Source: Glycocaulis sp. (lineage in GTDB: Bacteria; Pseudomonadota; Alphaproteobacteria; Caulobacterales; Maricaulaceae). From it: a DNA stretch of 64,000 nucleotides. Under the pieces are notes generated by a model that saw only the letters and a program-made list of their open reading frames with translations, had not been told where the DNA came from and searched no databases. How positions within the stretch are numbered: position 1 is the stretch's first letter; the number at the start of each line of letters is the position of its first letter. The position numbers and the translations under genes are program-made. Below, piece after piece: positions 1 to 64,000 of this stretch. The stretch spans positions 118,121 to 182,120 of the forward strand of contig JAIUMI010000004.1 of the NCBI GenBank assembly GCA_022565665.1, given 5' to 3'.

Positions 1-634
1 CGAGATCGCGCAGCGCCTCGGCCAGCGGGACCAGCCAGCGCGCATCGAACACGCCCAAGAGCTGGCGTTTCGCGCCTGCCGGATTGGAGAGCGGGCCCAG
101 CAGGTTGAAGACGGTGCGCACGCCCAGCGTCTTGCGCGCCGGGGCGACATGGCGCACCGCGCCGTGATGGGCCTGCGCGAAGAGAAAGCCGACGCCCGCC
201 TCGGCAATCGCGCGCTCCACAAGGCTGATATCAGCCATCAGGTTTACGCCGCAAGCCTCTAAAACTTCAGCAGAACCGGATTTTGATGAGGCGGCCTTGT
301 TGCCATGCTTGGCAACCGTCGCGCCTGCACCAGCGGCCACCAGAGCGGCAGCGGTGGAGATATTCCACGTCCCGCGCGCATCCCCGCCCGTGCCGCATGT
401 ATCAATGGCATTACCGGGCACGCTCACCCGCACCATGCGCGCCCGCATGGCCCGCGCGCCGGTGGCCAGCACGTCCGGATTCTCGCCGATGGCGGCCAGC
501 CCGATCAGGAAGCCGCCAATCTCGGCCAGATCGGCCTCGCCCTCCATCAGCGCGTCAAACGCGGCTTCCAGCGCGGCCTGTTCGGGCAGGCGGCCGCTGG
601 CAAGCGCCGTGATGGCAGGGCGCAGCGCGCTCAC
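1..634 (-). CDS. trpD: Anthranilate phosphoribosyltransferase, C-terminus outside window
   Basis: Transfers the phosphoribosyl group of PRPP to anthranilate in tryptophan synthesis. The visible 211 codons include the PRPP-binding glycine loop (DTCGTGGDARGT) followed by NIST and the KHGN motif, all diagnostic of TrpD. I chose a GTG start because its last two bases lie in the trpG stop codon (GTGA overlap), and no ATG fits the family N-terminus. Translational coupling to trpG is likely. The gene runs off the left edge, so its C-terminal third is not seen. Confidence 0.93.
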   Translation of the reverse strand, partial: MSALRPAITALASGRLPEQAALEAAFDALMEGEADLAEIGGFLIGLAAIGENPDVLATGARAMRARMVRVSVPGNAIDTCGTGGDARGTWNISTAAALVAAGAGATVAKHGNKAASSKSGSAEVLEACGVNLMADISLVERAIAEAGVGFLFAQAHHGAVRHVAPARKTLGVRTVFNLLGPLSNPAGAKRQLLGVFDARWLVPLAEALRDL

Positions 635-1218
635 GCCGCGCGGTCCGTGGCAAGGCCGGAAAGGGCCAGGAAGTTGGCCAGCAAAGCGTGGCCATGTTCC
701 GACGCGATGGATTCGGGGTGGAACTGCACGCCGTGGATAGGCCGGGTCTTGTGCATCAGGCCCATGATCTCGCCATCGGCGGTGCGCGCATTGACGATCA
801 GCTCACTCTCTTCAGAGAGCTCCACCGCCAGAGAGTGATAGCGCGTGGCCTCATAGGGCGAGGGCAGGCCGGCAAACACCCCCGTGCCGTCATGGGTGAT
901 GGGGCTGGTCTTGCCGTGCATGATCTCGCGCGCGGCGACCACCTTGCCGCCAAATGCCTGTCCGATGGCCTGATGGCCAAGGCAGACGCCAAGAATGGGG
1001 AGGCTCCCCGGCGCGGTCCCTATCAGCTCAAGGCAGATGCCCGCCCGGTCCGGATCGCACGGCCCCGGCGAGATGACGATGGCAGACGCACCGAGCGACA
1101 GGGCCTCGCCCGCGCTCATGTCATCATTGCGGATGACGCGCGTATTGGCCCCCAGCTCCTGGAAATAATGGACCAGGTTGAAGGTGAAGCTGTCATAATT
1201 GTCGATGATCAGCAGCAT
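631..1218 (-). CDS. trpG: Anthranilate synthase component II (glutamine amidotransferase)
   Basis: Supplies ammonia from glutamine to TrpE for anthranilate synthesis. The 195-residue protein starts LLIIDNYDSFTFNL, has the class I amidotransferase nucleophile in GVCLGHQAIGQ and the catalytic His-Glu in QFHPESI near the C-terminus. An in-frame extension further upstream exists, but the family N-terminus begins at the methionine chosen here. The stop overlaps the trpD start. trpE lies on the same strand but more than 1 kb upstream, separated by an antisense gene. TrpG proteins in some bacteria also serve folate synthesis; the trpD coupling argues for the tryptophan role. Confidence 0.95.
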   Translation of the reverse strand: MLLIIDNYDSFTFNLVHYFQELGANTRVIRNDDMSAGEALSLGASAIVISPGPCDPDRAGICLELIGTAPGSLPILGVCLGHQAIGQAFGGKVVAAREIMHGKTSPITHDGTGVFAGLPSPYEATRYHSLAVELSEESELIVNARTADGEIMGLMHKTRPIHGVQFHPESIASEHGHALLANFLALSGLATDRAA

Positions 1219-1312
1219 GGCGCGCCCGGCCCCTTTTTCGCAGTGCAGCGGGCAATCTAGAGAGCCATTGCGCACGCCTCAACGGCTACGACTCAGCTTA
1301 TGGCTGATTTTC

Positions 1313-2239
1313 ATGTCGAACCCGGCAACACCCTTCATCTATCTGGCCAGCGCGGCGGCCGCCTGCATCCTCATGTGTGCGGGGCTGGCCTTCGAGCTGG
1401 GCCAGAAGGCAGGCGCGGTGAACCCGCCGGAGATCATCACCATCAGCGCGCCTGAACGTCTTGCCGCCCCGGTTCGTGAGGCCCCCGCGGAACGGCCCGA
1501 ACCGGCGTCTGACCGCTCCATGGAATTTGCCAGCGGGCTGCGCTCCATGGTCAGCAATGCGCCGGTGCTGGCGGTGATCATTGACGATATCGGCCCGGAT
1601 CGGGAGGTGGCAGAGGCGCTGATCGCGCTGGATATCCCGCTCACCCTGTCCATCCTGCCCTTCGCGCGTGAGGCTGAGGCGATTGCCCATGAGGCGGTAA
1701 CGGTGGGGCTCGACGTCTTCCTGCACCTGCCCATGGAGCCTGTGGGGCTGGACGATCCCGGGCCCAATGCGCTGACCCGTCACTTGAGCGAAGCGGAGAT
1801 GGAGCGCCGCGCGCTCTGGGCGCTATCGCGTGTACCGGGCGCGATGGGCTTCAATAATCATATGGGTAGCGCGATGACGCGAGATGAGGCAGCGCTGCGA
1901 CGGGCGTTTGCCCATTTCGCGGGGCGCGATCTGGTATTTGTGGATTCGCTCACCCATCCGGCCAGCCGGGCAGCGGTCATTGCGGCGGAAGCCGGGATGC
2001 AGGCAATGCGGCGCGATGTGTTCCTGGATCACGTGCGCAGCCCCGAAGCGGTGGATGCGGCGCTGGAACACGCGTTGAGGCTCGCCGCTGAACGCGGGGC
2101 CGCCATCGCCATCGGCCATCCCTATCCGGTTACGCTGGAAGCGCTTGAGGGTTTGGCGGAGCGGGCAGCAGAGCACGGCGTGGAACTGGTTGGCATGTCG
2201 GTGCTGGCTGCGCGTGAGCGGGCGTCAGAGGCGAGCTAG
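1313..2239 (+). CDS. Divergent polysaccharide deacetylase family protein (YibQ-like)
   Basis: A 308-residue protein with one N-terminal membrane anchor or uncleaved signal (IYLASAAAACILMCAGLAF), then a spacer and a deacetylase-like fold. Motifs include VIIDDIG, LTLSILPF, HLPMEP, GFNNHMGSAMT, FVDSLT and AIGHPYP, the hallmarks of the DUF610/Polysacc_deac_2 family. The family is predicted to act on envelope glycans, but a reaction is not established. I placed the start at the ATG just before the hydrophobic segment; an upstream in-frame ATG would overlap trpG. It sits antisense between trpG and trpE, and its stop overlaps the trpE stop by four bases. Confidence 0.85.
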   Translation: MSNPATPFIYLASAAAACILMCAGLAFELGQKAGAVNPPEIITISAPERLAAPVREAPAERPEPASDRSMEFASGLRSMVSNAPVLAVIIDDIGPDREVAEALIALDIPLTLSILPFAREAEAIAHEAVTVGLDVFLHLPMEPVGLDDPGPNALTRHLSEAEMERRALWALSRVPGAMGFNNHMGSAMTRDEAALRRAFAHFAGRDLVFVDSLTHPASRAAVIAAEAGMQAMRRDVFLDHVRSPEAVDAALEHALRLAAERGAAIAIGHPYPVTLEALEGLAERAAEHGVELVGMSVLAARERASEAS

Positions 2240-3738
2240 GCAAACCGCCATGCTTCCTCGGCGGCGCGGAACACGGCGCGGGCCTTGTTGACCGTTTCCA
2301 GGCGTTCGGACTCCGGATCGGAGTCCAGCACCATGCCGGCGCCTGCCTGCACGTGCATCATGCCGTCCTTGATGACCGCCGTGCGCAGCGCGATGCAGGT
2401 ATCAAGACTGCCATCAGCACCGAAATAGCCCACCGCCCCGGCATAGATGCCACGCCGGTGGGGCTCCATCTCCTCGATGATCTCCATCGCCCGCACCTTG
2501 GGGGCGCCGGACACGGTGCCAGCCGGAAAGCCTGCGAAGAGGGCGGAGATGGCGTCCTCGCCCTCGGCCAGATCGCCCTCCACATTGGAGACAATATGCA
2601 TGACATGGCTGTAGCGCTCGATCAGTTCGCGATCGGTTACGCGCACGCTGCCGGGTTTGGCCACCCGGCCCACGTCATTGCGGCCAAGGTCCAGAAGCAT
2701 GAGATGCTCGGCCAGCTCCTTGGGATCGGCTTTCAGCTCGGCCTCGTAGGCGGCGTCCTGTTCGGGTGTGGCGCCGCGCGGACGGGTGCCGGCAATGGGG
2801 CGCACCGTTACCTTGCCATCGCGCACGCGCACCAGGATTTCCGGGCTCGATCCGGCAATCGCAAACCCGTCCAGGTCGAAGAAGAAGAGGAAGGGCGAGG
2901 GGTTGGTCCGGCGCAGCGAGCGATAGAGCGCGAAAGGCGGCAGCGCAAAGGGCGCGGAGAAGCGCTGGCTGCCGACGATCTGGAAGGCGTCACCGGCGCG
3001 GATATAGGCCTTGGCGGTTTCCACATGGGCGCGAAAGGCCGCGTCACCGGTATTGCTCAGAGGGGCTTCAGAAGGTGCGCCAGGCGTGCCTGCGCGGTGT
3101 CCGGGTGCCGGAGCCTCCAGCCGCGCGAAAACGGCCTCTATGCGCCTTGCAGCGGCCATGACGGCGTCTTTCGCGCTTTGTCCCGGCGTGATGCGGGCAG
3201 GCGCTGCGGCGGTGATTTCCTGAGCGATGGCATCAAACACCACCATGACGCGCGGACGCATGAGCAGCGCATCGGGCGTACCCAGCGGATCGGGCGCAGC
3301 CGTTGCGGGCAGGCGCTCCACCTCGCGGATCATGTCATAGCCGAGATAACCGAACAGCCCTGCCGCGATGGGCGCCAGCCCTTCGGGCATGTCGAGCGCG
3401 GATTCGGCCAGCAGGGTCTTGAGCGAGGTGAGGGCGCTGCCTGCCGCTTCAAACCGTTCCGGCACGTCTTCAAAGCCGTCTGCGCGGGCTATCGAAGCCT
3501 CGCCAGCCCGGCTCTGCCAGAGCAGGTCAGGGTCCAGCCCGATAGCCGAATAGCGCCCGCGATACGCGCCGCCCTCGACGCTTTCCAGAAGGCAGCTATG
3601 GCGCACGCCATCGCGCAGCTTCAGATAGGCAGACACCGGCGTTTCAAGATCGTCCACGCGCCGGGCGGTCAGCAGCACGCGACCATCCGCCTCGCAGCGG
3701 GCAATGGCCGCTTCGATATCGGCGGACGCAATCGCCAT
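2236..3738 (-). CDS. trpE: Anthranilate synthase component I
   Basis: Makes anthranilate from chorismate with ammonia delivered by TrpG. The 500-residue protein has the expected two-part layout: an N-terminal feedback-binding region and a C-terminal chorismate-binding domain with AFQIVGSQRF, SPEILVRV, RPIAGTRPRG, DLGRNDVGRV, FPAGTVSGAPKVRAMEII and QAGAGMVLDSDP. It begins 14 bases after the stop of the PpiD-like gene, so the two probably share a transcript. I see no leader peptide rich in Trp codons in that short gap. Confidence 0.96.
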   Translation of the reverse strand: MAIASADIEAAIARCEADGRVLLTARRVDDLETPVSAYLKLRDGVRHSCLLESVEGGAYRGRYSAIGLDPDLLWQSRAGEASIARADGFEDVPERFEAAGSALTSLKTLLAESALDMPEGLAPIAAGLFGYLGYDMIREVERLPATAAPDPLGTPDALLMRPRVMVVFDAIAQEITAAAPARITPGQSAKDAVMAAARRIEAVFARLEAPAPGHRAGTPGAPSEAPLSNTGDAAFRAHVETAKAYIRAGDAFQIVGSQRFSAPFALPPFALYRSLRRTNPSPFLFFFDLDGFAIAGSSPEILVRVRDGKVTVRPIAGTRPRGATPEQDAAYEAELKADPKELAEHLMLLDLGRNDVGRVAKPGSVRVTDRELIERYSHVMHIVSNVEGDLAEGEDAISALFAGFPAGTVSGAPKVRAMEIIEEMEPHRRGIYAGAVGYFGADGSLDTCIALRTAVIKDGMMHVQAGAGMVLDSDPESERLETVNKARAVFRAAEEAWRFA

Positions 3739-3752
3739 TGGCTGGTCCCGCC

Positions 3753-5639
3753 CTAATCCGGATCTGTACGGCCGAGCGCGGCGTCGCGCAGGGCGGTATT
3801 TATCTGCACCGGATAGGTATCGAGGAGGCCCCGCTCCAGCGCCGCAATCACGTCGTTCTGCAGGGCATCGGAAACATTACGGCGCTGTTCGCTGCGCGTC
3901 TCGGCCTGGCTCACGCTGATATCGGTGACGATGGCAATGGCGCGCGTACGCTGATCTCCCGCGCGCGTCTCGAACGGCTGGTTCAGCGGCGCACGGAACG
4001 CCGCGGACACAAGAGCCTGCGTGAACGGCCCGGCCGTCTGGGTGCGCATCAGCGTCGTTTCCTCGACCCGTGCGCCGGCGATCTCACTGGCCGCTTCGTC
4101 AAGGCTTGCGCCCTCGGCGATACGCGTCATGGCGGTGGTCACGAACTCCTCCAGCCGGTCGTCGATCTGGCGCATCCGCCAGAAGGCAGCGGCCTGCTCG
4201 CGCACGGTTTCCAGATCGGCAAGCTCGGATTCACGCACGGCGTCGACGCGCAGGGCAAAATAGCCGTCATCGCCGAACTGTATCAGCCCGGTATCGAAGC
4301 CTTCCTCGGTCTCGAACACATGGCGCAGGATCTGCTCCTCGCGCAGCAGGCTCATCAGAGGCGCGCCGGTAATCTCGAAGCCTTCTGCCGTGATGAAGTC
4401 AAAACGCTCCACCGGAATGGCGGCAGCGTCGGCAGCCTCCTCCAGCGTGGCGCCCCGCCCGCGCGCTTCCTCGAAATTGGCCAGTGCATCGAGCACCTGG
4501 AACTCGGCCGTCTCGCCCGCGAGTTCGGTACGCAGTTCGTCGGCAATGGACTCAAAGGACGGTATTTCGGGGTTGGTCGCCTGCTCCACAAATACCGCGC
4601 GCCAGCCCAGCCGGCCCTGGACTGCGCGGATCTCGCCGGTATCCATGTCGAAGACAGCCGAGGCAACGGCCTGATCGGGGATGGCAAAGATTTCCGCGTT
4701 CTCGATGCGGATGGCATCGCCCAGCCCCATATCGCGCGCGGCCGCTTCGGCCGTCTCACCGGCGCGGACGCGTTCTGCGAGTGCCTCTGCAGTCTGTTCG
4801 TCCGGCGTCACCCACTGGGCAAAGCTGCGCAGTGCCGGATCGGACAGGCCGCCCGTTTCAAGGCGCATCTCGTAAAGCTCGCGCAGCTCGTCCTCGTCGA
4901 TGGCAATGTCGGGGGAAACCAGCGCCGGATCGAGGCGCACCAGCGTGAAGCGGCGTTGCTCGGGCAGGGTGAAGAAGGGGGCGTTTTCCTCGATGAAGGC
5001 ACGCAGCCGGTCGTCATCGGGCTCGCCCACATCACCGGCCAGGCTTGGCGGAATGAGCAGGGCGCGGATGGTGCGCTGCTCGCCCTCGAACCGCGCGCGC
5101 AGCCCGGCGAAAAGGTCCGGCGGCGTGGCCCCTGACAGGGCCGCATCGATGAATTGCTGGCGGCGCAGATCGGAGCGCAATTGCCGCTCGAAGGCCGCTT
5201 CGTTCCAGCCTTCCTGGCGCAGGAACTCCATGTAGGAGGCCCGGTCAAACCTGTTGGTGAACACGCTCTGGAAGGCCGGGGCGGAACTGATCAGGTCGAA
5301 TACCTGCTGATCGGTGGCGGCAAGGCCGAGTTCGCGTGCCTGTGCGCTGATGGCGGCCTGGGCCACCATGGTGGAGATGATGCTGTCGCCGAGCCCGGCC
5401 GCGTCGGCCTCCTGCTGGGTGACACGGGGATTTTCCATCTGGATGCGCCGCATCTCGCGCTGCATGGTGCGGCTGACCTCCTGGGCCGTCACCCGCTCAT
5501 TGCCGACCGTAATGACCGCATTGCCGGTGCCGGTGAAAATGTCATTGATGCCGAACAGGGCAAAGGCGGCGACCACCGGAACGATGATGACCACAACGGC
5601 GATCGGCGAACGCGCCAGGCTGCGAATAAGCGTTAGCAT
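3753..5639 (-). CDS. PpiD-like membrane-anchored periplasmic foldase (SurA_N domain)
   Basis: A 628-residue protein with one N-terminal transmembrane helix (residues about 12-32, PIAVVVIIVPVVAAFALFGI) followed by a SurA_N-type chaperone region (EVSRTMQREMRRIQ) and a parvulin-like middle part. PpiD proteins assist folding of exported proteins at the inner membrane. The parvulin domain is divergent, so prolyl isomerase activity is uncertain. It is the first gene of a likely transcript continuing into trpE, a neighbourhood common in alphaproteobacteria, and it is divergent from tpiA. Confidence 0.85.
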   Translation of the reverse strand: MLTLIRSLARSPIAVVVIIVPVVAAFALFGINDIFTGTGNAVITVGNERVTAQEVSRTMQREMRRIQMENPRVTQQEADAAGLGDSIISTMVAQAAISAQARELGLAATDQQVFDLISSAPAFQSVFTNRFDRASYMEFLRQEGWNEAAFERQLRSDLRRQQFIDAALSGATPPDLFAGLRARFEGEQRTIRALLIPPSLAGDVGEPDDDRLRAFIEENAPFFTLPEQRRFTLVRLDPALVSPDIAIDEDELRELYEMRLETGGLSDPALRSFAQWVTPDEQTAEALAERVRAGETAEAAARDMGLGDAIRIENAEIFAIPDQAVASAVFDMDTGEIRAVQGRLGWRAVFVEQATNPEIPSFESIADELRTELAGETAEFQVLDALANFEEARGRGATLEEAADAAAIPVERFDFITAEGFEITGAPLMSLLREEQILRHVFETEEGFDTGLIQFGDDGYFALRVDAVRESELADLETVREQAAAFWRMRQIDDRLEEFVTTAMTRIAEGASLDEAASEIAGARVEETTLMRTQTAGPFTQALVSAAFRAPLNQPFETRAGDQRTRAIAIVTDISVSQAETRSEQRRNVSDALQNDVIAALERGLLDTYPVQINTALRDAALGRTDPD

Positions 5640-5880
5640 GAAAGTCCATCAGCAACGGGGTTGGTTAAAGACGGCACATTCCCGAACAGCGCCGTCATCA
5701 GCGCGCGAACCTAGCCGGGCATACACGGGCGGGCAAGGCTGGCTGGCGTCTGTAGACAGACGGGCAGGCGGGTGCAGGTGCGGGGTTTGCCGCAGGGCGC
5801 GCTGGCTGGTATCGCTTCGGCAAGCTTGGCGCGCCTGAAACAGGCCCGCCGCACAACCATAAACGGGCAGGGGGATATCC

Positions 5881-6615
5881 ATGGCGCAGCGCCGCCCGCT
5901 CATTGCGGGAAACTGGAAAATGCATGGGCTGAAGGCCGATACCGGATGGGTGGAGGCGTTTGCGGCGGCGGCCGATACAGGCGCATGTGATGTGCTGGTG
6001 TGCCCGCCCTTTACCCTGCTGGAAACGATGGGCGGCCTGCTGTCACGCCATGGTCTCGCGCTCGGTGCACAGAACTGCGCCGAGGAGGCAGAAGGTGCGT
6101 TCACCGGGGATGTGTCCGCCGCGATGCTGGCCGATGCGGGATGCTCCCACGTGATTGTAGGCCATTCCGAGCGCCGCGAGGGGCACGCGGAGAGCGATGC
6201 TCTGGTCCGGCGCAAGGCGCTGGCCGCGATCGAGGCCGGTCTGGTGCCGGTCATCTGCGTGGGCGAGCACCGCGCCGAGCGTGAAAGCGGGCAGGCGGTG
6301 GAAACGGTTCTGGCCCAGCTCGCGGGGAGCCTGCCGGATATTTCCGCCACCCAGCTGGTCGTCGCGTATGAACCGGTCTGGGCCATAGGCACAGGGCTGA
6401 CGGCCGGTCCCGAGGAAGCGCAGGCCATGCACGCCGCCATCCGCGCGGCCTTCCCGGGTGCAGACCGCGACCGGTTGCGCATTCTTTATGGTGGTTCGGT
6501 CAAGCCCGGGAACGCCGCTGCCCTGATGGCCTGCCCGGATGTGGATGGCGCGCTGGTGGGTGGGGCGAGCCTCGATCCGGATGCGTTTGCACAGATTGTT
6601 AACCTAGCTTCCTAA
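5881..6615 (+). CDS. tpiA: Triosephosphate isomerase
   Basis: Interconverts dihydroxyacetone phosphate and glyceraldehyde 3-phosphate. The 244-residue length fits the family. Motifs are the catalytic lysine loop GNWKMHG, the catalytic histidine in IVGHSERR, the catalytic glutamate and hinged loop in AYEPVWAIGTG, and the phosphate-binding ILYGGSVKPGN. The 241-base gap to the divergent ppiD gene should hold promoters for both directions. The next plus-strand gene follows after about 75 bases. Confidence 0.97.
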   Translation: MAQRRPLIAGNWKMHGLKADTGWVEAFAAAADTGACDVLVCPPFTLLETMGGLLSRHGLALGAQNCAEEAEGAFTGDVSAAMLADAGCSHVIVGHSERREGHAESDALVRRKALAAIEAGLVPVICVGEHRAERESGQAVETVLAQLAGSLPDISATQLVVAYEPVWAIGTGLTAGPEEAQAMHAAIRAAFPGADRDRLRILYGGSVKPGNAAALMACPDVDGALVGGASLDPDAFAQIVNLAS

Positions 6616-6690
6616 GGGGATTTTCAGACTTAACAGGCATTTTCCACCTATCACGGGGAACGGACAGACATCCCCCGAATGGGTGGCGTG

Positions 6691-7683
6691 ATGAAGAATA
6701 TTGATTACAGGCGTGCGTCGGTTTTGCTGTTTGATCCTGTCGGGGTGAACCTGCGCAATACCCGCTACGCGCTCCACGAGCTGGGCTTTCGCGAGATCAG
6801 CTGCCTGAGCTCGCTGGCCGAGTTCAAACGCCGTCTGGAAGATACCTCTCCCGACCTGATCATGGCCGAGCTGGTCAATAACAAGAACGAGATGCTGCGC
6901 GCGGTGAAGTCTGTGCGCGCGGGCGAGCTGGGCCGCAATCCGTTCGTCGTCTTCGTGCTCACCAGCTGGGTACGCGACGGGCAGATGGTCAAGCAGGCGA
7001 TCAATGCGGGCGTGGACGATGTGATCATCCGCCCGTTCTCCACCACTTTTGCCGAGGAACGGATCCGCACGCTGGTACGTGCGCGCAAACCCTTCGTCGT
7101 GACGAGCGACTATATCGGTCCGGATCGCCGCACGGACGCACAGCGCGAGAAGGGCACCACCGCTCCGATTGATGCGCCCAACACGCTGCAGGCGGTCACC
7201 GAGGCCGATGAGGGTGCGCTGGACGAAGCCAACCGCTGGATAGCGGAAGCCCGCCGGACCGTGGAGGCTGAACGCGTCAAGCGGCTGTGCATGCGCCTTT
7301 CGGTAGGCGTCGAGGTTGGCGTGCGCGAGCTGAAGGAAGGCAATGATGCGGTGCTGGATCTCGGTGACATGCAGCGCACCGCCAAGGAATTGCGCCTGCG
7401 TCTGGCCCGGCAGGGTGCAGGCGAGGCCTCGCGCATTGCGTTTGCGCTCTATCAGGTGTGCGAGGAGCTGATGGGCGATGGCGGCTTCACGCTGGCCAAT
7501 CTGAATCTCGTCAAGGAACTGTCCATGGGCGTACTGGCCGCGCAGGCCAGCGGCGACGATGTGGAAGCCTCGGTTGCCGAGATTGAAAAGACGGTGGAAG
7601 TGCTCCGCCGGCGGCTGTCGCCCGTGCGGCAGTTGGGGAGTGGCGCTGAGGGAACGCCTGCGCTACAACGCGCCGCAAGTTGA
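6691..7683 (+). CDS. Degenerate receiver-domain protein with helical C-terminus
   Basis: A 330-residue protein whose first ~125 residues have a receiver fold but altered key positions. The acidic pocket reads LLFDPVG, the phospho-acceptor position appears to be Glu (LIMAEL) rather than Asp, the Thr/Ser is present (VLTSW), and the conserved Lys is Arg (IIRPFS). A PFVVTSDYIGPDRR segment follows; the receiver protein near 62 kb carries a similar segment. The C-terminal half is helical with no recognised domain. I prefer the second in-frame ATG, which begins directly before the first beta strand; the upstream one adds four residues. Function unknown, probably a constitutive or protein-interaction pseudo-receiver. 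Confidence 0.7.
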   Translation: MKNIDYRRASVLLFDPVGVNLRNTRYALHELGFREISCLSSLAEFKRRLEDTSPDLIMAELVNNKNEMLRAVKSVRAGELGRNPFVVFVLTSWVRDGQMVKQAINAGVDDVIIRPFSTTFAEERIRTLVRARKPFVVTSDYIGPDRRTDAQREKGTTAPIDAPNTLQAVTEADEGALDEANRWIAEARRTVEAERVKRLCMRLSVGVEVGVRELKEGNDAVLDLGDMQRTAKELRLRLARQGAGEASRIAFALYQVCEELMGDGGFTLANLNLVKELSMGVLAAQASGDDVEASVAEIEKTVEVLRRRLSPVRQLGSGAEGTPALQRAAS

Positions 7684-7731
7684 TCTTGCCGCCCCGCATG
7701 ACGGGGCGCCCAAAAGCGTGTTGCAGGTTAC

Positions 7732-8139
7732 ATGACCACGGTTCTTCTCATTATCCAGATTCTGGTAGCGATCGGCCTGGTGGCGGTCGTGCTCATGCAG
7801 CGTTCCGAAGGCGGGGCGCTGGGCATTGGCGGCGGCGGGCCCGGCGGCATGGTCACGGGGCGCGGTGCGGCCAATCTCCTGACGCGCACCACGATGATTC
7901 TCGGTGCCATCTTCATGGCCAACTCCATCGCGCTGGCCGTTCTGCCGACGCTGGACACCACTGGCCGTTCGGTCATCGACCGGGTTGGCGCTGACCAGGA
8001 TACCGGCCCGCTGCCCTTCACCTTCGATGACGAGGATGCGCCGGCCGTCCCCGATACGGACGAGACACCGCAGGACGTGCCCGCCCCGTTTGAGGGCGAG
8101 GCCGAAGACGCGCCTGCAGACGAAGAGCCGGGCCGCTAG
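7732..8139 (+). CDS. secG: Preprotein translocase subunit SecG
   Basis: Accessory membrane subunit of the SecYEG channel. The 135-residue product has two hydrophobic helices (residues 2-20 and about 50-70) separated by the family's Gly-rich loop GGALGIGGGGPGGMVTGRGAANLLTR. The tail after residue 85 is acidic and proline-rich, longer than in the enterobacterial protein but common in alphaproteobacteria. It sits between tpiA and pyrG, a typical alphaproteobacterial order. Confidence 0.93.
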   Translation: MTTVLLIIQILVAIGLVAVVLMQRSEGGALGIGGGGPGGMVTGRGAANLLTRTTMILGAIFMANSIALAVLPTLDTTGRSVIDRVGADQDTGPLPFTFDDEDAPAVPDTDETPQDVPAPFEGEAEDAPADEEPGR

Positions 8140-8177
8140 GCGCGAACTGCTGGCATTCCAGCCTTTTACACAATTGA

Positions 8178-9857
<1,680 letters not shown>

Positions 9858-10093
9858 GGAGGTTTCCCGGCGCAAGTCAGGGTCCAACGCAGGCGGCCAT
9901 TTCGGCAATTTCTGACCTGATCGTGCCAGTTGGCGGGGCGCCGCGTCCCGGCGGACCCGTCTGCCAGCGGGTCAGTCAGCATCGCCCACGAAAGCACTTT
10001 TAAATTGCATCAGAATGTATACAATCAAAGGATGCGTTTCGGGCGCATGCCGTTCGAGGCGCACTCAACAGAGCTGATAAAGGGAGCAGAGCT

Positions 10094-10306
10094 ATGATGA
10101 ATCCCGTTTCGATGCTGAAAACGCGGCTGGGCCGGGCCGTAGGCGGTCTGATGGTGGCAGGCCTGATGGCCGGCGCAGCCTATGCCGCGAACTGTAGTGT
10201 TCCGCCGAACTGCCAGATTTTCACCGACGAGAATGGCGTTTGCCAGGCGGTTGTTTGCTATTTCCCGCACAGCATTCACCTGTGTGAGGAGTTCGGCTGC
10301 GTCTAG
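10094..10306 (+). CDS. Small secreted cysteine-rich peptide, function unknown
   Basis: A 70-residue protein with a clear Sec signal peptide (positively charged start, hydrophobic GGLMVAGLMAGAAYA, cleavage after AYA near residue 31). The mature part of about 38 residues holds six cysteines (NCSVPPNC, GVCQAVVC, HLCEEFGC), a pattern suited to disulfides or metal binding. The start is supported by an AAGGGAG ribosome site. A second ATG directly follows the first. It is a single-gene unit with a strong terminator just downstream. No maturation enzyme lies beside it. I do not recognise the family. Confidence 0.7.
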   Translation: MMNPVSMLKTRLGRAVGGLMVAGLMAGAAYAANCSVPPNCQIFTDENGVCQAVVCYFPHSIHLCEEFGCV

Positions 10307-10323
10307 CGGCTTGGTTTCAAGGG

Positions 10324-10367
10324 GAGCACGCGAGCCTACTGGTTCAGGGCGCGTGCTCTTCTCTTTT
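10324..10367 (+). terminator. Rho-independent terminator of the cysteine-rich peptide gene
   Basis: GAGCACGCG pairs perfectly with CGCGTGCTC across a 17-base loop, followed by TTCTCTTTT. It lies 17 bases after the stop codon of the small peptide gene, so that gene is probably a monocistronic unit. Confidence 0.75.
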
Positions 10368-10587
10368 ATATGGTGACGAAAAGCGGCCTCTGTCCCCGAC
10401 ACAAAACCGCAGTCCGCGCCAGAGGTCCTACCGACTCATCTCAACAATCTGCTCCGAGCCTTGATGTCGTCTGGCCTGCGGGCGGGACTGCGCATCAACG
10501 AAATTAGCAGAAAAGCGAAACCCGGTCACGGCAAACCGAATCGGTGTGCTGTAATAGCTCCTGAAAGCTGGGGAGGGGCGCCAGCCC

Positions 10588-10935
10588 ATGCCGATTGCGA
10601 CCGTGTTCGTCCGCTCCGACATGGAGCCGCTGGACGACAAATCCCTGGCGCGCCTGGTGCCCGCCTGGGCAGCCCATTCCGGTCAGCCAGCCGCGCACAT
10701 GACGGTCAATATCGTGGACAATATCGTCCAGGCCGGGGCCGGGTTTGCCCTGATGGCGTGGCTGGACCTGCCTGATCTCTGGCCGGGAGAGGCGGTGGAC
10801 GCCTTGCAGACCGGCCTTGCTCTTGCGCTGGCCGATGTGTTCGAAGCCGATATCGGCGAGGTGCAGGTGATCACGCGGCTGGTCGCATCGGGCCATGTCG
10901 TGGAGGATGGCGCGATAGTGCGATGGTCCACATAG
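10588..10935 (+). CDS. Putative MIF/tautomerase-superfamily protein
   Basis: A 115-residue protein with proline directly after the initiator Met (MPIATVFVRS), as in tautomerases where Pro1 is catalytic. Its length equals that of MIF, and the predicted order (strand, helix, strand MTVNIVD, strand ALMAWLDLPD, helix, strand VQVITRLV) fits the two beta-alpha-beta units of that fold. A GGGGAGG ribosome site precedes the start. No reaction can be assigned, and similarity is by fold pattern, not strong motifs. It could also be an unrelated conserved hypothetical. Confidence 0.5.
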   Translation: MPIATVFVRSDMEPLDDKSLARLVPAWAAHSGQPAAHMTVNIVDNIVQAGAGFALMAWLDLPDLWPGEAVDALQTGLALALADVFEADIGEVQVITRLVASGHVVEDGAIVRWST

Positions 10936-11034
10936 GCCAGTTGCCTTGGCGGGCCTTAGCAGGTATACCCCGCCGCTCATTCCGGCAGGCACGTCCCGCC
11001 GGCCCGTAATTCTTTGACTGTTGGAGAGGCCCCG

Positions 11035-11217
11035 ATGGCGGTCCCTAAGCGCAAAACCTCCCCGTCCAAGCGCGGCATGCGCCGTGGCCATGATGCCATC
11101 GGCACCACGGCCTATGTCGAGGACAAGGACACCGGCGAGCTGCGCCGTCCGCACCATGTCGATCTGAAGACCGGCATGTATCGCGGCAAGCAGATCCTGA
11201 CGCCGAAAGAAGACTGA
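11035..11217 (+). CDS. rpmF: 50S ribosomal protein L32
   Basis: A structural protein of the large ribosomal subunit. The 60-residue product begins [20 protein letters not shown], the family signature, and ends in a basic segment. The zinc-binding cysteines of some L32 proteins are absent, so this is the zinc-free type. The start follows TTGGAGAGG. A terminator lies 45 bases downstream. Confidence 0.96.
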
Positions 11218-11261
11218 TCCGTTCCGCGCTGTGATGGCGCGGCACATACGGTCCTGATCAA

Positions 11262-11294
11262 AGCCCTGCGCGAACATCCGCGCGGGGCTTTTGT
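11262..11294 (+). terminator. Rho-independent terminator after rpmF
   Basis: AGCCCTGCGCG pairs with CGCGCGGGGCT (one T-G wobble) across a six-base loop and is followed by TTTGTCTTG. The position fits the end of the rpmF transcript, separating it from eno. Confidence 0.8.
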
Positions 11295-11316
11295 CTTGTC
11301 CGGGCCTCGTCTATGA

Positions 11317-12639
<1,323 letters not shown>

Positions 12640-12742
12640 TTCGCTGTGATGGAACTCGATTCGGCTAACGCTTCCTTTACGCTATCTGGTTAGCCTTCTG
12701 TCCGTACGATCCGCAAAAGGCGGGCGGTGGATGGAGTAAGGC

Positions 12743-13069
12743 ATGAACGCGCTAAAGCGCTTCATCCTGATTGCACTGGGTGTGGCGGTCCTGCTTTATG
12801 CAGGCCACCATGCCTTTCACCCCGAGCAGGGGTTTGTGCGCTATGCGCTGGTGAGCGCGCGTGTTGCCCAGGTTGAAGCGGAGCTGGCCGAAGTGCGCGC
12901 CGAGCGCATCCGCCTGGAAGACCGCGCGGCGCGGCTTTCCCCGAGTTCTGGCGAGCTGGACCTGGACTATGTCGAGGAGCGCGCGCGCGCCGTTCTGAAC
13001 TTCGCCCACCCGCATGAGATCATCGTACGGCTGGAGCCGCAGGCCTATACACCTCCCTCCGCCTACTGA
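12743..13069 (+). CDS. ftsB: FtsB/DivIC-family septum formation initiator
   Basis: A 108-residue bitopic membrane protein with one N-terminal helix (FILIALGVAVLLYAGHHA), then a coiled coil (VAQVEAELAEVRAERIRLEDRAARL) and the family motif DLDYVEERARAVLNFAHPHE. FtsB-type proteins link FtsL and FtsQ in the divisome. Its place between eno and pdhA is usual in alphaproteobacteria. Confidence 0.88.
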   Translation: MNALKRFILIALGVAVLLYAGHHAFHPEQGFVRYALVSARVAQVEAELAEVRAERIRLEDRAARLSPSSGELDLDYVEERARAVLNFAHPHEIIVRLEPQAYTPPSAY

Positions 13070-13110
13070 GCGTTCCACACCCGTTGAAGGTATTTCGCAA
13101 GCGCAACATT

Positions 13111-13140
13111 GCGGGCACGGGCCTTTACGCACCTGCCCGC
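13111..13140. repeat. Inverted repeat between ftsB and pdhA
   Basis: GCGGGCA pairs with TGCCCGC across a 16-base loop. It has no T tract. It may be a weak terminator for ftsB or part of the pdhA leader. Confidence 0.3.
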
Positions 13141-13200
13141 GGTCTGCTACTCCCGGCCTGTAACCAGACCGAGGGAGCGCGTTTATTTCGCGTGTGAAAT

Positions 13201-14241
13201 ATGGCCGCACGGCAATCTGCCTCTTCAAAATCGTCTAAGTCTTCCGCGCGCAGCGGCAAGCCCGCAGGGCCCAGCGCGGATGAGTGGATAGGCTGGTACC
13301 GGGACATGCTGCTGATCCGCCGCTTCGAGGAGAAGGCGGGCCAGCTTTACGGCATGGGGCTGATTGCCGGCTTCTGCCATCTCTATATCGGCCAGGAAGC
13401 GGTCGTGGTCGGCGTCCAGAGCGCGCTGCGCGAAGGCGATCAGGTCATCACCGGCTATCGCGATCACGGCCACATGCTGGCTGCCGGCATGACCGCCAAT
13501 GGCGTGATGGCCGAGCTGACCGGCCGGGAAGGGGGCTATTCGCGCGGCAAGGGCGGCTCCATGCACATGTTCAGCCGCGAGAAGCAGTTCTTCGGCGGGC
13601 ACGGCATTGTGGGCGCGCAGGTCTCGCTCGGCACCGGCCTCGCCTTCGCCAACGCCTACCGCGAGGACGGCAAGGTGTGCGCCACCTATTTCGGCGACGG
13701 CGCCGCCAATCAGGGCCAGGTCTATGAGAGCTTCAACATGGCCAAGATCTGGAACCTGCCGGTGATCTACATCATCGAGAACAACCAGTACGCCATGGGC
13801 ACCAGCGTGAAGCGCTCCTCGTCTGAAACCCATCTCTACAAGCGCGGCGTGTCGTTCAACATTCCCGGCGAGGAAGTCGACGGGATGGATGTGAACGCGG
13901 TTTACGAGGCCGCAAAGAAGGCCGTGGAGCATGCCCGCGCCGGCAAGGGGCCGTACATTCTGGAGATGAAGACTTACCGCTATCGCGGCCACTCCATGTC
14001 CGATCCGGCCAAATACCGCACGCGCGACGAGGTGAACGAGTATCGCGAGCACAAGGACCCGATCGATCTCGCGCGCAAGCGCATTCTCGACGGCAAATAT
14101 GCCACCGAGGAGCAGCTCAAGGAGATGGAAAAGGAGATCAAGAAGATCGTCCAGGAATCGGCCGAGTTCGCCCAGTCGAGCCCGGAGCCGGATCCGTCCG
14201 AGCTCTACACTGACGTGCTGATTGAGGAGGCTGCCCGGTGA
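13201..14241 (+). CDS. pdhA: Pyruvate dehydrogenase E1 component, alpha subunit
   Basis: Decarboxylates pyruvate with thiamine diphosphate as part of the alpha2beta2 E1 enzyme. The 346-residue protein starts with a Ser/Lys-rich tail, then shows YIGQEAVVVG, the TPP-binding segment GDGAANQGQVYESFNMA and IENNQYAMGT, and the phosphorylation-loop-like YRYRGHSMSDPA. It heads a run of PDH genes. Its stop overlaps the GTG start of a MAPEG gene. Confidence 0.97.
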   Translation: MAARQSASSKSSKSSARSGKPAGPSADEWIGWYRDMLLIRRFEEKAGQLYGMGLIAGFCHLYIGQEAVVVGVQSALREGDQVITGYRDHGHMLAAGMTANGVMAELTGREGGYSRGKGGSMHMFSREKQFFGGHGIVGAQVSLGTGLAFANAYREDGKVCATYFGDGAANQGQVYESFNMAKIWNLPVIYIIENNQYAMGTSVKRSSSETHLYKRGVSFNIPGEEVDGMDVNAVYEAAKKAVEHARAGKGPYILEMKTYRYRGHSMSDPAKYRTRDEVNEYREHKDPIDLARKRILDGKYATEEQLKEMEKEIKKIVQESAEFAQSSPEPDPSELYTDVLIEEAAR

Positions 14242-14639
14242 GCATCGAGCTTTCCTGGCTGTCGGCAGCGGCCGCCCTGTTCTTTATCCAGATCGTTGTC
14301 GAAGCCATCATCGACAACCGTCAGTACACCAACCGGGAATTGATGGGGCCGCGAGACAATTTGGCGCCCCCTGTCGCGATCGTAGGCCGGGCCAAGCGCG
14401 CAACGGCCAATATGATCGAGGCGATGTGCATGTTCGTGCCGCTTGTTCTGATCGTTGAGCTGAGCGGGCGGGCCAATGAATGGACAGCGTTGGGCTGCGC
14501 CATATTCGTCCTGGCCCGTTTGGCGTTTGCGCCGCTCTACTGGTTCGGCGTGCCTGTGCTGCGTTCAGTGGCCTTCTTTGTCGGCATCATCGGCCTCATC
14601 ATGATTTTCCTGCAAGTCTTGCCGTTTTCCGGAGCCTGA
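14238..14639 (+). CDS. MAPEG-family membrane protein inside the pdh operon
   Basis: A 133-residue integral membrane protein with four hydrophobic helices and the family pattern (RAKRATANMIEAMCMFVPLVL, ALGCAIFVLARLAFAPLYWFGVP). MAPEG proteins include microsomal glutathione transferases and relatives; bacterial members are mostly uncharacterised. Start is GTG with a GTGA overlap to pdhA, and pdhB starts six bases after its stop, so it is translated within the PDH operon. The reason for this position is unknown. Confidence 0.85.
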   Translation: MSIELSWLSAAAALFFIQIVVEAIIDNRQYTNRELMGPRDNLAPPVAIVGRAKRATANMIEAMCMFVPLVLIVELSGRANEWTALGCAIFVLARLAFAPLYWFGVPVLRSVAFFVGIIGLIMIFLQVLPFSGA

Positions 14640-14645
14640 TCGACG

Positions 14646-16103
14646 ATGACCATCGAAGTTCTCATGCCCGCTCTCTCTCCCACGATGGAGGAGGGCACGC
14701 TCGCCCGCTGGCTCGTCAAGGAAGGCGATGAGGTGAAATCCGGCGATGTGATCGCCGAGATCGAGACCGACAAGGCCACCATGGAAGTGGAAGCCGTCGA
14801 GGAAGGCATTGTCGCCAGGCTGCTGGTCGAAGAGGGCAGCGAAGGCGTCAAGGTCAATGCGCCCATCGCGATCCTGAAAGAGGAAGGCGAGAGCGATGAG
14901 GCGGTGAAGTCGGCCGCCAAATCCTCCGGCAGTGGCAAGACGCAGGATAGCGCTGAGGGCGAGGACAACAGCAAAGACGACGAAGACGATAGCGACGAGG
15001 AGGACAGCAAGGACTCCGGCGATGACGAGAACGGGTCCGGAAGCTCTGACAAGGACAAGAGCAAGGCCAAATCCTCTTCGTCTTCCTTGAAGGATCCGGA
15101 AATCCCCGAAGACGCGAAGATGGTCTCCACCACGGTGCGTGACGCGCTGCGCGATGCGATGGCCGAGGAAATGCGCCGCGATGAGCGCGTCTTCGTCATG
15201 GGCGAGGAGGTGGCCGAGTATGAAGGCGCCTACAAGGTCACGCGGGGCCTTCTGAAGGAATTTGGACCCAAGCGGGTCGTTGATACGCCGATCACCGAGC
15301 ACGGCTTTGCCGGTGTCGGCGTCGGCGCGGCGTTTGCGGGCCTGAAACCGGTCGTGGAATTCATGACCTTCAACTTCGCCATGCAGGCGATCGACCAGAT
15401 CATCAACTCGGCCGCGAAAACACTCTACATGTCCGGCGGGCAGATGGGCTGTCCCATCGTGTTCCGCGGGCCGAACAGCGCCGCGAGCCGCGTCGGCGCG
15501 CAGCACAGCCAGGACTATTCGGCCTGGTATGCCAACGTGCCGGGCCTCAAAGTGATCGCGCCCTATGATGCGGCGGATGCCAAGGGGCTCCTGAAAGCCG
15601 CGATCCGCGATCCCAACCCGGTCGTGTTCCTGGAACACGAGCTCATCTATGGCGAGAGCTTTGATGTGCCGGATGTGGACGACTGGGTGTTGCCCATCGG
15701 CAAGGCGAAAATCCGCCGCGAGGGCACAGATTGCACCATTACGGCGCATTCGCGCATGGTCGGCTTTGCCTTGCAGGCGGCTGAAAAGCTTGCCGAAGAG
15801 GGCATTGAGTGCGAGGTCATCGATCTGCGCACCCTGCGCCCGCTGGACACCGAGACAGTGGTGGAAAGCGTGAAGAAGACCAACCGCATCGTCTGCGCCG
15901 AAGAGGGCTGGGGCCGCATGGGCGTCGGCGCGGAAATCGCCGCCGTCGTGACCGCCGAGGCGTTTGATTATCTCGATGCCCCGCCCGCCCGCGTGCACCA
16001 GGCCGATGTGCCGCTGCCCTATGCGGCGAACCTTGAAAAGCTCGCACTGCCGGGCGTCGATGACATCATCAAGGCGGTCAAAGCCGTCACCTACGCGGAG
16101 TAA
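14646..16103 (+). CDS. pdhB: Pyruvate dehydrogenase E1 beta subunit with N-terminal lipoyl domain
   Basis: E1 beta completes the TPP-dependent decarboxylase. The 485-residue protein carries a lipoyl domain (residues 1-78, lipoylated Lys in [10 protein letters not shown]), a very acidic Ser/Asp/Glu/Lys-rich linker (about 80-155), and the E1 beta transketolase-like domain ([58 protein letters not shown]). The lipoyl fusion is typical of alphaproteobacteria. The lipoyl domain is about 88% identical in protein to that of PdhC next door. Confidence 0.97.
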
Positions 16104-16108
16104 GCGCC

Positions 16109-17488
16109 ATGACCGTTGAAGTCCTGATGCCCGCACTCTCGCCGACCATGGAGGAAGGCACGCTCTCGCGCTGGCTGGTGAAAGAGGGCGATGAGGTCAA
16201 ATCCGGCGATGTGATTGCCGAGATCGAGACCGACAAGGCAACCATGGAGGTCGAGGCCGTCGATGAGGGCCGGGTCGGCAAGATCCTCGTCGAGGAAGGC
16301 AGTGAAGGCGTGAAGGTCAATGCCGTCATCGCCGTGCTCCTGGAAGAGGGCGAGGATGAGAGCGCGCTGAAAGATGCGGGCAAGGCGAAAAAGGAATCCA
16401 AGTCCTCTGATGAGCCGTCAGAAAGCAAGAAGAACGGCAAGGACGATGGCGACGACTCCGACGCCGATGAGGACGCCGATAGCGCAGGCAAGAGCACGTC
16501 CGGGCGTTCGTCGAAGGACGCCGGCAAGGGCAAGGATCCCAAGCGTTCCAGCAGCAAGTCGGATGGCTCCCGCCTCAAAGCCTCGCCGCTGGCAAAGCGC
16601 ATGGCGCAGCTGGAAGGGCTGGATTTAAGCGATCTGGAGGGCTCTGGCCCCAATGGCCGCATCGTGAAGCGCGATGTGGAGGCGGCCTTGAAAGGCGGCG
16701 CGCCCAAGGCCGCGGCGAAAGACGCTGCGCCGGAGACGAAGGCCGCGCCCGCGAAATCCGAACCTGGCAAGATCAGCGTGGCGAGCCTCAATCTGGAAGA
16801 AGGGACGTACGAAGTCGTGCCGCTGGACGGCATGCGCAAGACGATTGCGCGCCGCATGACGGCCAGCTTCCGCGATGTGCCCCACTTCCCGCTCAATATC
16901 GATCTGGAGCTGGATGCGCTGCTGAAACTGCGCTCGGAGCTGAACGCCAAGGCGCCCGAGGGCGTGAAGGTGTCGGTCAACGACATGCTGATCCGCGCCT
17001 GCGCGCTCGCGCTCACCTCAGTGCCTGAAAGCAATGCCAGCTATACCGATGAGGGGCTGGTCCTGCACAAACACGCCGATGTGGCAGTCGCCGTGGCCAT
17101 TGATGGCGGGCTGATCACGCCGGTGATCAAAAAGGCGGAGACCAAGGGGCTGGCGAAAATCGCGTCAGAGATGAAAGACCTCGCCGCCCGCGCGCGCGAG
17201 CGCAAGCTGAAGCCGGAAGAGTTCCAGGGCGGCACCTTCTCCATCTCCAATCTGGGGATGATGGGGATCAAGTCGTTCGCCTCCATCATCAACGAGCCGC
17301 AGGGCATGATCCTGTCCATCGGGGCAGGGGAGAAGCGCCCTGTCGTGAAGAATGACGCGCTTGCCATCGCGACCGTGATGACGGTGACGCTGACCTGCGA
17401 TCACCGCGTGGTTGATGGGGCGGTGGGCGCGAAATTCCTCGCCGCGCTGAAGCCGCTCGTCGAAGATCCGGTGACGATGCTGCTCTAG
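16109..17488 (+). CDS. pdhC: Pyruvate dehydrogenase E2, dihydrolipoamide acetyltransferase
   Basis: Transfers the acetyl group from lipoamide to CoA and forms the complex core. The 459-residue protein has a lipoyl domain (1-78), a charged linker (about 85-150), a peripheral-subunit-binding domain ([34 protein letters not shown]), a second linker, and the catalytic domain ending in the active-site signature [16 protein letters not shown]. It starts five bases after pdhB stops and abuts the thioesterase gene without a gap. Confidence 0.97.
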
Positions 17489-18301
17489 ATGGCCATACAA
17501 CCCAGCCCTGACAGCGCCATCCGCCTGTGCGATCTGGTCTTCCCGCAGCAGACCAACCACCAGGGCAGCCTGTTTGGCGGCACAGCGATGGCGCATATGG
17601 ACAAGGTGGCCTTTCTGGTTGCCGCGCGCCATGCCCGCAGGCCCTTCGTGACGGCCTCCTCGGACAAGATTGAGTTTCGCGCCCCTGCGCGCCTCGGCCA
17701 TCTTCTGGAACTCACCGGCCAGGTGCGCATGGTGGGCCATCATTCGCTGAGCGTGCGCGTGCAGCTGGATGCTGAAGACATGCTCACCGGCGAGCGCCAT
17801 CGTTGTACCGAAGGTGAATTCGTTATGGTCGCGGCTGACCGCAAGGAGAACCCTGCGGCTCTGCCGCCCGTGCCGCGCACGCGCCTGCCGGAGCTGGACC
17901 CCTCCAATGGCGCCAGCCGCATGGTGGAGATCATCTTCCCCGGCGACACCGATCATCTCGGCCGTCTTTATGGCGGCGGGGCGATGGACCGGATGGGCAA
18001 GGCGGCGGTGATCGCCGCCTACCGGCACGCCCGGATGAATGTCACCATGGCAGCGTCCGACAGGATCAGCTTTGAAAAGCCCGCGCATGAAGGCGAAATG
18101 ATCGACCTGCATTCTGAAGTCATTGATGTGGGGCGTACCTCGATGCGGGTCGGTGTGCAGATGGACGCCGAGAACCTGATGAGCGGGGACCGGCGCACGG
18201 TGGCGCGCGCCGAGTTTGTCACCGTGGCGGTCGACGAGAACGGCAAGCCATCACCCGCTCCGGGGCTGATGACAAGACGGAAGAATGTTGCGGCCAGTTG
18301 A
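17489..18301 (+). CDS. Double-hotdog acyl-CoA thioesterase
   Basis: A 270-residue protein with two hotdog domains of the acyl-CoA hydrolase type: the first with NHQGSLFGGTAMAHMDKVAFL (about residues 24-45), the second with DHLGRLYGGGAMDRMGKAAVI (about 155-175). Such enzymes hydrolyse acyl-CoA to free acid and CoA. The ATG directly follows the pdhC stop, and lpdA begins 27 bases after its end, so it is embedded in the PDH operon, where it might control acetyl- or acyl-CoA levels (inference). Substrate chain length cannot be read from sequence. Confidence 0.85.
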   Translation: MAIQPSPDSAIRLCDLVFPQQTNHQGSLFGGTAMAHMDKVAFLVAARHARRPFVTASSDKIEFRAPARLGHLLELTGQVRMVGHHSLSVRVQLDAEDMLTGERHRCTEGEFVMVAADRKENPAALPPVPRTRLPELDPSNGASRMVEIIFPGDTDHLGRLYGGGAMDRMGKAAVIAAYRHARMNVTMAASDRISFEKPAHEGEMIDLHSEVIDVGRTSMRVGVQMDAENLMSGDRRTVARAEFVTVAVDENGKPSPAPGLMTRRKNVAAS

Positions 18302-18328
18302 GCCGCACAGAGATGAAAGGACAGGGCC

Positions 18329-19741
18329 GTGGCCGATTCCCAGTTTGATCTCATCGTCATTGGCGGAGGGCCGGGCGGCTATGTGGCCGCGATACGCGCC
18401 AGCCAACTCGGCATGAAAACGGCCGTGGTGGAGCGCGAGCATCTGGGCGGCATCTGCCTCAACTGGGGCTGCATCCCCACCAAGGCGCTGCTTCGCACCT
18501 CCGACATCTACCACCTCTTCCAGCGCGCCGAGGAGTTTGGCCTGAAGGCGGAGAAGGTGAGTTTCGATATCGAGGCCATCGTCAAGCGCTCGCGCAAAGT
18601 CGCCGGGCGGCTGTCGGGCGGGGTAGGCGGCTTGCTGAAGAAGAACAAGGTCACCGTCATTGACGGCGAGGCGAAGCTGGAAAAGGGCTCGAAGGCCCCG
18701 AAAGTCGTCGTGAAGGGCAAGGACGGAAAATCGGCCACCTACGAGGCGAAGCACGTCATCCTCGCCACCGGCGCGCGGGCGCGCACCATTCCGGCGGCCG
18801 GGCTGGAGCCCGATGGCAAGACGATCTGGACCTACAAGGAAGCCATGGTGCCGGAGGCCATGCCCGCCTCCATCCTCGTCATTGGTTCGGGCGCGATCGG
18901 GATGGAATTTGCGAGCTTCTATTCCACCCTTGGCGCGAAAGTGACGGTGGTCGAGATGGTCGACCGCATCCTGCCTGCCGAGGATGAAGAGATCAGCCAG
19001 TTCGCGAAGAAGAGCTTCGAGAAGCAGGGCCTCAAGATTATCACCAAGGCGCAGGTCGAAAAGCTGGAGACGGGCAAGGCCGGCGCGAAGGCCACCATCA
19101 AGGTCGATGGCAAGTCGGAAGTGATCGAGGTCGAGAAGGTGATTCTCGCCATCGGCATTACCGGCAATGTCGAAAATCTGGGCCTTGAAGCGCTGGGCGT
19201 CAAAATCGAGCGCGGCCATGTCGTCACCGATGGTTATGGCGCGACGGGCGTGTCCGGCCTCTATGCCATCGGCGATGTCACCGGCGCGCCATGGCTTGCC
19301 CACAAGGCGAGCCATGAGGGCGTGATCTGCGTGGAGAAGATCGCAGGGCTCGACGTGCACCCGATGGACAAGTCCAACATACCGGGGTGCACCTATTGCC
19401 ACCCGCAGATCGCCTCGGTTGGTCTTACGGAAGCGAAGGCCAAGGAAGCCGGCCACGAGGTGCGCGTCGGCCGCTTCCCGTTCGTGGGCAACGGTAAGGC
19501 AATTGCGCTCGGTGAAGATCAGGGCCTCATCAAGACGGTGTTCGACAAGAAGACCGGCGAGCTTCTGGGCGCCCACATGATCGGCGCGGAAGTGACTGAA
19601 CTCATTCAGGGCTATGTCGTTGCACGCCAGCTGGAAACCACCGAAGCAGAGCTGATGCACACCATCTTCGCCCATCCCACGCTCTCTGAGATGATGCATG
19701 AGAGCGTGCTGGATGCCTATGGCCGGGCGTTGCATTACTAG
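18329..19741 (+). CDS. lpdA: Dihydrolipoamide dehydrogenase (E3)
   Basis: Reoxidises dihydrolipoamide with NAD+. The 470-residue flavoprotein has FAD-binding VIGGGPGGYVAAIRA, redox disulfide GGICLNWGCIPTKALL, NAD-binding VIGSGAIGMEFASFY, the AIGDVTGAPWLAHKA motif and catalytic HAHPTLSE-type segment (IFAHPTLSEMMHE). The start is GTG, preceded by GAAAGGACAGG. It is the last gene of the PDH run. Confidence 0.97.
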   Translation: MADSQFDLIVIGGGPGGYVAAIRASQLGMKTAVVEREHLGGICLNWGCIPTKALLRTSDIYHLFQRAEEFGLKAEKVSFDIEAIVKRSRKVAGRLSGGVGGLLKKNKVTVIDGEAKLEKGSKAPKVVVKGKDGKSATYEAKHVILATGARARTIPAAGLEPDGKTIWTYKEAMVPEAMPASILVIGSGAIGMEFASFYSTLGAKVTVVEMVDRILPAEDEEISQFAKKSFEKQGLKIITKAQVEKLETGKAGAKATIKVDGKSEVIEVEKVILAIGITGNVENLGLEALGVKIERGHVVTDGYGATGVSGLYAIGDVTGAPWLAHKASHEGVICVEKIAGLDVHPMDKSNIPGCTYCHPQIASVGLTEAKAKEAGHEVRVGRFPFVGNGKAIALGEDQGLIKTVFDKKTGELLGAHMIGAEVTELIQGYVVARQLETTEAELMHTIFAHPTLSEMMHESVLDAYGRALHY

Positions 19742-19822
19742 GCCGTAACCAACCCCGCCAAAACACAGGAGATTTCACGAGAGACGGCAAAAATTTATCG
19801 TTTTTCGAAAAAACCGCTTCCT

Positions 19823-19855
19823 TATCGAGTTTCGATATGATATCGAGTTTCGATA
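19823..19855 (+). promoter_or_regulatory. Two identical tandem palindromes, probable operator
   Basis: The 15-base palindrome TATCGAGTTTCGATA occurs twice, at 19823-19837 and 19841-19855, separated by TGA, giving an 18-base repeat. Perfect 6-base arms around GTT and the near two-turn spacing suggest two bound dimers of one repressor or activator. It lies 32 bases before the next start codon. No regulator gene is adjacent. The identity of the protein is not known; PadR or TetR-type regulators are possible. Confidence 0.65.
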
Positions 19856-19887
19856 TGGTTGGTCCCTCATCAAAAGAGGTTAGAAAA

Positions 19888-20739
19888 ATGAAAAACCGTC
19901 TCCTCCTCTCCACCGCTGCTGCTGCGGCCATCATTCTGGTTGCCTGCGCCCCGGCGCAGCTGACCAGCACGGCTTACGCTCAGGAAGGCACCCGCATTTC
20001 CGGCGGTGATATCCGCCTGACGCTCAACGAGACCGGCGATGCGCGCCTTACAGGCGCCGATATCCGCATTTCCGGCACGGTGGGCGGCGAGTTGCGCCCC
20101 ACCGGTGCCGATATCACCATGACGGCCATGAGCGCCGGTTCTCTGCGCGCCACGGGCGCCGACATCCGCTTTGAAGGCGCGGTGGGCGGCGATGCGCGCG
20201 TCACGGGCGCTGATATCAGCTGGACCGGCCCTGTAGGCGGTGATTTCACTGCGCGCGGCGCTGATCTGCGCTTTGAAGGCGACGTGGTCGGCGCGTTCGA
20301 TGCCAGCCTCGCCGATGGGCGGATTTCCGGCTCGATGGCAAGCCTGCGGGTCAATGCTGCCGATCTGCACCTGTCCGAAGACAGCATCATTCATGGCGAT
20401 GCACGCATCAATGCAGCTGATCTGATCGTAGCTGGACGGATTGATGGCGCTCTCAGGGCCAATGTACGCACGGCCCGTCTGTCCGGCACGGTGTCCGGTC
20501 CGCTGGACATTCAGGCTGATGAGGGCCGGGGCTGGTTCCGGCGCGACCGCAATGGCCGCGTGGAGATTTCCGGCACGGTAGAGGGCGGCGAGATCTGCGC
20601 CCGCTCGGTTGTCATTTCCGGCACGGTTACGGGAACGCTGAATGTGCGCGCCTCCGAGCCGGTCACGCTGGAGCCTAGCGCATCCGCACCGGGGCTTGCC
20701 TACACACCGCGCGGCGATGAACGCTGCGCGCGGCGCTGA
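19888..20739 (+). CDS. Exported repeat protein, beta-solenoid-like, possible lipoprotein
   Basis: A 283-residue protein with a signal sequence and possible lipobox (AIILVAC, Cys near residue 20); a signal peptidase I site (AYA-QEG) is also possible. The mature part consists of short repeats such as RLTGADIRISGTVGG, about 15-20 residues each, resembling the DUF583/bactofilin-like or DUF4097 beta-solenoid pattern. An AGAGG ribosome site supports this ATG; the upstream in-frame ATG falls inside the doubled operator. Probably co-transcribed with the next gene, which has the same repeat type. Function unknown, likely envelope. Confidence 0.7.
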   Translation: MKNRLLLSTAAAAAIILVACAPAQLTSTAYAQEGTRISGGDIRLTLNETGDARLTGADIRISGTVGGELRPTGADITMTAMSAGSLRATGADIRFEGAVGGDARVTGADISWTGPVGGDFTARGADLRFEGDVVGAFDASLADGRISGSMASLRVNAADLHLSEDSIIHGDARINAADLIVAGRIDGALRANVRTARLSGTVSGPLDIQADEGRGWFRRDRNGRVEISGTVEGGEICARSVVISGTVTGTLNVRASEPVTLEPSASAPGLAYTPRGDERCARR

Positions 20740-20762
20740 TTCCTTTTTCGGGAGGCTGAACC

Positions 20763-22019
20763 ATGTTCACGCAATCGATTGCCCCCTTTATCAAACTGGC
20801 CGCCCTGGCAGGTCTGCTGTTCGGTATCGCGCCAGCACACGCCCAGTATATTGGCGGTGACCTCAATCTCGATCTCGATCAGGACCGCTCGGTACAATTT
20901 CTTGCTGGCGATGTGACGCTGCGCGGACGCGTGGGCGGCGATATCAGCGGTCTGGCGGGCAATGTGCTCATTGACGCTGAAGTGGCAGGCTCCATCTCGC
21001 TGGCGGCCGGCGATATCACCGTACGCGGCTCTGTCGGACGCGATGTCTCGGTGGCTGGCGCCAATATCGAGATACTGGCCGATGTTGGCCGCGATATAGA
21101 TGCGGCCGGCGCCGATATCCGTGTGGCCGGGCGGGTCAACCGCAACCTCGCTGCAGGGGGGGCGCTGATCGTTATCGAGGAAGGCTCCGCCATTGGCGGC
21201 AATCTCGACCTCGCGGGCAGCGAAATCCGCATGGCCGGGGTGGGGCAGGGCCGCTTCAAGGGCCGTGCGCGCACCATCATCGTGGAGGGCACGATTGCCG
21301 GTGATGTGGAGCTGAATGCCGAGAACGTGGAAATCATGCCCGGCGTGCAAATTGGCGGTAACCTTCTGGTGCGCGGCCCGAATGCGCCGATCATCGCCGA
21401 AGGGGCGCAGATCATGGGCCAGACCACGTTCGAGGAAGGTCCGTTCTCCGAACAGCGCCGTTCGCGCGGCATTCGCGGGCCGCGCGTTGACATCGGCCCG
21501 CCGGCCGTCGCGGTTGGCGGTGCGTTTGCCATGGCCTCCTTCGTGCTTGGCCTGCTGGCCTGCCTGATCGCGCCGCGTCCGGTCGCCGGAATTGCCGATC
21601 ATTTCCGGGCCCGTCCCTGGGCGTCGGGCCTGCTGGGCCTTGTTCTGGCAGCCTTCCTGCCCATCCTGCTGGTGGCAGTGTTCGTTTTCCTCGCCATCAC
21701 GGTCATCGGCATACCGCTGGGGATCATCCTGATCTTCGCCTTCCCCTTCGTTCTCTTCCTGGCCTATGCCTTCGGCGCCGTGGCGCTGGGCGACCTTATC
21801 TTCAACCGGTCGGGTAATGGCCTGGGGCTCGGGATGCGCGTGCTCTCGCTCTTTCTGGTGCTGGCCATTATCGGTGCGCTGTGGGTGGTGCCGCCGCTTG
21901 GCCTCTTCCTCGGCATGGTGGTGTTCTGCATCGGCCTTGGAGCCTGGACACTGGCCCTGTTCAGCCGCAATCCGCGCGTCGTGGAGGCTGAACGCAATGG
22001 CGGGGTGCCTGCAGTCTAG
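20763..22019 (+). CDS. Polymer-forming (bactofilin-like) repeat protein with C-terminal membrane domain
   Basis: A 418-residue protein with a signal peptide (cleavage after AHA near residue 27), about 210 residues of solenoid-type repeats ([22 protein letters not shown] and similar), and a C-terminal part with several transmembrane helices (from about residue 250) including a [16 protein letters not shown] segment. This would place a beta-solenoid outside the inner membrane, anchored by the helices. It follows the preceding repeat protein by 23 bases. Function unknown; stress or envelope maintenance is a guess. Confidence 0.7.
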
Positions 22020-22039
22020 ACATCACGCATAAGAGCCTT

Positions 22040-22073
22040 GCGCAGCGGGAGCTTGAACGAGCCCCCGCTGCGC
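22040..22073. repeat. Strong hairpin just upstream of lipA
   Basis: GCGCAGCGGG pairs perfectly with CCCGCTGCGC across a 14-base loop. There is no T tract, and it ends 14 bases before the lipA start. It may end the upstream transcript in a Rho-dependent way or shape the lipA leader. Confidence 0.5.
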
Positions 22074-22087
22074 GCCATGTTGCGCCC

Positions 22088-23056
22088 ATGACAACGCTCA
22101 TCGATACCCGCCAGCAGCGCGCGCTGCGTCACCCGGAAAAGCAGAAGCGCGAGGATACGCCGGTCCTGCGCAAGCCGGACTGGATTCGCGTGAAAGCCCC
22201 GGCAGGCGGCGTGTTCGCCGAGACCCGCTCGGTGGTGAAGGACAATAATCTCGTCACCGTGTGTGAGGAGGCAGGCTGCCCCAATATCGGGGAGTGCTGG
22301 TCGCAGAAGCACGCCACCTTCATGATCATGGGCGACACCTGCACCCGCGCGTGCAGCTTCTGCAATGTGAAGACCGGCATGCCGTCAGCGCTTGATGCCG
22401 ACGAGCCCCGCCGCGTCGCCGAAGCGACCGCCAAGATGGAGCTGAAGCATGTCGTGGTCACATCGGTGGACCGCGATGATCTTGATGATGGCGGGGCCGA
22501 GCATTTCGCTGAAACCATCCGCGCCATCCGCGCCGCCGCGCCGGGCACGACCATCGAAATCCTGACCCCGGACTTCCTGCGCAAGGCCGGGGCCGCCGAG
22601 ATCGTGATCGACGCGAAGGCCGATGTCTTCAACCACAATCTGGAAACCGTGCCGCGGCTCTATCTCTCCATCCGCCCCGGCGCGCGCTACTATCACTCCT
22701 TGCGCCTTCTGGAGCGGGTGAAGGAGCGCGACCCGTCCCAGTTCACCAAGTCCGGCATCATGGTTGGCCTTGGTGAAACCAAGGAAGAGGTCATGCAGGT
22801 GATGGACGACATGCGCTCGGCCGGTGTCGACTTCCTCACGATCGGGCAATACCTGCAGCCGACCCGCAAACACGCCGCGATTGACCGCTATGTGACGCCG
22901 GACGAGTTCAAGGGCTATGAGGCCATCGCCCGCGCCAAGGGCTTCCTGATGGTGTCGGCCTCGCCGCTCACCCGGTCCAGCTATCATGCCGGAGAGGATT
23001 TCGAGCGTCTGCGCGCTGCACGCGAAGCGGCTCTAAAAGCCGGCAAGCGCGTCTGA
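22088..23056 (+). CDS. lipA: Lipoyl synthase
   Basis: Radical SAM enzyme that inserts two sulfurs into protein-bound octanoyl groups, making the lipoyl cofactor used by PdhB and PdhC. The 322-residue protein has the auxiliary cluster motif [12 protein letters not shown], the radical SAM motif CTRACSFC, and the C-terminal [10 protein letters not shown] with the sulfur-cluster-ligating serine. Its position downstream of the PDH genes is functionally coherent. The next gene follows by 13 bases. Confidence 0.97.
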
Positions 23057-23069
23057 GCGGGCAGGGATC

Positions 23070-23588
23070 ATGGCCTCCGAGCACCGCGAACGCCTGCGCC
23101 TGCGTTACAAGCCTGATGATCTGTTCGATCTGGTTTCCGATGTGGAAGCCTATCCGCACTTCATCCCGCTGATCAGCGCGCTGCGCGTGCTGAAAAGCGA
23201 TGTGAAGGATGGCCATGGCCAGCTGGATGCGGAGGCGCGTGTACGCTTTCGCTTTGTCAGTGAGAGCTTCACCACGCGCGTCTGGCTGGACCGCTCCAAG
23301 CGCACCATCAAGGTGAGCTATATCAAGGGGCCGTTCCACGATCTCGCCAACGAATGGCGCTTTATCGAGCTGGAAGACGGCTCCACCTTGGTGGATTTCT
23401 GGATCCGCTATCGCTTCCGCAATCCGGTGCTGAACGCCCTGATGGATGCCAGCCGCGCCCGCGCCATCCGCTTCCTGGTCGATTGCTTCCGTGGAGCCGC
23501 GGCAAAGCGCTATGACGAAACCGGCGAGGAAGAGTTCGATATCGAGGGCGCGCTAGATATGGTCGACCGCTTCGGCCAGAAGGCGTAG
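23070..23588 (+). CDS. COQ10/RatA-like START-domain protein
   Basis: A 172-residue single-domain protein of the polyketide cyclase/START type. The N-terminal YKPDDLFDLVSDVEAYPHFIPLI is the family signature, followed by the strand TIKVSYIKGPFHDLANEWRFI. Mitochondrial and alphaproteobacterial members bind ubiquinone; the E. coli homologue is called RatA. The quinone-chaperone role is more likely here. Its 3' end overlaps the convergent cinA gene by 36 bases. Confidence 0.85.
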   Translation: MASEHRERLRLRYKPDDLFDLVSDVEAYPHFIPLISALRVLKSDVKDGHGQLDAEARVRFRFVSESFTTRVWLDRSKRTIKVSYIKGPFHDLANEWRFIELEDGSTLVDFWIRYRFRNPVLNALMDASRARAIRFLVDCFRGAAAKRYDETGEEEFDIEGALDMVDRFGQKA

Positions 23589-24062
23589 CGCTTCCAGTGC
23601 GGCCGCTTCGCGCACGCTGTCCCTACCATTATTCTTGAACAGACAATGGGTTGTGCAGGTTTCCTTGCCCTTTGCGGCAAGCCCGAACCAGACCGTTCCC
23701 ACCGGCTTGTCCTCACTGCCGCCATCGGGGCCTGCAATTCCGGTGATAGAGACGGCAATCGTGCCATGACCATTGAGCAGCGCGCCCTGCGCCATGGCTT
23801 GTGCCGTTTCGGCGCTGACGGCGCCATGATTGGCGATGACTGCCACCGGCACGCCCAGCAGCTCGGCCTTGGCGGCATTGGAATAGGTCACAAAGCCCCG
23901 CTCCAGCACGGACGATGAGCCCGCGATCTCGGTGATCGCCGCCGATACCAGCCCGCCGGTACAGCTTTCCGCCGTCACCACCATCACGCCCTTCGCCTTG
24001 GCCGCTTTCACAAGGCGTGCGGCGGCTTCGCCAATCGCGGCGGGCAGGGGGGTGGAGCTCAT
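23553..24062 (-). CDS. CinA C-terminal domain protein (NMN amidohydrolase-like)
   Basis: A 169-residue stand-alone CinA-C domain: [61 protein letters not shown]. Proteins of this type (PncC) deamidate nicotinamide mononucleotide. The N-terminal molybdopterin-binding domain of full CinA is absent, which is normal for this subgroup. Its ATG overlaps the ispDF stop (ATGA), so the two are coupled. Confidence 0.88.
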
Positions 24063-25195
24063 TTCAGCGCCCCTGTGAACACGGCCTGCGCGGCGATGCC
24101 TTCGCCGCGTCCTGTAAAGCCGAGTTGCTCCGTAGTAGTGGCCTTCACATTCACGCGGGCAAGCGGCAGGCCGGTGAGTTCCGCAATGCGCGCACGCATC
24201 GCCTCGCGGTGCGGGCCTACCTTGGGGCGCTCGCAGATCAGCGTCACATCGGCGTGGACGGGCGTGATACCGGCTTCGCGCGCGAGATCCATGGCATGGA
24301 TGAGAAATTGTGCGCTGTCCGCGCCGCGCCAGCGTTCATCGCTGGGCGGGAAGTGCTGGCCGATATCGCCCGCACCCGCCGCGCCCAGAATGGCGTCTGT
24401 CAGGGCATGCAGGCCCACATCGGCGTCAGAATGACCTACCAGCTCCAGCCCGCACTCGATAAAGACGCCGCACAGATGCACGCCCTTGCCGGGGGCAAGC
24501 CGGTGCACGTCAAACCCGGTGCCGGTTACGGGCAGGGGCGTGGCATCGCCCAGCAGGCGTTCAGCGCGGGCGAAATCCTCCGGATAGGTCACTTTGAACA
24601 CCGCCTCATCGCCTTCCACCAGCGCCACCTTAAGCCCGGCAGCGCGTACCAGGGATATCTCGTCAGGATAATCGGTCTGTCCGGCAGCATCGAACGCCCA
24701 GCTCAACGCCGCAAGATGGAAGGCCTGCGGTGTCTGGATGCGCATCAGCCCGTCGCGCGAAACCGGCTCCACCCCGTCCTCGCCCTGGCGTGCCAGCGCA
24801 TCTGGCAAGGGCAGGGCAGGCGCAGCGCCGGAATGGCTCTCCAGCGCGGCGAGCAGGCGGTCGATCAGGGCGTGGCCAAGACCGGGCCGGGCGGCATCAT
24901 GGACCAGCACGTAAGGCTGGCTGGCCTGCATGATGCAGGCGTGGACCGATCGGGTGCGCGTCGCGCCGCCCTCGACGAAAACCACGCCCAGCCCTTCCAG
25001 CGCCGCAGCGGCCTGCGCCTGATCGGCCTCGTTGATGGCAATGATCAGCTCTTTGCAGCGCGGATGGGAGGCCAGCGCCTCGGCCGACCAGCGCAGAAGC
25101 GGCTTGCCGGCCACAGGGATGAACTGCTTGGGCGTCGCCTGCCCTGTGCGCGTGCCGCTGCCTGCGGCGACGATGCATGCACTAAAATTGATCAT
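24059..25195 (-). CDS. ispDF: Bifunctional MEP cytidylyltransferase / MECDP synthase
   Basis: Catalyses the third and fifth steps of the MEP isoprenoid pathway. The N-terminal IspD part (1-220) has [37 protein letters not shown] and ETPQAF-type RIQTPQAFH. The C-terminal IspF part (221-378) has [42 protein letters not shown] and [18 protein letters not shown]. The fusion is common in alphaproteobacteria. I chose the ATG directly before ACIVAAG; the longer upstream reading would enter the promoter region shared with dusB. Confidence 0.96.
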
Positions 25196-25290
25196 CACAT
25201 CCCGCTTTTGAGGCATTCTTTCGTGTGACAGCGCTGCCAAAGCGTTACGGCGTCTGGCGGCGCGGGTCCATACACTGTATCTGCTAGCGC

Positions 25291-26319
25291 ATGACAACGC
25301 CCGTGAAGGCAAATTTCCTCAAAGGCTTCGCCATCGGACCGGTAAAGGTTTCGGTGCCGGTCCTGCTCGCGCCCATGTCGGGCGTGACCGATTACGCGAT
25401 CCGCAAGCAGGCGCGCCGCTTCGGCGCAGGCCTCGTCGTGTCCGAAATGGTGGCGTGCGAGACGCTCGCGCAGGGCCGCGAAGACGTGGTGCGCCGCATG
25501 ACCGGCGATGCTGATGTCGCTCCGCGCGTCATCCAGCTTGCGGGCCGTGAAGCCAAATGGATGGATATCGGCGCAAGGCTTGCTGAAGAGGCGGGGGCCC
25601 AGATCATCGACATAAACATGGGCTGTCCGGCCCGTCAGGTGACGCGCGGCCTCTCCGGTTCCGCCCTGATGCGCGATCTCGATCATGCGCTGACGCTGAT
25701 CGAGGCGACGGTGAACGCTGTCGAGGTGCCGGTCACGCTGAAAATGCGGCTCGGCTGGTGCCATGACACTATCAACGCGCCGGAGCTGGCGAGCCGCGCC
25801 GAAGCGGCAGGCGTGCAGATGATCACTGTCCATGGCCGCACCCGCCAGCAATTCTACACCGGCACGGCTGACTGGGCCGCTGTGCGCGCGGTGAAGGAGG
25901 CGGTGAGCCTGCCCGTTATCGTCAATGGCGATATCGTGGATGCCGCCACCGCCCGCGAGGCACTTGTTCAGTCCGGCGCGGACGGGGTGATGGTGGGCCG
26001 TGCCGCCACGGGCCGTCCCTGGCTGCCCGGCGCGATTGGCCGGGCGCTGCTGGAGGGCGGGGCGGAGCGTGATCCTGAGCTTTCTGTCATGGTGGAAAGC
26101 CTGATCGCGGCCACCGAAGACGCTGCCCGCCTGCATGGCGAGGCGCTGGGCGTACGCTGCATGCGCAAGCATTACGCGGCCTTTCTCGATCATCTCTTCG
26201 CCGATCCTGCGGCGGCAAAGCCGTGGAAGGGCGAGCTGTGCCGGGCCAGCAGCGTTGCCGGTGCCCGCGCCGCGTTGGCGCGACTGCCCGGGGAGGCCGG
26301 CCTGCGCCGGGCGGCATGA
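25291..26319 (+). CDS. dusB: tRNA-dihydrouridine synthase B
   Basis: FMN enzyme that reduces uridines in tRNA. The 342-residue protein has [16 protein letters not shown], the active cysteine in [52 protein letters not shown] and a [18 protein letters not shown] phosphate-binding end. Its stop overlaps the ntrB start (ATGA), the classical dusB-ntrB arrangement of alphaproteobacteria. Confidence 0.96.
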
Positions 26320-27356
26320 GCGAGGCATCGCCCTTTCCGGCGCGTGCGGCGGAATTGCTGCCCAGCGCCCTGATCCTCACCGATGCCGACGGGCGTATCC
26401 TCTTCCTCAACGGGGCCGCTGAAGACCTGCTGGAGCGGTCCAGAAAGCGCCTTGAGGGCGAGCGTCTTGAGGATGCGGGCCCGTGGGGGCCGGCGGCGAT
26501 GGGCCTTGCACGGCGCGCGGTGGACGAGGACCGGCCCGTCTTCGCCCATGATGTGCGCGTGGAACTGCCCCAGGAGGTACGCAGGGCCGCGATAGACGCC
26601 GCGCCGGGCGGGAAGGGGGCCTGCATCGCGATCCGTCCCTGGCCGGAAGCCGGCGCCGTGGCGCGCGGCGATCAGGCCGCCAATGCCGCCGCAGGCTTCG
26701 GGCGGATGCTCTCGCATGAGTTGAAAAACCCGATGGCGGGCGCGCGCGGCGCGGCGCAGCTCATCGTCACCGAAGCCGAGGGCGAAACCGCCGAACTGGC
26801 GCGCATCATCATCGCCGAGCTGGACCGGGCCCTGCGCATAGCCGGGCGCTGGAGCCAGGTGGGCGATATCGCGCCCCAGCCCTTCGCCCCGTTCAGCCTC
26901 AATGAGGCCGCGCGCGAGGCCGTCAGTTCGGTCCGGGCGGGCGCTGGCAAGACGCTGGAGATTGCAGAGCATTACGACCCGTCCTTGCCCGATGCCTCCG
27001 GCGACCGCGATCTCGTCTCGCAGGCCCTGTTGAACCTGCTGATCAATGCCGCTGAAGCCGTCGGCAAGACGGGAACCGGTCAGGTGGAGATCGCCACGCG
27101 CTACCGCACCGCGCGGCCCGGCGGGGTGGCGCCCGACGCGCGCATGCAGGTGGACATAATCGATACAGGCCCAGGCGTGCCCGAAACGCTGGGCGAATCC
27201 ATTTTTTCCCCTTTCGTTACCGGCAAACCTGCGGGTGAAGGGCTGGGTCTTGCCATGGTCTCGCGCATTGCCGAGCTGCATGGCGGCGGGGTGGAGTATG
27301 AAAGCCGTCCGGGGCGCACCGTGTTCCGGCTCTATCTGCGGGAGGAGGGGGCATGA
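26316..27356 (+). CDS. ntrB: Nitrogen regulation histidine kinase NtrB
   Basis: Sensor kinase/phosphatase that receives the nitrogen signal from PII. The 346-residue cytoplasmic protein has an N-terminal PAS domain (LPSALILTDADGRILFLNGAAEDLL), phospho-acceptor histidine in LSHELKNPMAGARGAAQL, and an ATPase domain with NLLINAAEA, DTGPGVPE and GEGLGLAMV. Start overlaps dusB, stop overlaps ntrC (ATGA both), so all three are translationally coupled. Confidence 0.94.
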   Translation: MSEASPFPARAAELLPSALILTDADGRILFLNGAAEDLLERSRKRLEGERLEDAGPWGPAAMGLARRAVDEDRPVFAHDVRVELPQEVRRAAIDAAPGGKGACIAIRPWPEAGAVARGDQAANAAAGFGRMLSHELKNPMAGARGAAQLIVTEAEGETAELARIIIAELDRALRIAGRWSQVGDIAPQPFAPFSLNEAAREAVSSVRAGAGKTLEIAEHYDPSLPDASGDRDLVSQALLNLLINAAEAVGKTGTGQVEIATRYRTARPGGVAPDARMQVDIIDTGPGVPETLGESIFSPFVTGKPAGEGLGLAMVSRIAELHGGGVEYESRPGRTVFRLYLREEGA

Positions 27357-28651
27357 ACGCCATCGATCAGGGCACCGCGCAGCGCCGTATTCTGGTGCTG
27401 GAGGATGATGAATCCCTGCGTCTGGTCATTTCGCGTGCGCTGACCCGTGCCGGGTTTGATGTGCGCGCCACGGCCTCGCCGTCGTCAGCCATTGACCGCA
27501 TGGCGCGGCGCGATGCCGATCTGCTGGTGGCGGACGTGCTGCTGGGCGATGAAAACTTCCTCGACCGGCTGGAGGAGCTGCAGCACGCGCGGCCCGACGC
27601 GCCGGTTCTGGTGATTAGCGCGCAGACGACGGCTGCCACCGCCATTCAGGCAGTCAGGGGTGGTGCTTTTGAATATCTGCCCAAGCCTTTCGATCTGGAT
27701 GATCTGGTGGACGCGGTGTCGCGTGCCCTGGACACGGCACCGGTCGGTGGGCGGCGCGGATCGGCCAGCAATCCCTTCCCCGATCTGGTGGGCCGCTCAC
27801 CTGCCATGCAGACGGCTTTCCGCCTTATCGCGCGCCTGTCCAAGGCGTCCGCGCCGGTCCTGTTTACGGGGCCTGAAGGCTCTGGCCGGGCCAGCGCGGC
27901 GCGTACCCTGCACAAGGCGGGGCTGGGCGACGCGCCGCTGTTCGAGGCTGGGCCTGACCGGCTCTTACGCGAAGGTCCGGACGTGTTTACCGAGGCGCGC
28001 GGGGCTGGTCTGCTGCTGCGCCGGGCCGACCGCTGGAGCGAGCCGGTACAGGATATGATCCTTGATCAGATGGGCGCGCCGGACCTGCCCCGGCTCTATG
28101 TCACGGCGAGCGCGGATGTGCGCGAGTGCCTGCTGCCTTCGCTGTTTGAGCGCCTGGCCGTTGGCCATATCGCCATGCCGCCCCTGCGTGAACGCGGGGA
28201 AGACCGGGCGCGGCTCTTTGAGCATTTCCTCAAAAAGCATGGCCGCACCGATCTGACGTTGAGCTCCGATGCCAGCGCCTTCATCAATGCCTATCCGTGG
28301 CCCGGCGAGGTGGCGGAGCTGGAGCGTACCGCCGCGCGCCTTGCCGTGCAGGGCGATCGTGGCGTGCTGAACCTTGCGGCCATCCGCGATGCGATTGGCG
28401 CACCCCTAGCCCCGGACAGCGCAGGCAAGCTGGAACAGGCTGCCCGGCATTTCGTGGCCGCGCGCCTTAGCGAGGGCAGCGAAGCGATTGCCGATGAGGC
28501 AGGCCGGGTACTGGACCGGGCCATGATCGAGACCGTTCTGGCCCATTGTGGCGGGGTGCGCCGCGATGCCGCCCGTATGCTGGGGCTGAACCGCAATACA
28601 CTCGCCCGGCGCATGGCCTCGCTCGGCATGGATGGAGCCAGCGAGGATTGA
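27353..28651 (+). CDS. ntrC: NtrC-type response regulator with degenerate AAA+ domain
   Basis: A 432-residue partner of NtrB. The receiver is intact (LEDDES, phospho-Asp61 in VADVLLG, Lys111 in LPKPFDL). The central domain is decayed: Walker A reads GPEGSGRA with Arg for Lys, about 20 residues including the GAFTGA sigma-54 loop are missing, and the Walker B segment reads GAGLLLRRADR without the Asp-Glu pair. The C-terminal Fis-type helix-turn-helix is kept (AARMLGLNRNTLARRM). It should bind DNA but not activate sigma-54 by ATP hydrolysis. Rhodobacter NtrC, which also lacks GAFTGA, works with the housekeeping sigma factor. Confidence 0.9.
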   Translation: MNAIDQGTAQRRILVLEDDESLRLVISRALTRAGFDVRATASPSSAIDRMARRDADLLVADVLLGDENFLDRLEELQHARPDAPVLVISAQTTAATAIQAVRGGAFEYLPKPFDLDDLVDAVSRALDTAPVGGRRGSASNPFPDLVGRSPAMQTAFRLIARLSKASAPVLFTGPEGSGRASAARTLHKAGLGDAPLFEAGPDRLLREGPDVFTEARGAGLLLRRADRWSEPVQDMILDQMGAPDLPRLYVTASADVRECLLPSLFERLAVGHIAMPPLRERGEDRARLFEHFLKKHGRTDLTLSSDASAFINAYPWPGEVAELERTAARLAVQGDRGVLNLAAIRDAIGAPLAPDSAGKLEQAARHFVAARLSEGSEAIADEAGRVLDRAMIETVLAHCGGVRRDAARMLGLNRNTLARRMASLGMDGASED

Positions 28652-28708
28652 GTGAGGATAAACTGCCACACTGGCCGTTGAAATCTGGTCACACTCGGTC
28701 CACCATGC

Positions 28709-30961
28709 GTGCCTGTTCGGTGGCTTGAAGGCAATCTGATCTTGGCGACATCGCTGATCCGCAGTGTATCTGGCTGGCGCCTGTCCGTCTTTGCCACGGC
28801 CTTTCTGGTGGCCGCGCTCGGCGTGATCGCCTGCGCGGTGATGGCCGTGTCGGAGCAGGGTGTGATCGGCACGCTGGGCTATGCCTTCTACACCATCCTT
28901 ATCCTTTCAGGCTGCATCATTGCCGGGCTTGCCGGGGCGGTGAGCGTGCGCGCGGCGCGCATCTTTCTGGGCCGGCGCTTCGGCGCACCGGCGCCGCGCC
29001 TGCACATGCGCTTCATGGCGCTGTTTGCGCTGGCCGCTGTCGCGCCTTCCTTCCTGATGGCGCTGCTGCTGGCACTGGTTCTGGGCAGGGGTGTGGAGTT
29101 CTGGTTCGGCGAGCGGGTCACGACGCTGGTGGAGACGATGGCCGAGATCGGCCGCGCACAGGCCCCGCTGGAACTCAATCTGGCCGAACTGCAGCTCGTC
29201 TCGATGGCGGGTGATCTGTCCTACCCCGAAGCGGTGGCGGCGATGACCGAAAGCCGCATCGAGTACACGCAATATCTCAGAAACCAGGCTATCGGGCGCA
29301 ATTTCGCCGCCGCCTATGTGATTGACAGCCAGTCCACCGTGCTGGCCCGCGCCGAAGCGCCGGGTGCGCCGCCTTTCGTGGCGCCCTCACAACGCATGTA
29401 CGAGTTTGCCGGTTCGCGCGATATCGGGGTGAGCGACCCCAATCCGCGAGACGACGCGCCGGCCTATGTGCGCCTTCTGGTAAATCTGCCCGCCTATGAG
29501 GACGCCTATCTCTATGTCGTCTGGTATGTGGATCTGGGCGTGCTGACTGCGGCAGAGGAGGCTACGGCCTCCTACCGTCAGGCGGTCGCCCGTGAAGAGG
29601 GCATGCGCCAGGTCTTCATCCTTGTCTATATCGCCGCTGTGGCACTGATCCTTGTCGGGGCGTTGTGGCTGGCGCTGGGTGCGGCCAGCCGCGTCGTTGC
29701 GCCTGTGGGCCGGCTGGTCAGTGCGGCCGAGCGCGTGCGCAGGGGTGATCTGGATGCGCGGGTGCTGGTGCAGCGCGATGATGACGAGATTGCCGCGCTC
29801 GGCCGGGCCTTCAACCGGATGACGCGCCAGCTGAGAAGCCAGCGCCGCGCGCTTCTGGAAGCCAATGCGGAATCGGAACGCCGCCGGGCCTTCATCGAAA
29901 CCGTGTTGACCGGGGTTAGCGCAGGGGTTGTCGGCCTTGATGAGAATAACCGCATCACGCTGGTGAACCGCTCTGCCGCGTTGCTGCTGGGCACCACGCC
30001 GGAAATCCTGACCGGCCAGAAGGTGGATGACGAGCTGGGCATGTTCGTCACCATCGTGGAGGAAGCGCGCCGTAGCCGCCTCGACGTGGTGGAGCGCCAG
30101 ATCGATATTCCCGGCCTTGATGGTGCGCTGCTCAATCTCAATGTCCGCGCCGCCGCGGACGAGGATGACGGGCTGGTCATCACCTTTGACGACGTGACCC
30201 GGCTGGTCTCCGCCCAGCGCAATGCGGCCTGGCGCGATGTGGCCCGGCGGATCGCGCACGAGATCAAGAACCCGCTCACCCCGATCCAGCTTTCGGCCGA
30301 GCGGATCCGGCGCAAATACCGCGCGAGCATCCCTGAGGAAGAATCCGGCACGTTCGACAAGTGCGTGGAGACCATCGTGCGCCAGGTCAGTGACATTGGC
30401 CGCATGGTCGACGAGTTCTCGGCCTTTGCCCGCATGCCGACACCGAAAATGGAGGCATCGGATCTGGTAGGTGTTGTGGAAGGCGCGGTGTTCTCCCAGC
30501 GGGTGGCGGCGCCGCGGCTGCGCGTACCCTTGAGCGTGCCTGCCGAAGCCGTGATCGTGGAATGTGACAACCGGCTGGCCTCGCAGGCTCTGGCCAATAT
30601 CCTGAAAAATGCCGGTGAGAGCGTGCTCGCCCGGCTGGACGAGGAAGGCACCAAGCAGGGCGGCGAGGTGGCTGTCGAACTGCGGGTGGAGGGCGAGACC
30701 GCTATTATCGAGGTCGTGGATAACGGCCTGGGTTGGCCAATGGCGGACCGCGCCCGGCTGACAGAGCCCTATATGACCACGCGGGAGAAGGGGACGGGGC
30801 TGGGCCTGGCCATCGTGAGGCGCGTCATGGAAGACCATGGCGGACGCCTGGAGCTTGATGAGCGGGCCGATGGCGAACGCGGGGCGGTTGTACGCCTGGC
30901 CTTTCCCTTGCTTGAAATCGCAAACGCGGCGAATGAAGCCGCACTGTCCAAAGAGGCGTGA
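28709..30961 (+). CDS. ntrY: Membrane histidine kinase NtrY
   Basis: Sensor kinase for NtrX. The 750-residue protein has several N-terminal transmembrane helices (within residues 15-120), an extracytoplasmic sensor region, another helix near 300-325, a HAMP domain, a PAS domain (FIETVLTGVSAGVVGLDENNRI), the phospho-acceptor in IAHEIKNPLTPIQLSAERI, and ATPase motifs ANILKNAGES, DNGLGWP and GTGLGLAIV. The start is a GTG after the ntrC gap of 57 bases; downstream alternatives near the first helix are possible. Confidence 0.93.
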   Translation: MPVRWLEGNLILATSLIRSVSGWRLSVFATAFLVAALGVIACAVMAVSEQGVIGTLGYAFYTILILSGCIIAGLAGAVSVRAARIFLGRRFGAPAPRLHMRFMALFALAAVAPSFLMALLLALVLGRGVEFWFGERVTTLVETMAEIGRAQAPLELNLAELQLVSMAGDLSYPEAVAAMTESRIEYTQYLRNQAIGRNFAAAYVIDSQSTVLARAEAPGAPPFVAPSQRMYEFAGSRDIGVSDPNPRDDAPAYVRLLVNLPAYEDAYLYVVWYVDLGVLTAAEEATASYRQAVAREEGMRQVFILVYIAAVALILVGALWLALGAASRVVAPVGRLVSAAERVRRGDLDARVLVQRDDDEIAALGRAFNRMTRQLRSQRRALLEANAESERRRAFIETVLTGVSAGVVGLDENNRITLVNRSAALLLGTTPEILTGQKVDDELGMFVTIVEEARRSRLDVVERQIDIPGLDGALLNLNVRAAADEDDGLVITFDDVTRLVSAQRNAAWRDVARRIAHEIKNPLTPIQLSAERIRRKYRASIPEEESGTFDKCVETIVRQVSDIGRMVDEFSAFARMPTPKMEASDLVGVVEGAVFSQRVAAPRLRVPLSVPAEAVIVECDNRLASQALANILKNAGESVLARLDEEGTKQGGEVAVELRVEGETAIIEVVDNGLGWPMADRARLTEPYMTTREKGTGLGLAIVRRVMEDHGGRLELDERADGERGAVVRLAFPLLEIANAANEAALSKEA

Positions 30962-30964
30962 CCT

Positions 30965-32380
30965 ATGGCGCATGATATTCTGGTCGTCGATGACGAGGCC
31001 GATATCCGAGAGCTGATTGGCGGCTTGCTGGAGGATGAGGGCCATACGGCCCGCTATGCCGGCGATGCTGACGAGGCACTTGCGGCCGTCCGCCAGCGCA
31101 AGCCGGCTCTGGTCATTCTCGATGTATGGCTGCAGGGCAGCCGTCTGGACGGGATCGCGCTGCTCGACGAGATGCGCGCAGGCGATCCGGGCCTGCCGGT
31201 CATCGTCATCTCCGGCCATGGCACGATCGAGACGGCGGTCTCGGCCATCCGCAAGGGGGCCTATGACTTCATCGAGAAGCCGTTCAAGTCCGACAAGCTG
31301 CTCCTGACGGTGGAGCGCGCGCTGGAGGCCACCCAGCTGCGCCGTGAGAACGCCGAGCTGCGGGCGCGTACCGAGATGGCCAGCGAGTTCATCGGGCGCT
31401 CACCGGCGGCCACACAGCTTCGCCAGACGATCGACCGGGTGGCGGCCGCCAATTCGCGCGTGCTGATCGCTGGACCGGCTGGCTGCGGCAAGGAGCTGAT
31501 CGCCCGCCTCATCCATGCCCGCTCCCCGCGCGCGGGGGGCCAGTTCGTGCCGGTCAGTTCCGCGATGATGAACCCGGAACGGGTCGAGGAGGAGTTGTTC
31601 GGAGCCGAACGCGCCGATGGCGGTATCGACCGGATCGGCCTTCTCGAACAGGCCCATGGCGGCACGCTTTTCCTCGACGAGGTGGGTGACATGCCGCTGG
31701 CCACGCAGGGCAAGCTCTTGCGCATGCTGGTCGAGCAGCGCTTCCGGCGCCTGGGCGGCGGTGTCGATGTGGAGGTGAATGTCCGCGTGCTCTCCTCCAC
31801 CTCGCGCGATCTGCGCGCCCTGATAACGCAGGGGCGCTTCCGCGAGGATCTCTATCACCGCCTTGCCGTGGTGCCGGTGGAGGTGCCGCCCCTGTCGGAC
31901 CGGCGCGAGGACATTCCGCTTCTGGTGGAGCATTTCATAGAGCGGCTGTCGGCCATGTCGGGTCTCTCTCCGCGCAGTATCGGCGAGGACGCCATGGCCG
32001 CCCTGCAGGCCCATAGCTGGCCGGGCAATGTGCGCCAGCTGCGCAATAATGTGGAGCGCGTGCTGATCCTAGCGTCGGGCGATCCCGCCAAGCCGATCAC
32101 GCTGGACGCGCTGCCGTCCGAGGTGGTGGGCCGCGAGAACGGTCCTGGCGGGCTTGATACAGAGCGCATGATCGCCCTGCCGCTGCGCGATGCGCGCGAG
32201 AATTTCGAGCGCGAATACCTCAAGGCCCAGATCAGCCGGTTCGGCGGCAATATCTCGCGCACCGCTTCCTTCATCGGCATGGAGCGCTCCGCCCTTCACC
32301 GCAAGCTGAAGAGCCTCGGCGTTGGCAGCAATGACAAGAGCGATGAGGGCGAGGACACGTCCCAGGGCGGAGGCCGCTAG
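30965..32380 (+). CDS. ntrX: Response regulator NtrX
   Basis: A 471-residue regulator with a receiver (VVDDEADIREL, phospho-Asp in VILDVWLQG, Lys in EKPFKSD), an AAA+ domain with intact Walker A (AGPAGCGKEL) and Walker B (GGTLFLDEVGDMPL), and a Fis-type helix-turn-helix (TASFIGMERSALHRKLKSLG). The GAFTGA loop is replaced by FGAERADGGID, common among NtrX proteins, so sigma-54 contact is unlikely. NtrYX systems affect envelope, redox and nitrogen functions. Four bases separate it from ntrY. Confidence 0.94.
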   Translation: MAHDILVVDDEADIRELIGGLLEDEGHTARYAGDADEALAAVRQRKPALVILDVWLQGSRLDGIALLDEMRAGDPGLPVIVISGHGTIETAVSAIRKGAYDFIEKPFKSDKLLLTVERALEATQLRRENAELRARTEMASEFIGRSPAATQLRQTIDRVAAANSRVLIAGPAGCGKELIARLIHARSPRAGGQFVPVSSAMMNPERVEEELFGAERADGGIDRIGLLEQAHGGTLFLDEVGDMPLATQGKLLRMLVEQRFRRLGGGVDVEVNVRVLSSTSRDLRALITQGRFREDLYHRLAVVPVEVPPLSDRREDIPLLVEHFIERLSAMSGLSPRSIGEDAMAALQAHSWPGNVRQLRNNVERVLILASGDPAKPITLDALPSEVVGRENGPGGLDTERMIALPLRDARENFEREYLKAQISRFGGNISRTASFIGMERSALHRKLKSLGVGSNDKSDEGEDTSQGGGR

Positions 32381-32383
32381 GCG

Positions 32384-33757
32384 ATGAAAGCGGTTGTATG
32401 CGGCGCAGGCAGGGTCGGATACGGAATTGCCCGCGAGCTGGCGGCTGAAGGCAACTCGGTCACCGTGGTGGACTGGTCACAGGGCCTGATCGACCGGATC
32501 ACGACCGATCTGGATGTACGCGGCATTGTCGGCCACGGTGCCCATCCCGACACGCTGGAAAAGGCTGGCATGCGTGATGCCGACCTCCTGGTCGCCGTCA
32601 CCTATTCGGACGAGACCAATATGGTCGCCTGCCAGGTGGCCCATTCCCTCTTCGACACGCCGCTGAAGATCGCCCGCGTGCGTGCGCAGAGCTATCTGGA
32701 CAAGGCCTGGCGTGACCTGTTCGCGCGCGGGGCCATGCCCATTGACGTGACGATCTCGCCGGAGCTGGAGGTGAGCCGTTCGGTGCTGCAGCGCATGGAG
32801 ACGCCCGGCGCATCGGCCACCGCGCCCTTTGCCAATAACCGCGTCCAGCTGCTGGGCCTGCGCATCGAGGAAGGTTCGCCCATCGCCGGGACCAATCGCG
32901 AGCAGTTGCTGTCCTTGTTCCCGGAGCTGGGCATGGACATTGCCGGGGTGCGCCGCGAGGACGAGGTCTTCATTCCCGAGGAGCGTGACCCGCTCATGAC
33001 GGGCGATGATGTCTTCGTCACCGTGGCCGCAACCCATGTGCCGCGCGTGCTCGACGTGTTCGGCCATCAGGCCCAGCGCGCACGCAAGGTGGTGATCGTG
33101 GGCGCGGGCAATATCGGGCTTTATGTTGCCCGCGCACTGGAGCGCATGGCAGGCGTGCGCGTGCGCATCATCGAGGCTGACAAGGCGCGCGCCGAGACGG
33201 CGGCCGACGGTCTGAAACGCACCGTGGTCCTGCACGGGGACGGGCTGGACAAGCGGCTTCTGCACGAGGCTGGGGTGGAGGATGCCGAGCTGGCCATCTG
33301 CCTGACGAATGACGACAAGGTAAACCTGCTGGCCGCGGTGATGGCCAAGCGGGAAGGGGCCCAGCGCACGCTGTGCCTCGTCAACGAGCCGGGTCTCAAG
33401 GAGGTGCGCGAGGAGCTGGGCATCGACATCACGCTCGATCCGCGCGGCGTGACCGTTTCCACCATTCTCCAGCATATCCGCCGGGGCCGGATCACGGGCC
33501 TGCAGACTTTTGCCGATGGCGCGGCGGAGGCGCTGGAGGGGATTGTGCTGGCGACCTCGCCGCTGGCAGGCAAGTCACTCAGGACGCTGGACCTGCCAGA
33601 GGATGTGTCGGTGTGCGCGCTGGTGCGCGGCGACAAGGTGTATTTCCGCCGCGATGACGTGACCATCGAGACCAATGACCGGGTGATCTTCTTCGCCCTG
33701 AAAGGTGCCGTGCCGAAGGTGGAACAGCTCTTCCGCGTCAGCCTGGAGTATTTTTAA
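32384..33757 (+). CDS. trkA: Trk potassium uptake regulatory protein TrkA
   Basis: Peripheral NAD-binding subunit gating the TrkH channel. The 457-residue protein has two RCK units: the first with VVCGAGRVGYGIARELA and the second with VIVGAGNIGLYVARALE, each followed by a TrkA-C domain. It follows ntrX by three bases and precedes trkH by five, so potassium uptake may be transcribed with the ntr genes. Confidence 0.95.
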   Translation: MKAVVCGAGRVGYGIARELAAEGNSVTVVDWSQGLIDRITTDLDVRGIVGHGAHPDTLEKAGMRDADLLVAVTYSDETNMVACQVAHSLFDTPLKIARVRAQSYLDKAWRDLFARGAMPIDVTISPELEVSRSVLQRMETPGASATAPFANNRVQLLGLRIEEGSPIAGTNREQLLSLFPELGMDIAGVRREDEVFIPEERDPLMTGDDVFVTVAATHVPRVLDVFGHQAQRARKVVIVGAGNIGLYVARALERMAGVRVRIIEADKARAETAADGLKRTVVLHGDGLDKRLLHEAGVEDAELAICLTNDDKVNLLAAVMAKREGAQRTLCLVNEPGLKEVREELGIDITLDPRGVTVSTILQHIRRGRITGLQTFADGAAEALEGIVLATSPLAGKSLRTLDLPEDVSVCALVRGDKVYFRRDDVTIETNDRVIFFALKGAVPKVEQLFRVSLEYF

Positions 33758-33762
33758 AGCTC

Positions 33763-35160
33763 ATGCGCCCGTCGCCGCGCACCATACGCGCTCTGGGCTG
33801 GAGCTGGCTTATCATCGGCATCGCCGCTCTGCCTTTCCTGGTCTATGCGGGGTTTATCGGTGAGGCAGCTGCCGCGCGCGGGCTGGGCGCGACCCTGCTG
33901 ACTGGCACCTTCCTCGGCGGCGCCCTTCTGGTGGCAACGCGCGGGCTCGGAACCGGCGTGCGCGCACCCGCGGCGCTGCGCCTCCTGATCCTTGGCTGGC
34001 TGACCGGACCGCTGATCGCCGCGCCGTCCTTCGGTCTTGTCTCTGACGGTCCCGTAGAGGCCATATTCGAGGCCACCTCGGCCCTGACCACCACCGGAGC
34101 CAGCCTTGCTGATCCGGACTACATGCCCCGCTCGCTCGTCGCCTGGCGCTCCATGCTGCAATGGCTGGGCGGGCTGGCGACGCTGGTGCTCGCTGTCACC
34201 GTGCTGGCGGGGCTGGATGACCGCAGGGCGGGTTTCCGCCGCTCTTCCCTCCTGACGATTGAAAGCGGGGATCTGTTCTCCAATTTCGGCCGCGCGCTGG
34301 TGCGCCTCGGCGCGGTCTATGCCGGCGTGACACTGATCGGCTTTCTGGCGCTGGGCCTTAGCGGGGCCGAGGCGTTCGAGGCCTTCTGCCTTGCCCTCTC
34401 TTCCGTCTCCACGGGGGGATATGTGCCGCGCGGAGGCGATATGGTGAACTGGCTGCCACTGCCCTCCATCGCCATTCTGGCCGCGCTGTGCGTGATCGGG
34501 GCGGGGAATATGGCGGTGGTCTACGAACAGCTGAGCCGCGGGCGCGTGACGCGGCACTATGGCGATGTGCGTTCCATGCTGATCGTGGCGGTGATTTGCG
34601 CACTCGTCATGGGACTGACCGCCGGGTGGGCGGGCAGCCTGCCAGCCTTCTTCGACGCGCTGTTTGCGGTCACCACTTCCGGCTTCACGCTGGGCACTGA
34701 AGGCCCCGGCATTCCGGTCATCGTGCTGATCGCGCTGACACTGGCGGGCGGAGCGGCGGTCTCCACCTCCGGCGGCATCAAGATGGCGCGTATCCGCCTG
34801 CTCCTGCGCCGGGCGGGGCGCGATATCATCCTTCTGGTCCAGCCCTCTGCCGTGGGCGGATCGCGCTTTGCCGGGCGCACGGTGAACGAGGCGGCCCTGG
34901 TCTCGGTCTGGGCCTATGCGCTCGCCTATCCGGTCGTGCTGGTGCTGGGCGCCTTTGCGCTCGGCTTTTTCACGCCCGATATGGGCGAGGCCTTCATCAT
35001 TTCCGGCGCGGCGCTGTCCAATGCCGGGCCGCTGGCCGGTGATGCCTATGGCCAGCTCGGAGCCGGGGGGCTGATCCTCTCCAGCCTGCTCATGGTGCTT
35101 GGCCGGGTGGAGATTCTGCCTGTAGCTGCCGTATTCTTCCTGCTCTTTACAGGGGACTGA
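33763..35160 (+). CDS. trkH: Potassium uptake channel subunit TrkH
   Basis: Membrane pore for K+ uptake, working with TrkA. The 465-residue protein has about ten hydrophobic segments and the repeated pore loops with family glycines: ATSALTTTGASL, LALSSVSTGGYVPRGG, FAVTTSGFTLG and GAALSNAGPLAGD, plus the AAVSTSGGIKMARIRLL motif. The gene pairs with trkA. Confidence 0.94.
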   Translation: MRPSPRTIRALGWSWLIIGIAALPFLVYAGFIGEAAAARGLGATLLTGTFLGGALLVATRGLGTGVRAPAALRLLILGWLTGPLIAAPSFGLVSDGPVEAIFEATSALTTTGASLADPDYMPRSLVAWRSMLQWLGGLATLVLAVTVLAGLDDRRAGFRRSSLLTIESGDLFSNFGRALVRLGAVYAGVTLIGFLALGLSGAEAFEAFCLALSSVSTGGYVPRGGDMVNWLPLPSIAILAALCVIGAGNMAVVYEQLSRGRVTRHYGDVRSMLIVAVICALVMGLTAGWAGSLPAFFDALFAVTTSGFTLGTEGPGIPVIVLIALTLAGGAAVSTSGGIKMARIRLLLRRAGRDIILLVQPSAVGGSRFAGRTVNEAALVSVWAYALAYPVVLVLGAFALGFFTPDMGEAFIISGAALSNAGPLAGDAYGQLGAGGLILSSLLMVLGRVEILPVAAVFFLLFTGD

Positions 35161-35166
35161 GCTTAG

Positions 35167-36021
35167 ATGGCGCGCATTGCCTATGTAGACGGACAGTATG
35201 GCCCGATCGACCGGCCTGCCATCGGCATTGAGGACCGGGGATTCCAGTTTGCCGACGGCGTCTACGAGGTCTGGTCGGTGAAGGACGGCGAGTTCCTGGA
35301 TCATCCCGGCCATATGGCGCGCCTGAAACGCTCGCTGGCCGAGCTGCGCATCCCCATGCCGATGAGCGAGGCCGCGCTGGACGTGGCGCTTCGCGAGACG
35401 CTGCGCCGCAACCGCCTCATGAACGCGCTGGTCTATCTGCAGGTGACGCGCGGCGTGGCAAAGCGCGATCATGCCTTCCCCGCAAAGCCGGTAAAGCCCA
35501 CAATGGTGATCACGGCGCGCCCTGCCTCCTTCAGCGCCGTTCAGGCGCGCGCCGAAACCGGCATCGCCGTCATTACCCGGCCTGATGAGCGCTGGAAGCG
35601 GTGTGATATCAAGAGCATATCGCTGCTTCCTAATGTGCTGGCCAAACAGGCCGCGCGCGAGGCGGGCGCGTTCGAAGCCTGGCTGATCAATGAGGCCGGC
35701 GAGGTGACGGAGGGCAGTTCCTCCAATGCCTGGATCGTAACGGGCGAGGGGGTGCTGGTCACCCGCAAGGCCGATGAGGCAATCCTCAACGGCATTACCC
35801 GCCAGCGCGTGATCCGCCTTGCCGCCGCCCTTGGCATACCGTTTGAGGAACGCCCGTTCTCGCTGGAAGAGGCGCTTTCTGCGCGCGAGGCCTTTGTCAG
35901 CTCGGCCAGCTCCATGGTCATGCCCGTGGTGCGCATTGATGACCGCGCGGTGGCCAATGGCGCGCCCGGATCGCTCGCTACCGCGCTGCGGGAAGCCTAT
36001 CTTTCCGGCGCCGACGGGTGA
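35167..36021 (+). CDS. dat: Class IV PLP aminotransferase, D-amino acid transaminase-like
   Basis: A 284-residue fold-type IV aminotransferase. It shows EDRGFQFADGVYEV, the PLP lysine in RCDIKSISLLPNVLAKQ, the conserved Glu in NEAGEVTEGSSSNAWIV, and SSASSMVMPVV near the end. D-alanine transaminases supply D-amino acids for the cell wall; branched-chain and aminodeoxychorismate enzymes are relatives, but the SLLPN context favours D-amino acid transaminase. It follows trkH by six bases. Confidence 0.85.
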   Translation: MARIAYVDGQYGPIDRPAIGIEDRGFQFADGVYEVWSVKDGEFLDHPGHMARLKRSLAELRIPMPMSEAALDVALRETLRRNRLMNALVYLQVTRGVAKRDHAFPAKPVKPTMVITARPASFSAVQARAETGIAVITRPDERWKRCDIKSISLLPNVLAKQAAREAGAFEAWLINEAGEVTEGSSSNAWIVTGEGVLVTRKADEAILNGITRQRVIRLAAALGIPFEERPFSLEEALSAREAFVSSASSMVMPVVRIDDRAVANGAPGSLATALREAYLSGADG

Positions 36022-36523
36022 GGGGGCTCGTCCTGCGTTTTCCCGGCGTGAGCCGGGATCGAGATTTCCGGCCCATGGACCCCGGCTCTGGGGCCGGGCC
36101 CCGGTGTTTGTGGCTAGCACCTCTCAACCGGGTTCCCGGGCTTGACCCGGGATCCATCCTTTTCTGGTTCTCAGCCCATCCAGACGCGTTCCCCGGCGCG
36201 CAGCGCCGCAAGGCCGACTGGCCGCCCGCGACTGCCAGTCCTCGCGCAGGCGGGGGTTCGCGGAACATCGCAACGCGGCCTGTCCCCGTGCAGGCGGGGA
36301 ATGCGTTGCGGAAATAAAAGGAACTGGGCACCGGCTTACGCCGGTGAAACGCGGTATTGAGGTTACGCGTGATCTTCCGGCTCGACATAGGGCGCGACGG
36401 GAAAGACCCACAAGACCTGAACGCCCACCTCCCAACCCCATTGCAGCGCTGCGCGAGCCCCGCTAGGTATGGGGTTCCTTGTGTGTGCAAGCCCTTTCTG
36501 GGGCGGGGAAAAGGTGGATGGCC
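36022..36523. repeat. Palindrome-rich spacer between dat and hfq
   Basis: No gene is seen in this 502-base spacer. It holds at least three perfect hairpins: TCCCGGC/GCCGGGA (36041-36058), TCCCGGG/CCCGGGA (36134-36152) and CACCGGC/GCCGGTG (36329-36346), plus GGCCCCGG-rich and CCCCGTGCAGGCGGGG segments. The pattern resembles small interspersed repeat elements seen between genes in alphaproteobacteria. The right end should hold the hfq promoter. Copies elsewhere in the genome cannot be checked here. Confidence 0.6.
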
Positions 36524-36781
36524 ATGTCGAACGATAAAAAACAGAACCTTCAGGACGTGTTTCTCAATACGGTCCGCAAGAGCAAGACTCCGCTGACGAT
36601 CTTTCTGGTCAACGGCGTGAAACTGCAGGGCATTGTCACCTGGTTTGACAATTTCTGTGTGCTCCTGCGCCGTGATGGTCAGGTGCAGCTTGTCTACAAG
36701 CACGCCATCTCGACCATCATGCCGAGCCAGCCGGTCCAGCTCTTCGAGGCCGGAGACGATGAAAACGGGGAGGGCGATTGA
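36524..36781 (+). CDS. hfq: RNA chaperone Hfq
   Basis: Hexameric Sm-like protein that pairs small RNAs with mRNAs. The 85-residue product has the Sm1 segment [36 protein letters not shown], and the Sm2 signature [12 protein letters not shown], followed by a short acidic tail. Of two adjacent in-frame ATGs, I chose the second because AAGGTGG lies only one base before the first. The stop overlaps the TTG start of hflX, the standard hfq-hflX pair. Confidence 0.97.
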
Positions 36782-38121
36782 CCGGCTCTGAATCCACTCA
36801 GGACCGCGCCCTCATCATCCATCCCGTCCCGTCCGGGGCGGATGCCAGCCGCGCTGATGCCCGGCTGGAGGAGGCTGCTGGCCTTGCCATAGCTCTGGGA
36901 CTGGAACCGGCCGATGCGATGATCGAGCCGGTGCGCAAGCTGGAAGCGGGCACCTATTTCGGCAAGGGCAAGCTGGAGACGCTGCACGCGCGCATCGAGG
37001 CGCTGGAGGTGAAGGCGGTCATCATTGATACCGCGCTATCGCCCGTGCAGCAGCGCAATCTGGAAAAGCGCTGGCAGGTCAAGGTGATCGACCGGACGGG
37101 GCTGATCCTGGAGATCTTCGCCGAGCGGGCGCGTACCCGCGAGGGCCGCCTGCAGGTGGAGCTTGCCCGCCTCACCTATGAGCGCTCGCGCCTGGTGCGC
37201 ACCTGGACCCACCTGGAGCGCCAGCGCGGCGGACGCGGCTTCCTGGCCGGTCCCGGTGAAACCCAGATCGAGACCGACCGCCGCCTGCTCGCCAGCAAGA
37301 TGGCCAAGCTCCGGCGCGAGCTGGAACAGGTCAAGCGCACCCGCGCCCTGCACCGCACGCGCAGGCAGGCCGCGCCCTGGCCCGCGATTGCCCTTGTCGG
37401 CTATACCAATGCCGGAAAGTCCACCCTTTTCAACCGGTTGACGGCGGCAGGCGTGCTCGCCAAGGACATGCCCTTCGCGACGCTGGACCCCACGGTGCGC
37501 GGCATACGCCTGCCATCGGGGCGGCGCGTTCTCGTCTCCGACACGGTGGGCTTCATCACCGATCTGCCGACCGAGCTGATCGCCGCCTTCCGCGCCACGC
37601 TGGAGGAGGTGAGGGAGGCCGATATCCTGGTCCATGTGCGCGATCTCGCCGACCCCGACCATGAGGGCCGCAAGGCCGATGTGGAGGAGGTGCTGGGGGC
37701 GCTGGAATGCGGGCCGGCCCACGGCCAGCCCCTGATCGAGGCGTGGAACAAGATTGATTGCCTCGATGAAGCCGCGCGCGACGACATGGTCTGGGCCGCG
37801 CGTATCGCCTCGGCCAAGGGCAGGGCGCTGGTGCAGCCCGTATCGGCCGTGACCGGGGAAGGGGTGGCGGAACTGCTGGCCACCATCGATGCCGCGCTCG
37901 GCGCCGATGATGCGGTGGTCAGCGTGGTGCTCGAACCCTCCGAGACCGAAATTTCGGCCTGGCTGCATGAGCACGGCGAGGTGACCGCCGAGCGCACCGA
38001 TCCGCAGACCGGCCGGACCGAGATCACTGCGCGGCTGATGGCCGCCGATGCCGGCCGGTTCGCGGCGCGGTTTCCAAGGGCCGCAGGACGCAAGGCCGCG
38101 GGAGCGGAATCTGTAGATTGA
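36778..38121 (+). CDS. hflX: Ribosome-associated GTPase HflX
   Basis: GTPase that binds and splits stalled ribosomes. The 447-residue protein has the N-terminal HflX domain ([49 protein letters not shown]) and a G domain with [18 protein letters not shown] and NKID. The start is TTG within the hfq stop (TTGA overlap), so expression is coupled to hfq. Confidence 0.95.
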
Positions 38122-38149
38122 GGGATGAAAATGCGGGGGCGAAGGGGCG

Positions 38150-38974
38150 TTATCTGTCCCTTTCATACCCTTTTTCGGCGACCCAAAGGGCTTCCATCTC
38201 GTCCAGCGTGGCCGTTCCGGGGGCCTTGCCAGCCTGCTCCAGCGCCCGTTCCACGCCCCGGAAACGCCGCTCGAACTTGGCATTGGCGGCGCGCAGGGCT
38301 TCTTCAGGTTCTACATCAAGTTTCCGAGCCAAATTAGCGCAGACAAACAATAAATCACCGATTTCCTCGGCGATATTTTCAGTGTCTTCGGCGGCGATGG
38401 CCTCGCGCAGCTCCTGTGCTTCTTCCTCAAACTTCTCCAGCACTCTCAAGGCGTTAGGCCAGTCGAACCCGATCCGCGCCGCGCGCCGGGTCAGTTTCAG
38501 CGCCCGTGTCAGTGCAGGCAGGGCAAGGGGGAGATCGGCCAACACCGAGTTATCATTGCCCTTTTCTGCCCGTTCTGCCGCTTTCTGCGCCTCCCAGGCC
38601 TCTGTCTGGCTTTGCGAATCGCGTTCTTCGGCTTCTCCGAATACATGCGGATGGCGGTGTAACATCTTGTCGGATATGGCGTTTGCGACATCGTCAAAAT
38701 CGAAGTGGCCGGCCTCGGAGGCGATCTGGCTGTGGAAGACGACCTGAAACAGCAGATCGCCGAGCTCGCCCTTGAGATCGGCCATGTCATCGCGCGCAAT
38801 CGCGTCGGCGACCTCATAGGCTTCCTCGATGGTATAGGGTGCTATGCTCTTGAAATTCTGCTCCAAATCCCATGGGCATCCGCCATCCGGTGAACGCAGG
38901 CGCGCCATGATCGCCAATAGCCGCTCCATCGCCGAAGGGGCGTTGTCGATCTCAGCCTGACCGGCCTCTAACAT
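38150..38974 (-). CDS. mazG: Nucleoside triphosphate pyrophosphohydrolase MazG
   Basis: Hydrolyses nucleoside triphosphates to monophosphates and pyrophosphate. The 274-residue protein has two MazG domains; the first shows RLRSPDGGCPWDLEQNF, YEVADAI and LKGELGDLLFQVVFH, the second RIGFDWPN and IAEEIGDLLFVCANLARKL. I chose the ATG preceded by AAGGA; a GTG start six codons earlier is also open. The 5' end overlaps the DUF1203 gene by 23 bases. It converges on hflX. Confidence 0.92.
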   Translation of the reverse strand: MLEAGQAEIDNAPSAMERLLAIMARLRSPDGGCPWDLEQNFKSIAPYTIEEAYEVADAIARDDMADLKGELGDLLFQVVFHSQIASEAGHFDFDDVANAISDKMLHRHPHVFGEAEERDSQSQTEAWEAQKAAERAEKGNDNSVLADLPLALPALTRALKLTRRAARIGFDWPNALRVLEKFEEEAQELREAIAAEDTENIAEEIGDLLFVCANLARKLDVEPEEALRAANAKFERRFRGVERALEQAGKAPGTATLDEMEALWVAEKGYERDR

Positions 38975-39452
38975 CCTGATTTCCTTGTCCACGTTCGATC
39001 AGCGCGGCGAAGCAACCACGTCTGGCATAATGGGCGTGGATATAGGAAATGGCCGGATTGGCAAACAGGCGCGTGACAAGCGCTTCTGCCGCGCTGCCAT
39101 CCACCACATCGCCATCGATCATCATGTGTGCCGCGTCGAACGCCCGCAGCGATAGCAGGCGCGTGCGCAGGGCAGGTGGCATGATGTCCTCGTAAACGGC
39201 TGGCTTGACGGTGTTTTCCAGAACGAAGATGGCGTGGCTTGCCCTGTAGGGCGTATCGGCGGGCTGGTGGACATGGTTGAGGAGGAGGGCGGTTTCACCG
39301 GGTTCCAGATCGCGCAGCTCCACCCGGTCCGGCAGGGCTGAGTCGGGCTCGGCGCGGAAACGCAAAACCCCTTTAGCTTCAAGTGCTTCGTTCGTCTGGC
39401 CAAAGAGGTGCGCGAACGGAGCCGGATCCAGGCCTCTGACGACATAACCCAT
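38952..39452 (-). CDS. DUF1203 family protein
   Basis: A 166-residue soluble protein. The pattern RVELRDLEPGETALLLNHVHQPADTPYRASHAIFV, with conserved His and Tyr, then AHMMIDGDVVDG and YIHAHYARRGCFAALIERG, matches DUF1203, a family without an assigned reaction. It overlaps the start of mazG on the same strand. The 94-base gap to cueR holds no gene. Confidence 0.75.
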   Translation of the reverse strand: MGYVVRGLDPAPFAHLFGQTNEALEAKGVLRFRAEPDSALPDRVELRDLEPGETALLLNHVHQPADTPYRASHAIFVLENTVKPAVYEDIMPPALRTRLLSLRAFDAAHMMIDGDVVDGSAAEALVTRLFANPAISYIHAHYARRGCFAALIERGQGNQDVRGRSG

Positions 39453-39546
39453 GAAAACCTCCGCTCTTGCTACAGCGAAGGTTTATGGGGACCGCGAAAG
39501 CGCTTTGCAGCCCGTTTCTTGCGATAGGTGTGATTGCCGGCCGTGT

Positions 39547-39954
39547 TCAACCGCGCTGTGAACCGGGTTCGTGCGCCGCAATCGCGTTGATGATCGGGCA
39601 GTCTGGCCGCTCGTCGCCATCACACGCTCCGGCGAGGGTTTCCAGTGTACCGATCATCGCGTTCATCTCCGCCACGCGGGCGCGCAGCGCCGTTATATGC
39701 CCGTCTGTCAGACGTTTCACATCGGCGCTGGAGCGCGAGCGGTCCTGCCACAGGGCGAGCAGGGCCTTCACATCGGGCACCGGAAAGCCCAGCCGCCGGG
39801 CCGCACCGATAAAGCGCAGCGTGTGGACGTCCTGCGGCGTGTAGACGCGATAGCCATTGGCCGTGCGTCCCGGCTCGAGCAGGGCAATCTCCTCGTAATA
39901 GCGGATCATCTTGCGCGAAATGCCGGACGCTTTCGCCGCTTCGCCGATATTCAT
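39547..39954 (-). CDS. cueR: CueR-like MerR-family Cu(I)-responsive regulator
   Basis: A 135-residue MerR regulator: helix-turn-helix INIGEAAKASG-type start with KMIRYYEEIALL, a long dimerisation helix, and the metal-binding loop CDGDERPDC (Cys111, Cys119). The Ser in RSSADVK matches the CueR position that marks sensors of monovalent coinage metals. It lies 12 bases downstream of the glutaredoxin-MauE gene on the same strand, and a CueR-type operator sits before that gene, suggesting autoregulation of a two-gene operon. Confidence 0.88.
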   Translation of the reverse strand: MNIGEAAKASGISRKMIRYYEEIALLEPGRTANGYRVYTPQDVHTLRFIGAARRLGFPVPDVKALLALWQDRSRSSADVKRLTDGHITALRARVAEMNAMIGTLETLAGACDGDERPDCPIINAIAAHEPGSQRG

Positions 39955-39966
39955 CGCACCCGGTCC

Positions 39967-40713
39967 CTAAATCACGCCATACATGCGCAGCGGCATCCAG
40001 ATCGCCATGGCGATCATGATCAGGTTCTCGGTCAGCGAGATGAAGCCCAGAGGTACGCGGCTGTCCCCGCCCATGCACGCGCATTTCAGCTTGCGCCGCT
40101 CGATATAGACGGCCCTGAACACCGACACCGCGCCAATGGTGCCGATAAACAGCGCCACAGGGGAAGCCAGCCAGATCAGGCTGCCTGCTAGCATGAGAAG
40201 GCCTGCACCGGCCTCGGCGAACGGGTAGATGCGCCCATAGGGCACCCAGCGCCGCGCCAGCAGGTCGTAATTGAGGAACATGGTGGCGAAGGATTCGATA
40301 TTGGTCAGCTTCTGCAGGCCCAGCAGCACCATCGCGATGGCGATGAAATACTCCACCGTATGCAGGCCGACGATAGGCATGTTCGATTGCCAGGCGACGG
40401 CGAGGGCGAGCAGGGCGGCCACAGAGAAGAAGGTGATGACGGGCGTGTAGGTCGTTTCCTTCTTCGCCTTGGCGACGCCGAGATGCGCTTCCAGCGCCTC
40501 ATACCCGCCAATGCGCTTCCCATCGATGAAGGTCTGCGGCGTGGTCTTCACGCCGTGCTTTGCCTTGAAGGCCTCGGTTTCCTCGCGGCTGGTCAGGAGG
40601 TTGTCCTCAACTTCGTAGCCCTTGCTGCGTAGCAGGTGGCGGCTTTTCAGCCCGTAGGGGCATTTATGCTCGGGCGTTTCCATGCGGTAGAGCGTGGCGG
40701 TCTTGCCGGTCAT
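39967..40713 (-). CDS. Glutaredoxin-MauE/DoxX fusion membrane protein
   Basis: A 248-residue fusion. Residues 1-80 are glutaredoxin-like with single-cysteine motif CPYG (Cys18), TTPQTFIDGKRIGGYEAL; residues 95-248 form four transmembrane helices of the MauE/DoxX redox-associated type, with a CAC cysteine pair in KLKCACMGGDSRVPLGF before the last helix. MauE proteins help disulfide formation in exported proteins. With its CueR operator and cueR downstream, a role in copper-linked thiol chemistry at the membrane is likely but inferred. Confidence 0.8.
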   Translation of the reverse strand: MTGKTATLYRMETPEHKCPYGLKSRHLLRSKGYEVEDNLLTSREETEAFKAKHGVKTTPQTFIDGKRIGGYEALEAHLGVAKAKKETTYTPVITFFSVAALLALAVAWQSNMPIVGLHTVEYFIAIAMVLLGLQKLTNIESFATMFLNYDLLARRWVPYGRIYPFAEAGAGLLMLAGSLIWLASPVALFIGTIGAVSVFRAVYIERRKLKCACMGGDSRVPLGFISLTENLIMIAMAIWMPLRMYGVI

Positions 40714-40760
40714 TACAGCGTCCTTTCCATCGGCGTTCAGGAATGCGGCTGGCGCGCACC

Positions 40761-40789
40761 GTCAACCTTACCATGATGGGAGGGTCAAG
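40761..40789 (-). promoter_or_regulatory. CueR/MerR-type operator-promoter
   Basis: Reading the minus strand, TTGACC is followed by an interrupted dyad, ACCCTCCC-ATCAT-GGTAAGGT, the layout of MerR-family promoters with the long 19-base spacer between -35 and -10. The arms match at six of eight positions. The -10 is poor (GACGGT), as expected for an activated promoter. It lies about 50 bases before the glutaredoxin-MauE start. Confidence 0.65.
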
Positions 40790-40857
40790 CGGATGATGCA
40801 ATGTAGCGGAAGAGGAGCAGCCAACCGCAAGCTCACGCACCATTTTTGTAAGTACCG

Positions 40858-41094
40858 GTGCGCGCGGAAAGCCACCTTCTCCAGTGGGAGCTTGCTAAGC
40901 GCGGCGTCGGCATTGTGACGACTCTCGAAATGATCGGAGATGCCGAACCGCCCATGCAGCGGGTCCTGCACGATTTTACAATGGTCCGCTCGATGTGGCT
41001 CGTGATGCACCGCGAACTGAGAACCAGCCGACGCATCAAAATGGTATTTGACTATCTCTACAGCGAGCTGAAGGCGGTCTGCCCTGATGCCTGA
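40858..41094 (+). pseudogene. 5'-truncated LysR-family regulator remnant
   Basis: About 78 codons match only the end of a LysR substrate-binding domain: LLQWELAKRGVGIVTTLEMI, GDAEPPMQRVL, WLVMHRELRTSRRIKMVFDYL. The helix-turn-helix and most of the effector domain are absent, and an in-frame TAA lies four codons upstream. The C-terminus and stop look normal. It is a deletion relic left between the cueR unit and the SigF-type promoter. It could still be translated from a GTG, but a function is unlikely. Confidence 0.75.
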
Positions 41095-41116
41095 TGCTGA
41101 GGCGAGGGGCAGCAGC

Positions 41117-41142
41117 TGTGTAACCAGACGCCACACTGACAC
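41117..41142 (+). promoter_or_regulatory. SigF-type ECF promoter of the thioredoxin-ccdA-sigF unit
   Basis: GTAACC, exactly 16 bases, then CGAA. This is the motif reported for Caulobacter SigF-dependent promoters, recalled from the literature. An identical -35/-10 pair with the same spacing lies before the bufferin precursor gene at 44504. It sits 66 bases before the thioredoxin start, which suggests the sigma factor drives its own operon. Confidence 0.8.
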
Positions 41143-41208
41143 GAACTGGCAGGTGCAAGCCGGTGCGCAAAGCCCGTACCGGCCGATCAACCGATTGGGA
41201 GACCTGCC

Positions 41209-41595
41209 ATGTTCATCAAGACCCTCGCCACCGGCGCTATTGGCGCTTTTGCCCTGGCCACATCCGCGCTGGCCAACGAACCCTTCACGCATGAGGCGTT
41301 TTCCGCAGCTCAGGCGCAGAACAAGCCGATCCTTGTCGAGGTCGCGGCTGACTGGTGCCCCACTTGCCGCCGTCAGGCCGCAGTGATTGGCTCCCTGCAA
41401 GATGAGCAGCGCTTCGGCGGATTGGCTGTGTTCCGGGTGGACTATGACGATCAGCGCGATGTGGCACGTCAGTTCCGCGCTACGACGCAGAGCACGCTGA
41501 TCGTGTTCCGCGGCGAAGACGAAACCGGGCGTGCGGCCGGTATCACCAGCGAAAGCGATATCGCCGCCCTGATCGCGACGGCCTACGCCGACTAA
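41209..41595 (+). CDS. Periplasmic thioredoxin-family protein
   Basis: A 128-residue exported protein with a signal peptide (cleavage after ALA, residue 22) and a thioredoxin domain with active site WCPTC (Cys50, Cys53), preceded by PILVEVAAD. It is close to the thiol-disulfide domain of DsbD (DsbD-gamma type). With ccdA 42 bases downstream, it is probably the periplasmic acceptor of electrons that CcdA carries across the membrane. First gene behind the SigF-type promoter. Confidence 0.85.
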   Translation: MFIKTLATGAIGAFALATSALANEPFTHEAFSAAQAQNKPILVEVAADWCPTCRRQAAVIGSLQDEQRFGGLAVFRVDYDDQRDVARQFRATTQSTLIVFRGEDETGRAAGITSESDIAALIATAYAD

Positions 41596-41637
41596 CGCTG
41601 AAGCGCTTCATCCCACACCCTGCCGGAGGCCTCGCCC

Positions 41638-42363
41638 ATGGGTCCTGAAAGCTATGTGTTCGGCTTCCTGGCCGGAACGCTGTCCATTCTCTCGCCCTGC
41701 ATCCTGCCGCTGCTGCCCATCGTGCTGGGCGCAGCGGCGAGCAAACACCGCTATGGGCCACTGGCTCTGGCGGCGGGGCTGACCGTCTCGTTCACCGCCG
41801 TGGGCCTGTTCGTAGCGACCATCGGCTTTGCCATCGGGCTTGATGGCGAGATCGTCCGGCAGGGTGGCGGGGTGTTGCTGGCGGCCATCGGCCTGGTGCT
41901 GCTGGTCCCGGTCTTCTCCGCCCGCTTCGCGACAGCGGCTGGCCCGGCCAGCAACTGGATCGAAAGCCGCCTCGGCGGTGTCGGCGATAATGAAGGCCTT
42001 GCCCCGCAATTTACCATGGGGCTGGTGCTGGGCGCCGTCTGGAGCCCGTGCGTAGGGCCGACCCTGGGCGCCGCCTCGCTCCTCGCCGCGCAAGGCCAGT
42101 CACTCGGGCAGGTATCGCTTGTCATGCTGCTGTTTGGTCTGGGTGCGGCTTTGCCGCTTGCCATTATCGGGCTGGCCTCGCGCGAGGTTCTGATGAAATG
42201 GCGTACCCGGATGCTCGCTGCCGGTTCGATGGGCAAGATGCTCCTCGGCGGCTTCCTGCTCCTGATCGGGCTCCTGGTCGCGACCGGCATGGACAAGGTG
42301 CTGGAAGCATGGCTGGTCGACTTGTCACCTGAATGGCTCACCCGGCTGACCACCAGCCTGTGA
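41638..42363 (+). CDS. ccdA: CcdA/DsbD-beta-like transmembrane thiol electron carrier
   Basis: A 241-residue protein with six transmembrane helices. Helix 1 carries SPCILPLLPIVLGAA and helix 4 carries SPCVGPTLGAASLLA, the paired cysteine-proline motifs that relay electrons from cytoplasmic thioredoxin to periplasmic partners. It ends with a helix and no periplasmic domain, so the upstream thioredoxin is the likely partner. CcdA proteins also serve cytochrome c assembly, but no ccm genes are nearby. Confidence 0.88.
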   Translation: MGPESYVFGFLAGTLSILSPCILPLLPIVLGAAASKHRYGPLALAAGLTVSFTAVGLFVATIGFAIGLDGEIVRQGGGVLLAAIGLVLLVPVFSARFATAAGPASNWIESRLGGVGDNEGLAPQFTMGLVLGAVWSPCVGPTLGAASLLAAQGQSLGQVSLVMLLFGLGAALPLAIIGLASREVLMKWRTRMLAAGSMGKMLLGGFLLLIGLLVATGMDKVLEAWLVDLSPEWLTRLTTSL

Positions 42364-42506
42364 GCTGCGCGCTCAACACGATGTGATCTGGAGAGTGAAC
42401 GAATATGCTGGCCGTTGCCGTCTCATCGCCTAGTCTGCCACGGGTGTCGGTGACACACAGCGCGCGCGCCCCCGGCGCCGCCTGGCAGGCATATGGGGAG
42501 AAGGCC

Positions 42507-43064
42507 GTGACAAGCGAGGCCGATGCCAAGCTGAGGGCGCTGATGGTGCTTGCCCAGGCCGGTGACAGGGCGGCCTATCGCAGCGTGCTCGACATCGCGC
42601 GGGCGCAGCTCGCAATCTATTTCCGCTACCGCCTGAAGGAAGACCCGGCCAGCGCAGACGATCTCGTACAGGAAACCCTGATCGCCATTCATACCAAGCG
42701 CGCCACCTATGATGCGCGCCACCCCTTCATGCCCTGGCTCTACGCCATCGCGCGCTACAAGCTGATCGATCATTACCGGCGCTACCGCGTGCGGCGTACC
42801 GAACCGGAAGAGGCTGCGGGCGATATCGCCGACGAAACCGACGATACCCGCGCCGCGATGGCCCGGCTCGATCTGGAGACCCTGCTCGCGCGCCTGCCTG
42901 CCGGTCAGGCCGAGGCCATACGCCGGACGAAGCTGAACGGGCAGAGCGTCAGCGAAACCGCCAGCGCCATGAATATCAGCGAGTCCCTCGTGAAGGTGAA
43001 TGTGCATCGCGGCCTGAAAGCGGCTGCATCCCTGGTGGGGCTGAAACAGGCGGACCGGTCATGA
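42507..43064 (+). CDS. sigF: ECF sigma factor, SigF-like
   Basis: A 185-residue sigma-70 family protein with region 2 (DDLVQETLIAIHTKRATYD, PFMPWLYAIARYKLIDHYRR) and region 4 (LPAGQAEAIRRTKLNGQSVSETASAMNISESLVKVNVHRGL). I chose a GTG start with GGAGAAGG upstream; a longer reading to an ATG about 100 bases earlier gives an unstructured extension. Its stop overlaps the start of the DUF1109 anti-sigma gene, the arrangement of Caulobacter sigF-nrsF, which responds to heavy metals. The local GTAACC-N16-CGAA promoters support this identity. Confidence 0.85.
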   Translation: MTSEADAKLRALMVLAQAGDRAAYRSVLDIARAQLAIYFRYRLKEDPASADDLVQETLIAIHTKRATYDARHPFMPWLYAIARYKLIDHYRRYRVRRTEPEEAAGDIADETDDTRAAMARLDLETLLARLPAGQAEAIRRTKLNGQSVSETASAMNISESLVKVNVHRGLKAAASLVGLKQADRS

Positions 43065-43696
43065 CGCGTCTTATCGATGAACTTGTTGACGGGCTTGAAC
43101 CGGCTCCGGCACGTCCGGCGATTGCCATATTCGGTCTGCCGCTGGCAGTGGCAGCGCTTCTGCCGCTGGCCGCGATCATCTTCTATTACGGCTTGCGCCC
43201 GGATATGGGCAGCGCCCTTGTGGCCATGCCCTTCTGGATCAAGCTGGCCCTGCCGGCCATTCTGGTCGCCGCGGCAGGTTTTGCGCTCGCGCGCCTGTCA
43301 CGCCCCGGCGCACCGGCCGGACCGGGCCTGATGATCGCGCTGGCCGCCATGGCCATTCTCGCCATGGCAGGCCTTGCCAGTCTTGCCAGCCTGCCCGCCG
43401 AGATGCGCCTGCCGGTGCTGCTGGGCCAGTCCTGGCAGAAATGCCTGATCAGCGTGGGCGTGTTCGGACTGGCTTTCCTTGCAGGCGGGTTCTGGGCGCT
43501 ACGGCGCATGGCGCCGGTACGCCCGCACCTTGCCGGATTTGCGCTGGGCCTTGTGGCCGGTGGTCTGGCCGCCGCGCTCTACTCGCTGGCATGCAATGAA
43601 GACGCCCTGCCGTTTCTCGCCAGCTGGTACCAGCTCGGCATACTGGCCGTCGCCCTGTTGGGCGCGCTGATAAGCCCACGTATCGTGCGCTGGTAG
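43061..43696 (+). CDS. nrsF: NrsF-like DUF1109 membrane anti-sigma factor
   Basis: A 211-residue protein with six transmembrane helices after a short cytoplasmic N-terminus (RLIDELVDGLEPAPA). Only two cysteines are present, Cys128 (SWQKCLIS) and Cys178 (LYSLACNED), 50 residues apart; this spacing equals that of the two cysteines needed for metal response in Caulobacter NrsF, as I recall. It would hold the sigma factor at the membrane until metal stress. ATGA overlap with the sigma gene. Confidence 0.85.
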   Translation: MTRLIDELVDGLEPAPARPAIAIFGLPLAVAALLPLAAIIFYYGLRPDMGSALVAMPFWIKLALPAILVAAAGFALARLSRPGAPAGPGLMIALAAMAILAMAGLASLASLPAEMRLPVLLGQSWQKCLISVGVFGLAFLAGGFWALRRMAPVRPHLAGFALGLVAGGLAAALYSLACNEDALPFLASWYQLGILAVALLGALISPRIVRW

Positions 43697-43734
43697 GGCG
43701 TGTCCGGCCAATTCCTGCACGGAAAGGCAAGCCC

Positions 43735-44481
43735 ATGACCAATCCGCTCAACCCACATCCTGCTACTGCAGAAAATGTCTACGCTCATGCCGGACTGAAG
43801 GCGGTGTTTATCAACTGCACACTCAAACCGCCCGCAGAGCCTTCCCACACGGGTCTGCTGATGGAAGCATCAGCGAAAATCATGCGCGAGGCGGGCGTCA
43901 GCGTGGACCTTATTCGTCCAACCGCCCATGCGATTGCGCCTGGTGTGCAACCCGATATGACAGAGCATGGCTGGACCCGCGATGACTGGCCACAATTGTG
44001 GCCCCGCATTCTGGACGCCGACATTCTGGTGATCGGCACCCCGATCTGGCTGGGTGAAGAGTCGTCACTGTGCCGCCTGATCATCGAGCGCCTCTACGCC
44101 ATGTCGGGAGAGCTCAATTCCAACGGTCAGTCCATCTATTACGGCAAGGTCGGCGGTGTGGTGGTGACCGGCAATGAGGACGGCATCAAGCACTGCGCGA
44201 TGTCGGTGCTCTATGCGCTGGGTCATCTGGGCTACACCATTCCGCCGCAGGCCGATTGCGGGTGGATCGGCGAGGCCGGACCAGGGCCCAGCTATGGGGA
44301 TGATGGCGCCGGGTTCGACAACGATTTCACCCAGCGCAACACCACGATAATGACGTGGAATCTCATGCACATGGCGAACCTGCTCAAACAGGCAGATGGC
44401 CTGCCATCCATGGGCAATGACCGCCGTGCCTGGCAGCAGGGGCATCGTTTCGGGTTTGAAAACCCGGAGTACAGGTCCTGA
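43735..44481 (+). CDS. Flavodoxin-fold NAD(P)H-dependent oxidoreductase
   Basis: A 248-residue flavodoxin-fold protein of the FMN reductase type. It shows AVFINCTLKPPAEPSHTGLLM for the FMN phosphate loop, VIGTPIWLGEESSLCRLIIERL, and KVGGVVVTGNEDGIKHC with a following PPQADCGWIGEAGPGPSY segment. It lies 38 bases after nrsF, so it is likely the last gene of the first SigF unit, and just before the second promoter. Substrate unknown; a reductant for the nearby iron enzyme or general quinone reduction are both possible. Confidence 0.75.
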   Translation: MTNPLNPHPATAENVYAHAGLKAVFINCTLKPPAEPSHTGLLMEASAKIMREAGVSVDLIRPTAHAIAPGVQPDMTEHGWTRDDWPQLWPRILDADILVIGTPIWLGEESSLCRLIIERLYAMSGELNSNGQSIYYGKVGGVVVTGNEDGIKHCAMSVLYALGHLGYTIPPQADCGWIGEAGPGPSYGDDGAGFDNDFTQRNTTIMTWNLMHMANLLKQADGLPSMGNDRRAWQQGHRFGFENPEYRS

Positions 44482-44503
44482 CGCAAAAAGTGCGGCCCGG
44501 CGT

Positions 44504-44529
44504 GTAACCCTTCCTCCTTCCGGTGCGAA
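44504..44529 (+). promoter_or_regulatory. SigF-type ECF promoter of the bufferin operon
   Basis: GTAACC, 16 bases, CGAA: the same motif and spacing as at 41117. It lies 57 bases before the start of the DUF2282 precursor gene and after the stop of the flavodoxin-fold gene, so the buf genes have their own sigma-dependent start. Confidence 0.85.
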
Positions 44530-44586
44530 CAGACAGGCGTGACCCGGTGCGGTCACATCCAGTCCAACACCGGAGGAGACACTCCC

Positions 44587-44874
44587 ATGAAGTTCACTCA
44601 CGCTCTGTTCGCGGCTGCAGCAGCTACCACGCTTGGTGCAGCAGCGGCTCACGCAGATGAAGAAGAAATGCCCAACGAGGATGGTATGGAGCGCTGTTAC
44701 GGCATCGCTCTGGCTGGCGAAAATGACTGCGCGGCCGGTCCCGGCACGACGTGCGCGGGCACCTCTACGGTCGATTTCCAGGGCAATGCCTGGACGCTGG
44801 TCCCCAAGGGCACCTGCGAGGACATCCAGACGCCTTACGGTCCCGGCTCGCTCGAGGAAATCGAGCGTCCGTAG
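44587..44874 (+). CDS. bufA: DUF2282 bufferin precursor peptide
   Basis: A 95-residue exported peptide: Sec signal with cleavage near AHA-DEE (residue 23), then a core with four cysteines, Cys37 ([10 protein letters not shown]), Cys48 (ENDCAAG), Cys56 (TTCAGTS) and Cys77 (PKGTCEDI). This is the DUF2282 pattern. In known bufferins, an MNIO enzyme converts conserved core cysteines to thiooxazole-type groups that bind copper in the periplasm. A GGAGGAG ribosome site fixes the start. It is followed by its presumed modification genes and preceded by a SigF-type promoter. Confidence 0.88.
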
Positions 44875-44892
44875 TCCGCAGCAGCTTTCCGG

Positions 44893-45780
44893 ATGCATCC
44901 TATGGCTCATCATCCCCCCGCGATGGCTGATCCCTGCCCCCCCAGCGCCGGGATTGGCTTGAAGCCCGCCCATTACCGTGACGTCCTGTCCGTTAATGCG
45001 TCCGGTTTCTGGGTCGAGGTGCATCCGGAAAACTACATGACGCCCGGCGGGCCGCGCCATCAATGGCTGGCTGCCATCCGCGAGGCGCACCCGTTATCGC
45101 TTCACGGTGTGGGCTTGTCTCTCGGTGGCCTTGACCGGCCCAGCCGGGTGCATTTGCGGGCCCTGCGCCTGCTTGCCGAGCGTTATGCGCCTTTCGAGAT
45201 CTCCGAGCATCTTGCCTGGTGCGCACACGATGGCGAGCACTTCGCCGATCTTTTACCGCTTCCCTATACACAGGCCGCGCTGAAGCGCTTCTGCGATCAT
45301 GTCGACGAAACCCAGGAGGTGCTCGGGCGGCGCATACTCATAGAGAATCCTGCACTTTATGTGGCGCTGAACGGGGAGATGGGTGAGGCCGAGTTCCTCG
45401 CCGAAACCGTGCAGCGCACCGGGTGCGGACTGCTGCTGGACGTGAATAATGTCCATGTCACTGCGCACAATACCGGCCGCGACCCTTGCGCCTTCATCAA
45501 TGACCTGCCAGCGGCCGCGATTGGCGAGATTCACCTGGCCGGACATGCTCCTGATACGCGCGAACCTGGCTTGCTGATCGATACGCACGGCACGGCCATC
45601 TCCGAGAATGTCTGGGCATTATATGCAAAGGCTCTCGACCGGTTCGGCGCCGTACCCACGCTCATCGAGCGCGACAATGACATCCCGCCCTTCGCTGATC
45701 TCATGGCCGAGCGCAACCGCGCTGCCGGGATGATGGCGGCGGGACAGGCTGCAACACGCCGGGAGGCAGCCCATGTCTGA
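44893..45780 (+). CDS. bufB: DUF692 multinuclear non-heme iron oxidase (MNIO)
   Basis: A 295-residue TIM-barrel protein of the MNIO family. Candidate metal ligands lie at the ends of strands: EVHPEN (42-47), SLHGVGLSLG (His71), FEISEHLAW (102-109), LIENP (Glu151), LLDVNNVHV (Asp183, Asn185), EIHLAGH (His214, His218), DTHG (Asp230, His232) and ERD (259-261). MNIOs oxidise cysteines of RiPP precursors, and BufA is the clear substrate. Two in-frame ATGs within ten codons make the exact start uncertain. The 3' end overlaps the DUF2063 gene. Confidence 0.9.
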   Translation: MHPMAHHPPAMADPCPPSAGIGLKPAHYRDVLSVNASGFWVEVHPENYMTPGGPRHQWLAAIREAHPLSLHGVGLSLGGLDRPSRVHLRALRLLAERYAPFEISEHLAWCAHDGEHFADLLPLPYTQAALKRFCDHVDETQEVLGRRILIENPALYVALNGEMGEAEFLAETVQRTGCGLLLDVNNVHVTAHNTGRDPCAFINDLPAAAIGEIHLAGHAPDTREPGLLIDTHGTAISENVWALYAKALDRFGAVPTLIERDNDIPPFADLMAERNRAAGMMAAGQAATRREAAHV

Positions 45781-46537
45781 TACCGCAGACATCGGGTTCT
45801 ACACGGCGTTCGCAGCGATGGTGGCAGGCCGTGATGCGCCGGACCTGCCGGCATTCCTGGCAGACAGTCCGGCGCCGGGCCTTGCCGTTTACCGCAACAA
45901 TGTGGCGCGCGGCGCCGTGGAAACGCTGGCCAGCGCCTATCCGGCTGTACAGCGTCTGGTAGGTGAACGCTTCTTCGCCGCCATGGCAGGGGCTTTTCGT
46001 GACGTTCAGCCGCCCCGCAGTCCCGTCCTGGCTCTTTATGGCGATGGTTTTGACAGCTTCATCGAACAATTCGAACCCGCCAACAGCCTGCCCTACCTGC
46101 CCGATATCGCACGGCTGGACAGGGCATGGCTGCTCGCTCATCACGCGCCGGACCGGCCAGCTCTCGAGATGCGGGACATCACCGCTGCAGGCAATCGCGC
46201 CCTCGCGGGCTTACGCTTCGGCCCGCATCCGGCAAGCCAGATACTCGCCTTCGACCTGCCCGCCTATTCCATCTGGCGTACCAACCGCGAAGACCGTCAG
46301 GTCAGCCGGATACGGCTTGCCGATGGCGCGGAGACGGCCCTTGTTTGGCGGCAATCCGGAGAGGTGCGCCACCGCAAGACCAGCGCCGGGGAACATGTGC
46401 TCGTCAATGCGCTCTTCTCCGGCGCTGCCGTTGAGGAAGCCTGCGTGGCCGCTCACGCAATAGCCCCCGGCAGCGATCCTGTTTCTACAGTTTTCACCCT
46501 GATCCGGGCCGGTGTTTTTGAAAGGAAGAGTTCATGA
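45773..46537 (+). CDS. bufC: DUF2063 RiPP recognition/partner protein
   Basis: A 254-residue protein with the DUF2063 N-terminal domain: GLAVYRNNVARGAVETLASAYPAVQRLVGERFF, DSFIEQF and LPYLPDIARLDRAWLLAHHA. In bufferin operons, DUF2063 proteins pair with the DUF692 enzyme and are thought to present the precursor. The start overlaps the bufB stop by eight bases and the stop overlaps the doxX start (ATGA), so all three are coupled. Confidence 0.88.
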   Translation: MSDTADIGFYTAFAAMVAGRDAPDLPAFLADSPAPGLAVYRNNVARGAVETLASAYPAVQRLVGERFFAAMAGAFRDVQPPRSPVLALYGDGFDSFIEQFEPANSLPYLPDIARLDRAWLLAHHAPDRPALEMRDITAAGNRALAGLRFGPHPASQILAFDLPAYSIWRTNREDRQVSRIRLADGAETALVWRQSGEVRHRKTSAGEHVLVNALFSGAAVEEACVAAHAIAPGSDPVSTVFTLIRAGVFERKSS

Positions 46538-47121
46538 CAAGCTCCAACCCGGTTGCGCCGTCGCAGCCTGCCAGGATGTTCGCAACGCTTCACCGGCTTC
46601 ATGGCAAGGCCGCTTTCCTGGCCGAACGCCTTGTCGCGCACGACCTGCTTTCCCTGTTCATGCGGATCACGATTGCGGGCGTATTCTGGCGCTCATTCCT
46701 CACCAAGGTCGAGACCTTCGGCGTCTGGCGCTATGTCGAGGTCATCAATGATTTCGAGATCGAGAAGTTTCACATACGCCTGCCCGAGCTGCCGCTGGAG
46801 ATGAAGGCAACGACGCTGGCGCAGTTTCGTGGTGATTTCACCTTGCCGCTGCTGCCTGCCGAGCTCGCGGCCTGGATGGCGACCCTTGGCGAGTTCATTC
46901 TGCCGATCCTGCTGGTTATCGGTCTGTTCACCCGGTTTGCCGCGGCAGGTTTGCTGGTGATGACACTCGTCATCCAGATTTTCGTCTTTCCCGATGCCTG
47001 GTGGGCAAGTCATGCGCTTTGGGCGGCCATGCTGCTCTTCATCATTGGCCGCGGGCCCGGCCGGCTGTCGCTCGATCATCTCCTCGGCGCGGTTCTGACC
47101 AAGCCGGGTATGGCGAAATGA
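46534..47121 (+). CDS. DoxX-family membrane protein of the buf operon
   Basis: A 195-residue membrane protein with a cytoplasmic N-terminus and about four helices: LFMRITIAGVFWRSFLTKVE, WMATLGEFILPILLVIGLF, AGLLVMTLVIQIFVFPDAWW and ALWAAMLLFIIGRGPGRLSLD. This is the DoxX pattern, and DoxX genes often close DUF692/DUF2063 operons. The biochemical role in bufferin systems is not known; quinone-linked redox chemistry is possible. It ends 50 bases before the convergent LysR gene. Confidence 0.85.
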   Translation: MTSSNPVAPSQPARMFATLHRLHGKAAFLAERLVAHDLLSLFMRITIAGVFWRSFLTKVETFGVWRYVEVINDFEIEKFHIRLPELPLEMKATTLAQFRGDFTLPLLPAELAAWMATLGEFILPILLVIGLFTRFAAAGLLVMTLVIQIFVFPDAWWASHALWAAMLLFIIGRGPGRLSLDHLLGAVLTKPGMAK

Positions 47122-47171
47122 AGCCGTCGCGGCTCAGGATTGCAGGCCAAGTGCCTAAGATAATCAGATCA

Positions 47172-48059
47172 TCAGGCGACGTTGGCACTCCAGTCGATGG
47201 CCTGTGCAGATTTGATAGCGATGGATACCGGGCGGCTGTGTGGTCTGCCCGCGACCGTGGCCATGGCGATATGGCGTGACACTTCGGGACTGGTGAGAGG
47301 CCGTGTCAGCACGCCGTCCACCATCGGCAGGAATTGCGGCATTACGGTGCAGCCCAGACCTGCTGCCACCATGGTCTGGACCCAGTCCTCGCGTTCGGTG
47401 ACATAGCGGACCTGCAGATCATCATAGGAGATGGAGCCGCCAAGCCTGACAAGATTGCCTGGAAATTCGCAATGCAGACGTTTGACATAAGGCTCGCCGA
47501 TAAGCTCCTTCAACGGCACCGTCTCCATTTTTTCAAAGCGATGGCCGGCCCCGAACGCGATATGGAAGGGTTCCCGGTATAGCGGAGTCACACGAAGACG
47601 CTCGCCATAATCCATCGTGCTGACGATGGCGACGTCGATCTCGCCGGCCAGCAGGGCGTCGCTGAGTTCCTCGCAATGCGATTCCCACAGCACGAGTTCG
47701 AGATTGGGCGCAGCCGCGCGAAGGGCACGCAGATAGGTAGTCAATTGCCGTGCGCCCATTGACGAGAAAATTCCCATCTTGAGCTTGGCTTCCGACAGGG
47801 TCCGGTATTTTTCCGCGTCCGTTCTTGCGGCTTCCAGTGCCTGCTGCGCCACGGAAAAGTGCTGCTCCATCAGTCGGCCAAGATCCGTCAGGTGGGTCAT
47901 GCGTCGTTCACGACGGAACAGTTGGCCGCCCAGTTCTTCCTCAAGCTTGTGAATCGCCTTGGTCAGCGTGGGAACGGACACCTCGCACTGTTCTGCAGCG
48001 CGCGAGAAGTTCAGTGTCTCGCACATGGTCAGAAAATACCGGATTTTGCGTGCTTCCAT
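47172..48059 (-). CDS. LysR-family transcriptional regulator
   Basis: A 295-residue LysR protein with N-terminal winged helix (MEARKIRYFLTMCETLNFSRAAEQCEVSVPTLTKAIHKLE) and substrate-binding domain (KLKMGIFSSMGARQL, EIDVAIVSTMDY, MVAAGLGCTVMPQFLP). I chose the ATG at the family start, seven codons after an upstream Met. It lies 47 bases downstream of the TIGR03032 gene on the same strand, so both may be one transcript divergent from the autotransporter. The effector is unknown. Confidence 0.88.
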   Translation of the reverse strand: MEARKIRYFLTMCETLNFSRAAEQCEVSVPTLTKAIHKLEEELGGQLFRRERRMTHLTDLGRLMEQHFSVAQQALEAARTDAEKYRTLSEAKLKMGIFSSMGARQLTTYLRALRAAAPNLELVLWESHCEELSDALLAGEIDVAIVSTMDYGERLRVTPLYREPFHIAFGAGHRFEKMETVPLKELIGEPYVKRLHCEFPGNLVRLGGSISYDDLQVRYVTEREDWVQTMVAAGLGCTVMPQFLPMVDGVLTRPLTSPEVSRHIAMATVAGRPHSRPVSIAIKSAQAIDWSANVA

Positions 48060-48106
48060 GAACCTCTTCCATCCCAGCATGCGACTTGGAGCCTGAGCGT
48101 TGCGCT

Positions 48107-49291
48107 TCAGGCGGGCAGGGCGGTGTCCTCAAGCGGACCATGCGTGATCAGCCCAAGGATGTCATTGCTCGCGAAACCGAGCGCCATGGGCCGGATCACG
48201 CCGGGCACCACGCCCAGATCGTAGATTTCTCCGACCGGGCCGTCGAGGCGGAACCAGTGAACGCACGCGCCGGTATCGAGATCGATCACCTGCACGCCGC
48301 ACCAGGGCTCGGAATCGGTTTTCGCAAGCTTCCGGTCGAGCTCCAGCCCCTCGAAACGCTGGTAGCGTGGGCGCGAGAGACCGACGAAAGCGTAATTACC
48401 GTGAAAGGCTAGGCCACGCAGGAATCCGGGGCAGAAGGCGAGCGTGCGGAACTTTGCCTTGCGCCCACGCGTGCCCGGCTCGATCCAGCCGAACTCGCCG
48501 GCGCCGGAGTTCAGTACCCACAGCCTGTCGCGGTAAAGCCGCGGCGAATGCGGCATGGATAGGCCTTCGGCCACTATCTCACCCGATGCAACGTCCATCA
48601 CTATGCCACCATCCGCGCGCCGGTCGCGCCAGCCGTCGATTGTGTCGGACTTGCTTACCGCGGTCACATAGCGGGGCACGCCATCCTGCATTGCCAGCCC
48701 GTTGAGATGGCAACGGTCCTCCTTGACGATTTTCGAGATGAAGGGCGGCTTCCAGACAGGCGTGAAGCTGTGGCGGTCCGAAGGGGTGGCCAGACAGTTG
48801 AAGAGCGTGTTGACGAAAACCGTCCGGCCATCTTTCAGCACCCCGATATCGTGGGCGTCGAGCTCGCCAGTGACATGAATCTCGCGTGGCACGTAACAGG
48901 CGTCGAATACATTGTTGATCTGCTGACCGGGCTCCAGCGTGTTATGGAACTTCACAATCTGGAACAGCGTCGCCAGAAGCAATGTGTCCTTTGAAGAGAC
49001 GCATATCCCCATGGCTTTGCGGAAGAAGCGCTCATGCACCATGAGGCCGCCATCCACATTCTGGCCGAGAAGATAGAACTTGCCGGACTGGTAGGACGAC
49101 ATGGCCAGCGAAATCCGGTTGGCCGCCAGAAAGCCCGGTAATCCAGGCGACATGGAGTAGGCATCCTTTTTATCGGCCGCCGGTGCGTTTCCAGTCGCGA
49201 CCGGGTTCTCGCCGTCCTGAGAGGGCGTAGTGGGGCGGGAATGTTCGCCTCCGCCGGACTGTGGCGGCTGCCTTCCTTCCTGTTCCAACAT
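48107..49291 (-). CDS. TIGR03032 family protein
   Basis: A 394-residue protein with a disordered N-terminus (about 50 residues, polar, Gly/Ser-rich) and a TIGR03032 domain, probably a beta-propeller: MSSYQSGKFYLLG, ERFFRKAMGICVS, VPREIHVTGELDAHDIGV, CHLNGLAMQDGVPRYVTAVS, MPHSPRLYRDRLWVLNSGAGE, FCPGFLRGLAFHGNYAFVGLS. The family has no established function. The start has GGAGG upstream; a longer in-frame reading runs into the shared intergenic region. It is divergent from the giant autotransporter. Confidence 0.8.
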   Translation of the reverse strand: MLEQEGRQPPQSGGGEHSRPTTPSQDGENPVATGNAPAADKKDAYSMSPGLPGFLAANRISLAMSSYQSGKFYLLGQNVDGGLMVHERFFRKAMGICVSSKDTLLLATLFQIVKFHNTLEPGQQINNVFDACYVPREIHVTGELDAHDIGVLKDGRTVFVNTLFNCLATPSDRHSFTPVWKPPFISKIVKEDRCHLNGLAMQDGVPRYVTAVSKSDTIDGWRDRRADGGIVMDVASGEIVAEGLSMPHSPRLYRDRLWVLNSGAGEFGWIEPGTRGRKAKFRTLAFCPGFLRGLAFHGNYAFVGLSRPRYQRFEGLELDRKLAKTDSEPWCGVQVIDLDTGACVHWFRLDGPVGEIYDLGVVPGVIRPMALGFASNDILGLITHGPLEDTALPA

Positions 49292-49390
49292 GAGATGTCC
49301 TCCGCTTTGCGAGCCTCTTATCTGCCAGCATCGCAATATACAAGCGCCGGACAGGCTTACTGGATGACGAATACGTGAAGCATTGTGCGG

Positions 49391-49414
49391 ATAATGCTGC
49401 GATTTCCGCATTAT
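49391..49414. promoter_or_regulatory. Palindromic site between the TIGR03032 and autotransporter genes
   Basis: ATAATGC and GCATTAT form a perfect 7-base dyad around a 10-base centre. A 24-base AT-ended dyad in a divergent intergenic region next to a LysR gene is a reasonable regulator site. Which protein binds it is not shown by the sequence. Confidence 0.5.
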
Positions 49415-49444
49415 ATAAGGATCGGGCACGTAGCTTTGCACTAC

Positions 49445-49463
49445 GGCTAAAGAAACGTTAGCC
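49445..49463. repeat. Short inverted repeat in the divergent intergenic region
   Basis: GGCTAA and TTAGCC flank AGAAACG, and ACGGCTA occurs again just downstream (ACGGCTAC). This could be an operator or a leader hairpin for the autotransporter. The rest of the 377-base gap shows no gene. Confidence 0.35.
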
Positions 49464-49668
49464 AACGGCTACTTGCTCAATTGCATCCCAATGTCTGACT
49501 TGTCCTCGGGGCGCTCTCGACACTGGTCGACGGCGTGGAGTGGCGGATTGCGGCTCCTGCCGGCTCTGCCCTGCCAGTTCGCGGCGAGGTCTTTTGCGTA
49601 GTCAGCGCATCTCGCCGGCGAATGGCCAGACGCATTACGCGGCGCGCACGCCGCCAGGAGAGGCTGAG

Positions 49669-52600
49669 ATGGGAATGCAATCATTACGCCGGAAGGCTTT
49701 GCTGGTGAGCACGATGCTCGCGGGAGCGTATGCCGGCTATGGCAACCGCGCTTACGCGCAGCAGGTTTGCACCCATCAGAGCGGAACGACCTATCTCTGC
49801 GACGGCGCCACCATACTCGAACAGACTTTTTTCGGGGAAAACATTATCGTCGTCACGGGCGATAATCTTGAGGTTGACACCACAGCGCCGGGCAGTTTCG
49901 GCGGCAATGCCTTCAGCCTGGGCGACAGCATCTTCGGCATTTCCGGTGCGGTGTCCTTTATCGATATCGACGGCGCGACGCTCACCGCGGGACAAGATTA
50001 CGCGGCGCTGAGCATTTTTGGTGGGGGCGACTACAACTATTACGGCACGCTCTATCCCGGAAGCATTACCGTCTATACCAACGGCACGCTGCTGGGCGGC
50101 CATACGGGCCTGTACGCCTATAACAATGGTGGTACCGGCTCGGTAGACATCACCGTCAATGGCAGCGTGACCGGCACGGGCTATTACGGCATCCGCGCAC
50201 GCAACGCCAACGCAGGGGGCGATCTCATCATCACCACGGGCGCCGGGTCATCGGTTTCTGGTGGTTACAGTGGCATCCTGGCGGAAAATAACGGACAGGG
50301 CGCCTTGGCGATCACCGCAAATGGCGATGTTACCGGCGCGAGCTATGTCGGCATATCTGCGCAAAATCACGGCACGGATCTCACCGTGACGACAGGCACG
50401 GGCACCACGGTGGCCGGCGGCGAAGTTGGCATTGCGGCCGTTAATTCCGGAAGCGGCCAACTGACAGTCACGGCTGGCGGCGACGTAACCGGCACCGCCT
50501 ATTACGGCATTGTGGCACAAAACCAGGGCACCGGGCTTTCCGTGACGACGCACGCAGGGAGCAGCGTGGTTGGCGGCTTCAGCGGTATTGAAGCGCGCAA
50601 TTTCGGCAGTGGCGCGCTGGATATCACGGCCGACGGCGACGTAACCGGGTTGAATGGCTACGGTATCCGCGCACAGAACAACGGCACCATCCTTACGGTG
50701 ACGGCCGGCACAGGGATATCTGTTTCCGGCGACCTCTTTGGCATCCATGCCCAGAATTACGGTACCGATCTGATCGTGGCCACCGGCACCGGCAGCACCG
50801 TAACAGGCAACGGGGGCGCAGGCATCGTGGCGCTCAACCATGGCAGCGGGCTGCTGGCCGTCACGGCTGGGGGCGATGTAGCTGGCGCCGTCTACTACGG
50901 CATTCTCGCGCAAAACCAGGGTGCCGACCTTTCCGTGACGACCGAGGCGGGGAGCAGCGTCGTCGGCGACTTCAACGGCATTGAAGCGCGTAACTTTGGC
51001 AGCGGGATGCTGACGGTTTCTGCTGACGGGGATGTCACTGGTTTAAGTGGCTACGGTATCCGTGCCCGGGGTTACGGTACCGGCCTCGTTGTGACGACGG
51101 GGGCGGAAAGCGCGATTTCCGGCGATACTACCGGCATCTACGCCAGCAATACCGGCAGCGGCGCCGTGACCATTGATGCCCAGGGCGATGTCGAGGCGAC
51201 CAATGCTTCTGGAACAGGCATTCACGCCGCCAATTTCACCGGTGTCGATGCTGATGGAAACAGCATCAATATCACCACCGGGGGCACCATCGAAGGGACG
51301 GGGCTCGGCATTTACGCCGTCAATCATGCATCCGGCGCCGTGAACATCATCTCTACCGGGGATGTCCTCAACAGCAGTTCCGGCATTCTTGCCTACAATA
51401 CTTCGCTCAACGGCACCGGCACCAGCATCAGCATTGAGGCGGCGCGGGTCACCACCCAGCTCAGCGCGATCTACGCGCTCAATAATGGTACCGGTGCGCT
51501 ATCGATTGTCACCACGGGCGATATAACCAGCATGAACGGAAGGGGCATCGTCGCGTTCCAAGCTGGCAGCGACGTTGATATCGTCACGCTGGCCGGCACG
51601 ACGGTTAGCGGCGGCATGCGCGGCATCTCGAGCATCAATGGCGGCACAGGTGCGCTGACCATTATGGCAGGCGGAGGGGTCTACGGGACCGGTAACAACA
51701 GCAGAGGCATCTTTGCCTGGAACACTGTCGCCAGCACCACCGATCTCACAGTCACCACGGCGGCCGGAACCACAATCAGCAGCGTGATGGGTGGTATAAG
51801 CGCTCTCAACAGTGGCAGCGGCGCCGTGACCATCAATGCCCAGGGCGATGTCCATGCGACACATGCCTATTCCACCGGCATCGAAGCGTTCAACAACAAT
51901 GGCGTCGATGCCGACGGCAACAGCATCAACCTCAATGCAGCCGGAACAGTGACCGGGGGATGGGCCGGCATTTACGCCCATAATTATGGCCCCGGCGCCG
52001 TGAACATCGTTTCCACGGGAGATGTTTCCAGCGATGTGGGCGCCGGCATCTTTGCGTACAATGTAGCCGGCACCGATCTCAACATCACGGCTGCCCAGAC
52101 CACCGGCTATCGCGCAGGTATCGATGCGATCCAGGCCGGTACCGCACGCCTGACGATCCTGGCCACCGGCAATGTTTCGGCATTGGCGGCCTACGGCCCG
52201 TCGATCGGCATCTGGGCACGGAGCGACAGCAGCGGCAGCGGCATCGACATCACCACAGCGGCAAACACGGCCGTCAATGCAGGAGCAACCGGTATCTCCG
52301 CGCGCAATAACGGCGCTGGCGCGCTGACGGTTACCGCTGGCGGCGATGTTACGGGAACCGGAAATACCGGCATCTATACGCGCAATCAGGGGACAGATCT
52401 TATCGTGACCACCGGCGCGGGCGTCGCCGTAAGTGGTGGCGATTTCGGTATTGCTTCGATAAACGACGGAACCGGCGAACTGACGGTGACGGCTGATGGC
52501 GACCTTACCGGCAGTAATTTCTACGGGATTTTCGCGCAGAATTCCGGCACGGATCTGACCATCACCCTCGGTATGGGTGCGGCAGTTACCGGAGGGTACG

Positions 52601-55600
52601 ACGCTATCGAAGCCCGCAATTTCGGTAGCGGCGCGCTGACCATAACGACGGACGGAAATATTACGGGCCTCAGCCGATCCGGCATTTTCGCGCGGAGCTT
52701 CGGCAGCGGCATCAGTATAGCCGCCGCGCTGGGCGCCAACATCACCGGCGCCACGCACGGCATCCGTGCGCAAAACAGCGGTGCTGGCGTGATCGAGATT
52801 GATGTCGCGGCCGGAAGCTCGGTGACGAGCACAGGCAGCGGATACGCCATAGACATCTCGGGCAGCGAGGCCATCGTCAGCGTCGCTGGCGCGCTGAACG
52901 GCGGGGCAGGCGGCGCCATCCGGTTCGACGATTTCGATAACCAGCTGACCTTGCACACCGGCGCCACGATCAATGGCGATGTGGTTGGCGGCGCGCTGGA
53001 CGACAGCCTGTCCCTTGTGGGCGTGGGAACCGGCACATTCAATATCGGCCAGCTCCAGAATTTCGAGATTCTTGCCAAGGATGGGACCGGTCACTGGATC
53101 CTCACCGGCGCCAACACTGATGCCATGAGCTTTGCCCTGAATGCGGGCCGGCTCACAGTAGATGCCGCTCTCGGTTTCACGGACATTGCCGTAAGCGGCG
53201 GTGCCATTCTGGGCGGGACGGGCGCCATTGGCGGCGATGTGACGGTGCTGGACGGGGGCATCATCGCGCCGGGTGCCAGCACCGGCACGCTGACAGTAGG
53301 CAATCTGTTCCTGTCTTCGGGCTCGGTGCTGGACTTCGAGCTGGGCATGGCGGGTGTGGTCGGCGGCGGGGTCAATGACCTCATCATCGTCGGCAATGAT
53401 CTGGTGCTCGACGGTGTTTTGAATATTACCGATGTCGGCGGGTTCGGTCCCGGCGTCTACGCGCTGATCACCTATGGTGGCGACCTGACCGATAACGGTC
53501 TTGAGTTCGGCATCCTGCCGGGTGGTGTCACCGCGAACGAGCTGTTGATCCAGACCGCGGTAACCGGAGAGATCAATCTTCTCTCCACCTTTGGAGCCAC
53601 ACTGGGCTTCTGGGATGGCGCCGACCCGGCATTGCACGACAATGGCGTCATTGATGGCGGCCAGGGTGTCTGGAACACGGTCAACCGCAACTGGACCGGT
53701 ATGGATGGCGACGTCAACGGTTCGTGGGATGGCGGTTTCGCCGTATTCCAGGGTGTAGCAGGCACGGTGACGGTTGAAGGCGGCGTCGACTTTGCCGGCT
53801 TGCAGATACGCACCGATGGATATGTGATTGAGAGCGGTGCTGGCGGCGTCCTCAACATGACCGGGGCCGAGACCATCCTGCGCGTGGACGCTGGTGTGAC
53901 CGGCGAGGTGTCGGCGGCCATCGCCGGGGAGGGGACGCTGGTCAAGACCGACCTGGGCACGCTGATCCTCACCGGCGGCAATATCTATACCGGCGGGACA
54001 GAGGTGCGCAGCGGCACGCTCATCGGCTCTACCAGCTCGATTATCGGCGATATCGCCAATGACGGTGTGGTGGTGTTCAGTCAGGCGGATGATGCGACAC
54101 TGGATCAGGCACTTTCCGGCGATGGCCTGTTCCGCTTTACCGGCGGGGCGCAGTTCACGCTGGCGGGCGCGAACACCTATTCGGGCGGGACGGACGTCAT
54201 CGGCTCCGGCCTTGTGCTGACGGCCAGCACCAGCGCCGGCACGGGCGGCATCGCGCTGAGCAACGCCAGCCTAACCTATACTGACGGGATCTCGGTGGCC
54301 AACGTCCTGACTCTGTCGGGCAGTAACAGTCTTTCCGTCGCTTCAGGCTCAGCCACCCATGCCGGATCGCTTGCCGGTTCGGGTGATTTCACGCTGGGCG
54401 GCCCTGGCACGCTGGTGTTTGCCGGCAATGGTTCGGCCTTTACCGGCCACACGACGATTACCGGCAATGTGCTGGTCAACGGCGTGCTCGGCGGCACAAT
54501 CGAAGTCGCCGATGGCGGGGTCTTGCGCGGCTTTGGCACGCTGGGCTCGACCACCCTGCTCTCCGGCTCCACCATCGCGCCCGGCAATTCGGTCGGCACG
54601 CTGACCATCGATGGCGATCTGATCTTCGAGAGCGGTTCGGTCTATGAGGCCACAGCCCTGCCCGATGGCAGCTCTGACCTTATCGATGTGAGCGGCACGA
54701 TCACCATCAATGGCGGTTCGGTGCTGGTGGTGGGCACCGATAGCGGATTTGCCGCCAATACAAGCTATAACCTGCTGACGGCTGCCGGCGGCATTAGCGG
54801 GGAATTCGACAGCATCTCCACCAATTTCGCCTTCCTGAACCCGATCCTGTCGCTGACGGGCAACGGCCTGTTGCTGACACTTCAGCGCAATGATGTCGAC
54901 TTCGTCCATTACGCGCAGACCAATAACCAGGGTTCGGCAGCCCGCGCCGCCGACAGTCTCGGGTCAGGTAACCCGCTCTGGGATGCGCTGGTCCTGCTGG
55001 ATGAGGCTTCAGCGCCGGGTGCCTTTGAAGGCCTGTCGGGCGAAATTCACGCCACGCACCGCCAGCTTCTGCTGGACGAGACCGTCCATACCCGCCGGGC
55101 CATCAACTCGCGTCTGGCAGCCGCGGGTAGCGAAGAGGCTGGTTCCGCCTGGATCAGCGGTCATTTCGGCGGCGCGCAGATGGATGCCCGCACGGGCGTG
55201 TCTGGCGTGTCCGCAGACAGCTCCGGGGCGATATTCGGTATCGATATGCCGGTACATGAGAGCGCGCGTATCGGCGTCATGGCCAGCTTCACCGAGGCCA
55301 GCTTCCACCTGGCCGGACCCGGGCAGGGCGCCGGCACCACGCAAAGCCGGTCGCTGGGCCTCTATGGCGGCCTGCAGCTGGGCGCGCTGGGGGTAAGTGG
55401 CGGGGCTATCTATGGCTGGCATGATCTGACCACCCGCCGGGCCGTTACTTTCCCCGGCTTCAACGAGCACATCGCCTCCAGCCACAGCGCCGACACGATC
55501 CAGCTCTTCGGTGAGGCCAGCCTTGCCGGCCCTGCCGGCTTCGAGCCCTTCCTCTCGCTGGCCCATATGCGCCTTGATACCGGGAACTTCACCGAAACCG

Positions 55601-55950
55601 GCGGCGCGGCTGCGCTCGTGATCGACAGCGAGACCCGCCAGATGACGCAAGGCACGCTGGGCAGCCGCCTCTCCCATGACTGGCAGGCAGCAGGCACACA
55701 TCTGCGCTTTGCAGGCTCGCTCGGCTGGCGGCGCGTGTTCAGCGGCCATCGCCAGTTCGTCTCCGGCGATCTGTCGGGTGCGCCGGTCTTCTTCGAAGGC
55801 AATGGCATCGACCGTGACGCCGCTGCCATCGAAGCGGGCATCCATATCGAGCCGGTAAACCGTATCAGCCTGGAAATCGGCTATGCCGGCGAGATCGGAT
55901 CAAACGCCCGCAATCATGGTGCACAGTTCCGCGCAAAATGGGGCTTTTAG
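49669..55950 (+). CDS. Giant autotransporter adhesin-like protein
   Basis: A protein of about 2,093 residues: signal peptide (cleavage after AYA near residue 30), a long Gly/Thr/Asn-rich beta-helical passenger (to about residue 1,800) with units such as GDVTGTGYYGI and SGALTVTAGG, at least two autotransporter-associated repeats (GTLVKTDLGTLILTGG, FTLGGPGTLVFAGNG), and a C-terminal beta-barrel from about residue 1,825 ending in WGF. An AGGAGAGG ribosome site supports the start; longer upstream readings have no signal peptide. Likely displayed on or released from the outer membrane; the ligand is unknown. Confidence 0.9.
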   Translation: MGMQSLRRKALLVSTMLAGAYAGYGNRAYAQQVCTHQSGTTYLCDGATILEQTFFGENIIVVTGDNLEVDTTAPGSFGGNAFSLGDSIFGISGAVSFIDIDGATLTAGQDYAALSIFGGGDYNYYGTLYPGSITVYTNGTLLGGHTGLYAYNNGGTGSVDITVNGSVTGTGYYGIRARNANAGGDLIITTGAGSSVSGGYSGILAENNGQGALAITANGDVTGASYVGISAQNHGTDLTVTTGTGTTVAGGEVGIAAVNSGSGQLTVTAGGDVTGTAYYGIVAQNQGTGLSVTTHAGSSVVGGFSGIEARNFGSGALDITADGDVTGLNGYGIRAQNNGTILTVTAGTGISVSGDLFGIHAQNYGTDLIVATGTGSTVTGNGGAGIVALNHGSGLLAVTAGGDVAGAVYYGILAQNQGADLSVTTEAGSSVVGDFNGIEARNFGSGMLTVSADGDVTGLSGYGIRARGYGTGLVVTTGAESAISGDTTGIYASNTGSGAVTIDAQGDVEATNASGTGIHAANFTGVDADGNSINITTGGTIEGTGLGIYAVNHASGAVNIISTGDVLNSSSGILAYNTSLNGTGTSISIEAARVTTQLSAIYALNNGTGALSIVTTGDITSMNGRGIVAFQAGSDVDIVTLAGTTVSGGMRGISSINGGTGALTIMAGGGVYGTGNNSRGIFAWNTVASTTDLTVTTAAGTTISSVMGGISALNSGSGAVTINAQGDVHATHAYSTGIEAFNNNGVDADGNSINLNAAGTVTGGWAGIYAHNYGPGAVNIVSTGDVSSDVGAGIFAYNVAGTDLNITAAQTTGYRAGIDAIQAGTARLTILATGNVSALAAYGPSIGIWARSDSSGSGIDITTAANTAVNAGATGISARNNGAGALTVTAGGDVTGTGNTGIYTRNQGTDLIVTTGAGVAVSGGDFGIASINDGTGELTVTADGDLTGSNFYGIFAQNSGTDLTITLGMGAAVTGGYDAIEARNFGSGALTITTDGNITGLSRSGIFARSFGSGISIAAALGANITGATHGIRAQNSGAGVIEIDVAAGSSVTSTGSGYAIDISGSEAIVSVAGALNGGAGGAIRFDDFDNQLTLHTGATINGDVVGGALDDSLSLVGVGTGTFNIGQLQNFEILAKDGTGHWILTGANTDAMSFALNAGRLTVDAALGFTDIAVSGGAILGGTGAIGGDVTVLDGGIIAPGASTGTLTVGNLFLSSGSVLDFELGMAGVVGGGVNDLIIVGNDLVLDGVLNITDVGGFGPGVYALITYGGDLTDNGLEFGILPGGVTANELLIQTAVTGEINLLSTFGATLGFWDGADPALHDNGVIDGGQGVWNTVNRNWTGMDGDVNGSWDGGFAVFQGVAGTVTVEGGVDFAGLQIRTDGYVIESGAGGVLNMTGAETILRVDAGVTGEVSAAIAGEGTLVKTDLGTLILTGGNIYTGGTEVRSGTLIGSTSSIIGDIANDGVVVFSQADDATLDQALSGDGLFRFTGGAQFTLAGANTYSGGTDVIGSGLVLTASTSAGTGGIALSNASLTYTDGISVANVLTLSGSNSLSVASGSATHAGSLAGSGDFTLGGPGTLVFAGNGSAFTGHTTITGNVLVNGVLGGTIEVADGGVLRGFGTLGSTTLLSGSTIAPGNSVGTLTIDGDLIFESGSVYEATALPDGSSDLIDVSGTITINGGSVLVVGTDSGFAANTSYNLLTAAGGISGEFDSISTNFAFLNPILSLTGNGLLLTLQRNDVDFVHYAQTNNQGSAARAADSLGSGNPLWDALVLLDEASAPGAFEGLSGEIHATHRQLLLDETVHTRRAINSRLAAAGSEEAGSAWISGHFGGAQMDARTGVSGVSADSSGAIFGIDMPVHESARIGVMASFTEASFHLAGPGQGAGTTQSRSLGLYGGLQLGALGVSGGAIYGWHDLTTRRAVTFPGFNEHIASSHSADTIQLFGEASLAGPAGFEPFLSLAHMRLDTGNFTETGGAAALVIDSETRQMTQGTLGSRLSHDWQAAGTHLRFAGSLGWRRVFSGHRQFVSGDLSGAPVFFEGNGIDRDAAAIEAGIHIEPVNRISLEIGYAGEIGSNARNHGAQFRAKWGF
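50449..51082 (+). repeat. Duplicated ~240-base super-repeat in the autotransporter
   Basis: The segments at about 50449-50688 and 50842-51082 encode near-copies: both contain a YYGI-AQNQG stretch, then AGSSVVG, GIEARNFGSG and DGDVTGL-GYGIRA. They are larger copies built from a basic unit of about 52 residues that recurs through the first half of the passenger. Duplication by unequal recombination is likely. Confidence 0.75.
51154..52026 (+). repeat. Second duplicated 213-base block in the autotransporter
   Basis: Segments 51154-51366 and 51814-52026 are the same length and encode near-copies: GSGAVTI-AQGDV, GVDADGNSIN and GAVNI-STGDV occur in both. They differ in sequence from the other super-repeat, so at least two separate internal duplications built this passenger. 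Confidence 0.75.
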
Positions 55951-56141
55951 CGGGCAGGCGCGGGCGGCCGCATCGAGGCCGGGCAGGGGGTGTCCTTGCC
56001 TGGCCGGTGGTGGTGCTCCCATCGCATGTCCGGCTCTGGCAAGTTCGCCGCGCAGGAGGGAAGGGGGCCTGGAGGGCTCACAGGCTGTAAGCCGTTCAGA
56101 AACTGCCTGCGTACGCAGGAGATCGTCAGTCTACCGCCTCA

Positions 56142-56710
56142 TCAGCTCAACCCCTTCGCCAAACATGTGCCCGGTCTGGGCGCGGCCGGATAGTGATCGC
56201 CGATTGCGGGCGGGCGGGGCTTTGGTGCCCCTTCAGCCTCCATGCGCATGATTGTTTCGAGCGTGGCACTCAGGCGCTTGTTCTCCACCAGATCTGGCCG
56301 GTTTACGCGGCGCAGCGTGTCGAAGGTGGTGTAGGTGAGCAGGGCGCCCTGATAGCGGATTTCGAGCCGGCCATCGGGGTAGTCATATACGGTGACATCG
56401 CGGCCGATGGCGCGAAGGGAGAAGGGGCGTTCAGTCAGCAGGAAGCGGACCTTGTTGTACGGGAGTGTGAGTGATTGGGAGACCCGCCTGGTGTTTTTAC
56501 GCAGAAGGCATGGGTTGATCATCGCATTGCGATCCAGCGGCTGGTGGGCATCGACCGGACTGCGGGCTGGTTTGGCAAAGGCGGTGTTGAAACGGTCGAT
56601 ATAGCCTTGTGCAAACCGGTCGGCTTCAACGATAGAGGCGGGCCCGCGCAGATGATGTCGATATTCAGCTGCTCAAGCGCGTGGTCGGCATTGGTATTGG
56701 AGCACTGATG
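56142..56710 (-). pseudogene. ISNCY-type transposase remnant
   Basis: The C-terminal part matches ISNCY/IS1202-like transposases: RRVSQSLTLPYNKVRFLL, VTVYDYPDGRLEIRY and VENKRLSATLETI. The preceding codons in the same frame read AQGYIDRFNTAFAKPARSPV and DAHQPLDRNAM. Further upstream a second frame gives ALEQLNIDIICAG, which normally precedes the missing SPQAKGRVER segment, so an internal deletion with frameshift is visible. The catalytic core N-terminal to this is absent. No terminal inverted repeats were found. Confidence 0.75.
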
Positions 56711-56827
56711 CCGAAGCAGGGAGGCAGTTAGTGGGAAGTGACGCACCACAATCGAAACTTCCTCTGGGTCGCATAATAAATATTATGAGAAGCCATGTGG
56801 CGCATCGCCAACAGGGTCCGGGGGCTT

Positions 56828-57688
56828 CTACGCCGGATCTGCGGCCAGAAGCTCGCCTGTCGCTTCGCTGATCACCAGTTTCAGCCCGTCATAGGCCGGC
56901 CGAACACCGTCCGGGCAGCGCGCCAGCGTCGCGCGGTAATCGAGATCAATATGCATATTGGTGAGCACGCCATGGGCGACATCAGCGCGTTTCAGCCAGC
57001 CGAGCGTCTGGTCAAAATGCGAGTGTGACGGATGCGGCTTGTCACGCAAGGCATCGGCAATCCAGACGCTTACGCCGATAATCGCGTCAAAGGCGCTATC
57101 GGGCATGGTCAGCACATCCGGCGTATAAGCCAGCGGCCCAATGCGTACACCGCTGCACGGCACGGAGCCATGATCCACGGTGAAGAACCGGCCATGGATG
57201 CGCCCGCCTGCCCCGTCGAGCTCAAATGCGGATTCTCCCGGCAGCACGATGGGTTCCAAGATCGGCGGATAGCCGGAGCCTTGCGGCGTCTCGAAAATGT
57301 ATCCGAAGCGTTCGAACAGCGCTTCATAAGCAAAATCAGCCATATAGGCCGGTAATTTCGCGCGCCGGCGATAAACGATCGCGCGCAGATCATCGATCCC
57401 GTGGGACTGGTCGGCATGATCGTGGGTGAAGGCCACGCCATCAAGCCCGGTCACGCCTTCGCGCAGCATCTGAAATCGTAAATCGGGTGATGTATCAATG
57501 AGTAAGCGCGTGATCTTCACGCAATCGGCCAGGGCAGACAGGCTTTCCGCGCGTTCCACCAGTAGCGAGCAGCGCGTACGGTAATTCTTCGGCTCTGCCG
57601 GATCGCACGCCCCCCAATCACCATCCACGCGCGGCACACCGCCGGACGAGCCGCAGCCCAGCAGGGTGATGCGCAAGAGCCCGCTCAT
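56828..57688 (-). CDS. MBL-fold metallohydrolase, PhnP-like
   Basis: A 286-residue metallo-beta-lactamase fold protein with LLGCGSSGGVPRVDGDWGACDP at the start, typical of PhnP-like phosphodiesterases. The metal motif reads FTHDHADQSHGIDDLR; the usual final His of HxHxDH is Gln here. Later motifs are VDHGSVPC and a C-terminal THMHIDLDY-type segment (TNMHIDLDYRATL). Its start overlaps the tatD stop (ATGA). PhnP acts in phosphonate breakdown, but no phn genes are nearby, so the substrate is open. Confidence 0.85.
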   Translation of the reverse strand: MSGLLRITLLGCGSSGGVPRVDGDWGACDPAEPKNYRTRCSLLVERAESLSALADCVKITRLLIDTSPDLRFQMLREGVTGLDGVAFTHDHADQSHGIDDLRAIVYRRRAKLPAYMADFAYEALFERFGYIFETPQGSGYPPILEPIVLPGESAFELDGAGGRIHGRFFTVDHGSVPCSGVRIGPLAYTPDVLTMPDSAFDAIIGVSVWIADALRDKPHPSHSHFDQTLGWLKRADVAHGVLTNMHIDLDYRATLARCPDGVRPAYDGLKLVISEATGELLAADPA

Positions 57689-58473
57689 GCAGGCAACGTG
57701 ATGCGGTCAAACAGGGCAAGGCAGTTCGCGGTCGTGCGTTCTGCCGTTTCCTCCACCGGCCAGCCCCGGATTTCTGCCATTTTTTCAGCTACATACGGCA
57801 GAAAGCTCGGCTCGTTCCTTTTCCCGCGATGCGGCACAGGCGCGAGATATGGGCAATCGGTCTCGATAATTACCTTGTCGGCCGGCACGATATCGCGGAA
57901 CACGGCGCGCACATCATCGGCCTTCTTGAAAGTAATGATGCCGGAGGCAGAGAACCACACGCCGAGCGCGGCGGCGCGCCGGGCCAGCTCTGCACCGCCC
58001 GTATAGCAATGCAGCAGGGCCTTGAACGCCCCCCTCCCCATTTCCTCCTCCAGCATGTCGGCCATCAGCGCGTCGGCCTCACGGCAATGGAGGATAAGCG
58101 GCAGGCCTGTGCGCCGGGCCGCCTCGATATGGGCTTTCAGGCTCGCCACCTGCTGATCCAGAGGGCTGTAATTATAATGCAGGTCCAGCCCCGTCTCGCC
58201 GACGGCGACGAGTTTCGGATGATCACCGGCCATGGTGATCAGTTCATCGGCGGTAATGTCCGGCCGGTCCTTGGCGTGATGCGGGTGCGCGCCGAGCGTG
58301 CACCAGACATCCGGCTGCGCTTCGGCGATGGCTTTTACCTGATCAAACTCGCCAAGGCGGCAGCAGATCGCGATGATGGGCGAGACACCAGCCGCGCGGG
58401 CGCGCGCCAGCACTTCATCCAGATCCTCGCCATAGGTTTCGCCATGCAGATTGGCGTGGGAGTCTATCAGCAT
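57685..58473 (-). CDS. tatD: TatD-family metal-dependent deoxyribonuclease
   Basis: A 262-residue TIM-barrel hydrolase: LIDSHANLH at the N-terminus, TLGAHPHHA, AVGETGLDLHYNYSP, LPLILHCREAD, ALLHCYTGG and VIIETDCPYLAPVPHRGKRNEP. The first metal motif has Asn where most TatD proteins have the second His of HxH. TatD enzymes degrade DNA ends in repair and cell death. It sits in the holB-tmk cluster, 14 bases downstream of holB. Confidence 0.92.
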   Translation of the reverse strand: MLIDSHANLHGETYGEDLDEVLARARAAGVSPIIAICCRLGEFDQVKAIAEAQPDVWCTLGAHPHHAKDRPDITADELITMAGDHPKLVAVGETGLDLHYNYSPLDQQVASLKAHIEAARRTGLPLILHCREADALMADMLEEEMGRGAFKALLHCYTGGAELARRAAALGVWFSASGIITFKKADDVRAVFRDIVPADKVIIETDCPYLAPVPHRGKRNEPSFLPYVAEKMAEIRGWPVEETAERTTANCLALFDRITLPA

Positions 58474-58487
58474 CGCAAAATCCCGTC

Positions 58488-59528
58488 TCAGGCCGGTTGC
58501 CGCGCAGCGTCTTCAAGCAGGGCAAAGGCCGCCAATACGCTCTGTTTGGGGTCGAGATAGAGTGTTTCCGCTTCGCGTGCGAGGGCGGTGACCTTGCCCG
58601 ATGCCGCCGCCCAGCGGGCCGCCGCGTCATGATCGCCTGCCAGGGCGGCCTCGCGAGCGCGCCGGGCCGATTGCGCGCTCATCATTTCAAACAGGGTTGC
58701 GCGCTTGGCCTCGGCATCCTTCGCGCTCGCCGCCGCGGCCAGGCGCCCGGCGGCATTGCGGTCGAGCCGCGGCAGGGATTGCAGCGTGGCCTGCAGATCG
58801 GTGTGCAGACGCGCTGCCCCGCCGCTGGCAAAGGCAAGCGCCCTGCCCGGCGCGCCCTGTGCCATCTCGGCGGCGCTGCGCGCGTCCTCGGTGGACAATC
58901 CGTGTTCGGAGACCAGCCAGTCAGCGCACGCCGTCACCTCCTGCGGGCGCAGGACCAGCTTGCGGCAGCGCGAGCGTATCGTCGGTAGGAGGCGGCCTGG
59001 CGAGGTGACTACGAGAATCAGCACGCCGCGTTGCGGCGGCTCTTCAAGAATCTTCAATAACGCATTGGCTGCATTATTGTTCATCTCATCCGCGCTGTCG
59101 ACGATCGCGACGCGGAACCCGCCTTCGGCTGCACTACGGGCGAAGAAACCGGGTACTTTGCGCGCTTCCTCGATCGTGATCTCGGCTTTCAGCTTGCCGC
59201 GCTTGTCATCATACGGACGGCGCACCAGAAGCAGGTCGGGATGCGACAGCGCCTCGATGCGCCGGGATATCGGATCATCGGGCGTGTGGGCCAGCGGGCG
59301 GGCGCGATCATGCGCCGCGCCGAGCAGCCGTCTGGCCATGCGCCAGGCGAGCGTCGCCTTGCCGACGCCCTTGGGACCACAGACCATCCAGGCATGATGC
59401 ATACGCCCGGAGGCGATGGCGCGTGCCGCCGCCTCTTCCTCGGCCTCATGGCCAAACAGGGTGTGGACATGGCGCGGATGGGCCAGGCCCGGTTCGGCAT
59501 CGGGCTGCGGAATGGCATCATCGCTCAT
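58488..59528 (-). CDS. holB: DNA polymerase III subunit delta prime
   Basis: Clamp-loader subunit. The 346-residue protein shows RHVHTLFGHEAEEEAAARAI, Walker A-like CGPKGVGKATLAWRMARRL, VAIVDSADEMNNNAANALLKILEEPP and the sensor-like VVTSPGRLLPTIRSRCRKL. The classical zinc-finger cysteines are not obvious. I chose the start near the tmk stop (11-base overlap); an upstream in-frame extension would run deeper into tmk. Confidence 0.92.
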   Translation of the reverse strand: MSDDAIPQPDAEPGLAHPRHVHTLFGHEAEEEAAARAIASGRMHHAWMVCGPKGVGKATLAWRMARRLLGAAHDRARPLAHTPDDPISRRIEALSHPDLLLVRRPYDDKRGKLKAEITIEEARKVPGFFARSAAEGGFRVAIVDSADEMNNNAANALLKILEEPPQRGVLILVVTSPGRLLPTIRSRCRKLVLRPQEVTACADWLVSEHGLSTEDARSAAEMAQGAPGRALAFASGGAARLHTDLQATLQSLPRLDRNAAGRLAAAASAKDAEAKRATLFEMMSAQSARRAREAALAGDHDAAARWAAASGKVTALAREAETLYLDPKQSVLAAFALLEDAARQPA

Positions 59529-60159
59529 TGCGGCCACCCAGACGTGTTTCGATAGCGGCAAGCGCGTCGGCCAGCACGGTTTCTGGCGGCTGGCCTGCAT
59601 CAATCACCACGCAGCGTTCGGGTTCTGCTTTCGTGATATCGAGAAAGCCCTGCCGCAGGCGCTGATGGAAGGCGAGGCCCTTGCTTTCGAAGCGCGCTTC
59701 GCCCGTGCCGCGCGACCCTGCGCGGGTGAGCCCGGCTTCGGGGTCGAGATCGAGGATCAGTGTCAGGTCCGGTGCGAAATCGCCCAGCACGAGCTGGCGC
59801 AGGGTGGCGAGCGTTTGCGCGTCCACTCCGCCGGCCGCGCCCTGATAGGCGGTGGTGGAGTCAAAGAACCGGTCCGATATCACCCAGCGGCCAGCGGCTA
59901 GTGCAGGCTTAATGTGGCGCTCCACGTGGTCGTGGCGAGCGGCATACAGCAACAGCGCTTCGCTGATGGGTTGCCAGCGATCAGCTGTGCCCTCGACCAG
60001 CAATTTGCGAATCTCTTCCGCGCCCGGCGTGCCGCCCGGCTCGCGGGTGCGCTCCACCTTGACGTCGCGCCTGCCAAGCGCTTCTTCCAACCCGGCAGCG
60101 AGGGTGGACTTGCCTGTCCCCTCCCCGCCTTCCAGTGTGATGAAGCGCCCGGGTGCCAC
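59518..60159 (-). CDS. tmk: Thymidylate kinase
   Basis: Phosphorylates dTMP to dTDP. The 213-residue protein has P-loop TLEGGEGTGKSTLAAGL, the DR(E/x) motif as TREPGGTPGAEEIR, the base-binding SDRFFDSTTAYQG, and LDLDPEAGLTRAGSRG in the lid region. It lies eight bases downstream of the D,D-carboxypeptidase gene and overlaps holB. Confidence 0.95.
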   Translation of the reverse strand: MAPGRFITLEGGEGTGKSTLAAGLEEALGRRDVKVERTREPGGTPGAEEIRKLLVEGTADRWQPISEALLLYAARHDHVERHIKPALAAGRWVISDRFFDSTTAYQGAAGGVDAQTLATLRQLVLGDFAPDLTLILDLDPEAGLTRAGSRGTGEARFESKGLAFHQRLRQGFLDITKAEPERCVVIDAGQPPETVLADALAAIETRLGGRNER

Positions 60160-60167
60160 GTCCGCCC

Positions 60168-61310
60168 CTATCCCCGGATCAGGTTGACGAGTGCGCTCAT
60201 CGCCCGTGAGACGACGCCCTGGCGGTTGACGCTTTCAGCAGCCTCCAGCGGATATTCGATCTCGCGCCCTCCCGGCAGGGTGACGACCAGCCGGGCCACC
60301 TCATCACCTTCAGCCACTGGCGCATGGAGCGGACCGTCATAGACGATTTCCGCACGCAGGCCCTGACGTTCCCGCCGGTGCATGGCCGCGCGCACCGGAC
60401 CCGTGGTCCGCAAGGGAACCGTGCGGGACTGGCCCAGATAGATTTGCGCCTCGCCCACGACACGGCCCGGCCCGGCCAGATCGGCCATCACGAAATCGGC
60501 AAAAGCGGCGCGCATCAGCCGTTCGGCCTCATTGGCGCGGTCGCGCATCGTGTCCATGCCGTTAAAGACGATGATGCGGCGCTCATTGCCGCGCACCGCG
60601 GAGGCCGTCAGGCCGTAGCCTGCCTCGCTGGTATAACCGGTTTTCAGGCCATCGGCGCCGTCAAACACGCCCAGAAGCGGGTTGCGGTTGGCCTGACGGA
60701 TGCCGTTATAAGTGAAGGTCGTTTCGCTATAGAGCCGGTAGAATTCGGGATGGGTGGTGATGATGTGGCGGGCGAGCCGTGCCAGATCCGCCGCAGAGAC
60801 GACATGGCCCTCTGCCGTCAGCCCGGTGGAGTTGACGAAATTCACCGTTTCAAGGCCCAGCTCGCGCGCGCGGCGATTCATCATGTCGGCAAAGGCTTCC
60901 TCGCTGCCGCCAATGGCTTCGGCCACCACGATACAGGCATCATTGCCAGACTGGACGATGATGCCGCGCAGCAGGTCATCCACGCGCGCGCGGCTATTGA
61001 CCTCCAGGAACATGGTGGAGCCGCCGGAGGCCGCCCCGCCCTCGCGCCAGGCGCGCACGCTGACGGGCAGTTCGTCGTCCAGTGAGAGCGTGCCGGCTTC
61101 CAGCGCCTCGAACACCATAAGCGCCGTCATCAGCTTGCTCATCGAGGATGGCGGCATGGGCACATCGCCATCCTTGGAGAACAGGATTTCGCCGGTGTCG
61201 AAATCCATGATCACGGCGTGGCTGGCCCGCGTCTCGAACACCGGTTCCTGCGCGTGAGACGCGCCCATGAACAGGACAAGACAGGACAGAACGGCAAGCA
61301 GACGGGCCAT
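60168..61310 (-). CDS. D-alanyl-D-alanine carboxypeptidase (PBP5/6 type)
   Basis: Trims the terminal D-Ala from peptidoglycan stem peptides. The 380-residue protein has a signal peptide (LLAVLSCLVLFMGASHA), active-site SxxK in PPSSMSKLMTAL, SGN in QSGNDACIV and KTG in ADGLKTGYTSEAG, then the PBP5-type C-terminal domain and a final amphipathic helix. I chose the ATG at the signal peptide; longer upstream readings lack signal features. Confidence 0.93.
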   Translation of the reverse strand: MARLLAVLSCLVLFMGASHAQEPVFETRASHAVIMDFDTGEILFSKDGDVPMPPSSMSKLMTALMVFEALEAGTLSLDDELPVSVRAWREGGAASGGSTMFLEVNSRARVDDLLRGIIVQSGNDACIVVAEAIGGSEEAFADMMNRRARELGLETVNFVNSTGLTAEGHVVSAADLARLARHIITTHPEFYRLYSETTFTYNGIRQANRNPLLGVFDGADGLKTGYTSEAGYGLTASAVRGNERRIIVFNGMDTMRDRANEAERLMRAAFADFVMADLAGPGRVVGEAQIYLGQSRTVPLRTTGPVRAAMHRRERQGLRAEIVYDGPLHAPVAEGDEVARLVVTLPGGREIEYPLEAAESVNRQGVVSRAMSALVNLIRG

Positions 61311-61383
61311 CACACAACTCTCCGCAACCGGCAGGAACAGGGTGGCCCATAAAACCGTGCGCCGGGCGGAACGTCCAGTGATG

Positions 61384-61947
61384 CTAGCGGTTGGCCGCAC
61401 CTGCAAGGGATGATGCCGGGCGGCGCTGCACGAAGCCGGACATGGCGGCGCGGTCATGCGCGTCGGCCGGGCCAAATGCCTCCACGCGCACCTCGGCAAG
61501 GCCGTCCTCCACGAATTCCAGCGCCTCCGCGGCCGCCCGGCTCAGATCAATGATCCGCTCCTCCACGAAAGGCCCCCGGTCATTGATCCGCACGATCACG
61601 CTCGCCCCGGTATCCAGCCGCGTGACGCGGGCAAGGCTGGGCATGGGCAGGCTGGGATGGGCGGCGGTCAGCGCGTCCATGTCATACACCTCGCCACTGG
61701 CCGTCAGACGCCCGTGGAAGCGCGCGCCATACCAGGAGGCAATCCCCTCCTCCACCTCGCGCGGCGCCTCTGTAAGCGGGTCTGGCGCGGGCGCACCGGC
61801 CATCGGGATGACCGGGGCGGGGCTGGCCTGCTGGCGGGGCAGCGGATCAGGCTCCGGTGTGGTGATGCTGGCGCACGCGCTGACCAGCAGCGTCACCATC
61901 ACGCCGGTGGCAGCACGTGTGAAGCGTTGTCGGGGCAGCATGTCCAT
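61384..61947 (-). CDS. rlpA: RlpA-like septal ring lytic transglycosylase lipoprotein
   Basis: A 187-residue lipoprotein with lipobox LLVSAC (Cys near residue 25), a Pro/Ala-rich linker and a double-psi beta-barrel: GIASWYGARFHGRLTASGEVYDMDALTAAHPSLP and VIVRINDRGPFVEERIIDLSRAAAEAL, with the expected catalytic Glu/Asp region. The C-terminal SPOR domain of E. coli RlpA is absent. A second Met two codons later is an alternative start. It lies upstream of the carboxypeptidase gene, a coherent cell-wall pair. Confidence 0.88.
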   Translation of the reverse strand: MDMLPRQRFTRAATGVMVTLLVSACASITTPEPDPLPRQQASPAPVIPMAGAPAPDPLTEAPREVEEGIASWYGARFHGRLTASGEVYDMDALTAAHPSLPMPSLARVTRLDTGASVIVRINDRGPFVEERIIDLSRAAAEALEFVEDGLAEVRVEAFGPADAHDRAAMSGFVQRRPASSLAGAANR

Positions 61948-61983
61948 AACCAAGCGGTTAGCAGCGATGGCGCCCGCAGGCAA

Positions 61984-62520
61984 TCAGGCCGCGTCCACCG
62001 ACGGTATGTGCCGGGCTTCGCGTTTCTCCTCGCCCGAGTATTGGGGTTCGCGAAGCCGCCTTCGATCGGGCCCGACATAAGACGCCGCGCGGACAAAAGG
62101 CCGCGGGGCATTTATGACCTCGGCGATGCGGTCCCAGAGAACCCTCGCGGAAACGGGTTTGGCGCATACTTCAGTGATGCCGGCATCACGGGCCTCGATT
62201 ACCCGGTGGCGCTCCGTGAACGCGGTAATCAGGATGATGGGGATCATTTTCTGGGCCGGATCGTTTTGTGAGCGGACAATTCGGGCGAGCTCCAAGCCAT
62301 CCATGTTCGGCAGATTGTAATCCAGGAGTAGAAAGTCATACCGGGTGCTGAAAATGTGGTCGATCGCATCAATGGCCGTGCGCGCAATATCAACGTCCCG
62401 GATACCGAAACTGCCCAGAACCGAACGCAGGATTGATGCCATCCGGGAGTTATCTTCCACGATCAGGACGCGTAGTCTGTCGAGATGACGCCGCTCCGGA
62501 TTCAATCTGTCTGCCCTCAT
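61984..62520 (-). CDS. Single-domain response regulator
   Basis: A 178-residue protein with a complete receiver: LIVEDNSRM acidic pocket, phospho-Asp in LLLDYNLPNMDG, Thr in LITAF, Lys in CAKPVSA. There is no DNA-binding output domain; a tail of about 45 residues contains PFVRAASYVGPDRRR, similar to the segment after the degenerate receiver near 7 kb. No kinase gene is adjacent. It probably acts by protein contact or as a phosphate relay. Confidence 0.85.
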   Translation of the reverse strand: MRADRLNPERRHLDRLRVLIVEDNSRMASILRSVLGSFGIRDVDIARTAIDAIDHIFSTRYDFLLLDYNLPNMDGLELARIVRSQNDPAQKMIPIILITAFTERHRVIEARDAGITEVCAKPVSARVLWDRIAEVINAPRPFVRAASYVGPDRRRLREPQYSGEEKREARHIPSVDAA

Positions 62521-62649
62521 CGCGCACTCCGCGTATCATCCGACGGCAATTCCTTAGCGGCTTGCGGTGAATCAATTGTCTATCTTTGACGGTTTTGCAT
62601 GTTCGCCGTTATGGAATGCATCCTGATCCCGGCAAATACGAGGGTAAAG

Positions 62650-63234
62650 ATGATCAGACTTCATGTTTTCACCGGCGCTGTGTGTCTGGTGCTGGCGGCC
62701 ACTGGCGCCTCACAAGCGGCTGGTCAGGCCAGTGACAGCTTCTGGGAACGGCTGACCGCCCTGTGCGGCCAAGCCTATGGCGGGGAACTCATCCGCGCGC
62801 CGGAGGGCGATACCAGCTTTTCAGGCCGCGCGCTGGTGATGCATGTCCGGGCGTGTGAGGAAAACCGCATCCGCATCCCCTTCGTGGCCGGGGATGACCT
62901 CTCGCGCACATGGGTGCTGACCCGTCACGAGGATGGCCGCATCGAGCTGCGCCACGATCACCGGCATCCGGACGGCTCGGACGAGGACGTGACGATGTAT
63001 GGCGGCGTATCACCCAGCGAGGGCGGCCCGCACGGGCGGATATTCCCGGCCGATGACCAGACCAACACCGTAATTCCCGGCTCATGGCCGAATGTGTGGA
63101 TGATGGAGGTTTATCCCGGCGAACGCTTTGTCTATTTCGTCCAGCGGCTCGGCACCGAACGCGCCTTCCGCGTGGAGTTTGACCTCTCGGTAGCGGTGGA
63201 TTCGCCGTCTGCCCCCTGGGGCTGGGAAGACTAG
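62650..63234 (+). CDS. Exported protein of unknown function
   Basis: A 194-residue protein with a signal peptide (LHVFTGAVCLVLAATGASQAAG) and a mature part with two cysteines (TALCGQAY, VRACEEN), suited to one disulfide, plus the HDHRHPDGSDEDVTMYGG segment. I chose the ATG just before the signal, supported by GAGGGTAAAG; an earlier ATG gives a non-signal leader. It is divergent from the receiver gene. No family recognised. Confidence 0.65.
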   Translation: MIRLHVFTGAVCLVLAATGASQAAGQASDSFWERLTALCGQAYGGELIRAPEGDTSFSGRALVMHVRACEENRIRIPFVAGDDLSRTWVLTRHEDGRIELRHDHRHPDGSDEDVTMYGGVSPSEGGPHGRIFPADDQTNTVIPGSWPNVWMMEVYPGERFVYFVQRLGTERAFRVEFDLSVAVDSPSAPWGWED

Positions 63235-63327
63235 GGTGCCCTCGCCCGACCCCAAGAAGACGGCGTACACGTTGCCGACGCCTTGATGGTACAAAAACGA
63301 TCGAGCCCCAATATCTGAGCGACTTCC

Positions 63328-63795
63328 ATGATTGTTGAGACAACCCACGAGGATTACACATCGCTGTGCCTCAATCGCGCGCCGGGAACCTACCGGCTCG
63401 CTGACAGCCCCATCGCGCCCGCGCAGGTGCTGGAGCTGCTGGCAAGCATTGCAGCAGAGGTCCGTCAGACGTTCTCGCCGGCTTCATGGCTCATAATCGA
63501 GGACAACGAGATTGTTGGCCTGTGTTCCATCAAGCGACCGCCGGAGGATGGCGTTATCGACATCGGTTACGGCATAGCGCCGAGCAGGCAAAATCGCGGC
63601 GTGGCACGCAAGGCTGTGGGTGATATAGTTGCGTGGGCGCGGGCTGCGCCGCAGGTGACGGCCATTACCGCTGAAACGACTCCCTCAAACGTGGCCTCCC
63701 AGCGTGTGCTGGAGCATAACGGTTTTGTCAGGACCGGCGAACGGATGGACGATGAAGATGGGCTGGTGATCTGCTGGCATTGCGCTGTTGGCTGA
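63328..63795 (+). CDS. GNAT-family N-acetyltransferase
   Basis: A 155-residue acetyltransferase of the RimJ/RimL-like type. The acetyl-CoA loop region is DIGYGIAPSRQNRGVARKAVGDIV, followed by AITAETTPSNVASQRVLEHNGFVRTGE, the usual C-terminal signature. The substrate cannot be read from the sequence. A 114-base gap separates it from the tRNA. Confidence 0.85.
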   Translation: MIVETTHEDYTSLCLNRAPGTYRLADSPIAPAQVLELLASIAAEVRQTFSPASWLIIEDNEIVGLCSIKRPPEDGVIDIGYGIAPSRQNRGVARKAVGDIVAWARAAPQVTAITAETTPSNVASQRVLEHNGFVRTGERMDDEDGLVICWHCAVG

Positions 63796-63909
63796 TCGAC
63801 CGGAACGCGCGACCGGGCCCTGCCCACATATATGCCGGCAACCTGCGTAACCCGCGGCCAATCGCCCTTGCAGGCCGGGTTGCTATGCGGCTAAACGGTG
63901 CGCGCCGCC

Positions 63910-63999
63910 GGAGGGGTGGCCGAGTGGTTTAAGGCACCGGTCTTGAAAACCGGCGTGCGGGAAACCGTACCGTGGGTTCGAATCCCACCCCCTCCGCCA
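63910..63999 (+). tRNA. tRNA-Ser (anticodon UGA)
   Basis: A complete 90-base class II tRNA including an encoded CCA end. The acceptor stem GGAGGGG pairs with CCCCTCC, the D arm reads GGCCGAGTGGTTTAAGGC, the anticodon loop CTTGAAA carries TGA at 63944-63946, a long variable arm (CGTGCGGGAAACCGTACCG) follows, and the T arm has GGTTCGAATCC. This tRNA reads UCA-type serine codons. It sits one base from the window edge. Confidence 0.96.
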
Positions 64000-64000
64000 T

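Follow-up and report, generated by a model that had tools for sequence, protein, structure and literature searches.

A bufferin-1 cluster and a thioredoxin-CcdA module under putative common sigma-F-type control in Glycocaulis

Introduction

In Caulobacter, both bufferin operons are controlled by SigF, which is induced by copper and required for growth with copper, and the sigma-F promoter has been published as GTAACC-N16-CGAA (PMC3511200, PMC8224329, PMC12452194). In Bradyrhizobium, the ECF16 sigma factor EcfF and its DUF1109 anti-sigma factor OsrA govern genes for a CcdA-like protein and a periplasmic thioredoxin, much as appears to be the case at the locus described here (PMC3420878). The window referred to below is the whole stretch of Glycocaulis DNA that was analysed (64,000 nucleotides).

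Gene Content of the Cluster

Nine genes occupy positions 41209 to 47121 of the window, all on the plus strand, in the order trx-ccdA-ECF sigma-nrsF-FMN_red and then bufABC-doxX (Table 1). The gene names, position and single strand given in a preliminary description were upheld, each gene scoring over its Pfam cut-off. Its assignment of a bufferin-type system was also confirmed, as bufferin-1, by a DUF2282 peptide with four cysteines next to an MNIO and a DUF2063 protein.

Table 1. Features of the cluster in the window; scores are given as Pfam or NCBIfam score/cut-off
Feature	Position	Strand	Remarks
Sigma-F-type promoter, GTAACC-N16-CGAA	41120..41145	+	exact match, 63 bp upstream of trx
trx	41209..41595	+	secreted thioredoxin, WCPTC, Ser95 at the cis-proline site; PF00085 47.1/23.5; signal peptide by eye
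ccdA	41638..42363	+	DsbD-type transmembrane thiol transporter; DsbD_TM 42.9/27.1, PF02683/PF13386
ECF sigma factor, SigF kind	42405..43064	+	sigma-70 region 2 48.4/24, also region 4; NF009191 173.4/171, over cut-off; NrsF-paired
nrsF, anti-sigma factor	43061..43696	+	PF06532 (former DUF1109) 188/26.8, E 2.4e-55; Cys128 and Cys178
FMN_red, flavodoxin-fold protein	43735..44481	+	PF03358 46.9/24
Second sigma-F-type promoter	44504..44529	+	exact match, 57 bp upstream of bufA
bufA, bufferin-1 precursor (DUF2282)	44587..44874	+	PF10048 89.9/22.4; signal peptide by eye
bufB, MNIO maturase (DUF692)	44893..45780	+	PF05114 MbnB_TglH_ChrH 329.1/25, E 2.3e-98
bufC, DUF2063 partner protein	45773..46537	+	PF09836 70.7/27.2
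doxX, DoxX membrane protein	46534..47121	+	PF07681 54/23.6

BufB is identified as a bufferin maturase by NCBIfam NF050167 (355.6/310, over cut-off), while the NCBIfam equivalogs for NrsF (140/300), HvfC and HvfX were matched below their cut-offs. In alignments, Cys37, Cys48, Cys56 and Cys77 of BufA are all invariant (n=12), as are Cys21 and Cys138 of CcdA (n=14). The start of bufA is placed at 44587, the 44539 of the open reading frame list being an in-frame start upstream, and the sigma factor may start at 42405 or further in. FMN_red, which matched one solved chain (5mji, titled 'BRAMP domain protein'), adjoins the cluster in congener G083 too and was not seen in the other loci scanned. The genome of the window encodes another DsbD_TM protein, whose reading frame spans 782 codons.

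Promoters and Probable Sigma-F Control

The exact motif occurs twice in the window, before trx and before bufA (0.03 copies expected). The boxes of the trx promoter are invariant among three genomes of the genus, Glycocaulis of the window included, and its spacer has mostly diverged; the boxes of the bufA promoter are identical in congener G083. The control by SigF-NrsF that had been put forward after the Caulobacter example is supported for both halves, and a single sigma factor very probably drives both, the thiol module included. As regards the proposal of one operon under one ECF sigma factor, the shared control is supported, while the second promoter suggests that the genes probably form two separate transcription units, the first probably closed by FMN_red.

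Genome-wide, the exact motif is found 4 times and a reversed control pattern 6 times, so that only the placement of the motif is telling; a regulon drawn up by motif alone was dropped for this reason. Of the remaining two matches, one falls within a gene resembling those for TonB receptors and the other next to a gene resembling those for thioredoxin reductases (assigned by eye). Across 30 CcdA loci from a sample of the class, 8 of the 21 genomes that have NrsF carry the exact motif ahead of the pair, compared with 0 of the 9 that lack NrsF; shuffling expects 0.005 motif loci overall and the contrast between the two groups taken alone gives p 0.07. A looser site before trx was no commoner in named loci with NrsF (4/14) than elsewhere (11/59; 73 loci), partly because some NrsF loci run from a site before bufA.

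Distribution of the Thiol Module

NrsF is present in 21 of 22 genomes with Trx-CcdA and in 56 of 363 others (p 3e-15, Fisher's test uncorrected for genome relatedness), a count that leaves out 16 of 46 profile matches, most of them in DsbD-like frames of more than 500 codons, and that uses a CcdA profile built from four NrsF-linked proteins, which favours that subfamily. The module occurs in 21 of 77 NrsF genomes as against none of 85 DUF2282 genomes without NrsF. Within the NrsF genomes, DUF2282 is about as frequent with the module (15/21) as without it (35/56; p 0.59, Fisher, kinship ignored), and the same is seen for MNIO (16/21 and 38/56); in congener G044 the module is present although DUF2282 and any MNIO are missing. 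As part of the favoured explanation, these counts suggest that the thiol module is probably tied in the first place to the sigma/anti-sigma pair and less closely to bufferin, and it follows that a role in reducing bufferin is plausible only. The earlier view that the purpose of the module is to hold bufferin in reduced form is therefore not supported as stated. Two of the four cysteines of bufferin-1 are reported to form a disulphide, so that keeping its cysteines reduced would cover part of the peptide at most.

A model specific to bufferin, weakened by the DUF2282 and MNIO counts, was partly revived by one-strand operons in other genera. Devosia, Phyllobacterium, Aminobacter and Bradyrhizobium carry bufABC-doxX-(sigF-nrsF)-trx-ccdA behind a sigma-F-type site, and Hyphomicrobium has trx-ccdA-bufB-bufC. 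A genome search for CcdA/thioredoxin together with sigF-nrsF and bufferin genes, as the preliminary description had proposed, showed that they do recur: of 80 named CcdA relatives (the near-identical loci L286 and L287 both being counted among the 80), 11 have a gene for an MNIO no more than 10 kb away, and 9 of these 11 also have NrsF. For the other 69 loci the sequence covered shows none over that distance, many contigs being short; where both flanks are complete, 7 of 43 loci do have an MNIO. No thioredoxin was recognized by profile in 7 of the 80. When mapped onto a quickly built tree of 99 CcdA proteins, the bufferin link requires 12 changes, a number inflated by short contigs that hide neighbours. 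The combination is therefore real and recurrent, not unique to the window, and its recurrence in other bacteria means that the pairing probably matters for surviving copper. It had also been suggested that the combination might be undescribed. No mention of a link between bufferin and thioredoxin-CcdA was found in the literature searched, but sigma/DUF1109 control of thioredoxin-CcdA had already been reported for Bradyrhizobium.

Two further observations are suggestive, though such cases are too few for a count. Loci L165 and L166 encode secreted Cys-rich proteins with NPC repeats behind a sigma-F-type site, upstream of trx, and L172 has a BufA2 over cut-off at a distance of about 4 kb, likewise preceded by a site.

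Proposed Model

The reading preferred here, with a probability of roughly 60%, is that the cluster represents a copper- or metal-stress regulon of the Caulobacter sigma-F kind, in which two promoters place bufferin and the thiol module under common control. As proposed for Caulobacter, stress acting on the membrane anti-sigma factor NrsF would free the sigma factor, which would then drive trx-ccdA-sigF-nrsF-FMN_red as unit 1 and bufABC-doxX as unit 2. BufBC would turn cysteines of BufA into copper-binding thiooxazoles and the peptide would act in the periplasm, both as reported for bufferin 1 of Caulobacter. CcdA may relay electrons through the inner membrane to the secreted thioredoxin, and the latter could keep periplasmic thiols usable during copper oxidation; the likeliest clients of the module, named with low certainty, might be first the bufferin thiols and then other copper-oxidised thiols of the periplasm. 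Although they are placed in an oxidising compartment, the thiols of bufferin have to remain available to copper; no electron source for them was seen named in the literature searched, and the recurrent, sigma-F-linked pair is a concrete candidate. The pair also joins two bodies of work, on the EcfF-OsrA redox regulon and on bufferin clusters.

Alternative Explanations

It is possible, though doubtful, that Trx-CcdA instead feeds periplasmic methionine sulfoxide reductases in general thiol and methionine repair, bufferin being merely co-regulated. The targets of EcfF-OsrA include the CcdA-like Bll1027, the thioredoxin Bll1026 and three Msr genes; electron supply to Blr7043, a methionine sulfoxide reductase, was proposed by the authors of that study (PMC3420878). 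Exported-looking MsrB is encoded in three DsbD-type loci that adjoin sigF-nrsF (L168, L169 and L170), one MsrB of G127 has the exact motif, congener G083 has a lipoprotein-like MsrB with GTAACT-N16-CGAA, and the genome of the window encodes a lipoprotein-like MsrA. On the other hand, msrA or msrB occurs in 0 of the 80 named loci within the sequence covered, and 24 other stretches (the window, L090-L092 and L162-L181) have msr only in the DsbD-type loci just named and in L179, where the order is CcdA-Trx. Three Msr genes were found in the genome of the window, and the 3.3-3.5 kb surrounding each of them contain neither the exact nor a loose motif. Searches for YedY/MsrP in the genus gave weak partial matches only.

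Trx itself lacks the cis-proline that stands opposite CxxC in classical thioredoxins. Its family has proline in 0 of 84 rows (82 distinct sequences) and carries Ser, Ala or Gly at this site, which has been associated with preventing metals from binding to CxxC. The AlphaFold model of trx (pLDDT 88.7) has 5zf2 as its nearest fold; this Edwardsiella thioredoxin-like protein and 5zpv, one of which was titled an effector by its depositors, are closest to trx in solved fold and sequence and share QST at the cis-proline site. Trx might be not only a reductant but a copper-tolerant or copper-binding thiol carrier, in which Ser95 would let CxxC hold Cu(I) and which, with CcdA, would reduce and load or reload the periplasmic bufferin at its thiooxazole thiols. 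This is unlikely; if true, bufferin would serve as a copper buffer that is actively kept up and can be recharged, and not as a chelator used only once.

It is also unlikely that Trx-CcdA reduces the cysteine pair of NrsF and thereby ends the response, in the way of a sigma-R/RsrA/thioredoxin system transferred to the periplasm. This reading was favoured for a time, since the module tracks NrsF, is often encoded beside it, and both conserved cysteines are present in NrsF of the window; in Bradyrhizobium, the response to H2O2 depends on C179 of OsrA (PMC3420878). It was weakened by the replacement of Cys178 by His: of 22 NrsF linked to the module, 13 have His in place of the second cysteine, so that many of these partners cannot form the cysteine pair. 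The comparison with unlinked NrsF (0/55) is biased, these being the highest-scoring matches. In a fairer test, with 40 further stretches added and 70 of 77 NrsF genomes typed, the module was more often carried by H-type genomes (16/32 vs 4/38; p 4e-4, genome-level Fisher, kinship ignored). In addition, diamide raised Caulobacter SigF targets no more than twofold. The Cys-to-His split offers a handle on whether thiol oxidation or metal is the signal to which such anti-sigma factors respond.

A chance neighbourhood of two independent operons that touch is highly improbable, for although module and bufferin are separable in G044, both units have matching promoters, G083 has the same gene order, and the association recurs in other families in different gene orders.

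Comparison with Known Systems

The cluster resembles the Caulobacter SigF-NrsF bufferin-1 regulon in its ECF sigma factor with NrsF, its promoter motif and its bufABC-doxX target, whereas the published Caulobacter regulon includes YedY/MsrPQ and has no thioredoxin-CcdA (PMC3511200, PMC8224329, PMC12452194), so the pair is not indispensable to a bufferin system. The EcfF-OsrA regulon of Bradyrhizobium was studied with H2O2 and includes Msr genes, DUF2282 and DUF692 are unmentioned, and its Trx-CcdA pair lies apart from ecfF and is listed with CcdA first (PMC3420878). With DsbD/CcdA-thioredoxin reducing systems, the window shares a DsbD_TM transporter with two membrane cysteines and a CxxC thioredoxin, exported as judged by eye, but its thioredoxin family differs from theirs in having Ser, Ala or Gly in place of the cis-proline.

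Gene Cluster and Sigma-F Promoters

The cluster is a probable sigma-F copper-stress regulon that joins bufferin 1 to a periplasmic reducing pair; the combination itself is real and recurrent, as its genes, promoter sequences, recurrence, and statistics show, and is composed of known parts. All nine gene families named in the preliminary description were matched by family profile searches, in the order trx (secreted thioredoxin), ccdA (DsbD-type), the sigF-like ECF sigma factor gene, nrsF (anti-sigma factor), and FMN_red (unit 1), followed by bufA (DUF2282 bufferin), bufB (DUF692 MNIO), bufC, and doxX (unit 2). Genes overlap or are separated by at most 42 bp, except for 105 bp ahead of bufA. 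Simple scans found neither a sigma-70-type promoter in the cluster region nor a terminator-like site on the + strand between the units.

The Caulobacter sigma-F motif GTAACC-N16-CGAA is based on mapped 5′ ends and motif search (PMC3511200, in part). Only two exact copies occur in the window (0.03 in shuffles), and a looser pattern over 41000-47300 recovers these two and nothing else. Even the looser pattern gives no sigma-F-type site in the ccdA-sigF interval; hence sigF-nrsF are probably read through from trx-ccdA. In three Glycocaulis genomes, including that of the window, the boxes 5′ of trx are identical despite variation at 10 of the 16 spacer positions. Since the whole source genome contains the exact motif four times and a reversed control pattern six times, the argument rests on site position rather than count.

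Coordinates of the cluster, its promoters, and related features
Feature	Sequence	Position	Strand
Nine-gene cluster	window	41209-47121	+
Exact motif, directly 5′ of trx	window	41120	+ (coding)
Exact motif, directly 5′ of bufA	window	44504	+ (coding)
LysR-like remnant	window	40858-41094	+
Full-length counterpart of remnant	L091 (congener G083)	4538-5458	
MerR regulator and glutaredoxin-MauE fusion	window	39547-40713	-
Autotransporter	window	49540-55950	+
NPC-repeat protein	L165	8814-9104	
NPC-repeat protein	L166	9701-10828	
BufA2-like gene	L172	12344-12595	
BufA2-like gene	L169	6212-6574	

Near the cluster, a regulator gene remnant is LysR-like by eye (no family named by Pfam search); 76 of its 78 codons align at 88% identity to the final quarter of a 306-aa gene that occupies the equivalent position in G083. 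The MerR-family regulator and adjoining glutaredoxin-MauE fusion, divergent from the trx unit, appear to be part of another operon alongside it with a thiol- or metal-related role. The 2136-aa autotransporter has a matched beta-domain and a passenger that is repetitive by eye.

Distribution of the Trx-CcdA Module

Among the four Glycocaulis genomes compared, G083 has the entire cluster and the two promoters as well; in G044, promoter-trx-ccdA-sigF-nrsF stands without DUF2282 and MNIO; and G063 lacks NrsF, cluster-type CcdA, and DUF2282. Two genomes from other families carry related arrangements: one has a promoter-like site, trx, ccdA, a MauE/DoxX-like gene, sigF, and nrsF without DUF2282, and the other has bufferin genes together with sigF-nrsF, trx-ccdA, and sigma-F-type sites oriented in both directions. 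NrsF was found in 54 and DUF2282 in 33 of the 150 genomes of the order sample.

In the class sample (385 genomes), the trx-ccdA order was present in 22 of the best 30 CcdA matches, with NrsF within 5 kb in 7 of the 30. NrsF occurred in 21 of 22 Trx-CcdA genomes versus 56 of 363 others (p = 3e-15), whereas none of 85 DUF2282 genomes without NrsF carried the module; among NrsF genomes, DUF2282 was found in 15 of 21 with the module and 35 of 56 without (p = 0.59). The bufferin link therefore passes mainly through the sigma/anti-sigma pair. Among the 30 CcdA loci, 8 of the 21 in genomes with NrsF have the exact motif ahead of trx-ccdA, against none of the 9 in genomes without it.

Among the 80 best CcdA relatives of the matches listed for named genomes, trx lies ahead of ccdA in 73. 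MNIO is within 10 kb in 11, NrsF in 14, and both in 9 (p = 4e-7); by a rough, uncomputed estimate from DUF2282 density, chance would give well under one bufferin link in 80. In Phyllobacterium calauticae, Aminobacter ciceronei, and a Bradyrhizobium MAG, bufABC-doxX-sigF-nrsF-trx-ccdA follows a sigma-F-type site (spacer 15 or 16) on a single strand; a Devosia MAG has a site followed by bufABC-doxX-trx-ccdA, and a Hyphomicrobium MAG has trx-ccdA-bufB-bufC. The looser motif precedes trx-ccdA in 15 of these 73 loci (shuffling, 0.2; reversed, 0; opposite strand, 1) and is not commoner where NrsF shares the locus (4/14 versus 11/59). When 99 CcdA proteins were placed in a quick tree, the bufferin link (14 rows) required 12 changes, a figure inflated by short contigs; the link has thus been gained or lost many times.

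Elsewhere, NPC-repeat secreted cysteine-rich proteins (repeat without Pfam or NCBIfam name) lie 3′ of sigma-F-type sites and 5′ of trx-ccdA, one with a cytochrome P460-like tail scoring slightly under cut-off. Sigma-F-type sites also precede two BufA2-like (bufferin 2) genes, that of L172 over the NCBIfam cut-off and that of L169 below it; an MNIO survey reports sigma/NrsF genes for Buf1 clusters, not Buf2 (PMC12452194, in part). Loci L168, L169, and L170 bring together a DsbD-type transporter, exported-looking MsrB, MsrA, and sigF-nrsF, perhaps a related regulon directed at methionine repair.

NrsF and Thioredoxin Residues

The module might exist to reset an NrsF disulfide. Cys128 of NrsF is near-universal (118 of 120 rows), and the window's NrsF retains both cysteines, a minority state among module carriers; residue 178 (window numbering) is mostly Cys or His, with Glu or Asp in a few rows. 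However, the module occurs in 16 of 32 genomes with His-type NrsF versus 4 of 38 others (p = 4e-4), and 16 of 20 typed carriers are His-type, which argues against this purpose.

In 84 thioredoxin rows (82 distinct), all chosen by similarity to the window's protein, WCxxC is kept, most often as WCPTC, and the cis-proline column holds Ser in 77 rows, Ala in 5, and Gly in 2, with Pro in none. Ser95 directly precedes strand 96-101 in the predicted structure (pLDDT 88.7, confident), and the nearest solved folds also carry Ser there. PMC2757866 (in part) describes this proline as more strongly conserved than CxxC and, citing a 2007 paper, as possibly keeping metal from binding at CxxC; the window's thioredoxin, which lacks it, may bind metal.

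Comparison with Known Systems

In Caulobacter, the SigF regulon is copper-induced and a sigF mutant is copper-sensitive (PMC8224329, in part); the window's regulon would likewise be induced by copper, and electrons would flow through Trx-CcdA to a client. No paper or title pairing bufferin with thioredoxin or CcdA emerged from the literature search; ‘thioredoxin’, ‘CcdA’, and ‘DsbD’ each have no occurrence in the main text of PMC12452194, nor has ‘thioredoxin’ in PMC13097082 (in part). The suggestion that the combination may be undescribed thus holds for the literature searched, but the parts are known. Bufferin-1 clusters have the sigma factor, NrsF, and DoxX listed as members (PMC12452194, in part), and the Bradyrhizobium EcfF-OsrA regulon includes, besides Msr genes, bll1027-bll1026, a CcdA-like protein and periplasmic thioredoxin that are 89.5- and 92.4-fold up in an anti-sigma mutant (PMC3420878, in part).
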